64,000 bases of DNA from Candidatus Obscuribacter sp. (GTDB taxonomy: Bacteria; Cyanobacteriota; Vampirovibrionia; Obscuribacterales; Obscuribacteraceae). Under the pieces are notes generated by a model. The model ran no database searches. It worked only from the letters and a program-made list of their open reading frames with translations, and was not told where the DNA came from. Below are positions 1-64,000 of this stretch, piece after piece; position 1 is the first letter of the stretch, and the number at the start of each line of letters is the position of its first letter. The stretch covers positions 1 through 64,000 of the forward strand of contig JADYXQ010000089.1 of the NCBI GenBank assembly GCA_021772135.1. The letters run 5' to 3'. The position numbers and the translations under genes were made by a program.

Positions 1-96
1 GGTATGCCAGGCTGCTCTACTCTCGGCATTCCAGGCAGATCGCCTTTCGGTATGCCTGGCTGCTCTACTCTCGGCATTCCAGGCAGATCGCCTTTC
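1..96. repeat. 48-bp tandem repeat, two near-identical copies
   Basis: The 48-base unit at 1-48 recurs at 49-96 with essentially no change. It encodes 16 residues on the minus strand within the edge repeat protein. More copies may lie outside the window, and diverged copies are visible between about 97 and 190. Confidence 0.85.
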
Positions 97-1328
97 GGTT
101 GGTCGCCACGGGGGAAACCCGGCTGATCAACTCTAGGCAGCCCTGGCTGGTCGCCCTTCGCTATACCAACACCCGGGAGATCGGTTCTCGGTACTGGCAC
201 CTGCGCACCGGGCTGTATACCGGGCTGAATGACTTGACCAGGCTTGAGCACTTCCACCGCCACCTGGCCTGGTTCGACTTCAACAGCAGGCAGCTTTACT
301 TCGATGCGAGGCTCGATGGGCTTTACCTCAGAAGGCTTGATGTCGGTTCTCACCTCATTAGTTGGAGGCAGTCTATTTTCAGGCTTAACGGGTTGGCCGT
401 CGCTATCGCGATCAAATCTTCCTCGCCCTTCTCTTGCCTTCATCGGCTCAAGCACCGGCTGGCCGTCGTCGTTGCGATTGACCGAATAGCGCCGCGGTTG
501 ATCACCTTCTCTGGTAAAAAACATTTCTTGCCCGTTGGCATTGGTGAGTCTGCCGTTCACCGGCTTGCCGTCAATCTCCATGGTTACCTGATTACGCGGT
601 AGCCGGCCATTATCATTGACAACCGGTTGATCGCCTCTAACAGTGCCTGGTTTGACGTCTGGATTAGTTACCGTCTGGTCACCTCTGATGGTGGCTGGTC
701 TGACATCCGGATTAGCTACAGTCTGATCGCCTCTGATTCTGCCTGGTCTTACTTCAGTATTCACTTCCGGCTTAACTTCAGGCCTGTTATTAAGTCGGCC
801 ATCGTTAGTAGGTCGGCCGTCATTAACCTGCCTGCCTTCACCATCGTTTCCGTTTCCGTTTCCGTTACGGCGGCCAGGCGTTTCGACTTCGTTACGTTGA
901 ACTTTTCTGTAAGGCTCAAGAGTTGGAGCGCCGTCATCATTGCGCGTCACCGTATATTTGCGGCGCTGATCACCTTCGGTAGCGACAAAAACTTCTTGAC
1001 CCTCTCGGGTATAACTTTTACCGGCAACGGGCTTGCCGTCTATATCCATAGTGCTCGGACGTACTCGTACCGGGCCGCCTGAGGTGGCATCATTCTCAAA
1101 TTGGCGTGCGCTCGTATTCACATTTCCCGGCTTGGGCAAAACCTCTTTGCCGGAAGCGTCCATTAATAGTTCATGTGTTGTACTGCCGCTGCTTTCAACG
1201 GGCAATGTTTTATCAGCTACTGCAGCTCCGGCCGCTTTACGCAGGTTCGCATTATCGTCACCAGTAGTGACTTTTTTCTCTTCGGCCTGGTTAGTAGCGT
1301 CAGCAGCAGCAGCCGCATTTTTAGGCAT
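1..1328 (-). CDS. low-complexity tandem-repeat protein, C-terminus cut by window edge
   Basis: The minus-strand frame is open from an ATG at 1328 to the left edge, giving about 442 codons with no stop. The protein starts MPKNAAAADATNQ and shows no signal peptide or membrane segment. A module beginning M-[DE]-I-D-G-K-P-V and ending R-N-D-D-G-x-P-x-L-E-P occurs twice, near residues 98-140 and 253-298. Between and after these copies lie short charged repeats of the type R-G-D-Q-T-V-x-N-P-D-V. The last residues fall into a 16-residue unit, G-D-L-P-G-M-P-R-V-E-Q-P-G-I-P-K, repeated as near-identical DNA at the edge. An AGGGA lies upstream of the ATG as a weak ribosome site. I recognise no family; a surface or scaffold role is only a guess. 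The many plus-strand ORFs here are shadows. Confidence 0.8.
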   Translation of the reverse strand, partial: MPKNAAAAADATNQAEEKKVTTGDDNANLRKAAGAAVADKTLPVESSGSTTHELLMDASGKEVLPKPGNVNTSARQFENDATSGGPVRVRPSTMDIDGKPVAGKSYTREGQEVFVATEGDQRRKYTVTRNDDGAPTLEPYRKVQRNEVETPGRRNGNGNGNDGEGRQVNDGRPTNDGRLNNRPEVKPEVNTEVRPGRIRGDQTVANPDVRPATIRGDQTVTNPDVKPGTVRGDQPVVNDNGRLPRNQVTMEIDGKPVNGRLTNANGQEMFFTREGDQPRRYSVNRNDDGQPVLEPMKAREGRGRFDRDSDGQPVKPENRLPPTNEVRTDIKPSEVKPIEPRIEVKLPAVEVEPGQVAVEVLKPGQVIQPGIQPGAQVPVPRTDLPGVGIAKGDQPGLPRVDQPGFPRGDQPKGDLPGMPRVEQPGIPKGDLPGMPRVEQPGI

Positions 1329-1560
1329 CAAAAATATCCCTAGTAAGTCCCGCAGGCAAGATACATACCGCCTCACGGAAGCTTAAATATAAGGGTAGAC
1401 AACCCGGATGTCAAGGTATGCGACCAGGGCTCAATAGCGACGGGAAAAAGGCCGATAAAAACGCGTTCGCATTTAATGTTTGCCGCTGTCGAGAAACCGT
1501 TCAGCCGGCATAGATACTCTCACGTTCAAACGCCCCAAACAAATTACCAGGAAAACATCG

Positions 1561-2619
1561 ATGTCGAAAATGGCAGCACAAACGAGACGTACAGCAAACC
1601 CCGGTGCAAGAATTCGCCATACAGTAGAGGCAGGTCAGAGTCTGGCCAGCATCGCCTTAAAAGAATACGGCGACGCCCGCTTTGCCAAGTTGATTTTCAC
1701 TATTAATAGAGGCGAGATTCCGATTCGCTGCGACGGCTTCAACACATTCGCCTTTGTGGCACCAAAACAAGCTTTGTTCTTGCCCACCGTGGAAGAAGCG
1801 TCAATCTACGAAGACCACTTCTTCACCGAGACCTCACGCACCAAATTCGACCTGGCACACTATGCTCGGCCGGCCATGCCGTCAGACAATCTTGAAATGG
1901 AAATCAATGACGCCACTAAGCGCGGTGGCACCGCAGATTCGAGCCATACAGTGGCAGTCGACATCAATGCTGCTACCCCAAATCAACCTGTTTTCCATAG
2001 TATTTCTGAGAACATGAAAGGCTTGCATAAAGTGGCGAAGGAACCACAATCGTACATTGAAGTGCCCCGCGTGCCTTCTGCCCCATTCCTTCATGTCGTG
2101 TCGGAAGAAAAAACCAGCAAACCGCAATCCACATTCGACATGACGCCACCAGCTCCGAAACGAGTGCCGACAAGACAGAATGTAGATAACAGTCTGCACC
2201 ATATTGTCACTAAAGAAAAGCAAAGACAGGCTGAAATTGCCGACGATCATGAACTGTTCTTTTCGCAGGGTACTCTTGAAATCACCTCCCTGTCACACTA
2301 TTGTCGGTTAATGAAATTTGAGTCTATGGAAAATGAATCGGACTTGATGATTAAACTGCAAGTATTCGATCAAAATAAATGGCAGACCATTGCATCTTAC
2401 GTGGTGCGCAGAGAAGCTACACGCAGGCACGCTCACTATGCAGACGGCAGCAGCGCCACTGTTAATCTTGACCTGCCTAGAGATGTAGTGAAAGAGCTTT
2501 CAGTCAGTGATTTCAGCCGCAACTGGAAGAATTATAGTACCGTCTACTTTAACCATATCGAAAAAATTCGCCTTAACCAGATGAACGGCCAAACAAAAAT
2601 GATGTTGCACGCCGTTTAA
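1561..2619 (+). CDS. LysM-domain protein
   Basis: This is a 352-residue protein. A LysM-like domain near residues 22-70 (I-R-H-T-V-E-A-G-Q-S-L-A-S-I-A-L-K-E-Y-G, then the N-R-G-E-I-P region and the L-F-L-P end) suggests binding to peptidoglycan or a related glycan. The rest has no recognisable domain: a variable middle, then a more ordered C-terminal block around residues 240-350. I chose the ATG at 1561 because AGGAAA sits about 8 bases upstream; an upstream in-frame start at 1480 would add 27 residues without a good ribosome site. No signal peptide is evident. The gene converges on the glycosyltransferase with a 12-base gap and diverges from the repeat protein. Confidence 0.75.
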   Translation: MSKMAAQTRRTANPGARIRHTVEAGQSLASIALKEYGDARFAKLIFTINRGEIPIRCDGFNTFAFVAPKQALFLPTVEEASIYEDHFFTETSRTKFDLAHYARPAMPSDNLEMEINDATKRGGTADSSHTVAVDINAATPNQPVFHSISENMKGLHKVAKEPQSYIEVPRVPSAPFLHVVSEEKTSKPQSTFDMTPPAPKRVPTRQNVDNSLHHIVTKEKQRQAEIADDHELFFSQGTLEITSLSHYCRLMKFESMENESDLMIKLQVFDQNKWQTIASYVVRREATRRHAHYADGSSATVNLDLPRDVVKELSVSDFSRNWKNYSTVYFNHIEKIRLNQMNGQTKMMLHAV

Positions 2620-2631
2620 ATACATGGTCAG

Positions 2632-3807
2632 TTAAAGCTTGTCATTGTCGGCATTTTCGCCTTCGACCACGAGAGTTACTTTGCTTTGATTAACATACTC
2701 TTCAAATTCACGCATCAATTGCGGATCTACCTGTACACCAATCGGCAGTGTGTCATCATCGTCAAAACTGGCGTCGGTAAATTGTTTGCAAGCGCCTATT
2801 GCTTGCCTGACTTTTTCCAGAACTTCAGGCAGCATAATTTTGCCCATGCACTCACCGGGCTGACCGGGTGCGGCCAGACGACAAGACTTTTCACCGATGC
2901 ACTCGCAACATGCGCTTTGATCGAGCACCTGATCAAAGTAGCCGTATGGGCCGCTGCGCGCCGGATATGTAGCACCGTATAAACCGATAACCGATGTCCC
3001 TACCGCCACTGCCATATGGGCCGGCCCAGTATCGCCGCTCACAACCACATCACAGCATTTGAGAATTGCCGCCGTTTCATCTAGTTTGAGCTGCCCGCAC
3101 AAATTGATGCACTTGGAGCCGGTTTCAACATTGATGCGCTGCGCCAACTCAAAATCTTCGGGCCCACCAACAAGCACCGGTATATGCGCATAGTGCTCTA
3201 TTAGATGTCGTGCGAGGTAAATCCAGCCGTCAAGTATCCAGGCTCGCTGCGGGCGCAGGTTACCCACACCGGGAACGAGGCCGATGAGCGCACCTTCATA
3301 AAGTTTGGGGTGCTCGACTGCCAATTCAGGTATCAACCTTTCGGCTATAGCATCGGGGAAAATAGTTGGGAATAGTCGCTCTGGAGTTTCAGGACAAATT
3401 TCGCGAATGGTTTCTAAAAAGTTGCCGACAGCGTGTTGCTGATTAGCAGTCTCACTGCGATTCTTGGCGTAATGCAGCGACTTAATTTTAGTAAAGCCGC
3501 AGAGAAACTCGCCACGCATAGAGTTGGATAAATCTATAAGAAGGTCTGGGCGGAGCGAGATTAGCTGCTTGCGCAAAGCAAAAAATCCCATCTCTTTATT
3601 GAAGTCTATAAATTCATCGATGGAGGGGCAGAGGCTGAGAAGCAAAGGGCGGAGAGAACTGTGGCTCCAATATGTTATTTTTGCGCCGGGAAAATTTAGC
3701 CTTAAAGTAGCAGCAACAGGTGTAGCTAATACGGCATCCCCGATAGCGGCTGGATGAAATATCACTATATTGGCAAAAGATTGAATGTTTGAATCCATAC
3801 TAACCAT
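2632..3807 (-). CDS. glycosyltransferase family 9 (heptosyltransferase-like)
   Basis: This 391-residue protein has the GT9 layout. The N-terminal Rossmann half starts with I-V-I-F-H-P-A-A-I-G-D-A-V-L-A-T-P. The C-terminal half carries G-L-V-P-G-V-G-N, L-V-G-G-P-E-D and the nucleotide-sugar site V-S-G-D-T-G-P-A-H-M-A-V-A. GT9 enzymes transfer heptose or a similar sugar from an ADP-sugar to the growing lipopolysaccharide core at the inner membrane. Four cysteines near residues 310-345 (S-A-C-C-E-C-I-G, then S-C-R and E-C-M-G) match the Cys-rich segment often seen before the C-terminus of this family. The actual acceptor cannot be told from sequence. The gene stands alone between a convergent LysM gene and a divergent small ORF. 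Confidence 0.88.
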   Translation of the reverse strand: MVSMDSNIQSFANIVIFHPAAIGDAVLATPVAATLRLNFPGAKITYWSHSSLRPLLLSLCPSIDEFIDFNKEMGFFALRKQLISLRPDLLIDLSNSMRGEFLCGFTKIKSLHYAKNRSETANQQHAVGNFLETIREICPETPERLFPTIFPDAIAERLIPELAVEHPKLYEGALIGLVPGVGNLRPQRAWILDGWIYLARHLIEHYAHIPVLVGGPEDFELAQRINVETGSKCINLCGQLKLDETAAILKCCDVVVSGDTGPAHMAVAVGTSVIGLYGATYPARSGPYGYFDQVLDQSACCECIGEKSCRLAAPGQPGECMGKIMLPEVLEKVRQAIGACKQFTDASFDDDDTLPIGVQVDPQLMREFEEYVNQSKVTLVVEGENADNDKL

Positions 3808-3866
3808 GGCCTTTATTGGCTACTCTTCACTAGACTTATTTCGAATTTGAATTATTATTAGCAGTG

Positions 3867-4184
3867 ATGAACCAAGATTATTATTATGTTTTAGGTTGGG
3901 AGCAACCCTCGGGCAAAGTAGCGATACTTTGTCGCTCACGAGGCAATAACCCTGGGCCGGCTTACTGCTGGACAAAGCGCGAAGCCATTCAACTACGTAC
4001 TCGCCTTGCTAACGACAGGCGCGGAGAGCAAAATCCATCAGCTCGTCGCATCATTCGTCAGCTTCTAGTATATAGATATCTCGTGCATCATCCACTACTG
4101 TGGAGACAGGGAGATCTATGGGTCTACGCTGACCCCAGTGAGCTTGAACCAGTTGAAGCCGGCGTGTCTACTCACGCTTATTGA
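3867..4184 (+). CDS. hypothetical protein, about 105 residues
   Basis: I do not recognise this protein. It begins M-N-Q-D-Y-Y-Y-V-L-G-W-E-Q-P-S-G-K, is rich in Arg, Tyr and Trp, and has no signal peptide or membrane segment. A GTG directly before the ATG is an alternative start. It lies divergently from the glycosyltransferase and about 155 bases upstream of pit. Reading-frame quality and the absence of a competing frame support it, but no domain does. Confidence 0.55.
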   Translation: MNQDYYYVLGWEQPSGKVAILCRSRGNNPGPAYCWTKREAIQLRTRLANDRRGEQNPSARRIIRQLLVYRYLVHHPLLWRQGDLWVYADPSELEPVEAGVSTHAY

Positions 4185-4255
4185 ACTCCTTAATCTCCCA
4201 AATATTTTTGGCCTTGATCAGGCTATAGTTCTGAACGACTTTTAAGGCTTGTTAT

Positions 4256-4280
4256 TTAACGTCGTTAACACGTCCTTAAC
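4256..4280 (+). promoter_or_regulatory. possible Pho-box-like direct repeats upstream of pit
   Basis: TTAAC occurs three times, at 4256, 4265 and 4276. The last two are 11 bases apart, the period of the cyanobacterial PhoB box (8-base units with 3-base spacers); the unit at 4275-4282 reads CTTAACCC, one base off the usual CTTAACCT. The first gap is 9 bases, which breaks the pattern. The site is 60 bases upstream of the pit start. This is pattern matching only. Confidence 0.35.
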
Positions 4281-4340
4281 CCTCCACCTGCTAAAACGCA
4301 AGTAATCAGTCATATCAGGCTAACAAAGTAGATTATTGAG

Positions 4341-5396
4341 ATGGAAACAGAAACAGTTATAGCAGTGCTGGCCATAGGCCTCGCCCTCGCCTTTGATTTT
4401 GTCAATGGTTTTCACGACACCGCCAATGCTGTAGCTACGGTTATTTACACCAAAGCGCTCAAGCCCGGCGTAGCCATCGTCATGAGCGGCATTCTCAACT
4501 TTCTGGGTGCTCTACTGGTCGGCACGGCTGTAGCGCAAGTGATCACCAAAATTATTCCAGAAGCGTCAGTGACACTACCTATGGTGGTGGCCGTTTTACT
4601 GGCGGCAGTAATCTGGAACTTGATTACATGGTGGTATGGCATCCCTGTCAGTTCTTCACACTGCTTGATTGGCAGCTTATTCGGCGCAGGCATCACCGCC
4701 GCCATTATGAAAGGTGCAGACTGGCGCGCAGGGGTCTCGTGGCACGAACTGGAAAAAGTGGTATTAGCACTGCTGATTTCACCTTTAATCGGCTTTGCCG
4801 CCGGATTCGTCACTACCTGGCTGACTTTGAAAATCTCGAAAGAGAAAGAGCGCGATGTCAATTCTGCTAAAACCGCAGAACAGCATGCGCTGATGCGTTG
4901 GCTGCATATTTTCTCCAGCGCTTCCGTCAGTTTCTCGCACGGCAGCAACGACGGGCAAAAAACCATGGGTCTGATTACTTTGATTTTGGCCACCCATTTT
5001 GCCGCTTATGGTTATCAAAGCAATCATGTGCCTGGCTGGGTAATGGCTTCAGCAGCACTGGCCATCGCCCTCGGCACCATCATCGGCGGCTGGCGAGTAA
5101 TCCGCACCGTCGGCACAAAAATTAGCCGGGAAAAACTCAGTCACTCCCAGGGCTTCGGTGCTTCCATGAGTACTGCAGTAATCATTTTACTGGCCTCGCA
5201 CATCGGCGCACCAATCAGTACAACTCACACACTGAGCTCTGCGGTAGCAGGCGGCACTATTCCTGTGCATGGCAGAGACAAACTCAATCCCAAGACAATG
5301 AAATTGATTTTGCTCGCTTGGGTATTAACTTTACCAGTGGCTGCGACACTTTCTGCCGTTTGCTACATCATTCTCAGGTTCATATGGCACGCATAG
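4341..5396 (+). CDS. pit: PiT-family inorganic phosphate transporter
   Basis: This 351-residue polytopic protein carries both halves of the PiT signature. The N-terminal copy is F-V-N-G-F-H-D-T-A-N-A-V-A-T near residues 20-33; the C-terminal copy is S-H-G-S-N-D-G-Q-K-T-M-G near 199-210. About ten membrane segments surround a charged loop near residue 170. PiT proteins bring in phosphate, usually as a metal-phosphate complex or with a cation. The universal-stress-like gene follows 22 bases downstream, probably in the same transcript. A possible Pho-type repeat lies upstream. Together with the PPK2 gene at 27 kb it fits a phosphate-accumulating physiology. ATG at 4341 is the only sensible start. 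Confidence 0.93.
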   Translation: METETVIAVLAIGLALAFDFVNGFHDTANAVATVIYTKALKPGVAIVMSGILNFLGALLVGTAVAQVITKIIPEASVTLPMVVAVLLAAVIWNLITWWYGIPVSSSHCLIGSLFGAGITAAIMKGADWRAGVSWHELEKVVLALLISPLIGFAAGFVTTWLTLKISKEKERDVNSAKTAEQHALMRWLHIFSSASVSFSHGSNDGQKTMGLITLILATHFAAYGYQSNHVPGWVMASAALAIALGTIIGGWRVIRTVGTKISREKLSHSQGFGASMSTAVIILLASHIGAPISTTHTLSSAVAGGTIPVHGRDKLNPKTMKLILLAWVLTLPVAATLSAVCYIILRFIWHA

Positions 5397-5418
5397 ACAA
5401 TGGAGGCTGGAAAACAAA

Positions 5419-5940
5419 ATGATAATTGCAGTAGCATTCAGCTCTCCAAAACGCAGTGCCAGAACAGTTGAACTTGCAGCCAGACAAGCAAAAGCCCTTG
5501 GGGCGGAGATCGTGCTTTTGCGAATCGTGCCCGATCCAGAAAAAGTGGGCGTTGTGGCGCAACTGATTTCTTCAGACCGGCCTCAAGACAAAGCTCAACT
5601 GCAAATTGACATGACAGTAAAAATCTTGCAAGAGCAGGGCATCAAAGCTTCAGGGGTGGTGCGCGTGGGCGAAGTAGCGCGCGGCATCATTAAGACTGCC
5701 ATAGAATCGAATGCCAATATTCTTTATGTGGGCACCACTAATGTTGGCGGCCGCCAGTTCTTTTTAATGAAGCGCGATCCGATCGTCCATTATCTGGTCG
5801 ACCATTGCCCAATTACACTTTGCCTGGTGCGTCATGATGGCAGTGGAGCTGCCCTCGTCGGTGCTGAAACCGGTAGCCATGCCATCAGTCAAGCTGTCAG
5901 TGAAGTGGAAGGCGAATCAAGCGATGAAGTCGAGTCTTAG
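5419..5940 (+). CDS. universal stress protein-like (UspA fold)
   Basis: This 173-residue protein begins M-I-I-A-V-A-F-S-S-P-K-R-S, the first strand and loop of a Usp domain. It ends its core with V-G-T-T-N-V-G-G-R-Q-F-F-L-M-K-R-D-P and then C-P-I-T-L-C-L-V, which correspond to the nucleotide-binding loop and last strand. The canonical G-x2-G-x9-G-[ST] pattern is altered, so ATP binding is uncertain. An acidic tail of about 30 residues follows the domain. The position right after pit suggests it modulates or senses phosphate transport, but this is inferred only from linkage. The stop is TAG, which shows TAG is used as an ordinary stop in this genome. Confidence 0.72.
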   Translation: MIIAVAFSSPKRSARTVELAARQAKALGAEIVLLRIVPDPEKVGVVAQLISSDRPQDKAQLQIDMTVKILQEQGIKASGVVRVGEVARGIIKTAIESNANILYVGTTNVGGRQFFLMKRDPIVHYLVDHCPITLCLVRHDGSGAALVGAETGSHAISQAVSEVEGESSDEVES

Positions 5941-5949
5941 TTCGCCCGA

Positions 5950-7986
5950 TTAACCGGCATAATCCCGGCCAAGATCTAAAAAATCTTCCATCACATGCGA
6001 TGCCACTGTGGGTAACTCGCGGATAATTTTCATGGGCGGCAAACAATCGATAATCTTGCGACCATAATATTTTTTCGTCAGTCTTGAATCGAGAATAGCC
6101 ACAAGACCACGATCTTTTCGGGTGCGAATCAGCCTGCCCACCCCTTGCTTCAAGCGCATAGTGGCATGAGGCAGAGCCAAATCGTTAAACCAGCTGCGAC
6201 TGGTATCTTCTTTCATTTGCTCACAGCGTGCTTCGTAAACCGGGTCGTCAGGCACCTGAAAAGGAATGCGATCGATGATTACACAGCTTAATTGCTCGCC
6301 GTCGATACTGACCCCTTCCCAAAAACTAGAAGTCCCAAATAAAACTGCGTGAGGAGTAGCTTTAAACCACTCCACCAATTTCTGTCTGGGCATGTCGCCT
6401 TGTTTACGGCACTCATATGGAAGACGCGGTGACAGAGCCTGAAACGCGGCATTGAGAGCCGATCTGCTGGTGAACAAAACAAAAGCGCGCCCTTCAGTAA
6501 GTTCGACAATGCGCTCTATCTCTTCGAAAGCAGCGAAGAGAAAATCTTGATGATTTGGTTCGGGCAAATTGGGAGGCAAATACAAGAGCGCTTGATTTTT
6601 AAAGTCGAACGGGCTCGGTACTTGATCTTGAATCACGTAGCGATCAGCGCCAATTGAGCGTTTGAAGAAATTGAATGGGTCATCGCCGGCGGTGGCGAGG
6701 GTCGCCGACATCCAGACAGACGTTTCTAGACCAGCCTTATTAAGCAAGAGATCGGCTATGAAATGTGAAGGATCAAGCGGGGCTGCCGTCACTTCAATTT
6801 TTACTTCCTGGCGCTCTGTGCGCTCAAGCCACATCACCCATTCCTGACTTGGGGCAGCAATTAACTCCAAACAAGTGCAATAACCAGATATGGTGCTGAT
6901 TAAACTTTTGGCTTTGAGCTGTGCTTTTTCGCGCAGAAGATCTACATCTAAAATATGCTCGAAAGTCTGATTTTCTAGCCAGTCGCGCAAGATTTTAAGC
7001 GCGATGATAAGTTCGATGGCGCCCTCAACGGGCTCACGCAGCCTCATCTTGGCTGAGCGGGCCATCAAATTGAGCCGCATAAATAGCTGGCCCGAACGGT
7101 GCTCAATATCATTGATCAAATTGTTGGGCGGATTGACACGCTTGATCGCTTTGCCCAACAAAATTCGGATGCCGCGGTTGCCTATTGAACGACTGAAGGC
7201 ATCGGTGGCAATATTTGGTAAGTGATGAGCTTCGTCTACGATTAAGAGTTGATAGGGCGGCAAAATACTTCCGCCCGAGGCCGCGTCGGCCAAAAGCAGA
7301 GCGTGGTTGACCACAAGAATGTCGGCTCGCTCGGCCCGTTTTCTTGCCTCAAAATAGAAGCAGCTGCCGAAGCTGGGACACTTATTGCGCAGACAGTCAT
7401 CAGAATCTGAGTTGATTTCGCCCCAGATGTCGTAAGGCGGCACAAAGTCTAGCTCTGACACATCACCATAAGGTGAGGTGTTGACCCAATCAACAAAGTC
7501 ATCGTCGATATGCTGTTCAAGAATATGGTCGCGAAAGCGCCGAATGCCAAGATAATTGCCGCGTCCTTTAAGCAAAGCGGCGTTAATCTCGAAGGGAAAG
7601 ATCTCCTTGAGAATCGGAATATCTTTATTCATGTACTGCTCTTGCAGAGCAATGGTGGCAGTGGAAACTACCACTTTTTTACCGGCGAGAAAAGCCGGCA
7701 CTAGAGCAGCAAAGCTTTTGCCTACACCTGTCCCAGCCTCGAAAATGCCGGTTTTTTTCTGGGCAAACGAACGCTCAATCTGATGCGCCAAATCAAGCTG
7801 CGGATCGCGGATCTCGTAGTTATCGAGACTGGCGGCCAACAGTTCAAAGACGCGATCGACTGTGAAGTCACCGCGATTTTCAGGGCACAACGGTTTCTTT
7901 TCTGGCTTAGTCGGTGAAGACTTACCAGAAAGTGACGTTGCTGAAGACGAGCTATTTGTTGCTTCGGCAGACACAGGCAAATTCAC
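5950..7986 (-). CDS. DinG/XPD-like ATP-dependent DNA helicase
   Basis: This 678-residue superfamily 2 helicase has motif I G-T-G-V-G-K-S near residue 83-89, the Walker B box D-E-A-H-H, motif V F-G-T-S-S-F-W-E-G-V and motif VI G-V-G-R-L-I-R-T-R. DinG-type enzymes unwind 5'-tailed duplexes, R-loops and other structures during repair. Three cysteines in D-C-L-R-N-K-C-P-S-F-G-S-C match three of the four Fe-S ligands. The first ligand, normally a Cys after K-G-R-x-N-Y-L, is Gly here (K-G-R-G-N-Y-L-G). The start is GTG with no clear ribosome site. It lies 12 bases after the LysM membrane protein gene and probably shares its promoter. Confidence 0.88.
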   Translation of the reverse strand: MNLPVSAEATNSSSSATSLSGKSSPTKPEKKPLCPENRGDFTVDRVFELLAASLDNYEIRDPQLDLAHQIERSFAQKKTGIFEAGTGVGKSFAALVPAFLAGKKVVVSTATIALQEQYMNKDIPILKEIFPFEINAALLKGRGNYLGIRRFRDHILEQHIDDDFVDWVNTSPYGDVSELDFVPPYDIWGEINSDSDDCLRNKCPSFGSCFYFEARKRAERADILVVNHALLLADAASGGSILPPYQLLIVDEAHHLPNIATDAFSRSIGNRGIRILLGKAIKRVNPPNNLINDIEHRSGQLFMRLNLMARSAKMRLREPVEGAIELIIALKILRDWLENQTFEHILDVDLLREKAQLKAKSLISTISGYCTCLELIAAPSQEWVMWLERTERQEVKIEVTAAPLDPSHFIADLLLNKAGLETSVWMSATLATAGDDPFNFFKRSIGADRYVIQDQVPSPFDFKNQALLYLPPNLPEPNHQDFLFAAFEEIERIVELTEGRAFVLFTSRSALNAAFQALSPRLPYECRKQGDMPRQKLVEWFKATPHAVLFGTSSFWEGVSIDGEQLSCVIIDRIPFQVPDDPVYEARCEQMKEDTSRSWFNDLALPHATMRLKQGVGRLIRTRKDRGLVAILDSRLTKKYYGRKIIDCLPPMKIIRELPTVASHVMEDFLDLGRDYAG

Positions 7987-7998
7987 AAGGGAATGCGC

Positions 7999-8742
7999 TT
8001 AGTGTACTTGAGAAGCAGCAGTAGCAGCAACTTGTGCGTTAGCTTGCGGAGCAGTCTGGGAGTTAGCGGTTTGTGCGCTTGATTGATAGTTAGGCAAATT
8101 GATGGTTTGACCCAAACTCAAGAAGTTTACGTTCTTCAATCCATTAGCTTTGCAAATTGCATCAAGCAATCGTGGGCTGGCGCGCTTGTATTCGCGAATA
8201 GCGATAGCTGCCATGGTATCGCCTGAAGCAACAACCACAGTGGCGTGCGCCGGTACCAGAACTGAATTAGGGTCGCTACCCTGAGGAACCACAGCTTGTG
8301 TAGCCTGAGCTGCAGGAGCACTGGCCACGGCTACAGTTGCGTGACCTGGTTGAGAGTTGCTGGCCACCAGACCCGACACTGCAGAATAACCCCAGATGCC
8401 GATCATGGATAGCACTGCGCCTGCCATGAAGCCCAGGCTCAAGTAGAAGCTGGGAGTGCGCTTGGGTGAGTACAAGAAATCTTGATGCACACCTGGCCAG
8501 AGAGCTTCGAGTTCATCGGCCTTAGGAGCGGCCACTTCGGCAGTAATTCTATTGAATGAACCTGTATCTCGTTGAGATTGCCAGTCAGATGTTGAGGCGG
8601 TACGTTGAGCTTCTCGCTCCGCTAATGAGCGGGTAGAGATCGATACAAACGCATCCCGAGTGGAGACATCGCTGTCACGCACATATTCGGGAAGGCCTTC
8701 TAGTTCCAGCTTTTCTTGATCGTAGTTGAGCACAATTGTCAT
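7999..8742 (-). CDS. membrane-anchored LysM protein
   Basis: This 247-residue protein has a roughly 100-residue cytoplasmic N-terminus, a single hydrophobic segment near residues 100-125, an Ala/Pro/Gln-rich spacer, and a C-terminal LysM domain. The LysM begins V-V-V-A-S-G-D-T-M-A-A-I-A-I-R-E-Y and ends F-L-S-L-G-Q-T-I-N-L-P. The topology suggests an inner-membrane anchor with the LysM in the periplasm contacting peptidoglycan. The tail is Gln/Ala-rich. It is the first gene of a two-gene operon with dinG; a shared role is not obvious. A sigma70-like promoter lies upstream. Confidence 0.8.
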   Translation of the reverse strand: MTIVLNYDQEKLELEGLPEYVRDSDVSTRDAFVSISTRSLAEREAQRTASTSDWQSQRDTGSFNRITAEVAAPKADELEALWPGVHQDFLYSPKRTPSFYLSLGFMAGAVLSMIGIWGYSAVSGLVASNSQPGHATVAVASAPAAQATQAVVPQGSDPNSVLVPAHATVVVASGDTMAAIAIREYKRASPRLLDAICKANGLKNVNFLSLGQTINLPNYQSSAQTANSQTAPQANAQVAATAASQVH

Positions 8743-8776
8743 CTCTTACAACGCCACTGGGGGTAACCAAGGCAGC

Positions 8777-8806
8777 ATATTAGCCAACTTGTCACTAGAA
8801 AGTCAA
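8777..8806 (-). promoter_or_regulatory. sigma70-type promoter for the LysM-dinG operon
   Basis: On the minus strand TTGACT (8806-8801) and TAATAT (8782-8777) are separated by 18 bases. The -10 lies about 35 bases upstream of the LysM ATG at 8742. Confidence 0.55.
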
Positions 8807-9198
8807 TTTTATCGAGTTCACCCGAAAAAACCGACAGGGCAAGGCTTTAGGAGGCTTCGTCAAATCTTCATAATGCCGCAATCGAGGCAAGACGCAGCGT
8901 TTAAGCCATATGCATTAAATAAATGACAACCTCGGCCAAGTTTACAATAGTTCCTTAAGTGGCCAAAACAGTGGCTCTACGAAGATTCGAGAGAAGACGA
9001 GCTAAAGATTGGCGAACAGCCTGCCACTTGACAGCCGGTGGCGGTACCACCGCATCGATAGGCCACGAATAGAGGATCAGATATAGGACGAGTCTGATCG
9101 ATGTTAGCAAACGCTCATGTGCCACAAAGGCCTCCGCTTGACTACGATCTTTTTCTCAGATTAGCACTGCCTTATTTTTACTCTAATAATAAAAATCG
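8807..9198. other. gene-free stretch of about 390 bases
   Basis: No convincing ORF on either strand. I looked for tmRNA, SRP RNA, 6S and RNase P core motifs and saw none. Small inverted repeats are present (for example GGTGGCGGTACCACC near 9040-9055), and the region next to 9199 is A/T-rich. An unrecognised small RNA is possible but unsupported. Confidence 0.4.
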
Positions 9199-12100
9199 CT
9201 ATTTGGCACTTCCAGCAGGTGGCGAGGCACCGCCTCCAATACCGCTTTGGTCCTGGCGCAGGCCGTGTATTTGTTGAATCGCCTGCTTGGTGCCGGCAAT
9301 TACAACAGTGGCCCTGTCTGGTTTAAAAGTGGTGCGCACAAATTGATTGACCTTATCCATGGTCGCTTCCCGAATACCTTGATGTATAGAAGGAAGCGGA
9401 TCGCAGGCACCATTAAGCATGATTGACTCCAGGGCGGCCCGGGCAGCCAGCTGGCTGTTCGACATCCATTTCACAGGCAGGGCGCCATGAAGATAAAGTT
9501 TGACTTCGGCGAACTCTTCAGCGGTCAATCCGGTGCGGCCAAATTTCTTCAATTCTGTTTGAATAAACTTCACCGCTACAGGCATCGTATTTGATACCAA
9601 AGGTATATCCAGTGACCATACCGTCATTCCAGGGAGCGACTCTACATCAGAGGCCAGGTCTTCGAGACTTAGGCTGCTGGAGAGACTTTGCTCGCCGGAG
9701 ATTTTCTGGGCAAAGCGTGAAAATATGGGATGGCTCGTCAGAGCGCAGTCGGCTAAAAGCAACAATGGATAGTCGGATTTTCCTAAGCCGCTGTCCACGA
9801 GTCTACCTATAGTAGCCATGGTGTCTTGCTTCTTGTCGATGGTCATAGAAGTCTTGAGGATACGTCTGGCATTAGGCTGCACCAGTACTTTTTTAGCGGT
9901 GTTTTTGCCTGTCCAGCCGTCAAAACTGCGCTCCGCCAGATCCACGGCTTGACTTAGCGAAATGTCACCAACAAAGACAATCGTGGTGGCATCAGGCCTT
10001 ACGGCCTGCAAGTGAAAATCGCGCAGATCGCTGTCTTTGAGATTGCCCACAAAGCGAGCTTTATCCATCGGTTCAAGGGGGTAAAAACTTGTGTTGGGGG
10101 CAATCAGACTCTGCATCAAAGCTCGTTTAACGCGAGCTCTCACCGTGTCTTCGCTTTTTTTCACGCGGTCAATCACCAGTTGCTTGGCTCTCTCTACGTC
10201 AGTATCTTTTAAGAGTGGGTCACGCAGCTGGCTGGCTAAAATGCCCAAAATAGTGCCTGTATCACGGGTGAGACAGCGGCTTTGAAAACTAATCCACTGA
10301 GGCCCCGGTTCAAACTTGATCATGGCAGCAGGTTCGAGGCCTAGCTCATCTTGCAGGCTTACTGCCGATTGGCGGCTGTATTTAGGCGAGCCATCGACCA
10401 TCAGTTGTGCCAACACTGCGGCAGCTCCGCGCTTGCCTGTAGGCTCATATGCCTCGCCGGCTTTGACGGCGCCAATGATTTGGACCGAGGGGCTGAGCTT
10501 GGTCTCAAGCACAGCTACCGTGATGCCATTTTTTAAGACAGCTTTTTTCAGATAAGGATTAGGCGACGTACTTTTACTAGCGCCGCCGTTATCCTTCTCA
10601 ATGGTTTCGTCGCTGGCCTGCTTACTTGCTGGCGGAGCACCACCTACCGTTTGAGCATCATCGGCTTTGTAAGCACAAGCTTTGACACCGAAGCCACTGA
10701 AAATGTCTAATGCACTTGCTGAGGCGGTTTTATGATGTACTCCCGTTTTTGGTTTTTTCAGATCTTTCAATTTGTCTGATGGTTTTTTGCCGTCTTTTTT
10801 ATCTGAGTCTTTTTTATCTGTGCTAGTGGCTTTGGCATCGGCCGGGGCGTCTTTAGGGGCGACCGGTTTAGGCGCAACAGATTTGTTGGCGGCACCGCTG
10901 AGCACACCAACGTATCTATTTTCGCGGGCGAAATAACGTTTAGCCACTCTCTGAATATCGGCCGATGACACGGCTCTTAGCTTGGTGAACCAGCTGTAGG
11001 CCCCTTTCCAACCATCAATCGATTCTGAATAGCCTAAATGGAAGGCAGTGCGATAAGGACCATCGCGTTCAGAAAGCAAGAAGAACTCGGCGTGATTGCG
11101 GGCGCGACGTAATTCGGTCTCGGGCACTGGATTATTGCGCAACTGCTCCATCACCGCCTCAAAAGACTCAATCATTTTGTGAGCACTGGTGCCGGGTGTA
11201 GAAACCAGATTGATAGTAAATAATCCAGGATCGCGTTTGACTTCAAAAGTGCATTTAGCACTACTGCAAACTTTTGCCTCAACCAGTTTGCTCTTTAACC
11301 GACCGCCCACACCGGAAGTCAAAAGCTTTTCTAAAACGGCGAGGGCCGGAGCATCGGCGTTGACGAACTCGCAGGTGTGATACGCCATGGCCACCACGTC
11401 TGAATTGCCGCCGTGTTTCAAATAAACGCGGCGCTCGGCAGTTTGCTGTGGTTCGACCACACGCACCGCTCTTGGTGGCTCAGCTTTGGGCAGGGGAGCA
11501 AAATATTTGTTGACCTGCTCCACCACTACCGCGCTGTTAAAATCGCCCACCAGAACAAGGGTGGCATTACTGGGTTGGTAATATTCGCGATAATGACGTC
11601 TGACGTCATCAACAGTCAATTTATGTACATCATTAGACCAGCCAATGGTGGGGTTGCGATACGGATGCTGCAAAAAAGCAGCAGAGCGCACTTCCTTATT
11701 GAGCAAATTGACAGGTTCTTTGGCTTCCTGACTGAGCTCTTTTTCCACCATTTTGATTTCGGCCTGCACATCTTCAGCTGTAAACGTTGCCGCATGCATG
11801 CGCTCTGACTCGATTTTCAAAGTGATAGGCAACTTGCTGGGGCTGACAGTTTCGAAAAATACAGTAAAATCGTCGCTGGTAAAACCATTGAACATGCCAC
11901 CGTTGCGAGCGATGGTGGCACCCACTTCACCTTTGCGAAAATATCCCACTTTTTCAAAAAGCAAATGTTCAACCAGGTGGCTTAGTCCAGTTTCACCGAG
12001 GTTTTCATTACGTGAACCGACACGGTAAAAAACCATACTGGTAGCTACAGGAAAGGAATGTTCTTCCAACAAAAGCACCTTAAGACCATTGGCAAGAATA

Positions 12101-12231
12101 ATTTCTTGCACGCCTTTTTCGCTCACTGCAGCAGAGTTACTCTCATTAGCAGCCCACACTTCCGGCGTCAAAATGCCACTGGTAGAAACCATCAGGCTCA
12201 AGGCTGCCAAGCAGACCGCTATTCTGCTCAT
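9199..12231 (-). CDS. secreted M16-family zinc peptidase with two M16 units
   Basis: This roughly 1010-residue protein starts with a signal peptide (M-S-R-I-A-V-C-L-A-A-L-S-L, cleavage near V-W-A-A). I prefer this ATG at 12231 to the ATG 40 codons upstream because the signal peptide begins here. The first M16 unit has the inverted zinc motif H-L-V-E-H at residues 85-89. A Lys/Asp/Pro-rich linker of about 100 residues follows. A second M16 unit begins near L-K-N-G-I-T-V-A-V-L-E; it lacks HxxEH and is presumably the non-catalytic half of the clamshell. M16 peptidases degrade peptides of limited size, here probably in the periplasm. The length matches two-unit bacterial members. The gene diverges from feoB. 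Confidence 0.88.
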   Translation of the reverse strand: MSRIAVCLAALSLMVSTSGILTPEVWAANESNSAAVSEKGVQEIILANGLKVLLLEEHSFPVATSMVFYRVGSRNENLGETGLSHLVEHLLFEKVGYFRKGEVGATIARNGGMFNGFTSDDFTVFFETVSPSKLPITLKIESERMHAATFTAEDVQAEIKMVEKELSQEAKEPVNLLNKEVRSAAFLQHPYRNPTIGWSNDVHKLTVDDVRRHYREYYQPSNATLVLVGDFNSAVVVEQVNKYFAPLPKAEPPRAVRVVEPQQTAERRVYLKHGGNSDVVAMAYHTCEFVNADAPALAVLEKLLTSGVGGRLKSKLVEAKVCSSAKCTFEVKRDPGLFTINLVSTPGTSAHKMIESFEAVMEQLRNNPVPETELRRARNHAEFFLLSERDGPYRTAFHLGYSESIDGWKGAYSWFTKLRAVSSADIQRVAKRYFARENRYVGVLSGAANKSVAPKPVAPKDAPADAKATSTDKKDSDKKDGKKPSDKLKDLKKPKTGVHHKTASASALDIFSGFGVKACAYKADDAQTVGGAPPASKQASDETIEKDNGGASKSTSPNPYLKKAVLKNGITVAVLETKLSPSVQIIGAVKAGEAYEPTGKRGAAAVLAQLMVDGSPKYSRQSAVSLQDELGLEPAAMIKFEPGPQWISFQSRCLTRDTGTILGILASQLRDPLLKDTDVERAKQLVIDRVKKSEDTVRARVKRALMQSLIAPNTSFYPLEPMDKARFVGNLKDSDLRDFHLQAVRPDATTIVFVGDISLSQAVDLAERSFDGWTGKNTAKKVLVQPNARRILKTSMTIDKKQDTMATIGRLVDSGLGKSDYPLLLLADCALTSHPIFSRFAQKISGEQSLSSSLSLEDLASDVESLPGMTVWSLDIPLVSNTMPVAVKFIQTELKKFGRTGLTAEEFAEVKLYLHGALPVKWMSNSQLAARAALESIMLNGACDPLPSIHQGIREATMDKVNQFVRTTFKPDRATVVIAGTKQAIQQIHGLRQDQSGIGGGASPPAGSAK

Positions 12232-12440
12232 ACAATGCTGCTCGCTCTTAATCTTCAAATGCCTTCCTATTCTTCTCCACAATCCCTCAATGCCAACCCT
12301 GCCGGTTATTCCATATGTGCCATGGGCCCGGCTGCCGCTAAAACTTACCACAGTACTGATTAAGTCTCATGAGGCTTTGCTCAAAGGATATGCAACAGGC
12401 CCTCTTGTGTTGATAGACTTTCTCAATAAGACCCATCTAT

Positions 12441-12459
12441 ATTATTGATTATCAATCAT
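12441..12459 (+). promoter_or_regulatory. Fur-box-like palindrome at the feoB start
   Basis: ATTATTGATTATCAATCAT contains the palindrome ATTGATTATCAAT and resembles half of a classical Fur box. It overlaps the feoB ATG at 12458. Low-confidence motif match. Confidence 0.3.
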
Positions 12460-14530
12460 GGCCTCCACCTCAAAATTGGCACGCAAAAGAAGCAGCAAGA
12501 ACGCCGACTCGACGGATGACGAAAAGGCTCGGCGCAGCATCGTGCTGGTGGGCAATCCCAATGTGGGCAAATCAGTTATCTTCAATGCCCTGACCGGCTC
12601 TGACGCTGACGTCTCCAATTATCCCGGCACCACAATTGATATTGCCCGCGGTCACCTGGGTGACGACGAACTGGCTGATACGCCGGGCGTCTACGGTGTC
12701 TCGAGCTTTAACGATGAAGAACGTGCAGCGCGCAAAATGATAATCGCCGCCGATATTGTCATTAATGTTGTATCGGCATTGACGCTGGAGCGCGACCTTT
12801 TTCTCACAGTTCAGTTAGCTGAAATGGGGAAACCTATGATTTTAGTGATTAATCAGTTCGATGAAACAGTTCTGCGTGGCATCAAAATAAATTTGGGCGT
12901 TTTGAGTGATGAACTTGGCCTCGAAGTACTCACCTGCGTAGCCGTCAAAGAAGAAGGCATCGAAGAAATAAAGAAAGCCATTGCTCTGGCGCGACCGGGG
13001 AAAATCAGGCCGGAACTGCTTGAAATACTAAATGAGATTCGCAGTAAGTCTAGCGCCGACCACGCCATCGATCAGGCCGAAGCGCTTTTAATTGCCGAAG
13101 GCGACGAAGCTACCGCCACCGCCTGTGGTGTCAATGTAAGTATAGGCAATCAAAGAGCGGCCATCTATGCAACGCGCCGCACCTTCGTAAATGACTTAGC
13201 TGAAAGCACAGTCACCCAGGGGAGCGGCCCAAGGTCATTTTCCAATAAATTGGGCAAACTGCTTTTGCATCCAATCTGGGGATCGCTTATATCATTTGCA
13301 GTTTGCTATTTTATTTTCTATCAGGTTTTAGGCGTCTGGATTGCGGGCAATCTGGTAGACGTTACCGAAAAGAAAACCATGAAGGTCTACTATGAGCCAA
13401 TGGTGCGCAGAGTAGCAGCCAATGTCTTTCCGTCGACAATTACTATCGGCGAGCGTACTTTTGATTTTCCTCAAGGTACTTTGAAAAACGAGGCCGAAAG
13501 TAAAGCTCTGGACGCTGCCATTAAAACTACTCCGGCCAATGAAATCGGCTTTAATTTCTGGTCTTACAAAAATTTGGCAGGGGCTCTGGGAAATATTTTT
13601 GTAGGCGAATATGGCCTGGCGACGCTGACAGTGACGTATTTGCTTGGTTTGCTGATGCCATTGGTGATTGGTTTTTATCTGGGCTTATCGTTGCTTGAAG
13701 ACTCAGGTTATCTGCCGCGGCTAGCCGTACTGGTTGACCGTATGATGAACAAACTTGGTCTCAATGGCCGCGCCATAATTCCCCTTATACTTGGCCTGGG
13801 CTGTGTCACTATGGCGACAATTACCACCCGGCTTTTGACGACAAAGCGCGAAAAAATTATCGCTACGGCACTACTGGGAGTGGCAATACCATGCTCGGCA
13901 CAATTAGGTGTAGTTTCAGGCACTCTGGCTAGAGCCGGTGGCGGCGCGGCCTGGGCCGTCTATCTTTTCGTGGTCATAGGCATTCTGGCGGCAACGGGCC
14001 TCTTGCTTAATGCGGTTATGCCGGGGCAGTCGCAGGGTTTGATGATCGATTTGCCGCCCATGCGCCTGCCCCGAGCCGACAATGTCTTGAGAAAAACCTG
14101 GAAAAAGTCCTGGAATTTTCTAACCGACGCTACACCCATGTTCTTTTTAGCCGGTTTTATGGTCACTCTGGCCCAGATGGTCGGTTTATTGGATTTGATT
14201 ATTAAAGTCTTGCAGCCCATTGTTGTTCAATGGCTGTTTTTGCCCGACGACCCGCGCATTCCTACCACATTTATATTAGGTATTGTCAGGCGCGATTTTG
14301 CCGCCTTTGGCTTGACCGACGTAGCCTTAACGCCGGTTCAGGCTGTCACCGCTATGATCGTCATTACGCTTTTTGTGCCCTGTATCGCTACAGTGGGCGT
14401 GATGATCAAAGAGCGCGGCATGGCCATCGCCTTGTCTATCTGGTTCGGCTCGTGGGCCGCTGCATTTGTCATTGGCGGCTTTTTGGCCCGAATATTGCCT
14501 TTCGTCTTCAGCCCGCTGGGCATTAAGTAG
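12458..14530 (+). CDS. feoB: FeoB ferrous iron transporter
   Basis: This 690-residue protein has an N-terminal G domain: G1 G-N-P-N-V-G-K-S near residue 32-39, G3 D-T-P-G, and a G4-like N-Q-F-D. A large membrane part follows with two Gate-type segments (G-Y-L-P-R-L-A-V-L-V-D-R, and P-C-S-A-Q-L-G-V with the conserved Cys). FeoB imports Fe2+ across the inner membrane. A roughly 20-residue Lys/Ser-rich extension precedes the G domain. No FeoA or FeoC is adjacent. No Shine-Dalgarno sequence is visible before the ATG, so the message may be leaderless or poorly translated without an activator. It sits between the M16 peptidase and tRNA-His. Confidence 0.93.
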   Translation: MASTSKLARKRSSKNADSTDDEKARRSIVLVGNPNVGKSVIFNALTGSDADVSNYPGTTIDIARGHLGDDELADTPGVYGVSSFNDEERAARKMIIAADIVINVVSALTLERDLFLTVQLAEMGKPMILVINQFDETVLRGIKINLGVLSDELGLEVLTCVAVKEEGIEEIKKAIALARPGKIRPELLEILNEIRSKSSADHAIDQAEALLIAEGDEATATACGVNVSIGNQRAAIYATRRTFVNDLAESTVTQGSGPRSFSNKLGKLLLHPIWGSLISFAVCYFIFYQVLGVWIAGNLVDVTEKKTMKVYYEPMVRRVAANVFPSTITIGERTFDFPQGTLKNEAESKALDAAIKTTPANEIGFNFWSYKNLAGALGNIFVGEYGLATLTVTYLLGLLMPLVIGFYLGLSLLEDSGYLPRLAVLVDRMMNKLGLNGRAIIPLILGLGCVTMATITTRLLTTKREKIIATALLGVAIPCSAQLGVVSGTLARAGGGAAWAVYLFVVIGILAATGLLLNAVMPGQSQGLMIDLPPMRLPRADNVLRKTWKKSWNFLTDATPMFFLAGFMVTLAQMVGLLDLIIKVLQPIVVQWLFLPDDPRIPTTFILGIVRRDFAAFGLTDVALTPVQAVTAMIVITLFVPCIATVGVMIKERGMAIALSIWFGSWAAAFVIGGFLARILPFVFSPLGIK

Positions 14531-14607
14531 TAGTTACAAAATATTCGTCTGCCAGCCTGCCGGTGAGCCAACGGCGGCGGACATGTTAGTATAAAATCGC
14601 ACGATAT

Positions 14608-14684
14608 GGCAGGTGTCGCCAAGTGGTTAAGGCTCCGGTTTGTGGTATCGGCACGCGCGGGTTCAAATCCCGTCATCTGCCCCA
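14608..14684 (+). tRNA. tRNA-His (anticodon GTG)
   Basis: The cloverleaf folds with acceptor GCAGGTG/CATCTGC (one G-U pair), anticodon stem CCGGT with loop TTGTGGT, and T arm CGGGTTCAAATCCCG. The His-specific G-1 (14608) faces C73, and CCA is encoded at 14682-14684. TATAAA at 14590-14595 is a good -10 for it. A terminator follows. Confidence 0.95.
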
Positions 14685-14696
14685 TATTGAACGTTT

Positions 14697-14737
14697 GAAG
14701 GTCGCAATCGCTGTTGGTTGCGGCCTTTTGCGTTTTT
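14697..14737 (+). terminator. Rho-independent terminator after tRNA-His
   Basis: The stem AGGTCGCAA pairs with TTGCGGCCT around a short loop, followed by TTTTGCGTTTTT. It starts 13 bases after the tRNA CCA end. Confidence 0.8.
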
Positions 14738-14782
14738 GCAGTGCCTTGTGCTACCTCGAGCTCTACATGCGGCCAGCGAGTT

Positions 14783-14814
14783 TTTGATCTGAAACGTTAA
14801 CGTTTCAGATCAAA
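14783..14814. repeat. 32-base perfect palindrome
   Basis: Fourteen bases, TTTGATCTGAAACG, are mirrored exactly around a central TTAA. It lies between the tRNA terminator and the end of the minus-strand secreted-family gene. Neither flank has a T-run in the outgoing direction, so it is not a standard terminator. Confidence 0.85.
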
Positions 14815-14838
14815 TCAGAGAATCAAGCCTACCAAAAC

Positions 14839-15537
14839 CTAATTGCCCTTTTTTGGTATCAGATTTTCTAAACCCTGCTCTTTTAAATACTCGATGAAGT
14901 TGCTGCGGTAATTGTATTTATCATCTTGATCTACCACCTCAAAATCAGAGACTTTGCGCTCGATATAAGAAGTGCCTGACGGAATTTTGTAGAGTTTGAA
15001 TCCATCAGCATCAAAGACTTCGCCGCTCTGGTTTGCGCCCTTAATAGCGCCATCGGGCAGTGGCGTAAATAGATGTTTTTCATCATTTTGTTGAGTTTCG
15101 ACAATGCGGTGATTATCTTTCTTCTCGATAATGCGCAGACCGATATAATGCATCAAAACGCTCTGGTTGCTAATCTCCACCGGTTCTTCAGTCAGCAAAA
15201 CAACATGCTCAACGGTTTCACCACGGTCGATGTCATAGCGCACCTGCCGCTGCGCTTCCCAGATGCTGCCTTTAGCATCGCGCTGTTTTCCCCGGGTACG
15301 CTCACGTTCATTGCGCACAGACACATTCGGTTTAATTTGAATTTTCTTTCTTATCTTAGTGCCGGCAAACCATGGTGGAATTTTGTACCACTTTTCGATT
15401 CTGTCTGAAGGCAAGTTGCGTTCGTCGTATTTGGAACCTTCATGCAATTCCGCTCGTAAGCGAAAAGGTTCCGCCTGAGCAGACGGAAGCCACAAAGTGA
15501 AAATGAGTATTAGAGATAGTGGTTTAAATGCAGTCAT
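14839..15537 (-). CDS. secreted WYxxPxW-family protein, member A
   Basis: This 232-residue protein has a signal peptide (M-T-A-F-K-P-L-S-L-I-L-I-F-T-L-W, cleavage after A-Q-A). It belongs to a family with four members in the window. The marks are K-W-Y-K-I-P-P-W-F-A-G near residue 49, G-S-I-W-E-A near 90, Y-I-E-R-K near 190, and the C-terminal F-E-V-V-D-Q-D and E-N-L-I-P. Secondary structure looks mainly beta. I know no function for it. It overlaps the Rrf2 regulator gene by 4 bases and is therefore in its operon, suggesting control by that regulator. The divergent NO reductase is followed by its closest-looking paralogue. Confidence 0.75.
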   Translation of the reverse strand: MTAFKPLSLILIFTLWLPSAQAEPFRLRAELHEGSKYDERNLPSDRIEKWYKIPPWFAGTKIRKKIQIKPNVSVRNERERTRGKQRDAKGSIWEAQRQVRYDIDRGETVEHVVLLTEEPVEISNQSVLMHYIGLRIIEKKDNHRIVETQQNDEKHLFTPLPDGAIKGANQSGEVFDADGFKLYKIPSGTSYIERKVSDFEVVDQDDKYNYRSNFIEYLKEQGLENLIPKKGN

Positions 15538-15974
15538 TGATCATTGCCTTCAACCAGTGGTGAAGATGCACAAAGTGGGCTTTTAGATTCTTCCACAAGT
15601 TCGCCTAAATTCGAACTGGCAAAGGCTTCTTCCACCTGTGCTGTCGCTGCCGACAGGCGTTTGTGCAATGGACAGAGGTTCATTCCGTGGGACTGGAAAC
15701 CCAGGGGGCAAGACATTATTTTCTCTATCGGGTCAACAGAATTGATCACATCCAAAATTGAGATCTCCTGCGCGGCTTTTGACAAGACAAAGCCCCCGCC
15801 GATTCCACGCTGAGAATTAACCAATTTCCCTCTAACCAGCAGCTGCATAATTTTACTCAAATAGCCCGCGGGTACTTTGGTAGTTTGAGCAATTTCCTGC
15901 CCTGTAGCCGCTGAACTTTGCATAGCAAGGAAGACCATCGCTCTTAATGCGTATTCAGCCGTCTGGGAAATCAT
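15534..15974 (-). CDS. Rrf2-family transcriptional regulator (NsrR/IscR-like)
   Basis: This 146-residue protein starts M-I-S-Q-T-A-E-Y-A-L-R-A-M, the classic Rrf2 opening, with a winged helix containing V-P-A-G-Y-L-S-K-I-M-Q-L-L and the wing R-G-I-G-G-G-F-V-L. In NsrR and IscR three Cys spaced C-x5-C-x5-C bind an Fe-S cluster. Here the outer two are present near residues 89 and 101, but the middle position is Ser, followed by His. A third Cys lies near the C-terminus. It diverges from the quinol NO reductase, the classic position of an NO-sensing repressor. It is cotranscribed with secreted-family member A. Confidence 0.87.
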   Translation of the reverse strand: MISQTAEYALRAMVFLAMQSSAATGQEIAQTTKVPAGYLSKIMQLLVRGKLVNSQRGIGGGFVLSKAAQEISILDVINSVDPIEKIMSCPLGFQSHGMNLCPLHKRLSAATAQVEEAFASSNLGELVEESKSPLCASSPLVEGNDQ

Positions 15975-16219
15975 GGCGCTCCATTAAGAACAAGAATACC
16001 TTTTTATACAAAATACCACGGAATGGCACTTTGAAGGTTGACGGGGGAGTGACAACCCTAATTAAAAATTGGCTTGAGGCATCGCTGTTTCCGTTTATTC
16101 GCCAGCTTGACAGCGAAGACAAGATACACTCAGCACGATTCAAATTTAGTGCGCCTTAATGGTCGAGCTGGCTTAAGTGCGATTTTAAAGCAATGTCATA
16201 ACGTTTTTTGGGGGGTTTT

Positions 16220-18463
16220 ATGTCCTGGAGATGGAAGCTGTCAGTACTTTTTGTACTAATCGCAGGGTTTTCCACACTGATATTCATGGGGCACGAGGTC
16301 AGCGACCAGGCCCCACCTGTACCGGAGCGTGTCGTCAATACCAGAGGAGAGCTACTTTTTCAGGGCAGCGACATCATGGCCGGCCAGGCGGTTTTTCAAA
16401 AATATGGCTTAATGGATGTCGGTTCGTTTTTTGGTCATGGCGCCTATAACGGACCTGATTTTTCCGCCGACTACCTGCACCGCGAAGGCGAACTTTGTCT
16501 AGAGCGAATGGCGCAAAACAAATTCCAGAAAGCATACTCACTGCTAGATACCGGCGCCCAGGGCGATTTAAACAGCACCTTACAAAAAGAACTGAAAGTA
16601 AACCGTTACGACGGGCCAACAAAAACTCTCACACTCACTGACAACCAAGCACATGCTTACAGTCAGCTGGCGCCATATTATGATACCGAGTTTGGTGTGG
16701 GCAGAAAACTTCCGCTGCCGACCAATTATATTGCCGATGCCACTGAACGCTTGCAACTGAGCCGATTCTTCGCCTGGGGTGCCTGGGTCTGCGTCACTGA
16801 GAGACCCGGCAAAGACTACACTTTCACCAATAACTGGCCACCAGATAAATTGGTGGGAAATGGTCCAAACTGGCACATATTTTTCTGGAGCGCCATGAGT
16901 TTAATCATGCTCATCGGCGGCATTGGTTTGACTCAATTCTTGCTCAGCGCTTTTCCTGGTTTAGGCTGGATGCCTGATGGCAAGGGCATGACCGACAATG
17001 TCAAAAGCTATCAACCACTAAGGTCGCAAACATCGCTTTATCCTTACTTTGTAGTGGTGGTTTTGCTGTTCCTGTTCCAGACAATTTTTGGTGTGGTCAC
17101 TGCTCACTATATAGTCGAACAAGGTTTTTATGGATTTGATATTCGCACTATTTTGCCTTACAGCGTCACTCGCAGCTGGCACTTACAGCTTTCGATTTTC
17201 TGGATTGCAACGGCCTGGTTGGCGGCAGGAATGTTTATGGCGCCGATGCTATCCAAAAACGAACCGAAAGGACAACACTGGCTGGTAAAAATCTTGTTTG
17301 TGGCAATTCTCATTGTTGCTGTAGGCAGCATCGGCGGAGAATGGCTCGGTGTTAAAAACATGCTCGGTAATCTCTGGTTCTGGTTCGGGCATCAAGGCTG
17401 GGAATACTTAGAACTGGGAAGATTCTGGCAAGCGCTACTGACACTAGGCATGGTGCTCTGGGCAGTAATTGTTTTTCGCAGTATCAGCCCACTACTCAAA
17501 GGCAAAGACCATGGCAGCCTGCCCTACATGCTGCTTTACGGCGTCATTGCCATCCCCTTATTTTTCAGCTTCGGCATGATGTATCATCCCGGTACCAATT
17601 TTGCCGTGGCTGATTTCTGGCGCTGGTGGGTGGTGCACCTCTGGGTGGAAGGTATCTTCGAGTTGTATACCACCATTATTGTGGCTTATTTCTTCTGCAG
17701 TCTGGGCATGGTTTCAGAAAAGTCGGCACTCTCTGTCATTTACATAGATATCATTCTTTATCTGGGCAGTGGCATTGTGGGCATCGGCCACCACTACTAC
17801 TGGACAGCACAGCCGGCTATCAATATGGCTCTGGGTTCAATGATTTCTGCCTGGGAAGTCGTACCGCTGACACTTTTAACCATGGACGCCTGGAAATTTG
17901 TAGAGCTGGCAAAAGTGGACGGTTCAATTAAAAACTTCTCGCACTACTGGGCAATGATGTTTTTACTGGCGGTGGGCTTCTGGAATTTTCTTGGCGCGGG
18001 CGTATTTGGTTTTTTGGTCAACACTCCGATTGTTAGTTATTACGAGCATGCCACCTACCTCACCTCTAACCACGGACACGCGGCTTTGATGGGAGTTTAC
18101 GGAATGCTTGGCGTGGCGGCAATTTTATTTTGTACTCGCTATTTAATGACTGATGATGCCTGGAGTAACAAACTGGCAGGCATATCATTCTGGGGTTTGA
18201 ATGTTGGATTGATGCTGATGATTGTGCTCAACATTTTCCCTGCCGGAGTAATCCAGATGATTGCCAGCTACGAAAAAGGCTTCTGGTTTGCCCGCAGCTA
18301 CGAGTTCATTCACTCAGATATTTTCCAGACCTTGACCTGGCTGCGTGTAGCCGGTGATATTACTTTCGTGCTGGTTGGAGTAATGCCTTTAGTTATTCTG
18401 GTTGTAAGAGGAATGTTTTACCGCAGGCACGCAATTAGCGATTTGCCGAAAGTCGTCGCCTGA
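16220..18463 (+). CDS. norB: quinol-dependent nitric oxide reductase (qNor)
   Basis: This 748-residue protein is fused as in qNor: an N-terminal membrane helix and periplasmic domain of about 220 residues without a c-type heme CxxCH, then the NorB-like core. Metal-ligand regions are visible: W-H-L-Q-L for heme, H-L-W-V-E-G-I-F-E-L for FeB, G-H-H-Y-Y-W for the His pair, and S-N-H-G-H-A-A-L-M-G. It reduces NO to N2O with quinol electrons at the membrane. The ATG at 16220 follows a GGGGGG ribosome site; a TTG 12 bases earlier is unlikely. The divergent Rrf2 gene is the likely regulator. No other denitrification gene is nearby, suggesting a detoxification role. Confidence 0.92.
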   Translation: MSWRWKLSVLFVLIAGFSTLIFMGHEVSDQAPPVPERVVNTRGELLFQGSDIMAGQAVFQKYGLMDVGSFFGHGAYNGPDFSADYLHREGELCLERMAQNKFQKAYSLLDTGAQGDLNSTLQKELKVNRYDGPTKTLTLTDNQAHAYSQLAPYYDTEFGVGRKLPLPTNYIADATERLQLSRFFAWGAWVCVTERPGKDYTFTNNWPPDKLVGNGPNWHIFFWSAMSLIMLIGGIGLTQFLLSAFPGLGWMPDGKGMTDNVKSYQPLRSQTSLYPYFVVVVLLFLFQTIFGVVTAHYIVEQGFYGFDIRTILPYSVTRSWHLQLSIFWIATAWLAAGMFMAPMLSKNEPKGQHWLVKILFVAILIVAVGSIGGEWLGVKNMLGNLWFWFGHQGWEYLELGRFWQALLTLGMVLWAVIVFRSISPLLKGKDHGSLPYMLLYGVIAIPLFFSFGMMYHPGTNFAVADFWRWWVVHLWVEGIFELYTTIIVAYFFCSLGMVSEKSALSVIYIDIILYLGSGIVGIGHHYYWTAQPAINMALGSMISAWEVVPLTLLTMDAWKFVELAKVDGSIKNFSHYWAMMFLLAVGFWNFLGAGVFGFLVNTPIVSYYEHATYLTSNHGHAALMGVYGMLGVAAILFCTRYLMTDDAWSNKLAGISFWGLNVGLMLMIVLNIFPAGVIQMIASYEKGFWFARSYEFIHSDIFQTLTWLRVAGDITFVLVGVMPLVILVVRGMFYRRHAISDLPKVVA

Positions 18464-18508
18464 TGCATTAGCCACTACAATTGACGCTGGCACAAGGAGC
18501 AGCGTAAA

Positions 18509-19246
18509 TTGGCAAGCATCTTTCAGAAAAATCGCCTCAACTTGGTCGCCTTTTCATTTGCTCTGGTCGGCTTCATTGCCGCCGATGAGGTAGCTTGCGC
18601 CGACACTCTGCAAGGTGGCGTGACCCAGATTGAAGCGGTATCTCCCTCACTGCTTCCTGGTTCGGTCTACAACCGGGCCAAAATTGCCAATCGCATTACT
18701 AACTGGTACCGAATACCTGTCTGGCTGGCGGGCACAAGAGAACGCAGCGAAATTAGAAGTAGTGTCGGCACAGTCAAAAACGTGCGTACCCGCGAACGCG
18801 GCAGACAACTTGATAGTGAAGGGCACATCTGGGAAGCCAGTCGCGAGCCAATATTTTATGACATCGATAGAGGAGAGCTGGTTTCTCACACTATTTTGAC
18901 GAAAAGCGAGCCGCTTTACTTGACCAGAAATAAAGTAGTCTTGCGTCTGGGCGGCACCATGGTGGCAGCAAAAAAGAACGGCGATGTGATTATCGACGTG
19001 ATGCAATGGGAAGAAATTCACACTCTTACACCCGGTCCGAATAACACTGTTGAAGGGCTGATTAGCGAAACCCGCAACTTTGATAAAAACGGCAAACTGA
19101 CATTACTTAGCAGCGATGCGAAATACTATACCGAGCATCTGGTGGCAGAATTTCAAGCTGTTGATAAAGACCAGCGCTTCGATTATAAAAAACAGTTTTC
19201 CGAATTTTTGCATCAAGCCGGCAAAGATAATTTAATTCCACCATAA
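18509..19246 (+). CDS. secreted WYxxPxW-family protein, member B
   Basis: This 245-residue protein starts at TTG, supported by AGGAG nine bases upstream; no ATG precedes the signal peptide. After the signal (hydrophobic near residues 10-30, A-C-A-D cleavage) come the family marks N-W-Y-R-I-P-V-W-L-A-G near residue 66, G-H-I-W-E-A, H-T-L-T-P-G, Y-Y-T-E-H-L and D-N-L-I-P-P at the C-terminus. It starts 45 bases after the qNor stop and is probably cotranscribed with it. Member A in the opposite transcript aligns along its whole length, including R-Y/F-Y-D-I-D-R-G-E. Function unknown; linkage suggests a role in nitrosative stress or the envelope during it. Confidence 0.77.
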   Translation: MASIFQKNRLNLVAFSFALVGFIAADEVACADTLQGGVTQIEAVSPSLLPGSVYNRAKIANRITNWYRIPVWLAGTRERSEIRSSVGTVKNVRTRERGRQLDSEGHIWEASREPIFYDIDRGELVSHTILTKSEPLYLTRNKVVLRLGGTMVAAKKNGDVIIDVMQWEEIHTLTPGPNNTVEGLISETRNFDKNGKLTLLSSDAKYYTEHLVAEFQAVDKDQRFDYKKQFSEFLHQAGKDNLIPP

Positions 19247-19341
19247 CGCCTGATGTTGCACCAACCCCCCCAAGGGCCGATTATTTGACTAATGTTGAAA
19301 CCACCATTGACCGGTGCGCTTGACAAGATTATTTTAAGTGT

Positions 19342-20583
19342 ATGGATGCGCAGGTACGGTTTCCGATAAAACGCCCGACAGAAGAAGTTGACCCTCAGAA
19401 GCTGATAGCGGCCAAAGACGCCACTGTCACGCAAACTGCGGCTGGCGAAAGCAAAGGTCTGGGTGGTTGGGTCAGCGATAATGTCTGGACGCCGGTTAAA
19501 GGCAATGTCGTTAACCCGATGATTAACGGCACCGGTCTGGGCCAGATTTACAACACTTTTGCCGACAAAGACCACCAGGTCAAAGAGCTGAAAGTGGCCG
19601 AAGTGCACGGGGTCGTGCAGTGGGGAGTGCAGACGCTTTCTGAAGTTGCCGGAGCCCTTGTGCCGTATGCTCTTGCCGGCAAAATGGTTAACGGCGGCGG
19701 CCGTTTGTTGGGCGAAAAAATCGCTGCCTAGGGCACCCTGACCAAAGTATTAACCAGCGAAAGCGGCTCTCTGATTCTCGGCGCCGGCATCTATGATTTT
19801 GTCAAAAAACCTCACAAGGGCGAAACCAGAATAGCCAATTCGGCAGATACCATGGCCAGTTTCGCAGTCTTCGAAGGTGGCAACCGCCTGGTTAAAGCCG
19901 AAAGCATGACCATGCTCAGCCGCTTTGGTGTAAGAGCCGGTGTGGGCGCAGCCGGCGGAGTGGTCGGTTATGACACTTCCAAAATGGTGGCCGGCTGGAC
20001 TGGCGCCAATTCGCAAACCAACTGGAGCGAAAGAGGCATGTCTATGGCCTCCGGTGCTTTCATCAACACCACACTGCCGGCAATTTCAAAAGGCATCACC
20101 AGAGCTTTTGATGCTGGTGTCAACGCCCAGCCCTGGGGCAAAGGCGTTCCCATCGAGCGCTATTTAAAATATGAAGGGCTGAAACATCCAGAACTTGTGG
20201 AAGCGGCCAAACAAAATCCGCTGGCCAGAGTGAAAGAGATAAAGACACCGGGCGCCGAGACCAGAGCCGACATTGCAAAAAATCTGGTCGACCTGAAGGC
20301 GCAAGATAATGCCGCCAAACTGGCTCACGAATTGACTCATCTGCGCCTGGCCAGGCAGATGGAGCCGCTTTATAAATTGCTCGAACCTATGAGCAAACTT
20401 AATCCTGAAAAAGCAGAGCAAGACTATTACAAACTGCGCGCTTTTGCTGAATCCACTGCTCGCTCTACCGAAAATAAAGTGCTGGTGCAAATGCAGGGGC
20501 CGAAGGCGCCCCAGGTGGTGGAACAGTTTTCACTGGTGGGCGAGCAGCTAGCCAAAGACGGCCGCAAGTACAAAGATATCTAG
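19342..20583 (+). pseudogene. N-terminal part of a decayed fusion gene, interrupted by TAG at 19729
   Basis: One reading frame runs from the ATG at 19342 through an in-frame TAG (19729-19731) to a second TAG at 20581-20583. The sequence between the stops keeps full coding character, including the 40 codons after the first TAG that have no start codon. The first 130 residues contain Gly/Val-rich hydrophobic stretches (A-L-V-P-Y-A-L-A-G). The later part has another Gly/Ala-rich stretch and then an H-E-L-T-H motif followed by F-A-E-S-T-A, resembling a zincin metal site. Similar Gly/Ala-rich stretches occur in the S1C protease at 41 kb. Both TAGs could be CAG-to-TAG changes. No ribosome site is evident at 19342. 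Confidence 0.7.
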
Positions 20584-22387
20584 GTGGAAGAATGGAAGGT
20601 CAATGTTGGCCTGGACAAGCCGGACTTCAGACCTAAAGTTGAATTCCATGGGGTAGAGTCTGACGTTCCACCGGCTATGGGATCGCCTTCACCACTTGGT
20701 GCCACAGTAGTAGAAAAAGGTGTCAATTTTGCCGTGGCCTCCGAAAGTGCAAAACGAGTACAGTTGTTAATCTTCGACCAGCCTGAAGCCAAACAGCCGT
20801 CACGCACCGTTGATTTAACTCGCACCGATAATACCTGGCACGCATTCGTGGCTGACCTCGGACCCGGTGCTCAGTATCTATATCGGGTGCACGGTGACTA
20901 CACTCCAGCTATTGACGGCTCGCGGGCCAATGAAAAAATGGCCCTGATTGATCCTTACAGCAAAGCGGTTACCGGCGGCACCAATGGCCCCCTTGCATTC
21001 GACAACAGTAACCCGGTCGATGCCAATCGGCACTTAAAAAAAGGCACCACCGATAGTGTGGAAGAAATGCCGCGCTCTATAGTTCTCAAAGCAGGAGAAT
21101 TTGACTGGAAAGGGGACAAGCCACCGAATATTCATGTAGCCGACAGTGATGTGCTCGAAGTAAATTTGCGCGGTTTCACCGCTGGTGAAAAACATCTTGG
21201 TGTAAAAGCGGGCACATATCTAGGCCTTTACCGGTTGCGGCAACACCATGAACACCAACCACCCGCAAGTACGCAAAATGATTCTCGAGACTCTTCGCTA
21301 TTGGAAAGAAGAGATGCATGTGGACGGCTTCCGCTTTGACCTTGCCACCATCTTTAATTATGACGTTGACGGCCACGACAAGCCAAAAACGCCAATCCTC
21401 AGAGAAATGGAAAACGATACTGTGCTCAAGGACGTCAAACTGATATCAGAACCATGGAGCACTGACCAATATAAACTGGGCCATTTCTCAGACGCACGCT
21501 GGGGAGAATGGAACGGTGATTTTAGAGATACCGTGCGCAAATTCATCAAAGGAGATTCAGGACAAACCGCCACCCTTGCTGAACGCATTAAGGGATCGCC
21601 CACCTGGTTCCGGCCGGATTCAGGCCGCTACTCAATTAATTTTGTCACCGCCCATGATGGCTACACTTTAAACGATCTGGTTTCATATCAACAAAAGCAT
21701 AATCATGCCAACGGTGAAAACAACCGAGACGGCAGCAATGACAATTACAGCTGGAATCACGGTGTGGAAGGCCCGGTAGAGACTTCCGGCTTGCCCATAG
21801 CCGAACAGCATCGTATCGATCAGTTGCGAGTGCAGCAAATTAAAAATGCCCTCTCCCTGCTCTATCTGTCCAAAGGCACGCCGATGATGCTTTACGGTGA
21901 TGAAATGCGCCGTACGCAAAACGGCAATAACAATGCCTGGCCACAAGATAAGCTCACTCACCTCGACTGGTCACTGGCCACTCGCAACGAAGCCATCAGG
22001 CGCTACACGCACATGATCACTAATTTGCGCAAAGAATTTAGCATCGGTCATGTGCCCGATAAAGACATGATCTGGCATGGCACTGAGCCTTACAGAGCTG
22101 ATTTTTCTGACGGAGCGAAATTCATTGCCTGGCAAACTCTCAAACCGAATGATGCCAGTCGTTCCCTCTTCCAGGCTTTCAATGCTTATTGGGAGCCACT
22201 AACAATTCAGATACCTCCCGGCAACTGGAAACGCAGAGTTGATACAGGTCTGCCCGCCGGTCAGGATATTGTCAGCGGCGGCGAAGCCACACCTGTGGTT
22301 GGTACCTATGTGATTCAACCGCGCACAGGCATTGTCTTAGAGGGAAATACAAACTCGGTGCCTGACGTTCCCATAAAGTCAAAATAG
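20584..22387 (+). pseudogene. glycogen debranching enzyme-like (GH13 isoamylase/GlgX type), internal deletion
   Basis: The frame continues in phase from the previous entry after a TAG. A CBM48-type start (G-S-P-S-P-L-G-A-T, then G-V-N-F-A-V) is at about codon 32. Coding stays in this frame to about 21225, then continues in another frame at C-G-N-T-M-N-T-N-H-P. The jump loses about 120 codons that in GlgX hold conserved region I of the barrel. Regions II (V-D-G-F-R-F-D), III (I-S-E-P-W) and IV (V-T-A-H-D-G-Y) remain. The surviving C-terminal ORF starts at 21248 and ends 22387. The intact enzyme would cleave alpha-1,6 branches of glycogen; this product should be inactive. Confidence 0.8.
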
Positions 22388-22469
22388 ACTTCATAATTGG
22401 ATCAATTCTGTTACCGGTTGAGCTAGCGTGGAATAAGGAGTTGAGCCCTAGAATTTTGGTGCTGCGCTC

Positions 22470-23252
22470 ATGGCTACGAAACTTACCAGTCTTCCTATCA
22501 ATCTTATACTTGCGCTGGCCACTGCCATGGTGACTACATCTCACTTTGCCCAACCTGCTCATGGTCAAGCGTTTATGGAATACGGCGGGGTGCAGGCAGG
22601 CGCAGCTGGTCTGGGAGCGGGTTTGGCCGCCAGTCAGAATAACGGTGCTGCCGTAAGAAACACTTATGAGACGGCAGTGCAAGCGCAGCAAGCGCTGGTA
22701 CAACAGAATAAAGCGATCGAACAATACCTGGCTATGGGCATTAAATACGAGACAAAAAAAGATTGGGCCTCGGCCGAAAAATGTTTCACTTATGTCTTGC
22801 AAGTGGTTAACCGGCGCGATGGGCCCGGCAGCGCTAGTGGTATTCCGGCCCTCAAGCATCTGGTCAATATCAAGGTGGCGCAAAATAAGATTGACGATGC
22901 CATCGGTTTTCAAAAAACTGTAGTGGCTTTTACGCAAGCGGCTAAAAATGCCGATCCGCAAAAAACACTGAAAACAAAAATGGATCTCTCCAATCTGTTT
23001 CTGAAAAAAGACGATTATTCCAGCGCCGAACCATATTTGCAACAATCAGCCGCCCTGGTGGAAGAGAACAAAGCAATCGCTCCAGAGCAAAAGCGCTCAA
23101 CTCTACAAACTTACGGCAAAGTTTTACGCAAACTGAAAAAGAATACTGAAGCCGACGCTGTAGAAAACTCGCTGGCAAAATATGAAAGCGACAGCGCTAC
23201 TACAATAGAAGAACCCGCAGCCGGCGCCAGGCCCTCTGTGGAAATAAAATAA
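22470..23252 (+). CDS. secreted TPR-type repeat protein
   Basis: This 260-residue protein has a signal peptide (hydrophobic core near residues 9-25, cleavage near A-H-G-Q-A). Helical TPR-like repeats span residues 75-235 (Y-L-A-M-G-I-K-Y-E-T-K-K-D-W-A-S-A-E, and L-F-L-K-K-D-D-Y-S-S-A-E). The tail is acidic and Pro-containing. Such proteins usually scaffold protein contacts, here in the periplasm. Its stop is 3 bases before the Ser/Thr kinase gene, so the two are almost surely coexpressed. It heads a run of five closely packed genes. Confidence 0.78.
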   Translation: MATKLTSLPINLILALATAMVTTSHFAQPAHGQAFMEYGGVQAGAAGLGAGLAASQNNGAAVRNTYETAVQAQQALVQQNKAIEQYLAMGIKYETKKDWASAEKCFTYVLQVVNRRDGPGSASGIPALKHLVNIKVAQNKIDDAIGFQKTVVAFTQAAKNADPQKTLKTKMDLSNLFLKKDDYSSAEPYLQQSAALVEENKAIAPEQKRSTLQTYGKVLRKLKKNTEADAVENSLAKYESDSATTIEEPAAGARPSVEIK

Positions 23253-23255
23253 TAG

Positions 23256-24362
23256 ATGGCAGTTGAAATTACAGAACCCGATCCGCTGCAAAACGAACTG
23301 CCTAAACAGTATACGGTTTTAGGCAAAATTAGAGCGGGCGGCATGGGAGCGATCTACAAAGTAGAAAATCGCTTCACCAAACAACTTTTTGCCATCAAAG
23401 TGATGAGACCGGAAGGTGCGCACGACGAGCAGCTACGCAAACGTTTCATAGTCGAAGCCAAGGCGGCAAGCCTGCTTAAACATCCAAACATCTGTCAGAC
23501 AATCGACTTTGGTGTTAGTGAAAATCACACTCTCTTTCTGGTTATGCAATTTCTCGAAGGCATCAGCCTGGAACAGAAGGTCAACCGAGACGGCCCTCTG
23601 CCTGCCTCTGAAGCCATTTCTATTTTTCAGCAAGTAAGCGCGGCACTGAGCCATGCTCACGAGCAAAACGTGATTCATCGCGACTTAAAACCAGACAACA
23701 TCATGCTCAGTCGCAATCACGCCGATGGCGGCACAATTGTGCACATCGTCGACTTTGGTATTGCAAAAGTACTCACCGCCCCCGGTGCCACTCCTTCTGG
23801 CGATGGCCTTACTCGCAATGGTGCACTTCTTGGTACTCCCATTTATATGAGTCCGGAGCAAGCGCTGACAGAAGTCGTAGATTGTCGCTCTGACATTTAT
23901 TCGCTTGGTTGCGTCATGTATTTTGCTCTGACCGGTAAGCCGCCCTTTGCCGCGCCCACGGTAATGGACATTCTTTACCAGCATGTGCATAAACCGCCGC
24001 CAGAAATAGACGCCTCATACAAAGTAGCGCCGGCTATGAAATCGATCATCATGAAAGCGCTGGAAAAGAAACCGGCCGATCGTTACCAGACCATGCAGCA
24101 CCTGGCCACGGATCTAAAAAAACTGACCAAAGGCGTGGCCATTGAGCATCGCCTGCTAGCCCGTGATCGCAAGAAAATTCGCCAGAATCTAATGCTGGTT
24201 ATCACCTTTATACTGGGTTTTGCCGCCATGTCCATCGCTTCGCTGGCTGTCCAAAATCTCAAAACGATTTTGCCCAAAACACCGCCTAAATCCGCCTTAA
24301 AAAAATCAGATCACCGTGCCACCGCCAAACATGGCAATCAAGAGACTATACTGAAACATTGA
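23256..24362 (+). CDS. Hanks-type Ser/Thr protein kinase, membrane-anchored
   Basis: This 368-residue protein has a complete kinase domain near residues 20-290. Visible motifs are the glycine loop G-K-I-R-A-G-G-M-G, the VAIK Lys in F-A-I-K-V-M, the catalytic H-R-D-L-K-P-D-N, V-D-F-G-I-A and G-T-P-I-Y-M-S-P-E-Q. A single transmembrane helix lies near residue 310-330, after which only about 30 charged residues follow. There is no PASTA or other large sensor domain. The kinase would be cytoplasmic. The neighbouring secreted TPR protein could be a partner across the membrane, but no sequence feature shows it. The downstream gene starts 14 bases after the stop. Confidence 0.93.
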   Translation: MAVEITEPDPLQNELPKQYTVLGKIRAGGMGAIYKVENRFTKQLFAIKVMRPEGAHDEQLRKRFIVEAKAASLLKHPNICQTIDFGVSENHTLFLVMQFLEGISLEQKVNRDGPLPASEAISIFQQVSAALSHAHEQNVIHRDLKPDNIMLSRNHADGGTIVHIVDFGIAKVLTAPGATPSGDGLTRNGALLGTPIYMSPEQALTEVVDCRSDIYSLGCVMYFALTGKPPFAAPTVMDILYQHVHKPPPEIDASYKVAPAMKSIIMKALEKKPADRYQTMQHLATDLKKLTKGVAIEHRLLARDRKKIRQNLMLVITFILGFAAMSIASLAVQNLKTILPKTPPKSALKKSDHRATAKHGNQETILKH

Positions 24363-24376
24363 GAACAGGAAACCTG

Positions 24377-24859
24377 ATGCATCAGATAGACGAGCTGGGC
24401 GAAGATAGAACCCTCGAGCGAGCCACCGGACCGGAAAGAGTGCGGGCGACCTTTCGCGTCTATCACCCGGATCTCGAACCTGAAAAAATAACCGAGCTTC
24501 TTGAAATCAGCCCATCCGTGGCCTGGCGCTGCGGCGATGACGCTTACGGGTGGCGTAAGCGCCCCGGTCACAAGGCCCCTTCAGGAGGATGGCTGCTCAG
24601 TTCGCGCACGGTTATACGTGGCAACAATGCTATAACCCATATCGACTGGTTGCTTGATCAGTTAATCGGTAAAGCCGGCACAATCAAAGAATTGCAAGAT
24701 AAAGGCTTCATGATAGACGTAGTGGTCGGCTGGCACGCCTCGTCATGGAATACCACACCGGCGCTTACTCCAGACATTATGCGTCGCCTTGGCAAGCTCA
24801 GTTTACCGATTTGGTTTGATGTTTATTTGTTTGGTTCAGAAGAAGGCGAGCTAATCTGA
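24377..24859 (+). CDS. DUF4279-family protein, copy 1
   Basis: This 160-residue protein matches the DUF4279 layout: R-A-T-F-R-V-Y-H-P-D-L-E-P-E-K-I-T, then S-P-S-V-A-W-R-C-G-D, G-G-W-L-L-S-S, and C-terminal L-P-I-W-F-D-V-Y. Function of the family is unknown. I chose the ATG at 24377 because AGGAA lies 6-7 bases upstream; a TTG overlapping the kinase stop is the alternative. The next gene is a paralogue, indicating tandem duplication. Both are tightly linked to the kinase gene. Confidence 0.8.
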   Translation: MHQIDELGEDRTLERATGPERVRATFRVYHPDLEPEKITELLEISPSVAWRCGDDAYGWRKRPGHKAPSGGWLLSSRTVIRGNNAITHIDWLLDQLIGKAGTIKELQDKGFMIDVVVGWHASSWNTTPALTPDIMRRLGKLSLPIWFDVYLFGSEEGELI

Positions 24860-24862
24860 CAA

Positions 24863-25318
24863 ATGAACTTTGAAACTCAACCACAAGAAACCTACGCCAC
24901 TTTACGCATTTATCATGCCGAGCTCGAGCCGGCTTCAATGACTGGGTTATTTGAAGTCAAGCCGACCAAGGCCTGGAAAATGGGCGAAGAAATTACTGTA
25001 GAGAATCACGGCAGTAGTGCCATATTCGAGGCGAAAACAGGCGGCTGGCTTTTATCGTCAAAACATGCCATACGCAGCACCGATGCTATGAAGCATATTG
25101 AATGGATGATGGACACCCTGGCCAATCACGGCAACACAATAAGCAAATTGCAAAAAGATGGTTATACGGTCGACCTGGTGGTGGCATGGTTTTCCAATTC
25201 GTGGAACACCTGTCCGGCACTCACTCCAGAGCTTATGACCAGAGTAGCCAATTTGCGCATTCCACTCTGGTTCGATGTTTACTTAGACCAGCCAATGGAT
25301 CTATCTTTGCTTGACTGA
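24863..25318 (+). CDS. DUF4279-family protein, copy 2
   Basis: This 151-residue protein aligns with copy 1 over nearly its full length: Y-A-T-L-R-I-Y-H-A-E-L-E-P, K-P-T-K-A-W-K-M-G-E, G-G-W-L-L-S-S-K-H-A-I-R-S, and L-R-I-P-L-W-F-D-V-Y-L. Divergence is large enough that the duplication is old. It starts 3 bases after copy 1 stops and its TGA overlaps the ATG of the next gene. The pair may form a heterodimer; this is only a guess from adjacency. Confidence 0.8.
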   Translation: MNFETQPQETYATLRIYHAELEPASMTGLFEVKPTKAWKMGEEITVENHGSSAIFEAKTGGWLLSSKHAIRSTDAMKHIEWMMDTLANHGNTISKLQKDGYTVDLVVAWFSNSWNTCPALTPELMTRVANLRIPLWFDVYLDQPMDLSLLD

Positions 25319-26124
25319 TGCCCAATATTTTTCATTTGTCTTCATTCACTCTAGCCATACTGGCACCGCTGGCAGTGTCAATCGCTCTGGTCGTAAGCGC
25401 GTTCAAGTCTAAGGGTTACAATTTTCCGAGGGCAATATTGGCTCTACAAGTTCGATTGTATCTTGCCTGCCTGATTCTCGTTAACTGTGCAGCAGCCTGG
25501 TGTTTTGTCCATAGCGGCTATGACCTTGCTCTGGCAACTGAAAATCAAGACCAGTTTCATCTACGATCGCTTATCTTTCTGCTTTCGAATTTACTACTAA
25601 TATTAATTTGTTCAGTGCCGCTTTTCTCTCATTTGCAAGCACGTTTATTTCAACGCCAAATTTCTCTTATTCAAATTGAGGGTGTGGACCGCGGGCTATT
25701 CCTGGCGCTTAACTGTCTGTCTTTCGCTATTCTGACCGCTTTGCTTGCGCCTGTGGTGCAATATTTTCTTGTGCACCACGGCTGGTTGCGCGGCAATGAC
25801 GCCACCCTCACAGCGCTCTTTCACATTGATTGTCTATTTTCGTTTGCCTGCCTTGTGCTGGCCGCTATCGCAATTTCTTGCGCCCGCGCTCCTGAAGCAG
25901 TGCGAACCATGCGCACATTGAGAGACGAGGATTTATTGCCTGATTACCTGGCTAAAAAAACAGACCGTGAACTCTACCCACTTATGGCGGCAGCCCAGGG
26001 CTTATTGCAGCTGAACCGCGCTGAGGCATTGAAAGCCATCGACGCTCTGACTCACAGGCCTGAGGCCGAAAAGCAAGAAACAGAACAAAAGCAAGGACAA
26101 GAGCAAAAGCAAGAACCAGACTAA
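25318..26124 (+). CDS. integral membrane protein of unknown function
   Basis: This 268-residue protein has about four membrane helices: residues 9-30, 45-65, 82-104, and two more near 130-195. A cytoplasmic tail of about 70 residues follows and ends in a Glu/Gln/Lys-rich stretch of E-Q-K-Q-G-Q repeats. No family recognised. Its ATG overlaps the preceding TGA (ATGA arrangement), so it is translationally coupled to the DUF4279 pair. It converges on the WD40-like gene with a 4-base gap. Confidence 0.7.
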   Translation: MPNIFHLSSFTLAILAPLAVSIALVVSAFKSKGYNFPRAILALQVRLYLACLILVNCAAAWCFVHSGYDLALATENQDQFHLRSLIFLLSNLLLILICSVPLFSHLQARLFQRQISLIQIEGVDRGLFLALNCLSFAILTALLAPVVQYFLVHHGWLRGNDATLTALFHIDCLFSFACLVLAAIAISCARAPEAVRTMRTLRDEDLLPDYLAKKTDRELYPLMAAAQGLLQLNRAEALKAIDALTHRPEAEKQETEQKQGQEQKQEPD

Positions 26125-26128
26125 TAGG

Positions 26129-26956
26129 TTATCTGTAGCCGCCGCCGTATTGAACATTGGCAATCTTGACAAACTGTTTGGCATCCCAGAGATAAGTCCA
26201 CGAATCAGAGGCACAGAGCAGGTATCTGCCGTCGGGGCTGAACATCGCTGCTCTGATGGGAAACTCATGAGCAATAGTACCGATTTCGGCACCATCGGCA
26301 GTTTTCCACAATTTGGCATTGACTCCATCTAGAGTTACCAGCTGCGTGCCATCAGGGTTGATGATCAATGAGGTGACTTGAGTGGCTTGCGGCATTTTTA
26401 AAGTCATCAGGCCCTGGGTGGCCGACCAGAGCTGGAAATTTTGCGAAGTAGTCACAGCGATGCACTGGCTATCTTGACTGAGTACCAATTGAAGAACATT
26501 GGCCTGATGATCAAACTGCTTTTTAAACTCGCCATTATGTGCACCCCAGGTACGCGAGTAGTCACCGCCACTGGTGACAATATAAGACCCATCGCGACTG
26601 TAGGCAATCCAGCGAATTACAGAGCCATGTTGCAAGGCCATAATTTCAGTGCCCCTGGCGGCATTCCACAAAGAGGCGGTCTGACCGGCGACGGTAACAA
26701 AAGTGTCACCGCTGGGGCTGTAGATAATCACTTTGGCACCGCTTATGAACGGCACCCGCGCGCTGAAATCTGCTGCAGTAGTACGAACAGGCATGCCGTT
26801 ATTGGGATCGTCCATAAATCGAGCAACTTTCTTGCCAAAAACTACCGAATTAATCTGATTGACCTGTGCCCAGGCTGGCAATGCCATAAGAAAAGTCAAA
26901 GCGATCCAGCAGGTAATCGCGGCCAGAGCACTGTTTGTGAAAATTAAAGTATGCAT
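26129..26956 (-). CDS. secreted WD40/beta-propeller-like protein
   Basis: This 275-residue protein starts with a signal peptide (hydrophobic near residues 8-28, cleavage near A-W-A-Q). About five propeller blades follow, with typical strands such as V-I-Y-S-P-S-G-D-T-F-V-T-V-A-G, I-A-Y-S-R-D-G-S-Y-I-V-T-S-G-G and M-F-S-P-D-G-R-Y-L-L-C-A-S-D. W-D and W-N/W-K dipeptides close several blades. It is likely a periplasmic interaction module. The number of visible blades is lower than the usual seven. It diverges from ppk2 over a short gap. Confidence 0.78.
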   Translation of the reverse strand: MHTLIFTNSALAAITCWIALTFLMALPAWAQVNQINSVVFGKKVARFMDDPNNGMPVRTTAADFSARVPFISGAKVIIYSPSGDTFVTVAGQTASLWNAARGTEIMALQHGSVIRWIAYSRDGSYIVTSGGDYSRTWGAHNGEFKKQFDHQANVLQLVLSQDSQCIAVTTSQNFQLWSATQGLMTLKMPQATQVTSLIINPDGTQLVTLDGVNAKLWKTADGAEIGTIAHEFPIRAAMFSPDGRYLLCASDSWTYLWDAKQFVKIANVQYGGGYR

Positions 26957-27028
26957 GAGGCCTCATATTTATGAACGGCTATGTTAGCACCTGCCCGTGG
27001 CATAAAGAAGCAACGGTGGGAGACGATT

Positions 27029-28021
27029 ATGAACGCAGATGGAAAGAAGAATAACCGGGTAAGCGCTACCCAGGTGGATGTAGAGGCTGTGGCAGTAGCC
27101 AACGGAGACCCGGCCGCTCATTCGAGTAACGGTAACTCGGGTAAAGTGAAAAAATTGGCAATCGCCAAAAGCGACAGCAAAATTACAGCCGAAGATCTAG
27201 CGCGTATCAATACGCAGAAAGGCTTACGTGCACTGCTGCAGGCAAAAGATATTAAGATCAAAGATGTCTTGACTGACCTGCAATACGAAGAAGAATTAGA
27301 GAATCTACAAGTTGAGCTGGTGAAGCTGCAGCGCTGGGTGCAAGAGAAAGGCATGCGCATTGCTATTTTGCTTGAGGGTCGAGACGCCGCCGGTAAAGGC
27401 GGTACAATCAGGCGATTCACCGAGCATTTAAATCCACGCTCCATGCGCGTTGTGGCGCTGCCAAAACCTACTCAGCAAGAAACTGGTCAGTGGTATTTTC
27501 AGCGCTATACGCTGCAATTACCCAATGCCGGCGAAATCGTTTTTTTCGATCGCAGTTGGTACAACCGAGCTGTGGTTGAGCCAGTTAATGGATTTTGCAC
27601 CAAGCTGGAATATCAACGCTTCATTCAACAAGTACCTGAGTTTGAGCACATGCTTTATGAAGACGGCGTGATCATCATCAAATTTTGGTTCTCCATTTCA
27701 AAAGACGAACAGAAAAAACGTTTTGAATCCAGGCATACAAATCCGCTTAAGCAGTGGAAACTCAGCCCTATTGACGATCAGGCCCAAGCGCTGTGGCGAG
27801 AATACACAAGCCACAAGGAAGAAATGTTCAGCCGCACCCACATGTCTTACAGTCCATGGATTGTGGTCAGGGCCAACGACAAACGCATGGCGCGTTTAGA
27901 GAGCATTCGATATGTTTTGAGCTTGCTTGATTACGGCGGAAAAGCCGATGCCAGTGTGCGTCTCTTTCCAGATCCAAATATAGTCAGTCGCTATCATCGC
28001 AAAAGCGGCAACATCGACTAA
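27029..28021 (+). CDS. ppk2: polyphosphate kinase 2 (PPK2)
   Basis: This 330-residue protein has a Walker A E-G-R-D-A-A-G-K-G-G at residues 116-125, then L-P-K-P-T, the Walker B region F-F-D-R-S-W-Y-N-R-A, and the lid R-F-E-S-R-H-T-N-P. PPK2 transfers phosphate between polyphosphate and nucleotides, usually GDP or ADP to the triphosphate. A variable 70-residue N-terminus precedes the domain. I chose the ATG at 27029 since GGGAG lies about 8 bases upstream; an ATG 48 bases earlier lacks one. It looks monocistronic. With pit it fits polyphosphate storage and use. Confidence 0.92.
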   Translation: MNADGKKNNRVSATQVDVEAVAVANGDPAAHSSNGNSGKVKKLAIAKSDSKITAEDLARINTQKGLRALLQAKDIKIKDVLTDLQYEEELENLQVELVKLQRWVQEKGMRIAILLEGRDAAGKGGTIRRFTEHLNPRSMRVVALPKPTQQETGQWYFQRYTLQLPNAGEIVFFDRSWYNRAVVEPVNGFCTKLEYQRFIQQVPEFEHMLYEDGVIIIKFWFSISKDEQKKRFESRHTNPLKQWKLSPIDDQAQALWREYTSHKEEMFSRTHMSYSPWIVVRANDKRMARLESIRYVLSLLDYGGKADASVRLFPDPNIVSRYHRKSGNID

Positions 28022-28118
28022 GACCATAGTAAGAATTAAGGCAAACCTTAACCTGCAAATTCTTCAAGAAACGGCAAGTCAAGCACACTTTAACGCCCAA
28101 AATTTATACTCTATAGAT

Positions 28119-29474
28119 ATGACCTTTGAGTTTACAGCCGAGCAAGTATTAGAACTTGCGCCTGACTCTGCCGCGGCTAAAGCCGGGCGCGACTTGAGCA
28201 CGGCTGCCAAATGGAAAAACCTGGGCAAAAGCGGCGACAGCAATTCTATCTGGGGGCATTGTCAGGGTTCTGGTTCGTCGCCCTACCAAACTCGCGCCGA
28301 CTTGAGCGGGCCAGCCTTTAAGTGCAGCTGCCCGAGCCGCAAATTTCCTTGCAAGCACAGCCTCGCTTTAATTTTGCTGTACATTTCGCAAGGCTCGCTT
28401 TTTAGCGAAAGCGAGATACCCTCCTGGGTAGCAGAATGGTTAGCCACAAGAGCTATAACAGGTACAAGGCAAAAGCGCAAAGACGATGTTGATAAAACTT
28501 CCGAGCAATTAGAAGAACTACTGCAATCAAAAGACAAGCGCAAACGAGATCGGCTGAGCAAAGTGCAGGCTGGTATTGAAGAACTCGAACTATTTGTCAT
28601 CGACTTAATGCGTCAGGGGATAGGCTCGGTTAAAAAGCAACCTTTCACATTCTGGAAAAATCGGGCAGCTCGCCTGGTAGACGCTCAGGCCCCAGGTCTG
28701 GCCAGGCTGATCAGTGAATGTGGTGAAATTTGCGCCCGTACTCATGACTGGGAAAACGCTTTAATCGACAAACTATCCACCATCAATTTAATCTGCCGCA
28801 CTTTTCTCAAAATTGATCAACTTTCCCCCGAGCTAAAAGCAGACGTGCTCACGGCCATCGGTATCAATCAAAGCCAAGATGAGCTGCTTTCAGGTGCAGG
28901 AGAAAGCGTGCAAGACCTCTGGCTTGTGGTCGGTCAGTACAATTACACTCAAGACCGGCTAAGAGTGCAAAAAAGTTGGCTCTGGGGCAAGAAAGGTCAG
29001 TCGGCTCTGGTGCTCAGTTTTGCTCACGGTAACGCGCCATTTGACGTTATGCTGATTGCCGGGATTTTTTATCACGCCGAGTTAGTTTTTTATCAAGGAT
29101 CACTGAGACAGCGTGCTTTAATCAAAACGAAAAACAGCGAACCTGCCGTAGCCCCCTTTCTGGAGGGCAGCTCAGTGGACCGGGCTCTGACCAGCTATGC
29201 CGAAGCCTTAGCAAAAACCCCATGGCTTGATACCATGCCCATGCTCTTGCAAGAAGTGATACCACACAAATCGAGCGATGGAAAATGGTGGCTAATCGAC
29301 GACAATAAATCTGCACTGCCACTCATTGCTCGTGAAGAAATCGGTTGGCAATTAACAAGCTATTCGGGTGGTCAACCCTTATCACTCTTTGGCGAGTGGG
29401 ACGGTACGACGCTCAAGCCCCTGTCAGCTTTAAAAGACGGCAGCTATTTAAAATTGCAGACGGTGGAAGTCTGA
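28119..29474 (+). CDS. SWIM zinc-finger protein
   Basis: This 451-residue protein carries a SWIM finger C-x-C-x7-C-x-H near residues 70-81 (F-K-C-S-C-P-S-R-K-F-P-C-K-H). The SWIM motif binds zinc and is linked to nucleic-acid or protein binding. The remaining 350 residues are helical then mixed, with no domain I recognise. It is the first gene of a five-gene overlapping cluster: its TGA overlaps the next ATG at 29474. SWIM, DUF5691, AAA+, DUF5682 and VWA genes are known to occur together in many bacteria; the function is unestablished. Confidence 0.87.
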   Translation: MTFEFTAEQVLELAPDSAAAKAGRDLSTAAKWKNLGKSGDSNSIWGHCQGSGSSPYQTRADLSGPAFKCSCPSRKFPCKHSLALILLYISQGSLFSESEIPSWVAEWLATRAITGTRQKRKDDVDKTSEQLEELLQSKDKRKRDRLSKVQAGIEELELFVIDLMRQGIGSVKKQPFTFWKNRAARLVDAQAPGLARLISECGEICARTHDWENALIDKLSTINLICRTFLKIDQLSPELKADVLTAIGINQSQDELLSGAGESVQDLWLVVGQYNYTQDRLRVQKSWLWGKKGQSALVLSFAHGNAPFDVMLIAGIFYHAELVFYQGSLRQRALIKTKNSEPAVAPFLEGSSVDRALTSYAEALAKTPWLDTMPMLLQEVIPHKSSDGKWWLIDDNKSALPLIAREEIGWQLTSYSGGQPLSLFGEWDGTTLKPLSALKDGSYLKLQTVEV

Positions 29475-31093
29475 TGAGACAGGCAAAGAATCCTTTTCAT
29501 GAATTAATCGAGACCGCTATTCTCGGTACCGATAGAAAACCGCTCAACGTCATACTTTCAGGCGGCGACCTTGGCAACACTATAGCCGACATCGGCCGGC
29601 AAGAGTTGCCTTCAGAACGTTTATTGATTGACCAACTGACGGCCATCAGCATCGCAAAAAAAGCAGGACTTATCCCCGGCAGCTTTACCTGCGCGCCACC
29701 AGTCTGCCCAGCTGAAATCAAAGCAAAAGTAAGCGAATGCTCGCTTTCGCTTCTCATTCAAGTATTGACTTTAGAAGCTAAGGGCAGCGAACTCAAACAT
29801 TTTAAAATCATCTCTGAATGGCTTGAGCTGTGTAACACGGCGCAGCAAAGACTACCGGAAGAATTTGTGCCCCGCCTTTTAGACTGGGGTAGAACTCTCA
29901 CCGAGATGCATCAACTAATAGGCATTTGTTGTGGTCAGCATTTTGATTGGCTGCTGAGCCTGAACGAAGAATGGCGGGCAGCATATATTAGTAAACAAAA
30001 TATCGACAAAGAAAATTTGATTGAGACTTTTGAGACAGGCGAACAAAAAGAAAGGCTGATGGCTTTTAGTGCCATTCGAAATACCTGGCCTGATGAGGGT
30101 CTCAGCCTACTGGCCCTATCTTTTGAAAAAGAATCATTCGAAAATAAAGTGGCTTTTCTTAAAATACTGAGCAAGACGCTACACTCCAATGACGAAGGTT
30201 TTCTGGAAAGCACTCTCAAAGATCGTCGCAAAGAAGTGAGGGCCCAGGCCGCCAACGCCCTCAGTGCATTGCCCAATTCAAAGTTGCAAATGCGCATGAT
30301 TGAGCGGGCAGATCGCTTTCTTACTTATAAGCAAAACAAAATTATAGTCACCTTGCCCGAAGAATTAGATGATGAGATGCTGCGCGACGGCATAGTGGAA
30401 AATTCTCCAATTTATTTTGACTCGCGTCTGGGCACAAAGGCCAACTGGCTTTGCCAGATACTCAGCCTGGTGCCGCCGTCTCACTTTGAGCAAAAATTCA
30501 ACTTAAGTGCTAAGGCACTGCTTGAAGCAGCTCTGGCCAATAGCGAATGGTCACTTGCCTTATCGCTGGCACTGATGGCAGCTGCGGCAAAATTTGGCGG
30601 GGCAATGCAGCAAGCATTACTGCAAAGCGAAGATTTGAATATTACTGATTCGCAAGCAGGTCTATTGCTGCTTAAAGCTTTACCGCAAGCAACTCTGGAA
30701 AACCTGATTTTACAAAAGCTGCCTACATGGTCGCAAGCGCGCACTATATCAAAAGCAGCGCCAAGACTAGATTTATGGTACTACCTTGAACAGGTCGATT
30801 TTAACTGGAGCGAACATTTCACTGGCGAAATCATGAAATTCATTATCAAGGAAAGCCGTGAGAAAGTGCCGGTATTCGGCCACACTTTTTACAGCAATGC
30901 CAGCAACTTTGCCCTGCGTATGCACATCGTCGCCGGCGAACTAACCGATCAAATCAATGTCGATGCCGACACTGCCGACATTTATCGCCGCAATGCACTT
31001 GAGCGGATGACTGACACCGTCAAGCTGCGCTATGAAATCTTTCAATCTTTCAATACCGTCAACCACAATGAACAAAAGGGGCCCATGCCATGA
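29474..31093 (+). CDS. DUF5691-type protein
   Basis: This protein is about 539 residues, all-alpha, and HEAT-like in appearance. It begins R-Q-A-K-N-P-F-H-E-L-I-E-T-A-I-L-G-T-D-R, typical of DUF5691 starts. The ATG at 29474 overlaps the previous stop (TGATG), which decides the start against longer in-frame options. A repeat-like stretch near residues 190-280 (K-D-R-R-K-E-V-R-A-Q-A-A-N-A-L) looks like HEAT helices. It overlaps the MoxR gene by 4 bases. The domain assignment rests on position in the cluster and opening motif. Confidence 0.75.
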   Translation: MRQAKNPFHELIETAILGTDRKPLNVILSGGDLGNTIADIGRQELPSERLLIDQLTAISIAKKAGLIPGSFTCAPPVCPAEIKAKVSECSLSLLIQVLTLEAKGSELKHFKIISEWLELCNTAQQRLPEEFVPRLLDWGRTLTEMHQLIGICCGQHFDWLLSLNEEWRAAYISKQNIDKENLIETFETGEQKERLMAFSAIRNTWPDEGLSLLALSFEKESFENKVAFLKILSKTLHSNDEGFLESTLKDRRKEVRAQAANALSALPNSKLQMRMIERADRFLTYKQNKIIVTLPEELDDEMLRDGIVENSPIYFDSRLGTKANWLCQILSLVPPSHFEQKFNLSAKALLEAALANSEWSLALSLALMAAAAKFGGAMQQALLQSEDLNITDSQAGLLLLKALPQATLENLILQKLPTWSQARTISKAAPRLDLWYYLEQVDFNWSEHFTGEIMKFIIKESREKVPVFGHTFYSNASNFALRMHIVAGELTDQINVDADTADIYRRNALERMTDTVKLRYEIFQSFNTVNHNEQKGPMP

Positions 31094-32181
31094 CCGAAAT
31101 TCTCGCTCAAGTATTGCGCGAACACGCAGAGTCGCAATACGCAGAAGAGCTGTCTGTGCTTTCAGAGATAGATAAGAAACAGAAGCCACCAAGCTGGAAA
31201 TTGTCACCATGGGCGGTGATGCAATATTTGATGGGCGGTAAACTGGACAACGGTTTTGAAATCACGCCTAAATATATAGGCAACAAACGCATTATCGAAA
31301 TCGCCATCGCCACTCTGACCACAGATAGAGCGCTATTGCTTCTAGGAGTGCCTGGCACGGCTAAAACCTGGGTATCGGAACATCTGGCGGCAGCCATCAG
31401 TTTAGATTCGACCCTGCTGGTGCAGGGCACGGCCGGCATGGCCGAAGAGCAAATTCGCTATGGCTGGAATTATGCCAGGCTGATTGCCGACGGCCCATCT
31501 ATTAACGCTCTGGTATCAAGCCCGGTGATGCAAGCAATGCGCCACGGCAAAATCGCCCGCATTGAAGAATTGACTCGCATTCCTGCCGACGTGCAAGACT
31601 CGCTAATCACTATTTTGTCTGAAAAAACCTTGCCCATACCTGAACTGGGTGACGAAGTGCAGGCGGTCAAAGGCTTCAACGTCATTGCCACAGCCAACGA
31701 TCGTGACAAAGGTGTCAATGATCTTTCCAGCGCCCTTAAAAGAAGATTCAACACTGTTGTCTTACCGGTGCCTGCCAGCATTGAAGAAGAAGTAGATATA
31801 GTCTCCCGGCGTACAGAAGCCCTGGGCAGGGCACTGGAACTACCGGCAGAACCTCCTGCTCTGGAAGAAATCAGAAGAGTGGTGACTATATTTAGAGAAC
31901 TGCGCAACGGCATGACCCTTGACGGTAAAAACAAACTCAAGTCACCGAGCGGAAGCTTGAGCACTGCTGAAGCAATTTCAGTAATCAACAATGGCCTGGC
32001 CTTGGCCGGTCACTTTGGCGACGGCGTAATTAAAGCTGAAGATCTGGCAGCGAGCATCATTGGTGCTGTGGTTAAAGATCCGGTGCAAGATGCAGTGGTC
32101 TTTAGAGAATATCTCGAGACTGTAGTGAAAGAACGGGAAGGCTGGAAAGATTTTTACCGTGCACTGCGCAATATTTCCTAA
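31090..32181 (+). CDS. MoxR-type AAA+ ATPase
   Basis: This 363-residue AAA+ protein has Walker A L-L-G-V-P-G-T-A-K-T near residue 77-86, a Walker B-like stretch A-R-I-E-E-L-T-R-I-P, sensor 1 I-A-T-A-N-D-R-D-K-G, and the arginine-finger region L-K-R-R-F-N-T-V. MoxR ATPases act as chaperones that insert cofactors or remodel partners, typically with a VWA protein; a VWA gene is two genes downstream. It overlaps DUF5691 by 4 bases, and the next ATG follows its TAA directly. Confidence 0.9.
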   Translation: MTEILAQVLREHAESQYAEELSVLSEIDKKQKPPSWKLSPWAVMQYLMGGKLDNGFEITPKYIGNKRIIEIAIATLTTDRALLLLGVPGTAKTWVSEHLAAAISLDSTLLVQGTAGMAEEQIRYGWNYARLIADGPSINALVSSPVMQAMRHGKIARIEELTRIPADVQDSLITILSEKTLPIPELGDEVQAVKGFNVIATANDRDKGVNDLSSALKRRFNTVVLPVPASIEEEVDIVSRRTEALGRALELPAEPPALEEIRRVVTIFRELRNGMTLDGKNKLKSPSGSLSTAEAISVINNGLALAGHFGDGVIKAEDLAASIIGAVVKDPVQDAVVFREYLETVVKEREGWKDFYRALRNIS

Positions 32182-34704
32182 ATGACTGAAACAAAGATCT
32201 TCGGCATCAGGCATCACGGGCCTGGATCGGCTCACAGTCTTGTGGCGGCCCTGCACCGTTTTAAGCCCGACTGCGTGTTAATTGAAGGCCCACCGGAAGG
32301 CAACAACATTTTGCCGCTCGTAGCGGAAGCAGGTATGACACCACCCGTGGCACTGCTGGTTTACGCTCAAGATAATCCCAGGCAGGCCAGTTATTATCCT
32401 TTTGCCGAATTCTCTCCTGAATGGCAGGCGATTAAATATGCCCTCTCCAGCGGCATCACCTGCCGCTTTATGGATTTACCGCAAAGTAACTGGTTGGCTC
32501 TGAACACCGCTAAATTGAAAAAGATGCAAGCCACCGGTGTGGTTACTCCGGCACAATCGCAAGACTTTGAGTTAAGGTCAGCCCCTGCACTTCTTGAACA
32601 AGATGCAGAACAAGAGCCAGTTCAAGACGAAATTCATGAACTGGTTCAAGAGCAAAACAATCAAGATTTGCTGGACCTGATTGAAGAAGAAAAACAAACG
32701 CAAATAGTGCAGCAGCGTCAGGAATTACGAGAAAGAATTAAAGCCGACCCTATCGGCACCCTGGCTGAAGCTGCCGGCTTTAGCGACGGCGAGCGCTGGT
32801 GGGAGCAAATCGTCGAGCAGCGCCACGCAGGCGACAGTGATTCTGTTTTCGACGCCATTGCCGAAGCCATGCAAGTGTTACGTCTGGAGCTGGCACTGGA
32901 AGAAGATCCGGATGCCCGGGCCAAAACTGCCAAACTGGAAGTTTCTGATGATGGCAGCGAACGAATTATCTTTGACGAAGACATAGTGATGGAGCCACTG
33001 CGCGAAGCTCACATGCGTCAGACCATGCGCGCCGCCGCAAAAGATTTCAGTAAAATAGCCGTGGTCTGTGGTGCCTGGCACACACCAGCGCTGCTAAAAA
33101 TGCCGCCGGCAAAAGAAGACGCTGCGCTCCTTAAAGGGCTCCCCAAGCAAAAAGCAGACGCTACCTGGATACCCTGGACCCATGGCCGTTTGTCTTTTAC
33201 CAGTGGTTATGGCGCCGGTGTGCATTCACCCGGCTGGTATCAACACATTTTCACCAATCGTGAAAACCCGGTTTTGACATGGCTCGTTAAAGTCGCCCAG
33301 CTATTACGCGAAGAAGATCTTGATGCCTCCTCGGCTCAGGTAATAGATACCTTAAGGTTGGTAGAAGCGCTTTCCGCAATGCGTAACCTGGCGCATCCCG
33401 GCCTTGACGATTTGAACGAAGCCATAATCACAGTGATGTGCCACGGCAATAACACACCTCTGGCCTTAATTCGCAAAAAGTTGATTGTTGGTGAGAGTCT
33501 CGGTCAAGTGCCTGAGAACACTCCCGGCACTCCCCTTGAGCGCGACCTCAATCAGCTACAAAGTAAATTGCGCCTGAAACCCGAAGCTAACTCGAGAATT
33601 CTCGAGTTAGATTTGCGCAAACCGATTGATTTAAATCGCAGCGAACTTTTAAATCGACTTTTGATTCTCGACATCGACTGGGCAGAAAAGCAATATATTC
33701 GCGGCAAGAGCGGCACATTCCATGAAAATTGGGATCTCGAATGGTATCCGGAACTGAGCATCAGACTAATTGAAGCAGGCATCTGGGGCCGCACCATAGA
33801 ACAAGCGGCAGCGGCCCGAGCGGCCGATGTGGCAGCGCGGACAAACAGTCTGGCCACACTTGTAGATTTGCTCGAAAAAATTCTAGAGGCCGACCTGCCT
33901 GATGCCTTAAATCAGGTGATGACTCGCATTAATAGTGAAGCGGCCATGGCCGGTGACGTTATCGAGCTGATGAAGGCAGTGCCGACGCTAGCACGGGTGG
34001 TGCGTTACGGTAATGTCAGAGGCACCGATATTGGTGCAGTCAAGTCAATTATCGATGGTCTCGTCACTCGTATTCTGGTGGGCCTGCCGACAGCCTGCCG
34101 CTCCCTGGATGACGAAGCCGCCGATTCGCTGCAGGCGCTAATTACCGAAGTTAATGCCGCATTACTTTTGCTCAATTCGGCCGCTGACCTCAAAGCCTAT
34201 CGCAGCGTACTTTTAAAGCTGGCCGAAGACTCGGCATTGCACGGCCAGATTGCCGGTAAAGCAACGAGACTTTTATTTGAAAGTCGCACCGTCGATGAAC
34301 TCGCCGCCGCCCGTTTGATGCAGTTTGCCCTTTCGCGAGGCTCAGAACCACTTTATGCCGGCAAATGGCTGGAAGGATTTTTATCTGGCAGCGCACTTGT
34401 GCTCATTCACGACAGCCGCCTCTGGCAACTACTAGACAGCTGGCTGCTCGGCCTCAATCAAGAAAGTTTTGCCGAGCTGCTGCCGCTGTTGCGCCGCACT
34501 TTCTCCACCTTTACCAGCCCTGAAAGGCGCCAAATAGGCGAAAGGGTGCGAGATACGCAACCTGTTGTCGGCGAAATATTGCCTACAGAAGAAATCGAAG
34601 AAAACCTCAATCTCGAGCGCATGCGCCCGCCACTGAATATGGTGCGCTTCTTGTTAGGCCTTGAGCCTTTGGCCTTGCTGCATGATGAAGGTTGTGCGCT
34701 ATGA
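32182..34704 (+). CDS. DUF5682-type protein
   Basis: This 840-residue protein starts T-E-T-K-I-F-G-I-R-H-H-G-P-G-S-A-H and continues with I-E-G-P-P-E-G, typical of DUF5682. These residues and a later V-V-C-G-A-W-H-T-P-A recall TraB/ChaN-like folds, but an enzymatic role is not shown. A Gln/Glu-rich insert near residues 135-185 separates the N-terminal elements from the rest. The C-terminal 400 residues are helical. It starts right after the MoxR stop and overlaps the VWA gene by 4 bases, so it is a core part of the MoxR-VWA cluster. Confidence 0.85.
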   Translation: MTETKIFGIRHHGPGSAHSLVAALHRFKPDCVLIEGPPEGNNILPLVAEAGMTPPVALLVYAQDNPRQASYYPFAEFSPEWQAIKYALSSGITCRFMDLPQSNWLALNTAKLKKMQATGVVTPAQSQDFELRSAPALLEQDAEQEPVQDEIHELVQEQNNQDLLDLIEEEKQTQIVQQRQELRERIKADPIGTLAEAAGFSDGERWWEQIVEQRHAGDSDSVFDAIAEAMQVLRLELALEEDPDARAKTAKLEVSDDGSERIIFDEDIVMEPLREAHMRQTMRAAAKDFSKIAVVCGAWHTPALLKMPPAKEDAALLKGLPKQKADATWIPWTHGRLSFTSGYGAGVHSPGWYQHIFTNRENPVLTWLVKVAQLLREEDLDASSAQVIDTLRLVEALSAMRNLAHPGLDDLNEAIITVMCHGNNTPLALIRKKLIVGESLGQVPENTPGTPLERDLNQLQSKLRLKPEANSRILELDLRKPIDLNRSELLNRLLILDIDWAEKQYIRGKSGTFHENWDLEWYPELSIRLIEAGIWGRTIEQAAAARAADVAARTNSLATLVDLLEKILEADLPDALNQVMTRINSEAAMAGDVIELMKAVPTLARVVRYGNVRGTDIGAVKSIIDGLVTRILVGLPTACRSLDDEAADSLQALITEVNAALLLLNSAADLKAYRSVLLKLAEDSALHGQIAGKATRLLFESRTVDELAAARLMQFALSRGSEPLYAGKWLEGFLSGSALVLIHDSRLWQLLDSWLLGLNQESFAELLPLLRRTFSTFTSPERRQIGERVRDTQPVVGEILPTEEIEENLNLERMRPPLNMVRFLLGLEPLALLHDEGCAL

Positions 34705-35882
34705 GCGACCAGGCACAACTAGAAGAAAGGCTGCGAAGATGGCGTCTATTGCTAGGCAGCCAGGACCGCGAAGGAATGCAGCACACCCTGGCTGGTGAAG
34801 ACGCAGCTATTGATGCCACCCTATCAGCGCTCTATAATCCGCGTGAAGATGACGGCGGCGAACGCGGTGCCGACCTGGGTGGATCCAGCCCAAAAGTAGC
34901 GCGCTGGTTGGGGGATATTCGCAAATATTTCCCAACATCGGTTGTCACCATCATGCAAAAAGACGCCCTCGAAAAGCTCAATTTAAAACGCATGCTGCTT
35001 GAGCCCGAGCTTTTGTCATCTATGGTGCCTGACGTCAATTTGGTCGCCACACTGGCTGCTCTGGGCTCGGCTATGCCCAATAAAACCAAGGAGACGGCGC
35101 GCATGGTGGTGCGGCAAGTGGTCGACCAACTGATGGCCCGCCTGGCCAATCCTACGCGGCAGTCAATTATGGGTGCACTTAATCGCTCCATGAAAAATTT
35201 CCGCCCCAGGCATAATGAAATTAACTGGGCGCGTACCATCCAGATTAATCTCAAGCACTACCAACCAAATTTAAAAACGATCATTCCACAGAGATTGGTC
35301 GGCTATGGCCACAAACGCTCAAGCCTCAAAGATGTGATTTTGCTGGTTGATCAAAGCGGCTCGATGGCCACTTCAGTTGTCTATTCAAGTATCTTTGCCG
35401 CCGTGCTGGCATCGCTACCCTCGCTCTCTACGCGAATGGTTGTCTTTGATACATCGGTGGTTGACCTAACAGAAAAACTTGCCGACCCGGTAGAAGTTAT
35501 TTTCGGCACGCAGTTGGGCGGTGGCACCGATATCAATCGAGCTATGGCATACGCACAGACTCTTGTGCGCCGGCCAACAGACACAGTACTGATTTTAATC
35601 AGCGATTTGTTCGAAGGCGGAAATGCCCAAGAGATGTTGAAGCGAGTCTACACTCTGGTGAACACCGGGGTAAAAGTGGTGGCACTGCTGGCACTGAGCG
35701 ACCAGGGCGCACCGGCCTTCGATCACCGACACGCCGCCCAATTTTGCGAAATGGGCATCCCGGCTTTTGCCTGCACCCCTGATAAATTTCCTGAGCTCAT
35801 GGCTGTGGCAATCAATAAGGGGGATGTGTCGGCCTGGGCCGCCGGTGAAGGTATAGTCACTGCCCGTGGTGAAAAAAAATGA
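34701..35882 (+). CDS. VWA-domain protein, MoxR partner
   Basis: This 393-residue protein has a C-terminal von Willebrand A domain starting near residue 210. The MIDAS motif D-Q-S-G-S lies in I-L-L-V-D-Q-S-G-S, the Thr in G-G-G-T-D-I-N, and the Asp in L-I-S-D-L-F-E-G-G, so metal binding is expected. The N-terminal half is helical. The ATG at 34701 overlaps the DUF5682 TGA (ATGA); a TTG nine bases earlier is less likely. In MoxR systems the VWA protein is the adaptor or target. The stop at 35880 overlaps the ATG of a 50-codon ORF. Confidence 0.9.
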   Translation: MSDQAQLEERLRRWRLLLGSQDREGMQHTLAGEDAAIDATLSALYNPREDDGGERGADLGGSSPKVARWLGDIRKYFPTSVVTIMQKDALEKLNLKRMLLEPELLSSMVPDVNLVATLAALGSAMPNKTKETARMVVRQVVDQLMARLANPTRQSIMGALNRSMKNFRPRHNEINWARTIQINLKHYQPNLKTIIPQRLVGYGHKRSSLKDVILLVDQSGSMATSVVYSSIFAAVLASLPSLSTRMVVFDTSVVDLTEKLADPVEVIFGTQLGGGTDINRAMAYAQTLVRRPTDTVLILISDLFEGGNAQEMLKRVYTLVNTGVKVVALLALSDQGAPAFDHRHAAQFCEMGIPAFACTPDKFPELMAVAINKGDVSAWAAGEGIVTARGEKK

Positions 35883-36031
35883 TAGCTGATTTTGGCAAGG
35901 TTTCTCTCAATCAATTAATTGTTCGCTCTATGGCCACAGCAGTAATTACAAGCATACTGCCTGGCGCAAATCTTGCCGCGCTGGCTGAAGAACACCAATT
36001 AGCCACTTCAAGCAGTGTCTATCTCAGGTAG
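35879..36031 (+). CDS. possible small sixth gene of the MoxR-VWA cluster (50 residues)
   Basis: An ATG at 35879 overlaps the VWA stop in the same ATGA arrangement seen within the cluster. The 50-residue product begins M-I-A-D-F-G-K-V-S-L-N-Q-L-I-V and has an Ala/Ile/Leu-rich middle and a polar end. No family recognised. It could be a genuine small protein or the remnant of a longer gene truncated at the junction with the lower-GC patch that follows. Confidence 0.4.
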   Translation: MIADFGKVSLNQLIVRSMATAVITSILPGANLAALAEEHQLATSSSVYLR

Positions 36032-36047
36032 CCAGGCAGAGAATTCC

Positions 36048-36386
36048 ATGGATATTAGCTTCTGCACGGAAGCACTTGAGGTTGCTCTCGCGCAGGGCAA
36101 CCAGACGGTGTCGTATGTGGTATCAATGACGCATTTGTCGTTTGATACGAAAGTGCATATGCTAAATAGAAATGTACAAGACTTTAAATCCGGAAAGGAA
36201 AATGACCTTGTAGATGTGAACAATAATTTGCATACATTTAGTCCGCTAATAAATTTTTCCATAAATTTGAAGGTTGGCATGCTTAACATAAAGGGCAGCC
36301 AATCCTTAAAGAATGAAACTGTCGCTGCCGACCACGGACCAAACATTCAAACTGTCGTTGAAAAAAGGCTGGTCTATTCCAGCTGA
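36048..36386 (+). CDS. hypothetical protein, about 112 residues
   Basis: An open frame from the ATG at 36048 gives M-D-I-S-F-C-T-E-A-L-E-V-A-L-A-Q-G-N with no recognisable domain, signal or membrane segment. A GTG at 36015 would add 11 residues. There is no good ribosome site. The region is more A/T-rich than its surroundings and a competing minus-strand ORF of similar length exists, so coding status is uncertain. It could be cargo of the same insertion that carries the toxin-antitoxin pair. Confidence 0.35.
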   Translation: MDISFCTEALEVALAQGNQTVSYVVSMTHLSFDTKVHMLNRNVQDFKSGKENDLVDVNNNLHTFSPLINFSINLKVGMLNIKGSQSLKNETVAADHGPNIQTVVEKRLVYSS

Positions 36387-36554
36387 AATCCCTGGGATAT
36401 CAAGTGGCAAATTTAAACTGTCGCAACCGCGGCAAAAAGCTTGACGCCAGGCACAAAGTCCCAGTTAAGCAGACAGTGTTTTTAGAGCTGTTGCTGCGGC
36501 AACGCAAAATCGGCCTAAACTCTGGGAACACCTCAGCTTTAGAATATCGCATAC

Positions 36555-36590
36555 TTGACAGCACGCACTGTACGTACTAAGGTAAGTACA
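36555..36590 (+). promoter_or_regulatory. promoter and imperfect palindrome before the toxin-antitoxin pair
   Basis: TTGACA at 36555-36560 and TAAGGT at 36578-36583 are 17 bases apart. The 22-base stretch 36569-36590, TGTACGTACTAAGGTAAGTACA, is an imperfect palindrome that covers the -10. Antitoxins of the AbrB/PrlF type repress their own promoter, so this is a good operator candidate. Confidence 0.6.
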
Positions 36591-36615
36591 AGGCCTTTCT
36601 ATTTGGAAAACAACT

Positions 36616-36942
36616 ATGAGTTATAACGGTAAAATCAGCACCACAGGTAACTCCGAAGCTATTCGTTTGGACAAGAATTTGTTTAAACAACATCCAGAAT
36701 TTAGACAGCAAGCTAATGTTAGAGCCGATGTAATAGGACCAGGAGTTATGCTACTTAAAGTTGTAGATAATGAAGAACTAGAATCAATAGAAGATCCGAT
36801 GGTTAGTGCCTTTCTAGCATTCATCGAAAAAGATGCTTGCCAAAACGCTGCTAATTTGACACCTGTCTCTGCCGCACAAATGGTGCATATCGACACTCTC
36901 ACGGCCGGTGTAGTGGTTGCTGCTGGCGATGACCTGGGTTAA
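36616..36942 (+). CDS. PrlF-type antitoxin (AbrB-like)
   Basis: This 108-residue protein begins S-Y-N-G-K-I-S-T-T-G-N-S-E-A-I-R-L-D-K, the swapped-hairpin AbrB start that binds DNA as a dimer. The rest (residues 50-108) would contact the toxin. It sits 9 bases before a clear YhaV toxin gene, the standard antitoxin-first order. The AbrB fold, length and position all fit PrlF/SohA. GGAA lies about 7 bases upstream of the ATG. An operator-like palindrome covers its promoter. Confidence 0.82.
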   Translation: MSYNGKISTTGNSEAIRLDKNLFKQHPEFRQQANVRADVIGPGVMLLKVVDNEELESIEDPMVSAFLAFIEKDACQNAANLTPVSAAQMVHIDTLTAGVVVAAGDDLG

Positions 36943-36951
36943 CTCCAGCCG

Positions 36952-37401
36952 ATGGAAGTTAACGGCTGGAAATTGCTTCAGTACAAACTTTTTACAGATC
37001 AGCTCAATCAGCTAATTTCTGAAGTGGAAGCAATAAAGCTTTCACAACCGGACAAGGTCGCCGACCATCCGAAGACCAAACGACTGGTCCGAATTAAAAA
37101 GCTTATGATTGAAGAAATTCCAGCTGACCCCGCAAGTTCACAGTGGAATCAAGGCAACACGCTTGGGCGAGAGTTTCGAGGCTGGAAAAGAGCAAAATTT
37201 GGTCAGAACCGCTTCAGATTGTTTTTCCGCTATGACGAGGCTAGAACTGTAATTATTTTCGCTTGGGTGAATGATGAGAACACATTACGAAAAGAAGGCG
37301 ACAAAAACGATCCATATGCGATCTTCGCAAAAAATTTGAGAAACGGAAACCCGCCAGATGATTTAGATGAGCTATTGAAACTTTGCGTTGCCACACAATA
37401 A
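36952..37401 (+). CDS. yhaV: YhaV-type ribonuclease toxin
   Basis: This 149-residue protein matches YhaV along its full length: N-G-W-K-L-L-Q-Y-K-L-F, then K-T-K-R-L-V-R-I-K-K-L, L-G-R-E-F-R-G-W-K-R-A-K-F-G, R-F-R-L-F-F-R-Y-D and A-W-V-N-D-E-N-T-L-R. YhaV is an RNase of the RelE/ParE-like class that cleaves mRNA when freed from PrlF. Basic residues of the central RKKF-type region are intact, so the toxin looks functional. It has an in-frame start 9 bases after the antitoxin stop. Confidence 0.9.
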   Translation: MEVNGWKLLQYKLFTDQLNQLISEVEAIKLSQPDKVADHPKTKRLVRIKKLMIEEIPADPASSQWNQGNTLGREFRGWKRAKFGQNRFRLFFRYDEARTVIIFAWVNDENTLRKEGDKNDPYAIFAKNLRNGNPPDDLDELLKLCVATQ

Positions 37402-37544
37402 GTCGTTGACTGTCGCTGATAATCAATGCCACTTCATGTGCTGCGCACGCTGCTAAACTTTGCCGCCTCAGAACGCTGGTGCCGGCAACTGGGCTCCTCT
37501 CGAAGGCTCCACCTAGCACTCCCGCCAAGCCAGCTGACCCCAAG

Positions 37545-37579
37545 CACCTTCCGTAAATCATCCTGCTTTACGGAAGGTG
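37545..37579. repeat. perfect 13-bp hairpin at the alkB stop
   Basis: CACCTTCCGTAAA (37545-37557) pairs exactly with TTTACGGAAGGTG (37567-37579) around a 9-base loop. The right arm is inside the end of the alkB remnant and the loop holds its stop. There is no T-run on either side. Confidence 0.8.
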
Positions 37580-38048
37580 AGATTGTAGCGATAGGCTCCA
37601 GTCAGCTCGTGCAGCCCCAATGAAACAGAAATTATGGGCTGGCCAAAATCTTTCTCGTCCTTATCTTGGTGCAAAGTCATTTCTGCGCCAACCTCGTAGC
37701 GATTGATCAAACAGGCATCAGGTACAAAGTCAGCAAAGCCTCCGGCAAGCGCTGCACTGCGGGCCAGGGCCATGAAAGAATCGGGCATGGCTGGCCAGTT
37801 TTGACCACTTCCTGGACGCTACCGACATCTTAATGCCGCCAGGGGTGACCATGTGCCTCAAAGGCGCTTGCGCTATTACAGCTAACAAGTCTTCACTGAG
37901 CGAGTGCGAGCCGCACTCTGCCAGGTCTTGTTCTACCTGTTCTTTTTTTTATCCGCTCTTCTTTCTGGCAAAATTTGCGCAACACAACCGCGCCGGGGAC
38001 TATAGCTTCTTGAAAGGCAAAGTTTTCAGCGGCCGCGAATAAACCCAA
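37558..38048 (-). pseudogene. alkB: alkB (DNA/RNA demethylase) pseudogene
   Basis: Pieces of an AlkB protein appear in order in three minus-strand frames. Frame one (from a TTG at 38048) reads G-L-F-A-A-A-E-N-F, then P-G-A-V-V-L-R-K-F. After an A8 run near 37945 the frame shifts, giving A-P-L-R-H-M-V-T-P-G-G-I-K-M-S-V-A. Then about 30 codons are missing and the third frame gives W-P-A-M-P-D-S-F, F-V-P-D-A-C-L-I-N-R-Y and L-H-Q-D-K-D-E. About 50 codons are missing before R-Y-N-L-T-F-R-K-A-G. The iron-binding H-x-D is kept but the distal His is gone. AlkB repairs alkylated bases; this copy cannot work. Confidence 0.9.
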
Positions 38049-38063
38049 TCTTTGGGCACCGAT

Positions 38064-38591
38064 TTAATTGACCTCAACAATAGTCGAAGCTCTAACTTCA
38101 CCGCGTTTCATAATGCCAACAACTCTGACAACATGCGCTTTATCGCGCTTTGTCGCTTGCATTACTTTTTTGGCAATCTGCGAGCTGCCATTGTCAAGAT
38201 CAAGCCACTGCCCCTGGCTATAAATTGAAAAGCCGGCTTCGCAGCACGATGGCTCTAAGGAGCAGGCTTTGGTGTGTTCTTTAACACTTTTCATGGCATC
38301 TTTGTTATCGCCTTTGATGGCAGCAGCGCATGAACGGTCTACAAGATATCCGGTCCACGATTGCGAATGAGGAGCTTCAGCATTAGCATTAGCGGCAGGC
38401 TTTGTTGGAGCAGCGGCGGCGGCAGCGTCAGCTTTAGCCGGAATAGGCTTAGCTTTGGCTGAGTTAGTGGCTGCGTTTTTCAAGGTTGAAGCAGGCGCGG
38501 CGCTGGCGGGGAGCAAGCCGGCAAGAGACGAAAGAGCAACTAGTGCTACCAGCGCTTTCAAATTTGTTATAGAAATCAGTTTATCTAACAT
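38064..38591 (-). CDS. secreted Cys-containing protein of unknown function
   Basis: This 175-residue protein has a signal peptide (hydrophobic near residues 12-30, A-S-A-A cleavage) and an Ala/Lys/Pro-rich spacer to residue 75. The folded part starts W-T-G-Y-L-V-D-R-S-C-A and contains H-T-K-A-C-S-L-E-P-S-C-C-E-A-G-F, then V-V-R-V-V-G at the C-terminus. Similar secreted proteins with this opening and Cys set are common in environmental bacteria and have no known function. A disulfide-bonded or metal-binding small domain is likely. It lies just upstream of the dead alkB on the same strand. Confidence 0.7.
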   Translation of the reverse strand: MLDKLISITNLKALVALVALSSLAGLLPASAAPASTLKNAATNSAKAKPIPAKADAAAAAAPTKPAANANAEAPHSQSWTGYLVDRSCAAAIKGDNKDAMKSVKEHTKACSLEPSCCEAGFSIYSQGQWLDLDNGSSQIAKKVMQATKRDKAHVVRVVGIMKRGEVRASTIVEVN

Positions 38592-38637
38592 TGCCGACCC
38601 TTGTTTATTGCTTAATATAGATATGGTTTAGACAAAC

Positions 38638-39561
38638 ATGGTAGCAGAAGCTTGCCTCAAGAAAACCGGTAAATTGTTAGAGATGGGCGTTGAAGAACTG
38701 GCCGAGAGCCTGATCAAAATCACCTCACGCCTTCCTGAAAAAGAAGCCGAGCAAATTCGCCAGCACATTTCTTCAACCAGGGTCAAAACTCTCGGCCTGA
38801 TTACAAATGCCGCGCAAGATTTGAATAATTCGAACTCGCAGCCCCAAATTTTTACCCAGGGAATAATTGGTGGCGCACCGCTCTTGCCACCATTTTACAA
38901 GTGGCCTGACGACCGCTACAACCAGCCCATGATCTTCTTGGCACAGTTTGATCTTACCTCCCTGCCTGCGGTGCATCAAGGGGCTCCAGAAGATGGGCTG
39001 ATTACAATTTTTCGATCGGCGGCGGCCGCTTCGCTCAATAGTAAAGATCGCAAGGGTTTTGCCATCACTTACATAAAAGAAAGTGATCGCAAAACTGCAA
39101 CGCGAGTCAGTCATCCTGATAACGTGCATCTGCCGGCCACTGCCTTTAGCGGCGGAGTGACTTGGACAATCGAAAAAACTCTCAACGGTCTTAAATCAAA
39201 TTTAGAGCTGCCATTTGATTTGCAAAAAGAACTTGACGATTGGATTAGCTCTTTCAATGCGCTCTCAAAATGTTCGGCCCAGCTATTCGGCAGCAATGTA
39301 TCGGGTCTTCAGCAACTGCAAGAAACTTGTGCCTTTGCCTTCAACGGCATCTCGTACAATAGCGCTCGGGCTGCCGATCCCCATTATGCTCACTTACTTA
39401 CAGATGCCAGAGAATGGCTTTTGTTAGCTCGTATTGGTGAAAAAACTCTTTTCGGTGCAAGCCATCCGGTCAGTGAAACTTTGGTGTTGATTAGAGAGCA
39501 AGATTTGCAAGAGCGCCTCTTTGAGCGCGCCTGGATGATCGTGCGCACCGCGGCACAATAA
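38638..39561 (+). CDS. DUF1963-family protein
   Basis: This 307-residue protein contains a DUF1963 (YwqG-like) domain: I-G-G-A-P-L-L-P-P-F-Y-K-W-P, then M-I-F-L-A-Q-F-D-L-T-S-L-P, and G-L-I-T-I-F. The C-terminal W-L-L-L-A-R-I and a final L-F-E-R-A-W fit as well. The function is unknown. A helical N-terminal 60 residues precede it. It is divergent from the Cys-containing secreted gene and converges with the S1C protease with a 3-base gap. Confidence 0.8.
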   Translation: MVAEACLKKTGKLLEMGVEELAESLIKITSRLPEKEAEQIRQHISSTRVKTLGLITNAAQDLNNSNSQPQIFTQGIIGGAPLLPPFYKWPDDRYNQPMIFLAQFDLTSLPAVHQGAPEDGLITIFRSAAAASLNSKDRKGFAITYIKESDRKTATRVSHPDNVHLPATAFSGGVTWTIEKTLNGLKSNLELPFDLQKELDDWISSFNALSKCSAQLFGSNVSGLQQLQETCAFAFNGISYNSARAADPHYAHLLTDAREWLLLARIGEKTLFGASHPVSETLVLIREQDLQERLFERAWMIVRTAAQ

Positions 39562-39564
39562 CGA

Positions 39565-41274
39565 CTAGAACCAGTTAGGGGTTTTGAGTGATGCCGCCAG
39601 GCTGCTCAAAATGTCAACCATTGACTTTTTCACCGGCGTGTTAATGCTGGCAGGCCCCAAAGTTGGCTCTAGGCCGGCCAGATAATTGCCGGTGCTTTTG
39701 TGATCGAAAGCCCTGCGCAAAAACATTTTTGGATCGTTAAGAGCTTCCATACCAGTGGGTACTTGATTGCGGTCAAGACTAACAGTTAGTTTGCCTGATT
39801 TAATTGGAATTGTAGTGCCGGGCCAGACCATGTCGGATGCCAGTGCCTTGCCATCAAGAGCCAGGGGCTCGACGACGATTGAGCGACTGTGTGGCTCATA
39901 CTGGCTGCGCAATATCAACTCTTGAATATTGCTTTTGTCGACAATTGGCACTCGAGTAATTTTAGAATGGAAGAAAGCGGAGCTACCATCCAACCGTTTT
40001 TCCAATGGAAAAATTTTCTCAATATTTCTAGCGGCCGCCTCTCCATCGGCAATTTCATAGCGCTGTCTGGTCACTACCGCTGGTGTGGTAACAAAAGGCT
40101 TAATAGCGCCTTTAGTGCCGCCTAAAAGGGCCTCCACTCTTTCAGCTGGAGTCATCAAAGTGATGTTGCTGCTATTGCGGTCGCCTTGCTTGAGCACGCC
40201 CACAAGACCACCACTGGCATCTAGAATTGGGCCCCCTGAATTGCCGTTTTCTGTATGCATCATAATTTTCGTGTCCAGTGGACGTACATGAGCCACTTGC
40301 ATGGTCTCACCCGGTGAAAGAAATGGTTTCTGCCAACCGTTGGGATACCCTACAGCGTAGAGCGGCTCACCGGCGAGGTTGTTTTTAACCGCGGTAGATC
40401 CTGAAATTGGCACGGCATCAAAATGTGCGGCAGCTTTTGGATCTCTAAGCTGAAGCAAAGCCAGATCATCAAAATCAGACGTTTTCACTACATCGGCTTT
40501 GTGAGCGCGACCAAAACGATCAAAGACCGTCAACTCTAAAGCATCTTTTACAACGTGATAATTAGTGACCATCTTTCCGTCTTTACCGACAGCAAAAGCA
40601 GTGCCGAATTGGCCTGACAAAGCGTCATGCTTCATTGCCAGAGCTTCCACCCGACCGACTTTATCGATGGCGCCCTTATAGAGTTGGGCCACTTCACTGT
40701 GTTTCGGTAAAATCAATTTGTTGCCGACGGCAGCTTCTCCACCAATACCCATGAACGGAATTTCTACTTTAGCGTTAGCCTGCCGAATGAAATATGACTT
40801 GGAGCCGATGGCACCGGCACTTCCGGCCGCACCCATCAAAGTGGTATCAAATAGAAAAGCACCAGCGGAGCTGCCTACAATTTTTTTGTTTGCTTCTTGG
40901 TCAGTCCCTGATTGCCAGCTTGAGCGAACTGCCTGACTGACATCGGCGCCGTGAGTAAGCACTTCGGTGCCGAATGCGACTCCACCAGCCAGACCAAAAC
41001 TTTTAGCGGCCAGGCCGACCATGCCCGGCTTCCGTGTGACGATTGCCAGACCAAAACCCAATGCGGCAGAACCGGCCACCTTCAAAGTAGTCTCGCCTGG
41101 ATTTTCCACCGCTTTTTTGGCTTCGTGGACAAAACCGGAGCCTGCGCCTGCCAGTAAATCGAGCTCTCTCAGCACTTTGTCGCCGAAAGAATTTGCCTCA
41201 GCCTGAACTACAGCACCCACAGGCTCAACGCCCTCTGGTTTTTTTGATTCAGGTGAAGGAGAGTCTAGAGGCAT
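39565..41274 (-). CDS. trypsin-like serine protease (S1C/HtrA-like)
   Basis: This 569-residue protein has the S1 triad: His in M-V-T-N-Y-H-V-V-K-D near residue 240, Asp in S-D-F-D-D-L-A-L-L, and Ser in E-N-G-N-S-G-G-P-I-L-D. There is no classical PDZ domain; about 170 residues of unknown fold follow the protease domain. The N-terminal 150 residues contain Gly/Ala-rich hydrophobic stretches rather than a classical signal peptide, and resemble those in the decayed fusion at 19.4 kb. It is probably envelope-associated. A short hairpin lies 16 bases upstream of its ATG. Confidence 0.85.
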   Translation of the reverse strand: MPLDSPSPESKKPEGVEPVGAVVQAEANSFGDKVLRELDLLAGAGSGFVHEAKKAVENPGETTLKVAGSAALGFGLAIVTRKPGMVGLAAKSFGLAGGVAFGTEVLTHGADVSQAVRSSWQSGTDQEANKKIVGSSAGAFLFDTTLMGAAGSAGAIGSKSYFIRQANAKVEIPFMGIGGEAAVGNKLILPKHSEVAQLYKGAIDKVGRVEALAMKHDALSGQFGTAFAVGKDGKMVTNYHVVKDALELTVFDRFGRAHKADVVKTSDFDDLALLQLRDPKAAAHFDAVPISGSTAVKNNLAGEPLYAVGYPNGWQKPFLSPGETMQVAHVRPLDTKIMMHTENGNSGGPILDASGGLVGVLKQGDRNSSNITLMTPAERVEALLGGTKGAIKPFVTTPAVVTRQRYEIADGEAAARNIEKIFPLEKRLDGSSAFFHSKITRVPIVDKSNIQELILRSQYEPHSRSIVVEPLALDGKALASDMVWPGTTIPIKSGKLTVSLDRNQVPTGMEALNDPKMFLRRAFDHKSTGNYLAGLEPTLGPASINTPVKKSMVDILSSLAASLKTPNWF

Positions 41275-41289
41275 TAGTAACCTTATCTT

Positions 41290-41309
41290 TAGGCTTATCT
41301 TTAAGCCTA
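41290..41309 (-). promoter_or_regulatory. 8-bp hairpin in the protease leader
   Basis: TAGGCTTA (41290-41297) pairs with TAAGCCTA (41302-41309) around TCTT. On the minus strand it is 16 bases upstream of the protease ATG, where it could be an operator or a translation-modulating hairpin. Confidence 0.35.
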
Positions 41310-41361
41310 TATAGACATAATAAGGCCGTTCTAAACCAACATCAGTGGGGAAAATACGTAC

Positions 41362-42504
41362 TTAGCTAAATTGGCGGAAAATCACACGGCGATTTCTGGC
41401 CCGATTAACCTCGTTAGTATTGGGTTTTTCCGGTCTGGTGAAACCAAAGCCAACAGATTTGAGACGGGCAGCTGACATGCCGCAGTTCTGCACTAAATAG
41501 CGAGTGACTGACTCTGCCCGCCTTTGCGACAAACTCATGTTGTAGTTAGAGCTGCCGATGGTGCATGTGTGCCCTTCCACCTGCAATTTTAACTTCGGCT
41601 CGCCGGTAATGTAGTGGCTGAGCGATCGCAATATTGCTTTTGACGAATCGCGCAGCTGAGCTGAATCAAAATCAAACAAAATCAAATAAGAAGTGGCTAC
41701 ACCACCGTCTTTGAGCTGATCAAAAATATGTTTAGCTTCTTTGGTGGCGTCGCTTTCGCCATAAGCGTGAGTCAGTGAAGTGACCCAGCGAAAAGGGGCA
41801 TTGCCCTGGACCATGAGCGGAAATCGCGGATTATCCAGCACCCAGTAGTTCCAACCATTGTCGCAAGTGGCCTTAATGCAGCGCACCGGCTCATCTTTGC
41901 CTTCAATGCGCATGTTGATGGTTTCTTCTCCATCACCCTTGATGTAATGGGGCACCGGCACTGACTCTTGATGCAAAATCATCACACTTTCAGGGCCGTC
42001 CAGTGAAAATTCAGAGCGCCGCCCTGCTTTCAAATCTTTGAAAAGTGCGTCCGAAATTCTGATGGCATTGGTATAGCCAACCAGAGTGGTAGTCTCGTGT
42101 TTGGGATAAAATAGGCTGACTTTGCGCGACTGATGCACGTCGCCTGGTTCTACTCGACGAGATCCCGAAGCATCGGCCGGTTCTCCCATTTGCCAATCGT
42201 AGATAAAGCCGTCGCGGCCGGCTTCTTCAATTCGCGCTACAAAATCATAGTTGCCGACAAGCTTCCACTGAGTATCGAGGCCGTCAAAAATATGAAAAGT
42301 CACTTCCAGCCCCGGGGCAAGCACTACCTGAGTGGTGGGATCGGTTATTACTTTGCCGCCACCGGCCGGCGCCGCTTTATCCGACGGATCATCGATGATC
42401 GTCTTTTTAGGCGGTAACTTTGACGCCACCTGCGCCTCTGCGCTTGTGAAAAAAAGCAAAGCGGCCAGTACGGTCAGCAGCAGAAGTTTATACACTGTAA
42501 TCAC
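41362..42504 (-). CDS. OmpA-family protein
   Basis: This 380-residue protein has a signal peptide (hydrophobic near residues 7-22, A-E-A-Q cleavage). The C-terminal OmpA peptidoglycan-binding domain starts near residue 270: I-L-F-D-F-D-S-A-Q-L, V-E-G-H-T-C-T-I-G, Y-N-M-S-L-S-Q-R-R-A-E-S-V and the final A-R-N-R-R-V. In place of the usual T-D after G-H there is T-C, so the Asp that contacts diaminopimelate may be shifted. The N-terminal 250 residues are of unknown fold and beta-rich. It is probably a periplasmic protein attached to the cell wall. Confidence 0.83.
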   Translation of the reverse strand: MITVYKLLLLTVLAALLFFTSAEAQVASKLPPKKTIIDDPSDKAAPAGGGKVITDPTTQVVLAPGLEVTFHIFDGLDTQWKLVGNYDFVARIEEAGRDGFIYDWQMGEPADASGSRRVEPGDVHQSRKVSLFYPKHETTTLVGYTNAIRISDALFKDLKAGRRSEFSLDGPESVMILHQESVPVPHYIKGDGEETINMRIEGKDEPVRCIKATCDNGWNYWVLDNPRFPLMVQGNAPFRWVTSLTHAYGESDATKEAKHIFDQLKDGGVATSYLILFDFDSAQLRDSSKAILRSLSHYITGEPKLKLQVEGHTCTIGSSNYNMSLSQRRAESVTRYLVQNCGMSAARLKSVGFGFTRPEKPNTNEVNRARNRRVIFRQFS

Positions 42505-42641
42505 GGTAGAGTTTCCAATTGGACCTATACTCCAAATTGTCGCAGAGCTGAGCGCTATTTATGAAATTAGGCCAAAGATGATTAAAGAAAACTAGAGTTT
42601 TGGCATATTGAGCTGTCAGTTCAATAGTCTGACATTAGAGG

Positions 42642-42662
42642 GCTCCCGGTTTTTCTGGGAGC
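42642..42662 (+). promoter_or_regulatory. hairpin in the dnaK leader
   Basis: GCTCCC (42642-42647) pairs with GGGAGC (42657-42662) over a T-rich loop, about 45 bases before the dnaK ATG. It could be a thermosensor-like leader element; no CIRCE repeat is seen. Confidence 0.3.
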
Positions 42663-42705
42663 GCCAAACTATGAGAATTATGGTCAAACAACGGAGTTAA
42701 GAGCT

Positions 42706-44664
42706 ATGGGCAAGGCAGTAGGAATCGACTTAGGCACCACCAACTCAGTTGTAGCGGTTATGGAAGGCGGCCAGCCCACCGTAATTGCCAATACTGAGGG
42801 AGCCCGCACTACCCCATCGGTAGTTGCCATAAGCAAAGGTGGAGAGAGACTGGTGGGGCAATTGGCCCGTCGGCAGGCAGTTGTCAATCCACAAAACACT
42901 GTTTATTCAATCAAACGCTTCATGGGTAGGCACTATTCTGAAGTGGCCTCTGAATTGCAAAATATTTCATACAAAGTCAAAGAAGGCCCAGAAGGCGGCT
43001 GCAAAGTTGTATTAGGCGGCAAAGACTATAGCCCTGAAGAAATTTCAGCCATGATTTTGCGGAAATTGAAAGAAGATGCCGAAAAATATTTAGGTGAAAA
43101 AGTAACCGGAGCGGTGATTACCGTGCCCGCATACTTTAACGATTCACAGCGTCAGGCAACGAAAAATGCCGGGCAAATTGCCGGCCTCGAAGTACTGCGC
43201 ATTATTAACGAACCCACCGCAGCCGCTCTGGCTTACGGCCTCGAGCGCAAAAAGAACGAAACTATCTTAGTCTTCGACTTGGGTGGTGGCACATTCGACG
43301 TTTCTGTTTTAGAAGTAGGCGACGGCTTATTTGAAGTCAAATCTACATCTGGTGATACTCACCTTGGTGGCGACGACTTCGACCACATGGTGGTGGAATG
43401 GTTGGCGACTGAATTTAAAGCTGCCGAAGGCGTTGACCTGCGCAAAGATCCACAAGCTTTGCAAAGACTGATGGAAGCCGCTGAGAAAGCCAAAATCGAA
43501 TTGTCATCGGTGACTGAGACAAGCATTTCTCTGCCATTCGTTACCGCCAACGAAACCGGTCCAAAGCACCTAGATATGAAGTTGACCAGAGCGCGTTTCA
43601 ATGACCTCACTAGAGACCTTGTGCAACGTTGCAAGATGCCAGTAGAGCAAGCTCTGGCCGATGCGAAGTTGACGTACGAGCAGATTGAAGAAGTGGTGCT
43701 GGTAGGCGGCTCTACTCGTATTCCGGCCGTGAAAGATCTGGTCAAGAGTTTGACCGGTGGTAAAGAACCAAACCAGAGCGTTAACCCTGACGAAGTAGTA
43801 GCCATTGGTGCTGCTGTGCAAGCAGGAGTTCTAGCCGGTGAAGTGAAAGAGATCGTCTTGCTCGACGTCACTCCACTATCGCTTGGTATTGAAACCATGG
43901 GCGGTGTCTTCACCAAACTGGTGGAAAAGAACACCACCATTCCTACTCACAAATCGCAGATCTTTTCCACCGCCGAGGACAATCAACCAAACGTTGATGT
44001 TCAGGTCTTTCAGGGCGAACGTGCCATGGCCCGCGATAACAAAATGCTAGGCAATTTTATTCTCGACGGCATAGCTGCCGGTCGCCGCGGTCAGGCCAAA
44101 ATCGAAGTTTCATTCGACATCGACGCCAACGGTATCGTCTCAGTAACCGCCAAAGATCAAACCACCGGCAAAGAGCAGAAGATCACCATTACTGCCACCA
44201 CTAACTTGACTAAAGAAGACATCGACCGCATGGTCAAAGAAGCCGAATCGCACGTTAAAGAAGATGAGCTTTTCAAAGAAAAAGCCGAAATGCGCAACGA
44301 CGCAGACGCCCTTACTTACGCCGTTGAAAAACACATTGCCGACAACGGCAGTGCCAATAGCGATGAGAACAAAGAAAAAGCGACCAAGCTCATTGCCGAT
44401 GTGCGTCAGAAAGTAAAAGACAATGTCGACAACGATTCGCTGAAAAAAGCAATTGAAGAATTGCGCAATCAGTTTGTTGCGATTCAGCAAGAAGCAGAAG
44501 CAAAAAATAGAGAACCGGTTGGCGCCACCGCCGGCGGTTCATCTACCGGCTCGTCAGGCGGCTCATCAGGTGGTTCCGGCGCATCAAGCTCATCATCTAA
44601 CTCCAGTTCCGGCTCAAGTTCGAGCAACTCTGGTGATGATGTCGTTGACGCCGAAGTAGTTTAG
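42706..44664 (+). CDS. dnaK: DnaK (Hsp70) chaperone
   Basis: This 652-residue protein has the Hsp70 signatures: G-I-D-L-G-T-T-N-S near residue 5, [11 protein letters not shown], and [10 protein letters not shown]. The ATPase domain is followed by the substrate domain (linker [16 protein letters not shown]) and a lid. The C-terminus has a Gly/Ser-rich stretch of about 45 residues and ends D-D-V-V-D-A-E-V-V, as in many DnaK proteins. It folds nascent and stressed proteins. GrpE and DnaJ are not adjacent. The TAG stop is 14 bases before the first ATG of msrA; the two may be cotranscribed. An ACGGAG lies before the ATG. Confidence 0.97.
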
Positions 44665-44677
44665 CAAGGTGACGGAA

Positions 44678-45169
44678 ATGGAGATGGAGATGGAGACGGA
44701 GATGGAGAAAGCTACTTTTGGCGCCGGTTGTTTCTGGGGAGTGGAAGAAAACTTCCGCCAGTTGAAAGGCGTCAGCGAAACGAAAGTGGGATACAGCGGT
44801 GGTCATACCGAAAACCCAACTTATGAGCAAGTCTGTGGAAAAAACACAGGCCATGCCGAAGTGGTAGAAGTGATTTTTGACCCTGCCGTGATTACATATA
44901 AAGAACTTGTACAGAAGTTTTTTGAAATGCATGATCCGACAACACTGAACCGCCAAGGCCCGGACCACGGTAGCCAGTACCGCTCAGCTATTTATTTTCA
45001 CTCGCAGGACCAAGAGAAAATGGCGACCGAAACTAAAGCCGAACTGGATAAAAAAGGGTTTTTCCAAAGCCCTATAGTGACTGAAATAACCGCTGCTAAG
45101 CCTTTTTATGATGCTGAAGAATATCATCAGAAGTATTTGGCCAAGCGCGGCATTAACGTCTGCCACTAA
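44678..45169 (+). CDS. msrA: peptide methionine-S-sulfoxide reductase
   Basis: This protein is about 163 residues and carries G-C-F-W-G with the catalytic Cys, plus Y-S-G-G-H-T and [12 protein letters not shown]. MsrA reduces the S form of methionine sulfoxide in proteins. The start lies in a GGAGAT/GGAGAC hexamer array: ATG occurs at 44678, 44684, 44690 and 44702, each preceded by possible ribosome-binding GGAG. I use 44678 because AAGG is 8 bases upstream; 44702 (M-E-K-A-T-F-G) is equally plausible. It follows dnaK closely, so it may respond to the same stress. A terminator follows. Confidence 0.92.
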
Positions 45170-45187
45170 ATAAAATCAAAAACCAAC

Positions 45188-45231
45188 AAACAACCGTACC
45201 AGGCTAAACCAGGTGCGGTTGTTTCATTTTT
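45188..45231. terminator. terminator between msrA and the convergent membrane gene
   Basis: AACAACCG pairs with CGGTTGTT over a loop with a CC/GG closing pair, followed by TCATTTTT on the plus strand; the minus strand also has an A/T-rich exit. It is likely used from both sides. Confidence 0.65.
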
Positions 45232-45556
45232 GTCTGGTAAAAAGCGTAGTGACGTTTTCACCTGGTTTGATTTGCATCAGAGCAATCAATACATAGATGC
45301 TCATGGCAATATTACCGAGAGCAAAAATGGCAATGAACCAGAGAATTTTTGCCGCAACTGATTTTTCGCGATAGCAAACCCAGACAAAGAAAGACAGAAA
45401 AGCTAAATAGCAATCAACTAGAGTGGCTTGAAACCAGGGATCACCCTTCACCACTGGTGGTATCGCCAGAATACTCTCGTGCATGGCTGCCGAAATCACA
45501 GTGGTGGTCATTACTATAAGGATTGCGCCGTAAAGGAGCTTCAAGAGGTTGATCAT
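45224..45556 (-). CDS. small membrane protein, DUF1475-like
   Basis: This 110-residue protein has three membrane segments: residues 3-22, 37-58 and 68-92. It contains D-P-W-F-Q-A-T-L-V-D-C-Y-L-A-F and W-F-I-A-I-F-A-L-G-N-I-A-M-S-I-Y-V-L, a pattern I associate with DUF1475 proteins. The long frame extends 49 codons upstream, but the ATG at 45556 starts the conserved region and the extension looks non-coding. Function unknown. It converges on msrA. Confidence 0.6.
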   Translation of the reverse strand: MINLLKLLYGAILIVMTTTVISAAMHESILAIPPVVKGDPWFQATLVDCYLAFLSFFVWVCYREKSVAAKILWFIAIFALGNIAMSIYVLIALMQIKPGENVTTLFTRQK

Positions 45557-45820
45557 ATTCGTCTGCCACTGGCCGGATCTAAAACTATAGTGCAGAAAAA
45601 GAGCCTTTTCCCCAGATTTTGAAATGCCCGAAACTGGCCAGCAAATGGCTATTCGTTCATCAAGCTGGACCGTGCGAACAAGAGTTAATAAAACTTTTGC
45701 CAATTCATTGAACTTTTTGCCGCCGAATTACGTTAACAGTAATGTACCTCGCCAGAAGTTTAAACGACGAAGCGACGGTGCCTACCGAATCGATGTAAAT
45801 GAGAATAAGGAATTTAAGCA

Positions 45821-46342
45821 ATGAAAAAATCAATTGCCTTCAGCACACTGTGTCTATCGTTAGCTACAGCCATTTTGCCAGCACTTGCTCAGGCCAGCGA
45901 TACAACTATTGCTGAAACCAAAGTGCAAACAGAATCAAAAGAATGTAAGAGTGGTAGCAAACACCACGGATGGAAAGGTGGAAAAGGCAGGGGCGGTAAA
46001 GGCGGCCGTATGCAAGCTTTGAACCTGACCGAACAGCAAAAAACCGCCATGGATTCTTTAAAAACCAAATTTAAAGCATCTGTCAGCCCGAAAAAAGAAG
46101 AGTTGATGTCTCATCGCAAAGCGCTCCGTGAACTGTTAAGCAACGACAAAATTGATCGTAGCGCAGTGCAACAAGAGCAAGACAAAATCAACGCTCTTTC
46201 CGCTGACATGGCCAATTCAATTCTGGCTTTCCGCATTGACATGAGCGAGAATTTCACTGCCGAGCAACGCAAACAAATGCGCGATATGCACGCCAATAGG
46301 GGCAAAAAGCATGGCGGTGAAAAACCCAGCCAGAAGTCGTAG
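45821..46342 (+). CDS. Spy/CpxP-type LTxxQ periplasmic protein
   Basis: This 173-residue protein has a signal peptide (M-K-K-S-I-A-F-S-T-L, A-Q-A-S cleavage), a Gly/Lys-rich segment, and two LTxxQ-like motifs: L-T-E-Q-Q near residue 70 and F-T-A-E-Q near 145. Spy-like proteins form helical cradles that prevent aggregation in the periplasm under envelope stress. A strong terminator follows. It fits the envelope and metal-stress character of the next genes, though no shared operon is evident. The C-terminus is Lys-rich. Confidence 0.82.
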   Translation: MKKSIAFSTLCLSLATAILPALAQASDTTIAETKVQTESKECKSGSKHHGWKGGKGRGGKGGRMQALNLTEQQKTAMDSLKTKFKASVSPKKEELMSHRKALRELLSNDKIDRSAVQQEQDKINALSADMANSILAFRIDMSENFTAEQRKQMRDMHANRGKKHGGEKPSQKS

Positions 46343-46380
46343 TGTCGCTGAGATGGTCTGAACTCTAACGCGAGACTACA

Positions 46381-46413
46381 CAGAGCGCCAATTGCTTGGC
46401 GCTCTGCTTTTTT
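46381..46413 (+). terminator. strong Rho-independent terminator after the Spy-like gene
   Basis: CAGAGCGCCAA pairs perfectly with TTGGCGCTCTG around TTGC, followed by CTTTTTT. It ends the Spy-like transcript. Confidence 0.93.
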
Positions 46414-46564
46414 GTATGCCAAAACAATAAAAGCTCCGCTGGCGAGGCGGAACTTTTATCGGGAGTTTCTCTACAGGCTTGATTATCGAGGTTGCCAAGA
46501 TCAAATAACACAGGGAAAAGGATAGGTTGGTGAGCGGCTTTTTCCCGAGTATAATGCGGCCACT

Positions 46565-47314
46565 ATGTCAAAAACCCTTACTACCTGCACTAAAATCGCG
46601 GCACTGTTTCTTGTCTGCTCAGCTTTCCAGTTGCACGGAAAAGCACAGGTCCTGCAGGGCGGCATCGAAGAAAGAGTGGCACCGCTGCAAGAACGCTTTC
46701 GCATAGGCTCAACTTTTTCAGAAGATTTTTTGCCGGGCAATCACAAGATAAAATCCTGGTACAAACTGCCAAGCTGGCTCACAGGCGGCTTCGAAGCTAA
46801 AACATTAAAGCAGACAATCAGGCTCAGGTCAGTGGAGAGCAAAAACGAGACCAAGTCATCTCGCGGGCTGCAAGCAGACAAAACCGGCACAGTCTGGGAC
46901 GCCGTCATTATTCCTAACTACGCCCGGGTAAAAACTCAGAATGCTACCGACTTCGATATTTTTGAAGACTATCAGGTGCTTGATTCGACGCCGGACAAGT
47001 TTCGCTGTCTGATTCGTTATACGGCTATCACGGTAGATGATGACAACCGCAAAATTTTGCGCGCCGAAAAAAGAACAGAAGAACAAGAGCTTGAGCCAAC
47101 GGCAGACAACCAGGTGCTCGAACATAGCTTGCAGATGCGCTATGACCAGGACGGCAAAGCAATCACACGTAAACCGAAAAAGCTCGAAGTAAAGCTAGCG
47201 CATGTCAGCCCCTTTGTGGCGCAAGATCAATCGCCGGCAGGCACTTTTAATTACAAAGAAGAGTTTCGCGCTTACTTAACCGAATCGGGACAGTCCAACT
47301 TGATTCCTGAATAA
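46565..47314 (+). CDS. secreted WYxxPxW-family protein, member C
   Basis: This 249-residue protein has a signal peptide (hydrophobic near residues 9-22, G-K-A-Q). Family marks are S-W-Y-K-L-P-S-W-L-T-G near residue 64, G-T-V-W-D-A near 107, and the C-terminal F-N-Y-K-E-E-F-R-A-Y-L with S-N-L-I-P-E. It is the most divergent member in the middle region, with D-F-D-I-F-E-D-Y in place of the shared D-I-D-R-G-E. It lies upstream of the RND efflux pair on the same strand, separated by about 265 bases. Function unknown. Confidence 0.75.
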   Translation: MSKTLTTCTKIAALFLVCSAFQLHGKAQVLQGGIEERVAPLQERFRIGSTFSEDFLPGNHKIKSWYKLPSWLTGGFEAKTLKQTIRLRSVESKNETKSSRGLQADKTGTVWDAVIIPNYARVKTQNATDFDIFEDYQVLDSTPDKFRCLIRYTAITVDDDNRKILRAEKRTEEQELEPTADNQVLEHSLQMRYDQDGKAITRKPKKLEVKLAHVSPFVAQDQSPAGTFNYKEEFRAYLTESGQSNLIPE

Positions 47315-47369
47315 GAACAACTACAACGCCACTTGCTTAGCAATTCACACACTATTGTGGCAAAATATT

Positions 47370-47546
47370 ATGACTATACTCGCACTGATAGCGGTATCAA
47401 GACGTACTCGACCAAGCCAAGAACGTGACTGGTTGGCCCAGCCGCGTGATCGAAACAGCTTTCAGCCAGTTAAAGTCACAAAAGACGAACCTTTCAAAGG
47501 AAGAAACGACTTTAAAAGACATGCAGTTATAGAATGGAAAAATTGA
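47370..47546 (+). CDS. possible small protein upstream of the efflux genes
   Basis: A 58-residue frame starts M-T-I-L-A-L-I-A-V-S-R-R-T-R-P-S-Q and ends 33 bases before the efflux adaptor ATG. It is basic with a short hydrophobic start, has no good ribosome site and no recognisable family. It may be noise, though it fills most of the gap between member C and the adaptor. Confidence 0.3.
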   Translation: MTILALIAVSRRTRPSQERDWLAQPRDRNSFQPVKVTKDEPFKGRNDFKRHAVIEWKN

Positions 47547-47579
47547 GCCACTGAGGCCAATCTGACAACTTCAGGCAAA

Positions 47580-49010
47580 ATGCAATTGTTAACCAAGCCC
47601 TACAATTTGAATAATGTCACGGCAATGCTCTTGATCGGCCTGGCTTATTGCTGTGTATACCTGTCAGGGTGTCAGTCGCTCTCCAGCAATGATTCTCAGG
47701 CAATCGCCGCAAAACCAGAGAAAAACATTGCCCCTGCTATTGAGTGCGTCAAGGCGCAGAAAAAAAACATTTCTCCCGTTGTTCATTGCACAGGACAGGT
47801 GAAACCTGTTTTTGGCAAAGAATATACGGTCGGCGTCAGGCTTTCTGGTCGCATTTTAAAAGTGAATGTGGCACCCGGAGAGCATGTAAAAGCCGGCCAA
47901 ATTTTGGGCTATGTCGACAGCCAACAGGTTAGCGAGATTCAAGCCGAAGCAAGCAAGGCGGCCTCGCGCCTGGCCATTGCCCGAGCCCATGAAGAAAGAG
48001 AATTTCGCGTTTATCAGGAAGAGCTGTTGAGACCGAAGGCACTGATCAGAGCGAAAACCGCACTGCAGTTGGCTATCATTAATGAACAGTCGGCCAAACG
48101 AAACTTCCATCGAATGGAGACTTTGAAAAAAGAAGGCATTGCCGCTGAAAAAGACTATCTCCAGTCCAAAAGCGGGCTCGAGCGGGCCCGTCTCGACCTG
48201 GAACAGAGTCAGCTGGAAGAAAAACGTGAGAGTGAGTTATTTGCCAATAAAGGCCTGATAAAAAAAGACTGGCAACTAGCGCAAACAGAAACCCAAGAAT
48301 CACTTAATGAGCTGCAGACGATTAATGAAAAACTTGGTTTTCTCGGCGCCGAATCGAGACCGATTAGGGGTTCGACCAAGGATTCAATCAAGGATTCGAT
48401 TAATAGTGCCTCTCTAAGCAAGCGTTTGCGGCCCCTGGTGCCAATTATTGCACCGGCGCGGGGCACCATTGTGCAACAGTTCGTCTCACCGGGGGAAATT
48501 GTCGGACCAGATTCACCAATTTTCTCAATCTGTGACCTGCGACAGGTGGCCATTAGTTGTGAAATTCCAGAATCAGATTTATCGCTGGTGGCGAAAGGGC
48601 TGCCCGTGGCCGCATCGGTTACTTCGTACGGCAGTCGCACTTTCGACGGCAAAGTCGATTATGTGGGAGAGCGCTTAGATCCCAAAACCCGCACTGTTTC
48701 GGTAAGAGCGGTGATCGACAATACAAGCGGTCATTTAAAACTAAATATGTTTGCCACCATCGACATTCAGGGCACGCCCAAACAAGTAATTGCCTGTCCG
48801 AGAGAAGCCATTCATGAAACTGGCGGCACCACTGTGGTCTATCTGCGCACCGGTCAAAATCTATACGCCAAAAGAGTAGTGCAAACAGGCATCAGCAGCG
48901 GCGATCTAGTAGAAATCACCAGTGGCTTGCAGGGAGGAGAAGACGTTGTCACAACCGGCGGCGTCCTTGTGAAAACAAAACTTTCCATGGAGCAGCGTGG
49001 TGACGGATAG
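47580..49010 (+). CDS. RND efflux periplasmic adaptor (HlyD/MFP family)
   Basis: This 476-residue protein has a lipoprotein-type start with lipobox L-S-G-C near residues 28-31. A barrel-sandwich half-motif G-R-I-L-K-V-N-V-A-P-G-E-H-V-K-A-G follows, then a long helical hairpin (residues 130-260), then the second half-motif I-I-A-P-A-R-G-T-I-V-Q-Q-F-V-S-P-G-E and a beta-barrel domain. It links the inner-membrane pump to an outer-membrane channel. A segment near residue 260-280 has the repeated I-K-D-S-I. The GTG of the pump gene overlaps its end by 14 bases, so the two are coupled. No TolC-like gene is nearby. Confidence 0.88.
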   Translation: MQLLTKPYNLNNVTAMLLIGLAYCCVYLSGCQSLSSNDSQAIAAKPEKNIAPAIECVKAQKKNISPVVHCTGQVKPVFGKEYTVGVRLSGRILKVNVAPGEHVKAGQILGYVDSQQVSEIQAEASKAASRLAIARAHEEREFRVYQEELLRPKALIRAKTALQLAIINEQSAKRNFHRMETLKKEGIAAEKDYLQSKSGLERARLDLEQSQLEEKRESELFANKGLIKKDWQLAQTETQESLNELQTINEKLGFLGAESRPIRGSTKDSIKDSINSASLSKRLRPLVPIIAPARGTIVQQFVSPGEIVGPDSPIFSICDLRQVAISCEIPESDLSLVAKGLPVAASVTSYGSRTFDGKVDYVGERLDPKTRTVSVRAVIDNTSGHLKLNMFATIDIQGTPKQVIACPREAIHETGGTTVVYLRTGQNLYAKRVVQTGISSGDLVEITSGLQGGEDVVTTGGVLVKTKLSMEQRGDG

Positions 49011-52000
49011 ATTAATTAGCTTCGCCCTAAACCAGCGTTTAGCGATTATGGCCCTCACCGTTCTACTTATAATTGGCGGCCTCTTTTCTCTCTCTACTTT
49101 GCCCATGGATTCTTTTCCGGATGTGAGCAACGTTCAGGTTCAGATAATTTGCGAACCGGAGAGCATGGCTACTGAAGAAGTAGAATCCATGATTACCATT
49201 CCCATTGAAAATGCCATGGCCGGACTGCCGGGCAAATCGACCATTCGCAGCAACTCCAGCTTTGGCCTGGCGGTAGTCACAGTAATTTTTCAAGATAGTG
49301 TTGACGTCTATTTCGCCAGGCAACTGGTGCGCGAAAAGCTCAATACCATCCAGTTTCCCAGTCAGGTACCTCAGCCTCAAATGGGGCCTGTCGTATCAAC
49401 TTTCAGCAATGTCTTCATGTATTACCTGGAAGGTCCCCTCGATGAGATTGCTTTGCGCACAGTGCAAGATTGGACTGTCGCCAGGAAATTGAGAAGCGTG
49501 GCCGGAGTAGGGAACGTGGTCTCCTATGGCGGTTTCGTTAAAGAATATCAAGTGCTGCTCAAGCCTGATCAAATGAAATCTTATGACGTCAGCCTGAAAG
49601 AAGTTGTCGATGCGCTCAATTCGAACAACACCAATGCTGGTGGCAATTTTATTGAGCAGGGTGGCGAAGAAATAATTATTCGCAGCATCGGCCGCATCAA
49701 AACCGCGGCAGATATTGAGAACACTGTGCTGCGCGAATACGAAGGCACCTCCGTAAAACTGGGTCAAGTCGCCTCTATTACGATAAATGGAGCCTTCAGG
49801 CGCGGCTCAGCTTCTAAGGACGGCCTGGGCGAAGCGGTCACCGGTATTGTCTTAACGCGCAAAGGTGTGAACACCAAAGAAGTGGTGCTCAATGTCGAGA
49901 AGTGTCTCAAAGACTTAAAATCGCAACTGCCACCAGGCGTGCACATCGTTCCTTATTACAATCAAATGGAACTGGTAGACAAAACCATGGACACTGTAAA
50001 AGAGATTCTTCTCTTTAGCGGTGCACTGGTAGTGATTATTCTGGCCAGCATCTTGCTCAATATTCGAGCGGCAGTGATTGCCGCTGTAATCATTCCGCTC
50101 TCACTGCTTTTCAGTTTCATCCTCATGCGCGTCACCGGGCTCTCATCGAACCTCATGACCCTGGGCGCCATGGAATTCGGTGTAATTGTCGATGCCGGTG
50201 TCGTAATGGTAGAAAATGTTTTTCGCCATCTGGCAGAAAAGCAGGCCGACGGAAAGAAATTATCAAACGCTGAGATACTCGAGACCACTTCGCATGCAGC
50301 CCGTGAAGTGGGCAAACCAATTCTCTTTTCCATTCTTATTATCATCGCCGTCTACATTCCACTTTTTACCCTGGAAGGGGTGGAAGGGAAAATGTTCCAA
50401 CCGCTGGCACTGACATTCATTTATTCGATTACCGGCGCTTTGATTTGTTCAATGACTATTATTCCACTGCTCTGCTATTTATTTTTACGCGGAAATATTG
50501 TTGATAAAGAAAGCCCCGTTTTAGCTGTACCCAGACGCAAATACGTAGATGCTCTGACATTTTCACTGAAGCGTCCGGCGCTGGTTATAGCTATTGCTGT
50601 AGGTGCACTGGCAGCTTCTCTTGCTTTACTGCCTTTCCTGGGCTCGGAATTTATCCCTACTCTGGATGAAGGCTCGATTTTACTGCGCACCAAACTGGCA
50701 CCAAGCGTCTCACATACAGAATCTATTCAGATTGCCAAAATTATCGAAACCATTTTAAAAGAATTTCCCGAAGTCGAAGTTGTCGTCTCACGCATTGGCC
50801 GATCGGGTATGGGCTCGGACCTTGAAGGGGTAGACAATGCAGACACATATGTCGGCCTTAAACCGAAGAGCAAATGGACTGTGCGCAGCAAAGACGAGCT
50901 GGTCGAAAAAATGGCCAAAAAGCTCGACAACATTACCGGCCTCAAATACAGTTTTTCCCAACCGATTGCCGACATGGTGGACGACCTGGTTTCAGGAGTG
51001 AAAGCTGATCTTGCCATCAAAGTATTCGGCGACGATTTGCGCGAAATCGATAGAGTCAGCTCTGATATCAATCATGCAATCGCCAGCGTGCCTGGAGTAG
51101 CCGACTTGCAGCGGGAGCGCATGCTGGGTGCACCGCAATTGAAAATTCGCCTTGACCGGTCGCGTATGGCCCGCTACGGTTTGAATGTTCAGGCGCTGCA
51201 ACAATATATCAACACAGCCATCGCCGGCAGTGTCATTACCGAAGTATTCGAAGACAACAAACGCTTCGGCGTGCTTGTGCGACTGCCCCGCAAAGACCGC
51301 GATTCTGTCGACGACATATCGAACATGCCGGTGACCACGCCATCTGGAGCCACGGTGCCGCTGAAAATGCTGGCAGACATAACTCTTGAAGAAGGCACTG
51401 TGATGGTCAACCGAGAAGAAGCACAAAGGCGAACGGCCGTGCTTTCAAATATTAGAGGTCGAGATCTCGGTAGTTTTGTCCAGGAAGCTCAAGCAAAAGT
51501 GGCCAGCACCGTAAAAATTCCCAGCTCATGCAAACTTGTATGGGGCGGCCAATTTGAGAACCAGCAGAGAGCAATGGCCAGGCTGGCCGTAGTGGTGCCG
51601 ATAGTGCTCTTACTTATATTTATTTTGCTGTTTGCTGCTTTCGGCTCTTTTAAAAATGCCTGCCTCGTTATGGCCAATGTGCCTTTTGCAATCATCGGCG
51701 GCATTCTCGGTTTGTTTGTCACTCACCAGCCCATCTCTGTTCCAGCCATCATCGGCTTCATCGCTTTGTTCGGTGTGGCCGTGCAAAACGGAGTAATCCT
51801 GGTATCGTACATCAGCCATTTGCGCGCCACGCGGCCGGCGCAAGAAGCAATTATGGAAGGCGCGATCACGCGCTTCAGACCGGTGATGATGACCGCGCTG
51901 GTAGCAATTATGGGTCTTTTACCGAAAATATTTGCTACAGGCACCGGTTCTGAAGTGCAGAGACCGATGGCCACAGTGGTGCTTGGAGGGCTAGTTTCGG

Positions 52001-52107
52001 CTACTCTTTTAACATTGATGGTATTGCCAGTAATGTACAAATTAACCGATAAGAAAAGCAAATTGTCAGTAACTGAACCAGTCGCCGAACAATCATTACC
52101 TGGGTAA
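48997..52107 (+). CDS. CzcA/CusA-type RND efflux pump
   Basis: This 1036-residue protein has the RND layout: a membrane helix, large periplasmic loop, six helices, and the same again. Its opening M-V-T-D-R-L-I-S-F-A-L-N-Q-R and P-M-D-S-F-P-D-V fit the heavy-metal branch. The TM4 motif is E-F-G-V-I-V-D-A-G-V-V-M-V-E-N, where the usual first Asp of CzcA is Glu; the second Asp and the Glu are kept. Cus-type methionine ligands are not apparent. It exports divalent metals or perhaps organics across the envelope using proton motive force. GTG start with GGAG just upstream. It overlaps the convergent member D by 12 bases. Confidence 0.9.
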   Translation: MVTDRLISFALNQRLAIMALTVLLIIGGLFSLSTLPMDSFPDVSNVQVQIICEPESMATEEVESMITIPIENAMAGLPGKSTIRSNSSFGLAVVTVIFQDSVDVYFARQLVREKLNTIQFPSQVPQPQMGPVVSTFSNVFMYYLEGPLDEIALRTVQDWTVARKLRSVAGVGNVVSYGGFVKEYQVLLKPDQMKSYDVSLKEVVDALNSNNTNAGGNFIEQGGEEIIIRSIGRIKTAADIENTVLREYEGTSVKLGQVASITINGAFRRGSASKDGLGEAVTGIVLTRKGVNTKEVVLNVEKCLKDLKSQLPPGVHIVPYYNQMELVDKTMDTVKEILLFSGALVVIILASILLNIRAAVIAAVIIPLSLLFSFILMRVTGLSSNLMTLGAMEFGVIVDAGVVMVENVFRHLAEKQADGKKLSNAEILETTSHAAREVGKPILFSILIIIAVYIPLFTLEGVEGKMFQPLALTFIYSITGALICSMTIIPLLCYLFLRGNIVDKESPVLAVPRRKYVDALTFSLKRPALVIAIAVGALAASLALLPFLGSEFIPTLDEGSILLRTKLAPSVSHTESIQIAKIIETILKEFPEVEVVVSRIGRSGMGSDLEGVDNADTYVGLKPKSKWTVRSKDELVEKMAKKLDNITGLKYSFSQPIADMVDDLVSGVKADLAIKVFGDDLREIDRVSSDINHAIASVPGVADLQRERMLGAPQLKIRLDRSRMARYGLNVQALQQYINTAIAGSVITEVFEDNKRFGVLVRLPRKDRDSVDDISNMPVTTPSGATVPLKMLADITLEEGTVMVNREEAQRRTAVLSNIRGRDLGSFVQEAQAKVASTVKIPSSCKLVWGGQFENQQRAMARLAVVVPIVLLLIFILLFAAFGSFKNACLVMANVPFAIIGGILGLFVTHQPISVPAIIGFIALFGVAVQNGVILVSYISHLRATRPAQEAIMEGAITRFRPVMMTALVAIMGLLPKIFATGTGSEVQRPMATVVLGGLVSATLLTLMVLPVMYKLTDKKSKLSVTEPVAEQSLPG

Positions 52108-52854
52108 TAAGTCGCCCTGATTGGTCGATTCAAGATAGTCATTAAAATCGCTACGATAGTCGCGACCATCTTCGTTATTGATGGGCTTAAATGGTGCTTT
52201 CAAATATTCGGTGTAAAACTTTTGAAAAGGCTTGGCTAGAAGAGGCCTACCGTGCTGATCGTAACCCATGCCGGTTGATTCGGCCTCAATGGTGTGGTTG
52301 CGGCCCGGTTTGAATGTGTGGATTTCTCTTTTTTGCGTAGTTGAAATAATCACACCTGTAGCCTTGTCGACTCTGATGCCCATGGCGCTTATTTCCAGCA
52401 CCACTGACCCGGGGCTGACCATGAGCGGTTTCATTTCGGCTGTGTCATTCAAATCATATGTGTCTCTATGGTCAACTCTGACCACGAATGGTTCGTTACG
52501 TGGATGCCAGATGTCACCGCGGTGGTCAATTTGATAACCGCGCCTCATGTCGCGCAACGAAATTTGCCTGCGGTCTGGATAACCAAAATTACGTTCCACC
52601 ATTTCGCGCCGGTGCCAGTAACCTGCAAACCACGAAGGAATGCGGTACCAACCTTTGCCTGTATTCTGAGGCGGCAGACTTGATTCTTGAAAAGTAGCGC
52701 CAGCCTGTAAAGTCAGAGGTACCGGTGCTACATTTGCCTGAAAACGCTGTTTTTCAGGCTCTTGAGCCTCTGCCGCATGGGGTTGGAAAAAAACCAAAAT
52801 TGCTACAGCAATAAAGACAGAGATTTTTACGCAAAAATCTCTGTCTTTATTCAT
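52096..52854 (-). CDS. secreted WYxxPxW-family protein, member D
   Basis: This 252-residue protein has a signal peptide (hydrophobic near residues 9-25, A-E-A-Q). Family marks are G-W-Y-R-I-P-S-W-F-A-G near residue 68, G-D-I-W-H-P near 114, H-T-F-K-P-G-R-N-H-T-I-E, Y-T-E-Y-L and the end G-D-L-L-P-R. The ATG at 52854 starts the signal peptide; a GTG at 52914 would overlap the upstream acetyltransferase by 4 bases and add 20 residues. A perfect 19-bp inverted repeat lies in codons 2-15. It converges with the RND pump gene and overlaps its end by 12 bases. Confidence 0.75.
   Translation of the reverse strand: MNKDRDFCVKISVFIAVAILVFFQPHAAEAQEPEKQRFQANVAPVPLTLQAGATFQESSLPPQNTGKGWYRIPSWFAGYWHRREMVERNFGYPDRRQISLRDMRRGYQIDHRGDIWHPRNEPFVVRVDHRDTYDLNDTAEMKPLMVSPGSVVLEISAMGIRVDKATGVIISTTQKREIHTFKPGRNHTIEAESTGMGYDQHGRPLLAKPFQKFYTEYLKAPFKPINNEDGRDYRSDFNDYLESTNQGDLLPR
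52810..52851. repeat. perfect 19-bp inverted repeat inside a signal-peptide coding region
   Basis: The left arm (52810-52828, AATAAAGACAGAGATTTTT) pairs exactly with the right arm (52833-52851) over the 4-base loop ACGC. It starts one base after the ATG of member D and covers codons 2-15. No T-run follows in either direction. Confidence 0.9.
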
Positions 52855-52910
52855 TAGCAAAGGCAAATACTCCCCAGACCGCCCCAGCAACGCATTTAAG
52901 CGCACTATTT

Positions 52911-53531
52911 TCACTTAACTTTCCGCTCTTTCCGCTTAATTGAAACTGGTACCAGAGATTTAAACATCACCTGCGAAGGCGGCTCATAACGAAAAATCGA
53001 ATAACCTTCGAAATCTGGCAGCCGTTCTACATGACCATTGAGGACAACCTGATAACCGGCCCGCTCGTAAATTTCGCGCGCGCGGTGATTGGTGGCCTTC
53101 ACTCCAATTTCAGCTGCTTCCAATCCGGCTCTGACAATCAAAGCTTCGCAGTTCTGCAACAGCGCTCGACCGACTCCCTGCCCTTCAATTACAGAGCGCA
53201 CTCTTTCAATTATTCCTGTAGGACGATCGCAGCGTATGCGTGTCTTTTCTTTCTGACGCTCCAGCAAATCGACAAATGATAACCCGACGATCTCAGAATC
53301 TTTCTCACCAATAATTGCTACTGCACCCTCACTAATGAGGTGTTTGAAAAATCTTCTTGTCAGTGCCAAAAATTCTTCGGAGGCCGGCTCAGCATCAATA
53401 GGTTCATTGTCGGAGCCTAAAAACGTTTCACTCAGGCGATCAATATCGCTCAAACTGGCAACCTTGAACTTGACCACGCCCTGGGTGGTTTGGTGTTCGG
53501 CTAAAGGTAATAGAGTTTCAAGAAAATTCAC
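52911..53531 (-). CDS. GNAT-family N-acetyltransferase
   Basis: This 206-residue protein has the GNAT core near residues 80-180: E-G-Q-G-V-G-R-A-L-L-Q-N (acetyl-CoA loop) and N-H-R-A-R-E-I-Y-E-R-A-G-Y. These enzymes transfer acetyl groups from acetyl-CoA to amines; the substrate cannot be told. The N-terminal 70 residues are less typical. It lies upstream of member D on the same strand, 56 bases from its preferred ATG and overlapping the alternative GTG by 4 bases. No other context. Confidence 0.85.
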   Translation of the reverse strand: MNFLETLLPLAEHQTTQGVVKFKVASLSDIDRLSETFLGSDNEPIDAEPASEEFLALTRRFFKHLISEGAVAIIGEKDSEIVGLSFVDLLERQKEKTRIRCDRPTGIIERVRSVIEGQGVGRALLQNCEALIVRAGLEAAEIGVKATNHRAREIYERAGYQVVLNGHVERLPDFEGYSIFRYEPPSQVMFKSLVPVSIKRKERKVK

Positions 53532-53575
53532 GGCTTGTCCCTAAATCGGTCACGACATAATGACACAGCTCAAAA

Positions 53576-53917
53576 TTACCGGCAAGAACCGGTACAGCCG
53601 TGGCTCTTATTTAACAATACGGCCGTTGAGTCGAGCACGCAGGCATCGGCATAGTTGCCGCAAGAACTCATGCAGGTAATCATCGGGCAAAACACAGGCT
53701 GGACATAGCGAAGCTGCCAGTGACGATGGGCGTCGACAACTGATCCCGGCCAGTGAATCTTGCCGCTCTCGCAATTGATCTCGATGGAGCCGCAGCAGTC
53801 GTGGGTCAAAGTGACTTGCGGCCGCGAGATGCGAATCTCTTCCGCCTGACAAACTTGTCCTTGACCGCCCAGTGCAAGCAGCAGACACAGACAGGTGAAA
53901 AATTTAAAAACTACCAT
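53576..53917 (-). CDS. Cys-rich secreted protein of unknown function
   Basis: This 113-residue protein starts with a signal peptide (residues 1-24). The mature part holds about ten cysteines, including D-C-C-G, C-P-M-I-T-C-M-S-S-C-G and G-C-T-G-S-C. Such density suggests disulfides in the periplasm. The ATG directly follows the stop of the TPR gene (TAAATG), so the two are coupled. No family recognised. Confidence 0.65.
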   Translation of the reverse strand: MVVFKFFTCLCLLLALGGQGQVCQAEEIRISRPQVTLTHDCCGSIEINCESGKIHWPGSVVDAHRHWQLRYVQPVFCPMITCMSSCGNYADACVLDSTAVLLNKSHGCTGSCR

Positions 53918-54829
53918 TTAAAAATTGAAACGCAAAAAATGGCACACGGGGCAGTGCAGGCCCACAGCCCGCAGACCCATGGAGGTTCCGGTGTTGAGGG
54001 CGCCGTTAAGAGCAGCTCGAGCAATAGGATGGCTCTTGGGTTTGACGCCCACCACCGGTGCTGCAGGTAAAACGCCACCACTACCAGGCACTACCCCAAG
54101 AGTAGGAGGCAGGGCGGCGTTTTTAGAAGAGCTGAGCTGGAAGGTGCCGTCGCTGTTAGGCACACCGGTCACCGAAGGCACCGGGTCTGGCGCGCTAAGG
54201 GCATTCAAAATCGGATACTGATCATTTGCGCCGCTAATTGCCGGTGCTAAAGGCGGATAGGGAAACTGGCCGGCCTGGGCGAGCGGCTCATGGCGCGCGG
54301 TGGAAGGACCAGGAGCTGTAAAAGTAGGGTGCAGGTAATTGTTGGAAAAAGGCGCGCTATGGAGAGTTTTTTCTACCGATTGCACGGCATCTGCAATTTG
54401 ATGATCGCCTGGTTTCAAGGCCTGAGCGGCTCGATAATGACTCAAAGCGGCAATCAAATCGCCCCGGCGCTCAGCTAAAGAACCAAGATTATAAAAAGCG
54501 TCAACATTGTTCAAGTCACGAGCGAGAACTTGCCTGAAAGCCGTTTCAGCCTCGTCGAATTGTCCCTGCGAATGCCTCAGGGCGCCGAAACGCAGTATAT
54601 CTAGAGTTTCTTTGTTACTGGCTTTAATTGCCGGCGCCAGAGAGTCAACACGAGGTGAAAGCGGCACTAATTTGGTCGACGAATTTGCCAACTGGGCGGC
54701 TCGTCTGGCTTTGCGCGAGGGGCCGGAAGCCGCATGGGCAGTTACGGCCGAACCGCAAACCGAAGAAAGGGCTAACAAAAAACATAACTGAACGACGAAC
54801 TTGCTTTGAATTTTCACGGTTGTAGCCAT
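53918..54829 (-). CDS. secreted TPR protein
   Basis: This 303-residue protein starts at the ATG at 54829, where a signal peptide begins (M-A-T-T-V-K-I-Q-S-K, cleavage near A-H-A-A). One or two TPR units lie near residues 75-145 (F-D-E-A-E-T-A-F-R-Q-V-L and N-N-V-D-A-F-Y-N-L-G-S-L-A). The C-terminal half is Pro/Ala/Gly-rich and ends with H-C-P-V-C-H, a possible redox or metal pair. It is cotranscribed with the Cys-rich protein that follows it directly. It may be an envelope scaffold. Confidence 0.75.
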   Translation of the reverse strand: MATTVKIQSKFVVQLCFLLALSSVCGSAVTAHAASGPSRKARRAAQLANSSTKLVPLSPRVDSLAPAIKASNKETLDILRFGALRHSQGQFDEAETAFRQVLARDLNNVDAFYNLGSLAERRGDLIAALSHYRAAQALKPGDHQIADAVQSVEKTLHSAPFSNNYLHPTFTAPGPSTARHEPLAQAGQFPYPPLAPAISGANDQYPILNALSAPDPVPSVTGVPNSDGTFQLSSSKNAALPPTLGVVPGSGGVLPAAPVVGVKPKSHPIARAALNGALNTGTSMGLRAVGLHCPVCHFLRFNF

Positions 54830-54920
54830 CACTCGCAGGCATTCCAGAATCAAGATATAAGCTTTACCGGCTCAGGACAAAAATTAGCCGGACTGAAAGC
54901 ATGTGCTTCTTATACCTACT

Positions 54921-56741
54921 TTACCAGGATCCGCCTCCGCCGCCACCAAAACCGCCTCCAGCTCCCCCGCCGCCGCCAGACCCGCCGAATCCACCACCAG
55001 ATCCGCCAGAACTTGATGAACCGCCGAAATTGGAATTGAGATTGTAGCCGGGCAACGGTTTAGCATCGAAAGATGCATCGATTGTATAAAGACTGCGGCA
55101 AAGATCATAAGTAAAAATTTGCGAGTTCCAGACATGACCTTCATCGCGTCCGGCAACACGGTAAAAATCCGGTGGTTCGTCAAGCAAATCTTTGAAAGCG
55201 TAGGCCCACTTTTCGGCGCAACCGAGCACAGTGGCGTAAGGCAGCAGTCGACCAAAAATAGTAGGATCTTCTTTAATTAAAACTTCCAGGCGCGATTTTT
55301 CCGCCAGGTTGACGAAGCGTTTAAAAGCAAGACATTGGCGCAATACTTTGATACCTTTGGCGGTGCGCTTGGGCATAGATCCGCTGGCGATCATAATCAG
55401 CAAACCAGATAAGCCAATACCCATGCCGTAATTCTTATAAATATCCCCAGCGGTGAAACCGGCTGCAGCAAGCATTCCACCAGTGCCTAAAATCATTGCG
55501 CCGACGATCAAAAAATAATCACGATCATCTTTTGGCATGCGAGTAAAATATTTTTCTTCTACCAGTGATTGATAAATCATAGTGCGCATAGTTTCAATAT
55601 ATTCGCGGTAGTGTCCCTGCAAAGCCGACAAATAGGTGACGTCATTGCTGACAAACATACTTGAAAGTAATAACACCTCATGAGGCTTCAGTCGCTCTGG
55701 ATCGGGACTGGCGGCCTTTTTAAATTTATAGTCTTTGTTGTCCGTGCCGAGTAAGCCATTGAAATGCACCTGAGTGATAATCAAATATCCACGAGCAGCC
55801 AGATCGAGCAAAGTGGAGGTAACGTCGTGATTGTCGCAATGCTCGTCGATGAGGGTGCCCACTTCCGCGGGAGTCAGCTCCGCCGGTGGTTTCCATTCAA
55901 CCCCAACCCCAACCCCCTGCAAATTGAGGCTGTCGCGCCCGTAAACAAACCAGAGCAAAAATAAGATAGCGGCTGTGGCCGCCGGAATTAAGAGGCCCAC
56001 TCGCCAGAAGAGCAGTGATTGGAGAAAAGATTGAAATAAGGTCGGCAGCACTATGCTGCCTCGAGGCAATGCCACTAGTATTGTAAAGTCTTGCCCAGGC
56101 TGCAAACCTGCAGCGGTGAAAACTACGTTGTTACCAGCCAGAGCACTTTTACCGTGAGCTTTAGCACCAACATATCCCAGATAATTTGTGCTGCGCACAG
56201 ACTTAATACTGGTGCCGTTCGGTGGATGAAAAACCACTCTCACATGATCTATTGGGCATGGCCACTCACTACCAACGCAATTCCAATACAGCTCGGGCAT
56301 GCCGTCAAATATGTTGACCACGTGGCGAACATCATATCTGATGCGATAGGTATGCAAACCGCTCAACAGCAGATGGGGATCACCAATTTGAATGTTGGTC
56401 ACACCTTCCATAAGCTTTGTTGTGTAAGGAAGTTTATGACCGGCAGAGTCAGTCACCGACTGTGTGTTCAAAATCAGGTCATAGATTGCTCCCTGATGCC
56501 GGTACTGCATAGGAATACGTCTATATATCCCATGCCTGTGCGCCTTCTCAAAATCGTAGTGAATGGTTTCAGTGACGTAAAGCAGCCCATCTTTCGCCAA
56601 GGCCAGGTCAATTTGAAAATCTTTAATTCGCTCTGCTTGAGCGCTTTGATAGAGATTTAAAACGAGAAAAAGAAGCAAGAAAGAGAAAGTTGCCCACGCC
56701 CTACGACTGAGCACAGCATTATCCGCAGAACCAGGCTGCAT
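54921..56741 (-). CDS. DUF2207-family membrane protein with Gly-rich tail
   Basis: This 606-residue protein has a signal peptide, a lumenal DUF2207 domain (F-Q-I-D-L-A-L-A-K-D-G-L-L-Y-V-T-E-T-I-H-Y near residue 43, then H-R-H-G-I-Y-R-R-I-P), a membrane segment near residue 245, more hydrophobic segments near 415-460, and a C-terminal stretch of 45 Gly/Ser residues ending in W. DUF2207 proteins are often encoded next to LemA genes. LemA is divergent here across a 93-base gap. Function unknown, but the partnership is recurrent in bacteria. Confidence 0.83.
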   Translation of the reverse strand: MQPGSADNAVLSRRAWATFSFLLLFLVLNLYQSAQAERIKDFQIDLALAKDGLLYVTETIHYDFEKAHRHGIYRRIPMQYRHQGAIYDLILNTQSVTDSAGHKLPYTTKLMEGVTNIQIGDPHLLLSGLHTYRIRYDVRHVVNIFDGMPELYWNCVGSEWPCPIDHVRVVFHPPNGTSIKSVRSTNYLGYVGAKAHGKSALAGNNVVFTAAGLQPGQDFTILVALPRGSIVLPTLFQSFLQSLLFWRVGLLIPAATAAILFLLWFVYGRDSLNLQGVGVGVEWKPPAELTPAEVGTLIDEHCDNHDVTSTLLDLAARGYLIITQVHFNGLLGTDNKDYKFKKAASPDPERLKPHEVLLLSSMFVSNDVTYLSALQGHYREYIETMRTMIYQSLVEEKYFTRMPKDDRDYFLIVGAMILGTGGMLAAAGFTAGDIYKNYGMGIGLSGLLIMIASGSMPKRTAKGIKVLRQCLAFKRFVNLAEKSRLEVLIKEDPTIFGRLLPYATVLGCAEKWAYAFKDLLDEPPDFYRVAGRDEGHVWNSQIFTYDLCRSLYTIDASFDAKPLPGYNLNSNFGGSSSSGGSGGGFGGSGGGGGAGGGFGGGGGGSW

Positions 56742-56834
56742 TACACACCCATCACAGGGAAAGATAGGGCTATTATAGACGGAGTAAAGTCTTTAAAATC
56801 CAAGAAGCTCGCCCAATTACCAAGAGGACACTTT

Positions 56835-57458
56835 ATGACAACGTGGATAGTGCTTGGGGTCATAGGCCTACTGCTGATTTACGCGATCTCCCTATATAAC
56901 GGTCTGGTTAAACTGAGGCAGAATGTACGCGAAAGCTGGTCGGCCATAGAAACCGAGCTGAGACGGCGTTTTGATTTGATACCCAATCTGGTGGAAGCCG
57001 TTAAAGGTTACGCCACACACGAAAGCAGCACGCTGGAAGCAGTGATTGCCGCTCGCAATCAAGGCATGAGCGGCGGCACTCCCGAAGCACTGGCCCAAGC
57101 TTCCACTCAGCTGAGCGGTGCTCTGGGAAAACTGATGGCTCTGTCTGAGGCTTATCCCGACTTAAAAGCCAATCAAAACTTTAACCAATTGCAAAACGAA
57201 CTGGGAGAAACCGAAACGCGTATTTCACAGGCCCGTCGTTTTTATAACGCCAATGTGCGCGAAATGAACACTGCCATTGAATCTTTTCCTTCGTGTTTAT
57301 TGGCTCCGGTAATGGGTTTTAGAGGTGAGACATATTTTGGCATTGATAATGCTAATGCCTTTGAACCGGTAAAAATTTCGTTCGGCAAAACAGCATCAGG
57401 CGAAAGTGGTGGCACAATTCAACTAAAGAGCGGCGAAAAAATTAAAGAAAGTGAATAA
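56835..57458 (+). CDS. lemA: LemA-family protein
   Basis: This 207-residue protein starts with a membrane helix (residues 3-22) followed by the LemA core: Y-N-G-L-V-K-L-R-Q-N-V-R-E-S-W-S-A-I-E, R-R-F-D-L-I-P-N-L-V-E-A-V-K-G-Y, and R-R-F-Y-N-A-N-V-R-E-M-N. LemA proteins are membrane-anchored helical hairpins of unclear role. A GAGGACACTTTATG ribosome site decides the start. The C-terminal 40 residues beyond the core are polar. It overlaps the next gene by 8 bases. Confidence 0.92.
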   Translation: MTTWIVLGVIGLLLIYAISLYNGLVKLRQNVRESWSAIETELRRRFDLIPNLVEAVKGYATHESSTLEAVIAARNQGMSGGTPEALAQASTQLSGALGKLMALSEAYPDLKANQNFNQLQNELGETETRISQARRFYNANVREMNTAIESFPSCLLAPVMGFRGETYFGIDNANAFEPVKISFGKTASGESGGTIQLKSGEKIKESE

Positions 57459-58926
57459 GCATCGCTCACTGGCACTCATTCTCTTCGGGGCAGTTTCATA
57501 CTGCTTCAGTTTATTTACCCAGGCGGCAGAAGCACAGAGTTCACGCAACGATCATTATCTGCGTTGCCATAACGAAGTGGTGAAAGCTATCGAACTGCGG
57601 CGCTGGCAGGGCGCTCATGATTTTAATACGGTGGCACTGCATGAAGCCAATCAAGCCACTTCCGAACATGGTCGGTATTTGCAGTCACGTTATTTGCAAG
57701 GTTTCCTTTTTAATCGCATGGGCAAACCGCAAAAAGCATTTGAGACGCTGACGAATTTAGTCAAGCCAATCAGCTCCCAATATGGAAGCGGCAGTGCAGA
57801 GCTGGCCAATACTTACTCTGAACTAGCCGAAGCAGAACTGGCTTTGAACAAAGATAAGCAGGCGGAGCAACACGCTCGAGAAGCCAGTGAAATCATGGAA
57901 AAGGTGAGCAAAGCCAAAGACGATAGTTCTTATGAAAGCTCACTAGGACTGAGTTTTTCACGCTTGGCTCGCGCCCTGGCAGCACAGGGTTTTAACGAAG
58001 ACGCCAAAGAATATTTCCTGCGCGCGCGTACGGCCTTGACTGAACAACCTGGCTGCAAAGAGCAAGATCTAGCCGATGAGCTGAGGCTTGAAGCTTTGTT
58101 TTTCGGCAAAATCGGCAATGCTAAAACCGGCCAAAAATTATTCGAGAAAAGTTGCCAGTTAAAAGAAACACTCTCCAGCGCAGACCAACCGTCCGCTTTA
58201 TCTGGAGAGGTAAAATTCAGCTGGGAGCCTGGCTCACCGCGCTCGCACGAAATTATAGACAACGAATTTCCGCTGCGCTACATAACAGCTAATCGTGTGA
58301 GAGTAGCAGTCACTGTCATTGACTTGTGGGAATTAGCAGGGGTACTTGTCTGCGTTACTAATTTAGATGACCACCGCAGATCAGTTGGCCTGGGCGGCAT
58401 TAAAACATTCCACAGCACTAATAATATTGTCTCAGGTAGCATCAGACTGAACGCGCCACTGACATACGTAGACCATAAAATCATTGATCGCATTCGTCGA
58501 GAGCGCAACATGTGGGATCTGACACAAGATCGCCCCTGGCTAGCCAATATTCAAAAGACTCGCAACTTTCGCGGCCTGGTGCCGGCGGAGGGACACGACC
58601 TCTTTCGCGGACCCAATGTTTTTGGCGTCTGGGGCGAGTGGGCCGGAGTATCACATTCGGTGCCGACCAGAGTGTCGGTTTACCCCTCAAGAGAAAATAT
58701 TTTTAATCGCAACGAAGATGATGATACCGCCACCGATACCGGTCTGGTACGCGATGAGCAAGCGCGTCACGCGGGCCTGACCACGATCTCACTTGAACCT
58801 TTAGAGTCGCGCACCGGCGAAATATTCTATATCTATCCTCGCGACGAAGATGTCTGCGTTCAAGTGGTAGTAGGCAACACTACTTTTGAATTTCCTTTTC
58901 ACTGCCGCAAACGCCGCATCAGCTAA
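57451..58926 (+). CDS. secreted TPR-containing protein with unknown C-terminal domain
   Basis: This 491-residue protein starts at GTG inside the LemA stop region (GTGAATAA), so it is translationally coupled to lemA. It has a signal peptide (residues 1-29), TPR-like helices near residues 80-240 (Y-S-E-L-A-E-A-E-L-A-L-N-K-D-K-Q-A), and a beta-rich C-terminal region with R-V-A-V-T-V-I-D-L-W. The C-terminal region is not one I recognise. Convergent with the SDR gene; their stops overlap by 4 bases (CTAA). Confidence 0.75.
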   Translation: MNKHRSLALILFGAVSYCFSLFTQAAEAQSSRNDHYLRCHNEVVKAIELRRWQGAHDFNTVALHEANQATSEHGRYLQSRYLQGFLFNRMGKPQKAFETLTNLVKPISSQYGSGSAELANTYSELAEAELALNKDKQAEQHAREASEIMEKVSKAKDDSSYESSLGLSFSRLARALAAQGFNEDAKEYFLRARTALTEQPGCKEQDLADELRLEALFFGKIGNAKTGQKLFEKSCQLKETLSSADQPSALSGEVKFSWEPGSPRSHEIIDNEFPLRYITANRVRVAVTVIDLWELAGVLVCVTNLDDHRRSVGLGGIKTFHSTNNIVSGSIRLNAPLTYVDHKIIDRIRRERNMWDLTQDRPWLANIQKTRNFRGLVPAEGHDLFRGPNVFGVWGEWAGVSHSVPTRVSVYPSRENIFNRNEDDDTATDTGLVRDEQARHAGLTTISLEPLESRTGEIFYIYPRDEDVCVQVVVGNTTFEFPFHCRKRRIS

Positions 58927-59789
58927 TTTCTTTCGCCTTGAACAGACAGACACTGAGTGAAGCCTTCAACATAAGTCGGATAGGCAAGCACAACGTTAAA
59001 GCCATTGAGCACTCTGGCAGGATTAATACGGCGATTGCCGGTCAAGCTGGCGTTGACTTCAGACAATGACGCAGAGGGCGGCAATGGCAGTGAGAGGAGC
59101 TGGCAGAGCCAGGTTACGACTTCTATATGAGTGGACGGCTTGAGGTCGCCGACAACGTAAATATCGGCATATCTATCATCTACTGCCTTTGGCTTACTGA
59201 AAATTGCCAAGATAATAGCGGCTAGATCGTCTAGATGAATGCGCGAAACAAAATTGCTGCCGTCACCCGGCAGTCGATATGTTCCTGTCAAAAGTCTTTT
59301 GTGCAGGCCGCTTTGGGGGCCGTATAAAGCGGCCGCTCGCAGTACTGTTGCGCCGGCGCTACGCCAGAGAGCTTCAGCCTTGAGTCTATCTTGCACGCGG
59401 GGCTGGCTGTGATCTACTGGGCTATCTTCGTCTATATCACCGCTGAGAGATCCGTAAACACCAGTAGAGGAGATATAAATAATTTTGCCCGCACCACTTA
59501 TAGTATCAAAGAAAAAATGTTCTGATTTTTCGTCGGGCGGAAATGAGATGAGAACGCAAGCACCGTCGCATGCTTCTTTAAGCAGCTCCATATCGAGGTC
59601 GCCTTCGGCCCCTGAGCGGTTCAACAATATCGGTTTGACACCAAGGGCTTGCAGTGTGTCACCCGATTGCGCTCGAGTTGTGCCCCAGATTTCCGGCTTC
59701 GCCTCTGGTGCGGCTTGAAGCGCGGAAAGAACAGCGAGGGCCGTCTGTCCTACTCCGAACAAAACTATTTTCTTAATGGAGTGCGTCAC
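58923..59789 (-). CDS. NAD(P)-dependent SDR-type epimerase/dehydratase-like protein
   Basis: This 288-residue protein has the dinucleotide loop L-F-G-V-G-Q-T-A near residues 10-17 and I-Y-I-S-S-T-G-V-Y-G, as in extended SDR proteins of the YeeZ type. A later S-R-I-H-L-D-D-L-A-A-I-I fits the substrate half. It probably acts on a nucleotide sugar or small metabolite. The canonical Y-x3-K is not clearly in place (V-Q-D-R-L-K), so catalysis is uncertain. It starts at GTG sharing one base with the upstream stop (TAGTG). Cotranscribed with the repeat protein. Confidence 0.82.
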   Translation of the reverse strand: MTHSIKKIVLFGVGQTALAVLSALQAAPEAKPEIWGTTRAQSGDTLQALGVKPILLNRSGAEGDLDMELLKEACDGACVLISFPPDEKSEHFFFDTISGAGKIIYISSTGVYGSLSGDIDEDSPVDHSQPRVQDRLKAEALWRSAGATVLRAAALYGPQSGLHKRLLTGTYRLPGDGSNFVSRIHLDDLAAIILAIFSKPKAVDDRYADIYVVGDLKPSTHIEVVTWLCQLLSLPLPPSASLSEVNASLTGNRRINPARVLNGFNVVLAYPTYVEGFTQCLSVQGERN

Positions 59790-61771
59790 TATTTGGTATC
59801 AAGACCCAATTCGCTAGCAGCTTCTTCAAAGGGCACGCGCATGCGCTGGCAATAGTGCAGGGCCATGATTGCCTGATCCACTCGCAGATGCCCACCTTCA
59901 ATAAAACGCTGGCATGTAGTGGCAGCTTCAATTGTGAGCTTATCGACTTTGCCGGCAGCGGCTAATATTTTCGTCAACTCACCACCACGGGTGGTGCGCA
60001 CACGATTAGCCGCTTCCAGATCGACCTCGGTCAAAAGCCCTGCTTGAGTGAGCAAGGTCAATGCCTTTTTGGCCTCTTCTGAATCTGGTTCTTCAACTTC
60101 AGCTGGAGGCTGCAACTTAGAACCTGTATTGGAAGCACCTGCATTTGTCTGAGTTCTAGCCTGGCCGGAGCCCGTCTGGCTGCGATCTTTCTCAAAGGTT
60201 TGAGCGCCTGTTTCCGGCTCTGGCGCTTTCGGTTTAGATTCGTTACCCAACTCATTGTGCAGAGTAGTGACGGCCTGTTCCATTGTCAGTGCACCGGTGC
60301 GCATAGCATCTTGCATGCGCAAACCAGCTTTCAGTTGAGCGGCGGATATAATTCCGGCCATAACCAGAACTTGCCCCAGCTGTGGTTTGACCCGTACAAC
60401 CGATTCGTTAGGCTGTACTGTTGATTGAATATTTTCAGGCTCGACAAAACCACCACGCTGGTGGGCGCGGCGTACAGCTTCTGCCGCTTTCATGGCCGAC
60501 AAAGTGCCCTGGCTAACCAGAGCTTGCACCTGTAAAGCGGCATCGATAGTGGTTTTAGGAACGAGACCGGCTTCAACCAGGAAAGTGCCGAGCATCACCA
60601 TGGGCCGCTTGTTCATGAGCTCAGGGCTGGGCATCATCAAATTATTAGCGTAAGGATCGGGAGGAGGCGTTACAGCACCAGGGCCGTAATTGAGCGGCAC
60701 AGTAGAGGCGGGATACGGATAACCAGATGGATAACCATAACCAGGTGGATAATTTACCGGCGGATAGCCCGGAGGATAAACGTAACCTGGTGGCATCGGA
60801 TAAGGGGCTTGCGGCGGGTAGGGCTGACCCGGCACCGGCTGATAGTTGTAACCAGGTGGGTATCCAAAGCCAGGTTGCGGAGGCTGACCGGGTTGGGCAG
60901 GTGGCATTGGCTGACCGCCTTGAGGATATTGGGGTGCACCGGGCACCACTGGTGGCTGACCGGCCTGCTGCTGATAATAACCAGCCGGAATCGAAATTTC
61001 TTGCGATTGAAACTGGCTTGGGAACTCAGGATTAGCCGGTGGAGTCAGTTGACTTTCTGAACGCGGCTGACCGACTTCGATTGAAATATTGGCCGGTTCA
61101 ATCATAAATTCAGAAGTGCGCATTTTGCTGTCACTTTGCGTGTTATCAACAGAAATGGGCTGTTCGGCAGTGAAAAATTCGCTCTCAGCCAGGTGTGGCG
61201 GGTAAGATCCTGAGGCCGTAGAAGCGTCACTATAAGCGTCACTATTATTAGCGGCACGCACCCCCGACTCATAAAACGAGGCCGGCCGCTCACCGGTATT
61301 CGATGGGATCGCTGGTATCGAAGTGGAACTGCTGCTGGCGCTGAACCGTTCACTTTCAGATCCTGCGTCTTCGGCAGGATTGAACAGCTGATTGCTTCGC
61401 GAACTTGAGGTGCTACCGGTAGGCTCGTAATTCGAAGGCCTGGAATTAGGGTCGAAAATATTTGGACCGTCGGATGGCAGCGACAAAGTGAGCACGTCGT
61501 AAAGCAGCTCGACATCGCCGAAGCCGGTGCTCCACATTACCCGCGACATATTGCCCTCGCCTTCGTAAAGCGTCCAGATAGGCTCACTGGTACTGCCTAA
61601 CTCAACACGCACGGTGAGGCTGAAAGCAAGTTTCAGCTTTTCAGATTTCCAGGGTTGCTCGATTGTGCACGACCGTGACTTGCGACCTTCTTCAAGAAGA
61701 TTGCGAATATCGGCCAGTCTGGGTGTACGCGCCAGAGGTTCGAGACGTACGTATTTCTTCGGACGGTACAT
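59789..61771 (-). CDS. Pro/Tyr/Gly-rich protein with three helical repeats
   Basis: This 660-residue protein has three parts. Residues 1-100 are folded and of unknown type. Residues 100-370 are low complexity, Ser-rich then P-P-G-Y/Y-P-P-G-Rich. Residues 385-660 hold three related helical repeats (G-T-F-L-V-E-A-G-L-V-P-K-T-T-I-D-A-A-L, G-Q-V-L-V-M-A-G-I-I-S-A-A-Q-L-K-A-G-L, and L-L-T-Q-A-G-L-L-T-E-V-D-L-E-A-A-N), similar to the N-terminal helical domain of type II secretion ATPases. No ATPase is present. There is no signal peptide. Role unknown; a signalling or assembly adaptor is possible. Confidence 0.75.
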   Translation of the reverse strand: MYRPKKYVRLEPLARTPRLADIRNLLEEGRKSRSCTIEQPWKSEKLKLAFSLTVRVELGSTSEPIWTLYEGEGNMSRVMWSTGFGDVELLYDVLTLSLPSDGPNIFDPNSRPSNYEPTGSTSSSRSNQLFNPAEDAGSESERFSASSSSTSIPAIPSNTGERPASFYESGVRAANNSDAYSDASTASGSYPPHLAESEFFTAEQPISVDNTQSDSKMRTSEFMIEPANISIEVGQPRSESQLTPPANPEFPSQFQSQEISIPAGYYQQQAGQPPVVPGAPQYPQGGQPMPPAQPGQPPQPGFGYPPGYNYQPVPGQPYPPQAPYPMPPGYVYPPGYPPVNYPPGYGYPSGYPYPASTVPLNYGPGAVTPPPDPYANNLMMPSPELMNKRPMVMLGTFLVEAGLVPKTTIDAALQVQALVSQGTLSAMKAAEAVRRAHQRGGFVEPENIQSTVQPNESVVRVKPQLGQVLVMAGIISAAQLKAGLRMQDAMRTGALTMEQAVTTLHNELGNESKPKAPEPETGAQTFEKDRSQTGSGQARTQTNAGASNTGSKLQPPAEVEEPDSEEAKKALTLLTQAGLLTEVDLEAANRVRTTRGGELTKILAAAGKVDKLTIEAATTCQRFIEGGHLRVDQAIMALHYCQRMRVPFEEAASELGLDTK

Positions 61772-61867
61772 AGGGCACCTTAGCCTGAATCTTCTGATAT
61801 GAGATTATCGATGAATTACAGCTTCGGATCAAGCTCATTGGTAACACTGACAACGTTTTTGACGCAG

Positions 61868-64000
61868 TTAGTTGCCGGCGTAATAAGGGGCAGGACCCTT
61901 ATCGGACGGTCGATAGATGGTGATTACATCCGACCAGTCACCCTTTGGCTGACCGCGCTCGTCAAGAGCCCTGGCCTTAATTTCATAGTAGCCATTAGCT
62001 TGATAAAGCTTGCTTGGAATTTCCACTACTCCTTGATTATGCGAACACTCCAATCGCTCGGCTTCCACCGAACTGCCAGGGTGCTCATCAAAGAAAAGGA
62101 AATTATCGAAAGACTCGTTGACATAGGTAATGACGAGCTGCATGCGTTTTGATTGCGGAATATAAGATGAATCAAGCCAGACTTTTATAGGGTCTTTCCC
62201 CACTACATACTCTCCGCTGGCACGGCGTTTGAGGCCCTGCATGGCCAATTTGGGCACATAATCGTAATCACTGAAAAAGCGCAGATTCTTGACTACCAGA
62301 TGGTCAGCCTCAGTAAAGGCGAGCTTCATGCGACGAATCTTTTTATGGGCATACCAGCGCCAGAAGTGTGAGACATGCATGTTCACATGAACCCATTTCA
62401 TTTTTAAATTGCCGTCGGCGTCACGGTCATCTTTATCTGGCACTTTTTTATTGGGCTCTACTGCAATGGCCTGCACAATTTGAGCGTCTCCTTCAAAAGG
62501 TGAACCGGCGTCCTTATCGTCAAAGTGCGCCGAGACCGTGTAAACGGTGTAACCAGGCTGCAGAGCTATATCAAAACTGAGATAGTCGGCTTCAAGTGGA
62601 TTGATATCGAGATTTTCTGCCAGCATACCGCCGCCTTTCTTAATATCATGCAGAGCCAGACAATTGACACCGTCTTTGGTGCCAACCATAATAGCGCCTG
62701 GTACTCCCGGCAGGGGTGCAAACTTACCGAGAACCGGCGTGGCAGAGACTTCTAAGGGGATAGGTTTAGTGAAGTCGCGCACCAGTTTGTCGTATTCAAT
62801 CTTGGTATATGCTTTTTTGCTGGTGGACCACAAAAATGGACCGACCACATTGGGATCCATCAAACATTCTTTAAATCGGGTGGTGTTAATAGGCTCATCC
62901 GGCCCAGCCACACAGCTATGAAAAGTGAGCAACCGATCTGAAATCGGTTTATCGGTGAACGGTGGTTCAAACAATTCTTTAAAGCAAAAACCGCATAGAA
63001 GAATATGAGCAGCGGCCAGTCCTTTTGGAATACCAAGGACCATGACCGGTTTTTCATTGGCGGCCACTAACTCGGTGGAGCGCGCCCTGAGCGCCTTGAC
63101 CTGAGTGCCGGCATCAACCCAGCTGGCGGTGACGGCAAAACTAACAAAGGCAAATATCAAAGCTATGACACCGAACAAAAATGCTGCCGCCGCATCGAGC
63201 AGCGCCTCTACACCCATAGGTAAAGCCAATGAATTAGAGGCGGCCGCTTTGCGATCAGCAACTTTCGGAGCAAATACTAACCAGGGCAAAAACAATGCCA
63301 GAGCCATGGTGAGGAAATAATAAATACGCTGGTTGTGCATATCTTGATCGAGTCCCCAGAGCTTATACAGCGGCAAAAGAGCTTGAAAAGCCATGATCGC
63401 CACAAAAAGCAAACCGCGCCAATCAAGTCTCTGGGTGACCAGACGAACGATTAAAAGTCCAAAAATAGCAGCATAGAGACAAACAACAACTTGAACATAA
63501 ACATGACTGTCAGGAAAAATTACATGCGGTAGCGGAAAAATCAGCCGCCAGAGCGTAGTCGGATCTACCCAGCGGTAGAAAAGCCAGCGGGAAAGCGCTT
63601 TTCCCATATCTCCGGTGTATCCACCAATTGGACTTCCCAATGAAATTGTGCGGACAACGAAATAAGGAATCAACAATAAGAAATAGGGCAGAGAAAATCT
63701 CCACCAGCGGCTGAACAACTCTTTTTTTGTCAGTTCAACTGTCGGCTTCTCGGCTTCAGCTGATTTGGCCGCAGCAGCGCTATCAACAACAGGCGGCACA
63801 GCAGCTGTGCCGGCATCACCGGCGGTATTATATTTTTTTGCTCTCTTATTTTTTCTTGAAGAAGAACCGGCAGTTGAAGCTGTAGAATTTGTAACACTTG
63901 TGGAAGTAGCAGCATTCACAGAATTCGCAGAGCTCGCACTTTCTTGCATCGTGCCCGCAGCCGGTGATTCGGCAGCACCAGTGCGCAAGCCGGGTAGGCA
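61868..64000 (-). CDS. large membrane protein, glycosyltransferase C-terminal-like, 5' end cut
   Basis: The frame is open to the right edge. A TTG at 63988 and an ATG at 63949 are possible starts, but the first 80 residues are low-complexity Ala/Ser/Thr and Lys, like a linker in a longer protein. Membrane segments follow near residues 105-300 (Y-F-L-L-L-I-P-Y-F-V-V-R-T, G-L-L-I-V-R-L-V-T), about six in total. The C-terminal 400 residues are soluble and beta-rich. Such a membrane block is typical of the second half of PMT/ArnT-like glycosyltransferases; the catalytic first half is not in view. The identity is tentative. Confidence 0.7.
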   Translation of the reverse strand, partial: CLPGLRTGAAESPAAGTMQESASSANSVNAATSTSVTNSTASTAGSSSRKNKRAKKYNTAGDAGTAAVPPVVDSAAAAKSAEAEKPTVELTKKELFSRWWRFSLPYFLLLIPYFVVRTISLGSPIGGYTGDMGKALSRWLFYRWVDPTTLWRLIFPLPHVIFPDSHVYVQVVVCLYAAIFGLLIVRLVTQRLDWRGLLFVAIMAFQALLPLYKLWGLDQDMHNQRIYYFLTMALALFLPWLVFAPKVADRKAAASNSLALPMGVEALLDAAAAFLFGVIALIFAFVSFAVTASWVDAGTQVKALRARSTELVAANEKPVMVLGIPKGLAAAHILLCGFCFKELFEPPFTDKPISDRLLTFHSCVAGPDEPINTTRFKECLMDPNVVGPFLWSTSKKAYTKIEYDKLVRDFTKPIPLEVSATPVLGKFAPLPGVPGAIMVGTKDGVNCLALHDIKKGGGMLAENLDINPLEADYLSFDIALQPGYTVYTVSAHFDDKDAGSPFEGDAQIVQAIAVEPNKKVPDKDDRDADGNLKMKWVHVNMHVSHFWRWYAHKKIRRMKLAFTEADHLVVKNLRFFSDYDYVPKLAMQGLKRRASGEYVVGKDPIKVWLDSSYIPQSKRMQLVITYVNESFDNFLFFDEHPGSSVEAERLECSHNQGVVEIPSKLYQANGYYEIKARALDERGQPKGDWSDVITIYRPSDKGPAPYYAGN

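Follow-up and report, generated by a model that had tools for sequence, protein, structure and literature searches.

Nitric oxide (NO) detoxification genes can be grouped in a module in which the regulator gene rrf2 is divergent from genes for a rubredoxin, a RIC/ScdA-YtfE-type protein, a globin and the NO reductase NorB; the genus studied here has such a module in full (L148:7197-11913). Cyanobacteria export proteins of the family DUF6816 (PF20670). Calycins and nitrobindin-type proteins (PDB 2fwv, 3ia8) are antiparallel up-and-down barrels with a G-x-W motif in the first strand. We analyzed a window of 64,000 nucleotides from Candidatus Obscuribacter sp., in which a divergent rrf2/norB pair is bracketed by two exported paralogues, A and B. 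We consider it likely that A and B, with five further paralogues in this genome, belong to a family of soluble antiparallel beta-barrels that are Sec-exported and specific to Obscuribacterales, and that the NO module was inserted between them later.

A divergent rrf2/norB locus with a family member at either end

An earlier note on this DNA had placed A and B at the outer ends of the divergent locus, with one set of motifs in common and Rrf2 and qNor genes at the center. The open reading frames agree with these coordinates and motifs, and profile matches identify both central genes. The features discussed below are:

9199-12351, minus strand: M16-type peptidase, assigned from its own sequence rather than by a profile scan; second syntenic anchor of the A/B site
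12458-14530, plus strand: FeoB (PF02421, E 6e-47); syntenic anchor by which the A/B site is recognized in norB-less sister species
14839-15537, minus strand: member A, an exported protein of 232 aa whose gene ends the predicted rrf2 transcript
15534-15974, minus strand: Rrf2-family regulator (PF02082, E 4.8e-29)
15997-16010, minus strand: operator-like site TGTATA(W)A(R)(R)GGTA, TGTATATAAAGGTA, 23 bp upstream of rrf2 and conserved across related NO modules
16208-18463, plus strand: norB, qNor-type nitric oxide reductase (PF22085, E 5.8e-59; PF00115, E 1.2e-56)
18509-19246, plus strand: member B, exported 245-aa protein, 3' of norB
46565-47314, plus strand: member D, same family as A and B (B versus D, E 3.8e-12)
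52096-52914, minus strand: member C, same family as A and B (B versus C, E 2.4e-26)

The ATG start codon of A overlaps the rrf2 stop codon by 4 bp (ATGA), while B starts with TTG 45 bp past the norB stop codon, preceded by an AGGAG-like site. Because of this overlap and the short gap, A is probably co-transcribed with rrf2, and B with norB, in this clade. Farther downstream, three reading frames at 19852-22387 match a single 1134-aa frame of a sister species (L071), which reflects either a broken gene or an assembly error.

A carries the motifs KWYKIPPWFAG, DIDRGE, YIE and ENLIP, and B the corresponding NWYRIPVWLAG, DIDRGE, YTE and DNLIP. The two proteins are 39% identical (E 5.8e-40), and the E values of B against A, C and D indicate homology rather than a motif shared by chance. 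A profile search found seven family copies in this genome. By eye, both A and B have an N-terminal hydrophobic stretch followed by an AxA-type site, and a strongly hydrophobic 12-mer precedes the domain in 81 of 84 distinct members, in keeping with the secretion proposed for A and B in the earlier note.

In comparison with the nearest relative, dN/dS is 0.05-0.07 for B, C and D, whose synonymous sites are almost saturated. The value computable for A was dN alone (0.08), and its counterpart in L068 is 86.9% identical. A and B are under purifying selection.

The family had been proposed to be undescribed, and this stands: it has no Pfam, NCBIfam or PDB sequence match, and a short search of the open-licence literature on the order, its NO reductase and DUF6816 returned no description.

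A predicted soluble barrel with putative fold-defining motifs

AlphaFold2 models were built with 58-59 family sequences. The model of B is a confidently predicted all-beta barrel of 11 strands with a C-terminal helix (pLDDT 94.3), and a distant member modeled separately gave the same 11-strand barrel and C-terminal helix (pLDDT 92.7). In the model, the chain enters the first long strand of the barrel through the conserved motif W-Y-x-[IL]-P-x-W-[LF]-x-G-(x-W); a second one, G-x-Q-x-D-x-x-G-x-[IV]-W, sits around the strands that come next. The invariant residues fall at this entry (P-x-W-x-x-G), within G-x-x-x-D-x-x-G-x-x-W and on the C-terminal helix. By eye, the barrel strands are rich in charged residues, which makes a soluble barrel more likely than an outer-membrane one.

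Across the family we found no conserved catalytic residue set and no conserved metal or heme ligands; the conserved motifs therefore look fold-defining. When a heme ligand was sought in the family alignment (A2), the best columns held 47% His and 12% Cys, which makes heme binding unlikely. Foldseek searches with the two models returned no match at E <= 0.001 in the PDB or BFVD, the best PDB values being 0.045 and 0.0045. The weak matches were mostly small up-and-down barrels of scattered kinds, including Ail, OmpX, designed barrels and nitrobindins. We tentatively call the fold calycin-like, judging by its predicted strand order and by where the GxW-type motif lies.

Distribution and possible mode of action

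Among Obscuribacterales genomes of at least 90% completeness, 26 of 27 encode the family, with 1-12 copies each and 164 in all. In a sample of the class, 54 of 194 genomes gave a match, nearly all of them from a single family and a sister family within the order. A sample of 386 genomes from the phylum contained no convincing member besides the genome of A and B; three other matches (E 6e-5 to 9e-3) covered short stretches within long frames. The family is near-universal in the near-complete genomes of the order that were searched and missing from the sampled other Cyanobacteriota, which makes it a marker of Obscuribacterales and a target for work on their envelope. One member comes from a record labeled Proteobacteria (L092). 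Since its neighbors match those of Obscuribacterales members, this record is likely a misnamed MAG.

The genes around members vary. An M1 aminopeptidase gene lies near members in 13 loci, an NCS1-type permease gene in nine and a lipoyl-synthase-like gene in six. The aminopeptidase linkage is the most conserved neighborhood of the family; the gene follows or lies close to members of one subfamily (L078-L083, L085, L087, L088, L094, L102, L208 and L212).

We propose that the family comprises periplasmic or extracellular, calycin-like binding or structural proteins. The predicted barrel would hold either a small ligand of hydrophobic character or a partner in the envelope, and the paralogues may have diverged for different ligands. 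A binding or structural role fits the observed features: a predicted soluble barrel that is exported and keeps its fold residues, the lack of a conserved catalytic set, many diverged paralogues and varied neighbors.

The family shows no preference for norB

From the position of A and B, the earlier note had inferred a role in envelope protection or NO handling. What would speak for the former is export. We examined the DNA around 57 norB loci of the class (0.88 Mb), and a member lay near two of them, one in the nearest relative, which has the same layout (L154), and one 4 kb away (L141). With 164 copies in ~158 Mb, ~0.9 members would be expected by chance in 0.88 Mb. Starting from the protein side, norB or rrf2 was near in one of 42 loci (L068), which belongs to the same relative as L154, and several genomes contain members without norB.

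Among the 58 Rrf2 genes of 27 genomes, a comparison by eye placed four no more than 5 kb from a member. These four cases go back to two ancestral sites, the rrf2/norB locus of A and B and one other. At the second site (G000 C134, G099 C83, G087 C6), the Rrf2 gene is convergent and an sce7726-like gene lies between it and the member. imuA-, imuB- and dnaE2-like neighbors, read from the sequence rather than by a profile scan, occur in two of the three genomes. In the corresponding loci L204 (7258-15727), L205 and L206, from three genomes of two genera, the Rrf2 gene lies downstream of the member and the sce7726-like gene. On neighborhood preference, the outcome is a family widespread in the order with no preference for norB and an Rrf2 linkage that amounts to two ancestral sites; the NO-handling role did not hold up.

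Proposed history of the A/B site

Three species of the same genus (L069, L070 and L071) carry homologues of A and B beside the FeoB and M16-type peptidase genes, without norB; a 374-aa exported protein of no assigned family is encoded between the two homologues. All ten A/B-type proteins group together in a single clade (99/96 support). Full NO modules of the same genus are found elsewhere, without members (e.g., L148 and L149). In the one relative that shares the layout of the window (L068/L154; L068:4106-7968), A and B enclose the module, in which the rubredoxin gene is kept, the RIC gene is apparently frameshifted and the globin gene is absent. Of the module genes, the window contains rrf2 and norB only, with rubredoxin, RIC and globin genes all absent. 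Relatives have a site similar to the operator-like one, inverted, upstream of the divergent rubredoxin gene, and TGTATATAAAGGTA is probably an Rrf2 binding site.

Parsimony applied to this synteny suggests the following course. The tandem of A and B at the FeoB/M16-peptidase site would be old and of genus level. The rrf2-norB module would have landed between them in the common ancestor that this genome shares with one sequenced relative, taking the place that the 374-aa exported protein holds in sister species. Its genes for rubredoxin, the RIC/YtfE-like protein and globin would then have been lost. A and B, as their spacing suggests, would have become co-transcribed with rrf2 and norB and thus passengers of an NO-responsive locus. 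We infer insertion here, not loss elsewhere, by parsimony within one genus.

The same evidence bears on the idea that A and B are functional parts of an NO response, exported to protect the envelope from NO or to handle it and co-induced through Rrf2. The overlap of A with the rrf2 stop codon and the position of B just after norB, a layout kept in L068/L154, speak for it, as do the conserved operator-like site upstream of rrf2 and the nitrobindin-type barrels among the weak Foldseek matches. However, the family shows no preference for norB over the 57 loci, several genomes have members and no norB, and sister species keep the A/B homologues without norB and the full NO module without members; nor does the family have a conserved His or Cys fit for heme. 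We therefore regard an NO-response function as improbable. NO handling as inferred from position is rejected on the norB survey together with the synteny in sister species.

Nothing indicates that the family handles NO, and A and B may respond to NO in this clade. Their operon placement may bring a lineage-specific functional benefit, since the two genomes with this placement have both retained it and the genes are under purifying selection. It is also conceivable, though unlikely, that the expanded barrel family consists of exported ligand-binders of which two copies were captured by an NO-sensing regulon and, at the FeoB site, took on a secondary function under NO or iron stress. A divergent module bracketed by paralogues is a striking arrangement, and it can come from local rearrangement; a function should therefore not be read from it.

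Members C and D

A membrane-fusion/RND efflux pair (PF16576, PF00873) separates D from C (46565-52914), both here and in L072, in parallel to norB-rrf2 between A and B. Four sister species (L073-L076) have C directly next to D, end to end. Pairs of paralogues might thus mark insertion-prone sites, at which rrf2-norB and the RND pair settled as the flanking genes recombined. We consider this very doubtful: the flanking genes are too diverged to act as DNA repeats (A and B are 39% identical even as proteins), neither site showed a mobile-element gene, and the two cases both come from one clade. Later insertion of the NO module between two paralogues of the family remains our preferred account of the A/B site.

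Comparison with known systems

Compared with the NO-detoxification module of rrf2, rubredoxin, RIC, globin and norB, the rrf2 and norB genes of the window are likely its remains, and A and B lie outside the module in every other lineage examined.

The predicted structure may resemble calycins and nitrobindin-type barrels in its antiparallel up-and-down barrel and in a G-x-W-like motif at the first strand. The family differs from nitrobindin-type barrels in that Foldseek gave E >0.1 and TM ~0.3 or less and no heme-ligand His is conserved. The nitrobindin profile (THAP4_heme-bd, PF08768) is absent from the Pfam matches of 59 members at E <= 1, and a search for PF08768 in cyanobacteria gave nothing to align. 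A nitrobindin-like heme barrel is rejected on the missing profile match together with the lack of a conserved His.

DUF6816 proteins resemble the family in length, in a signal-like N-terminus and in P-x-W-[LF]-A-G-x-W at a comparable position, so that the family could be a distant branch of DUF6816 that shares its role. In DUF6816, YP[DE]W[FLM]AG[TS]W follows the signal-like N-terminus at nearly the same offset, and HHalign gave a probability of 78 (E 1.6e-5), compared with a best probability of 4.4 in 150 column shuffles. Profile rotation, however, showed that the score comes from short motif columns alone, and none of 59 members matched PF20670 at E <= 1. Because the rotation places the score in one short motif, we keep this kinship as a possibility only and think it rather unlikely. 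Beyond the shared motif, the A/B family is set apart from DUF6816 by a second motif, GxQxDxxGxIW, and by its C-terminal LIP.
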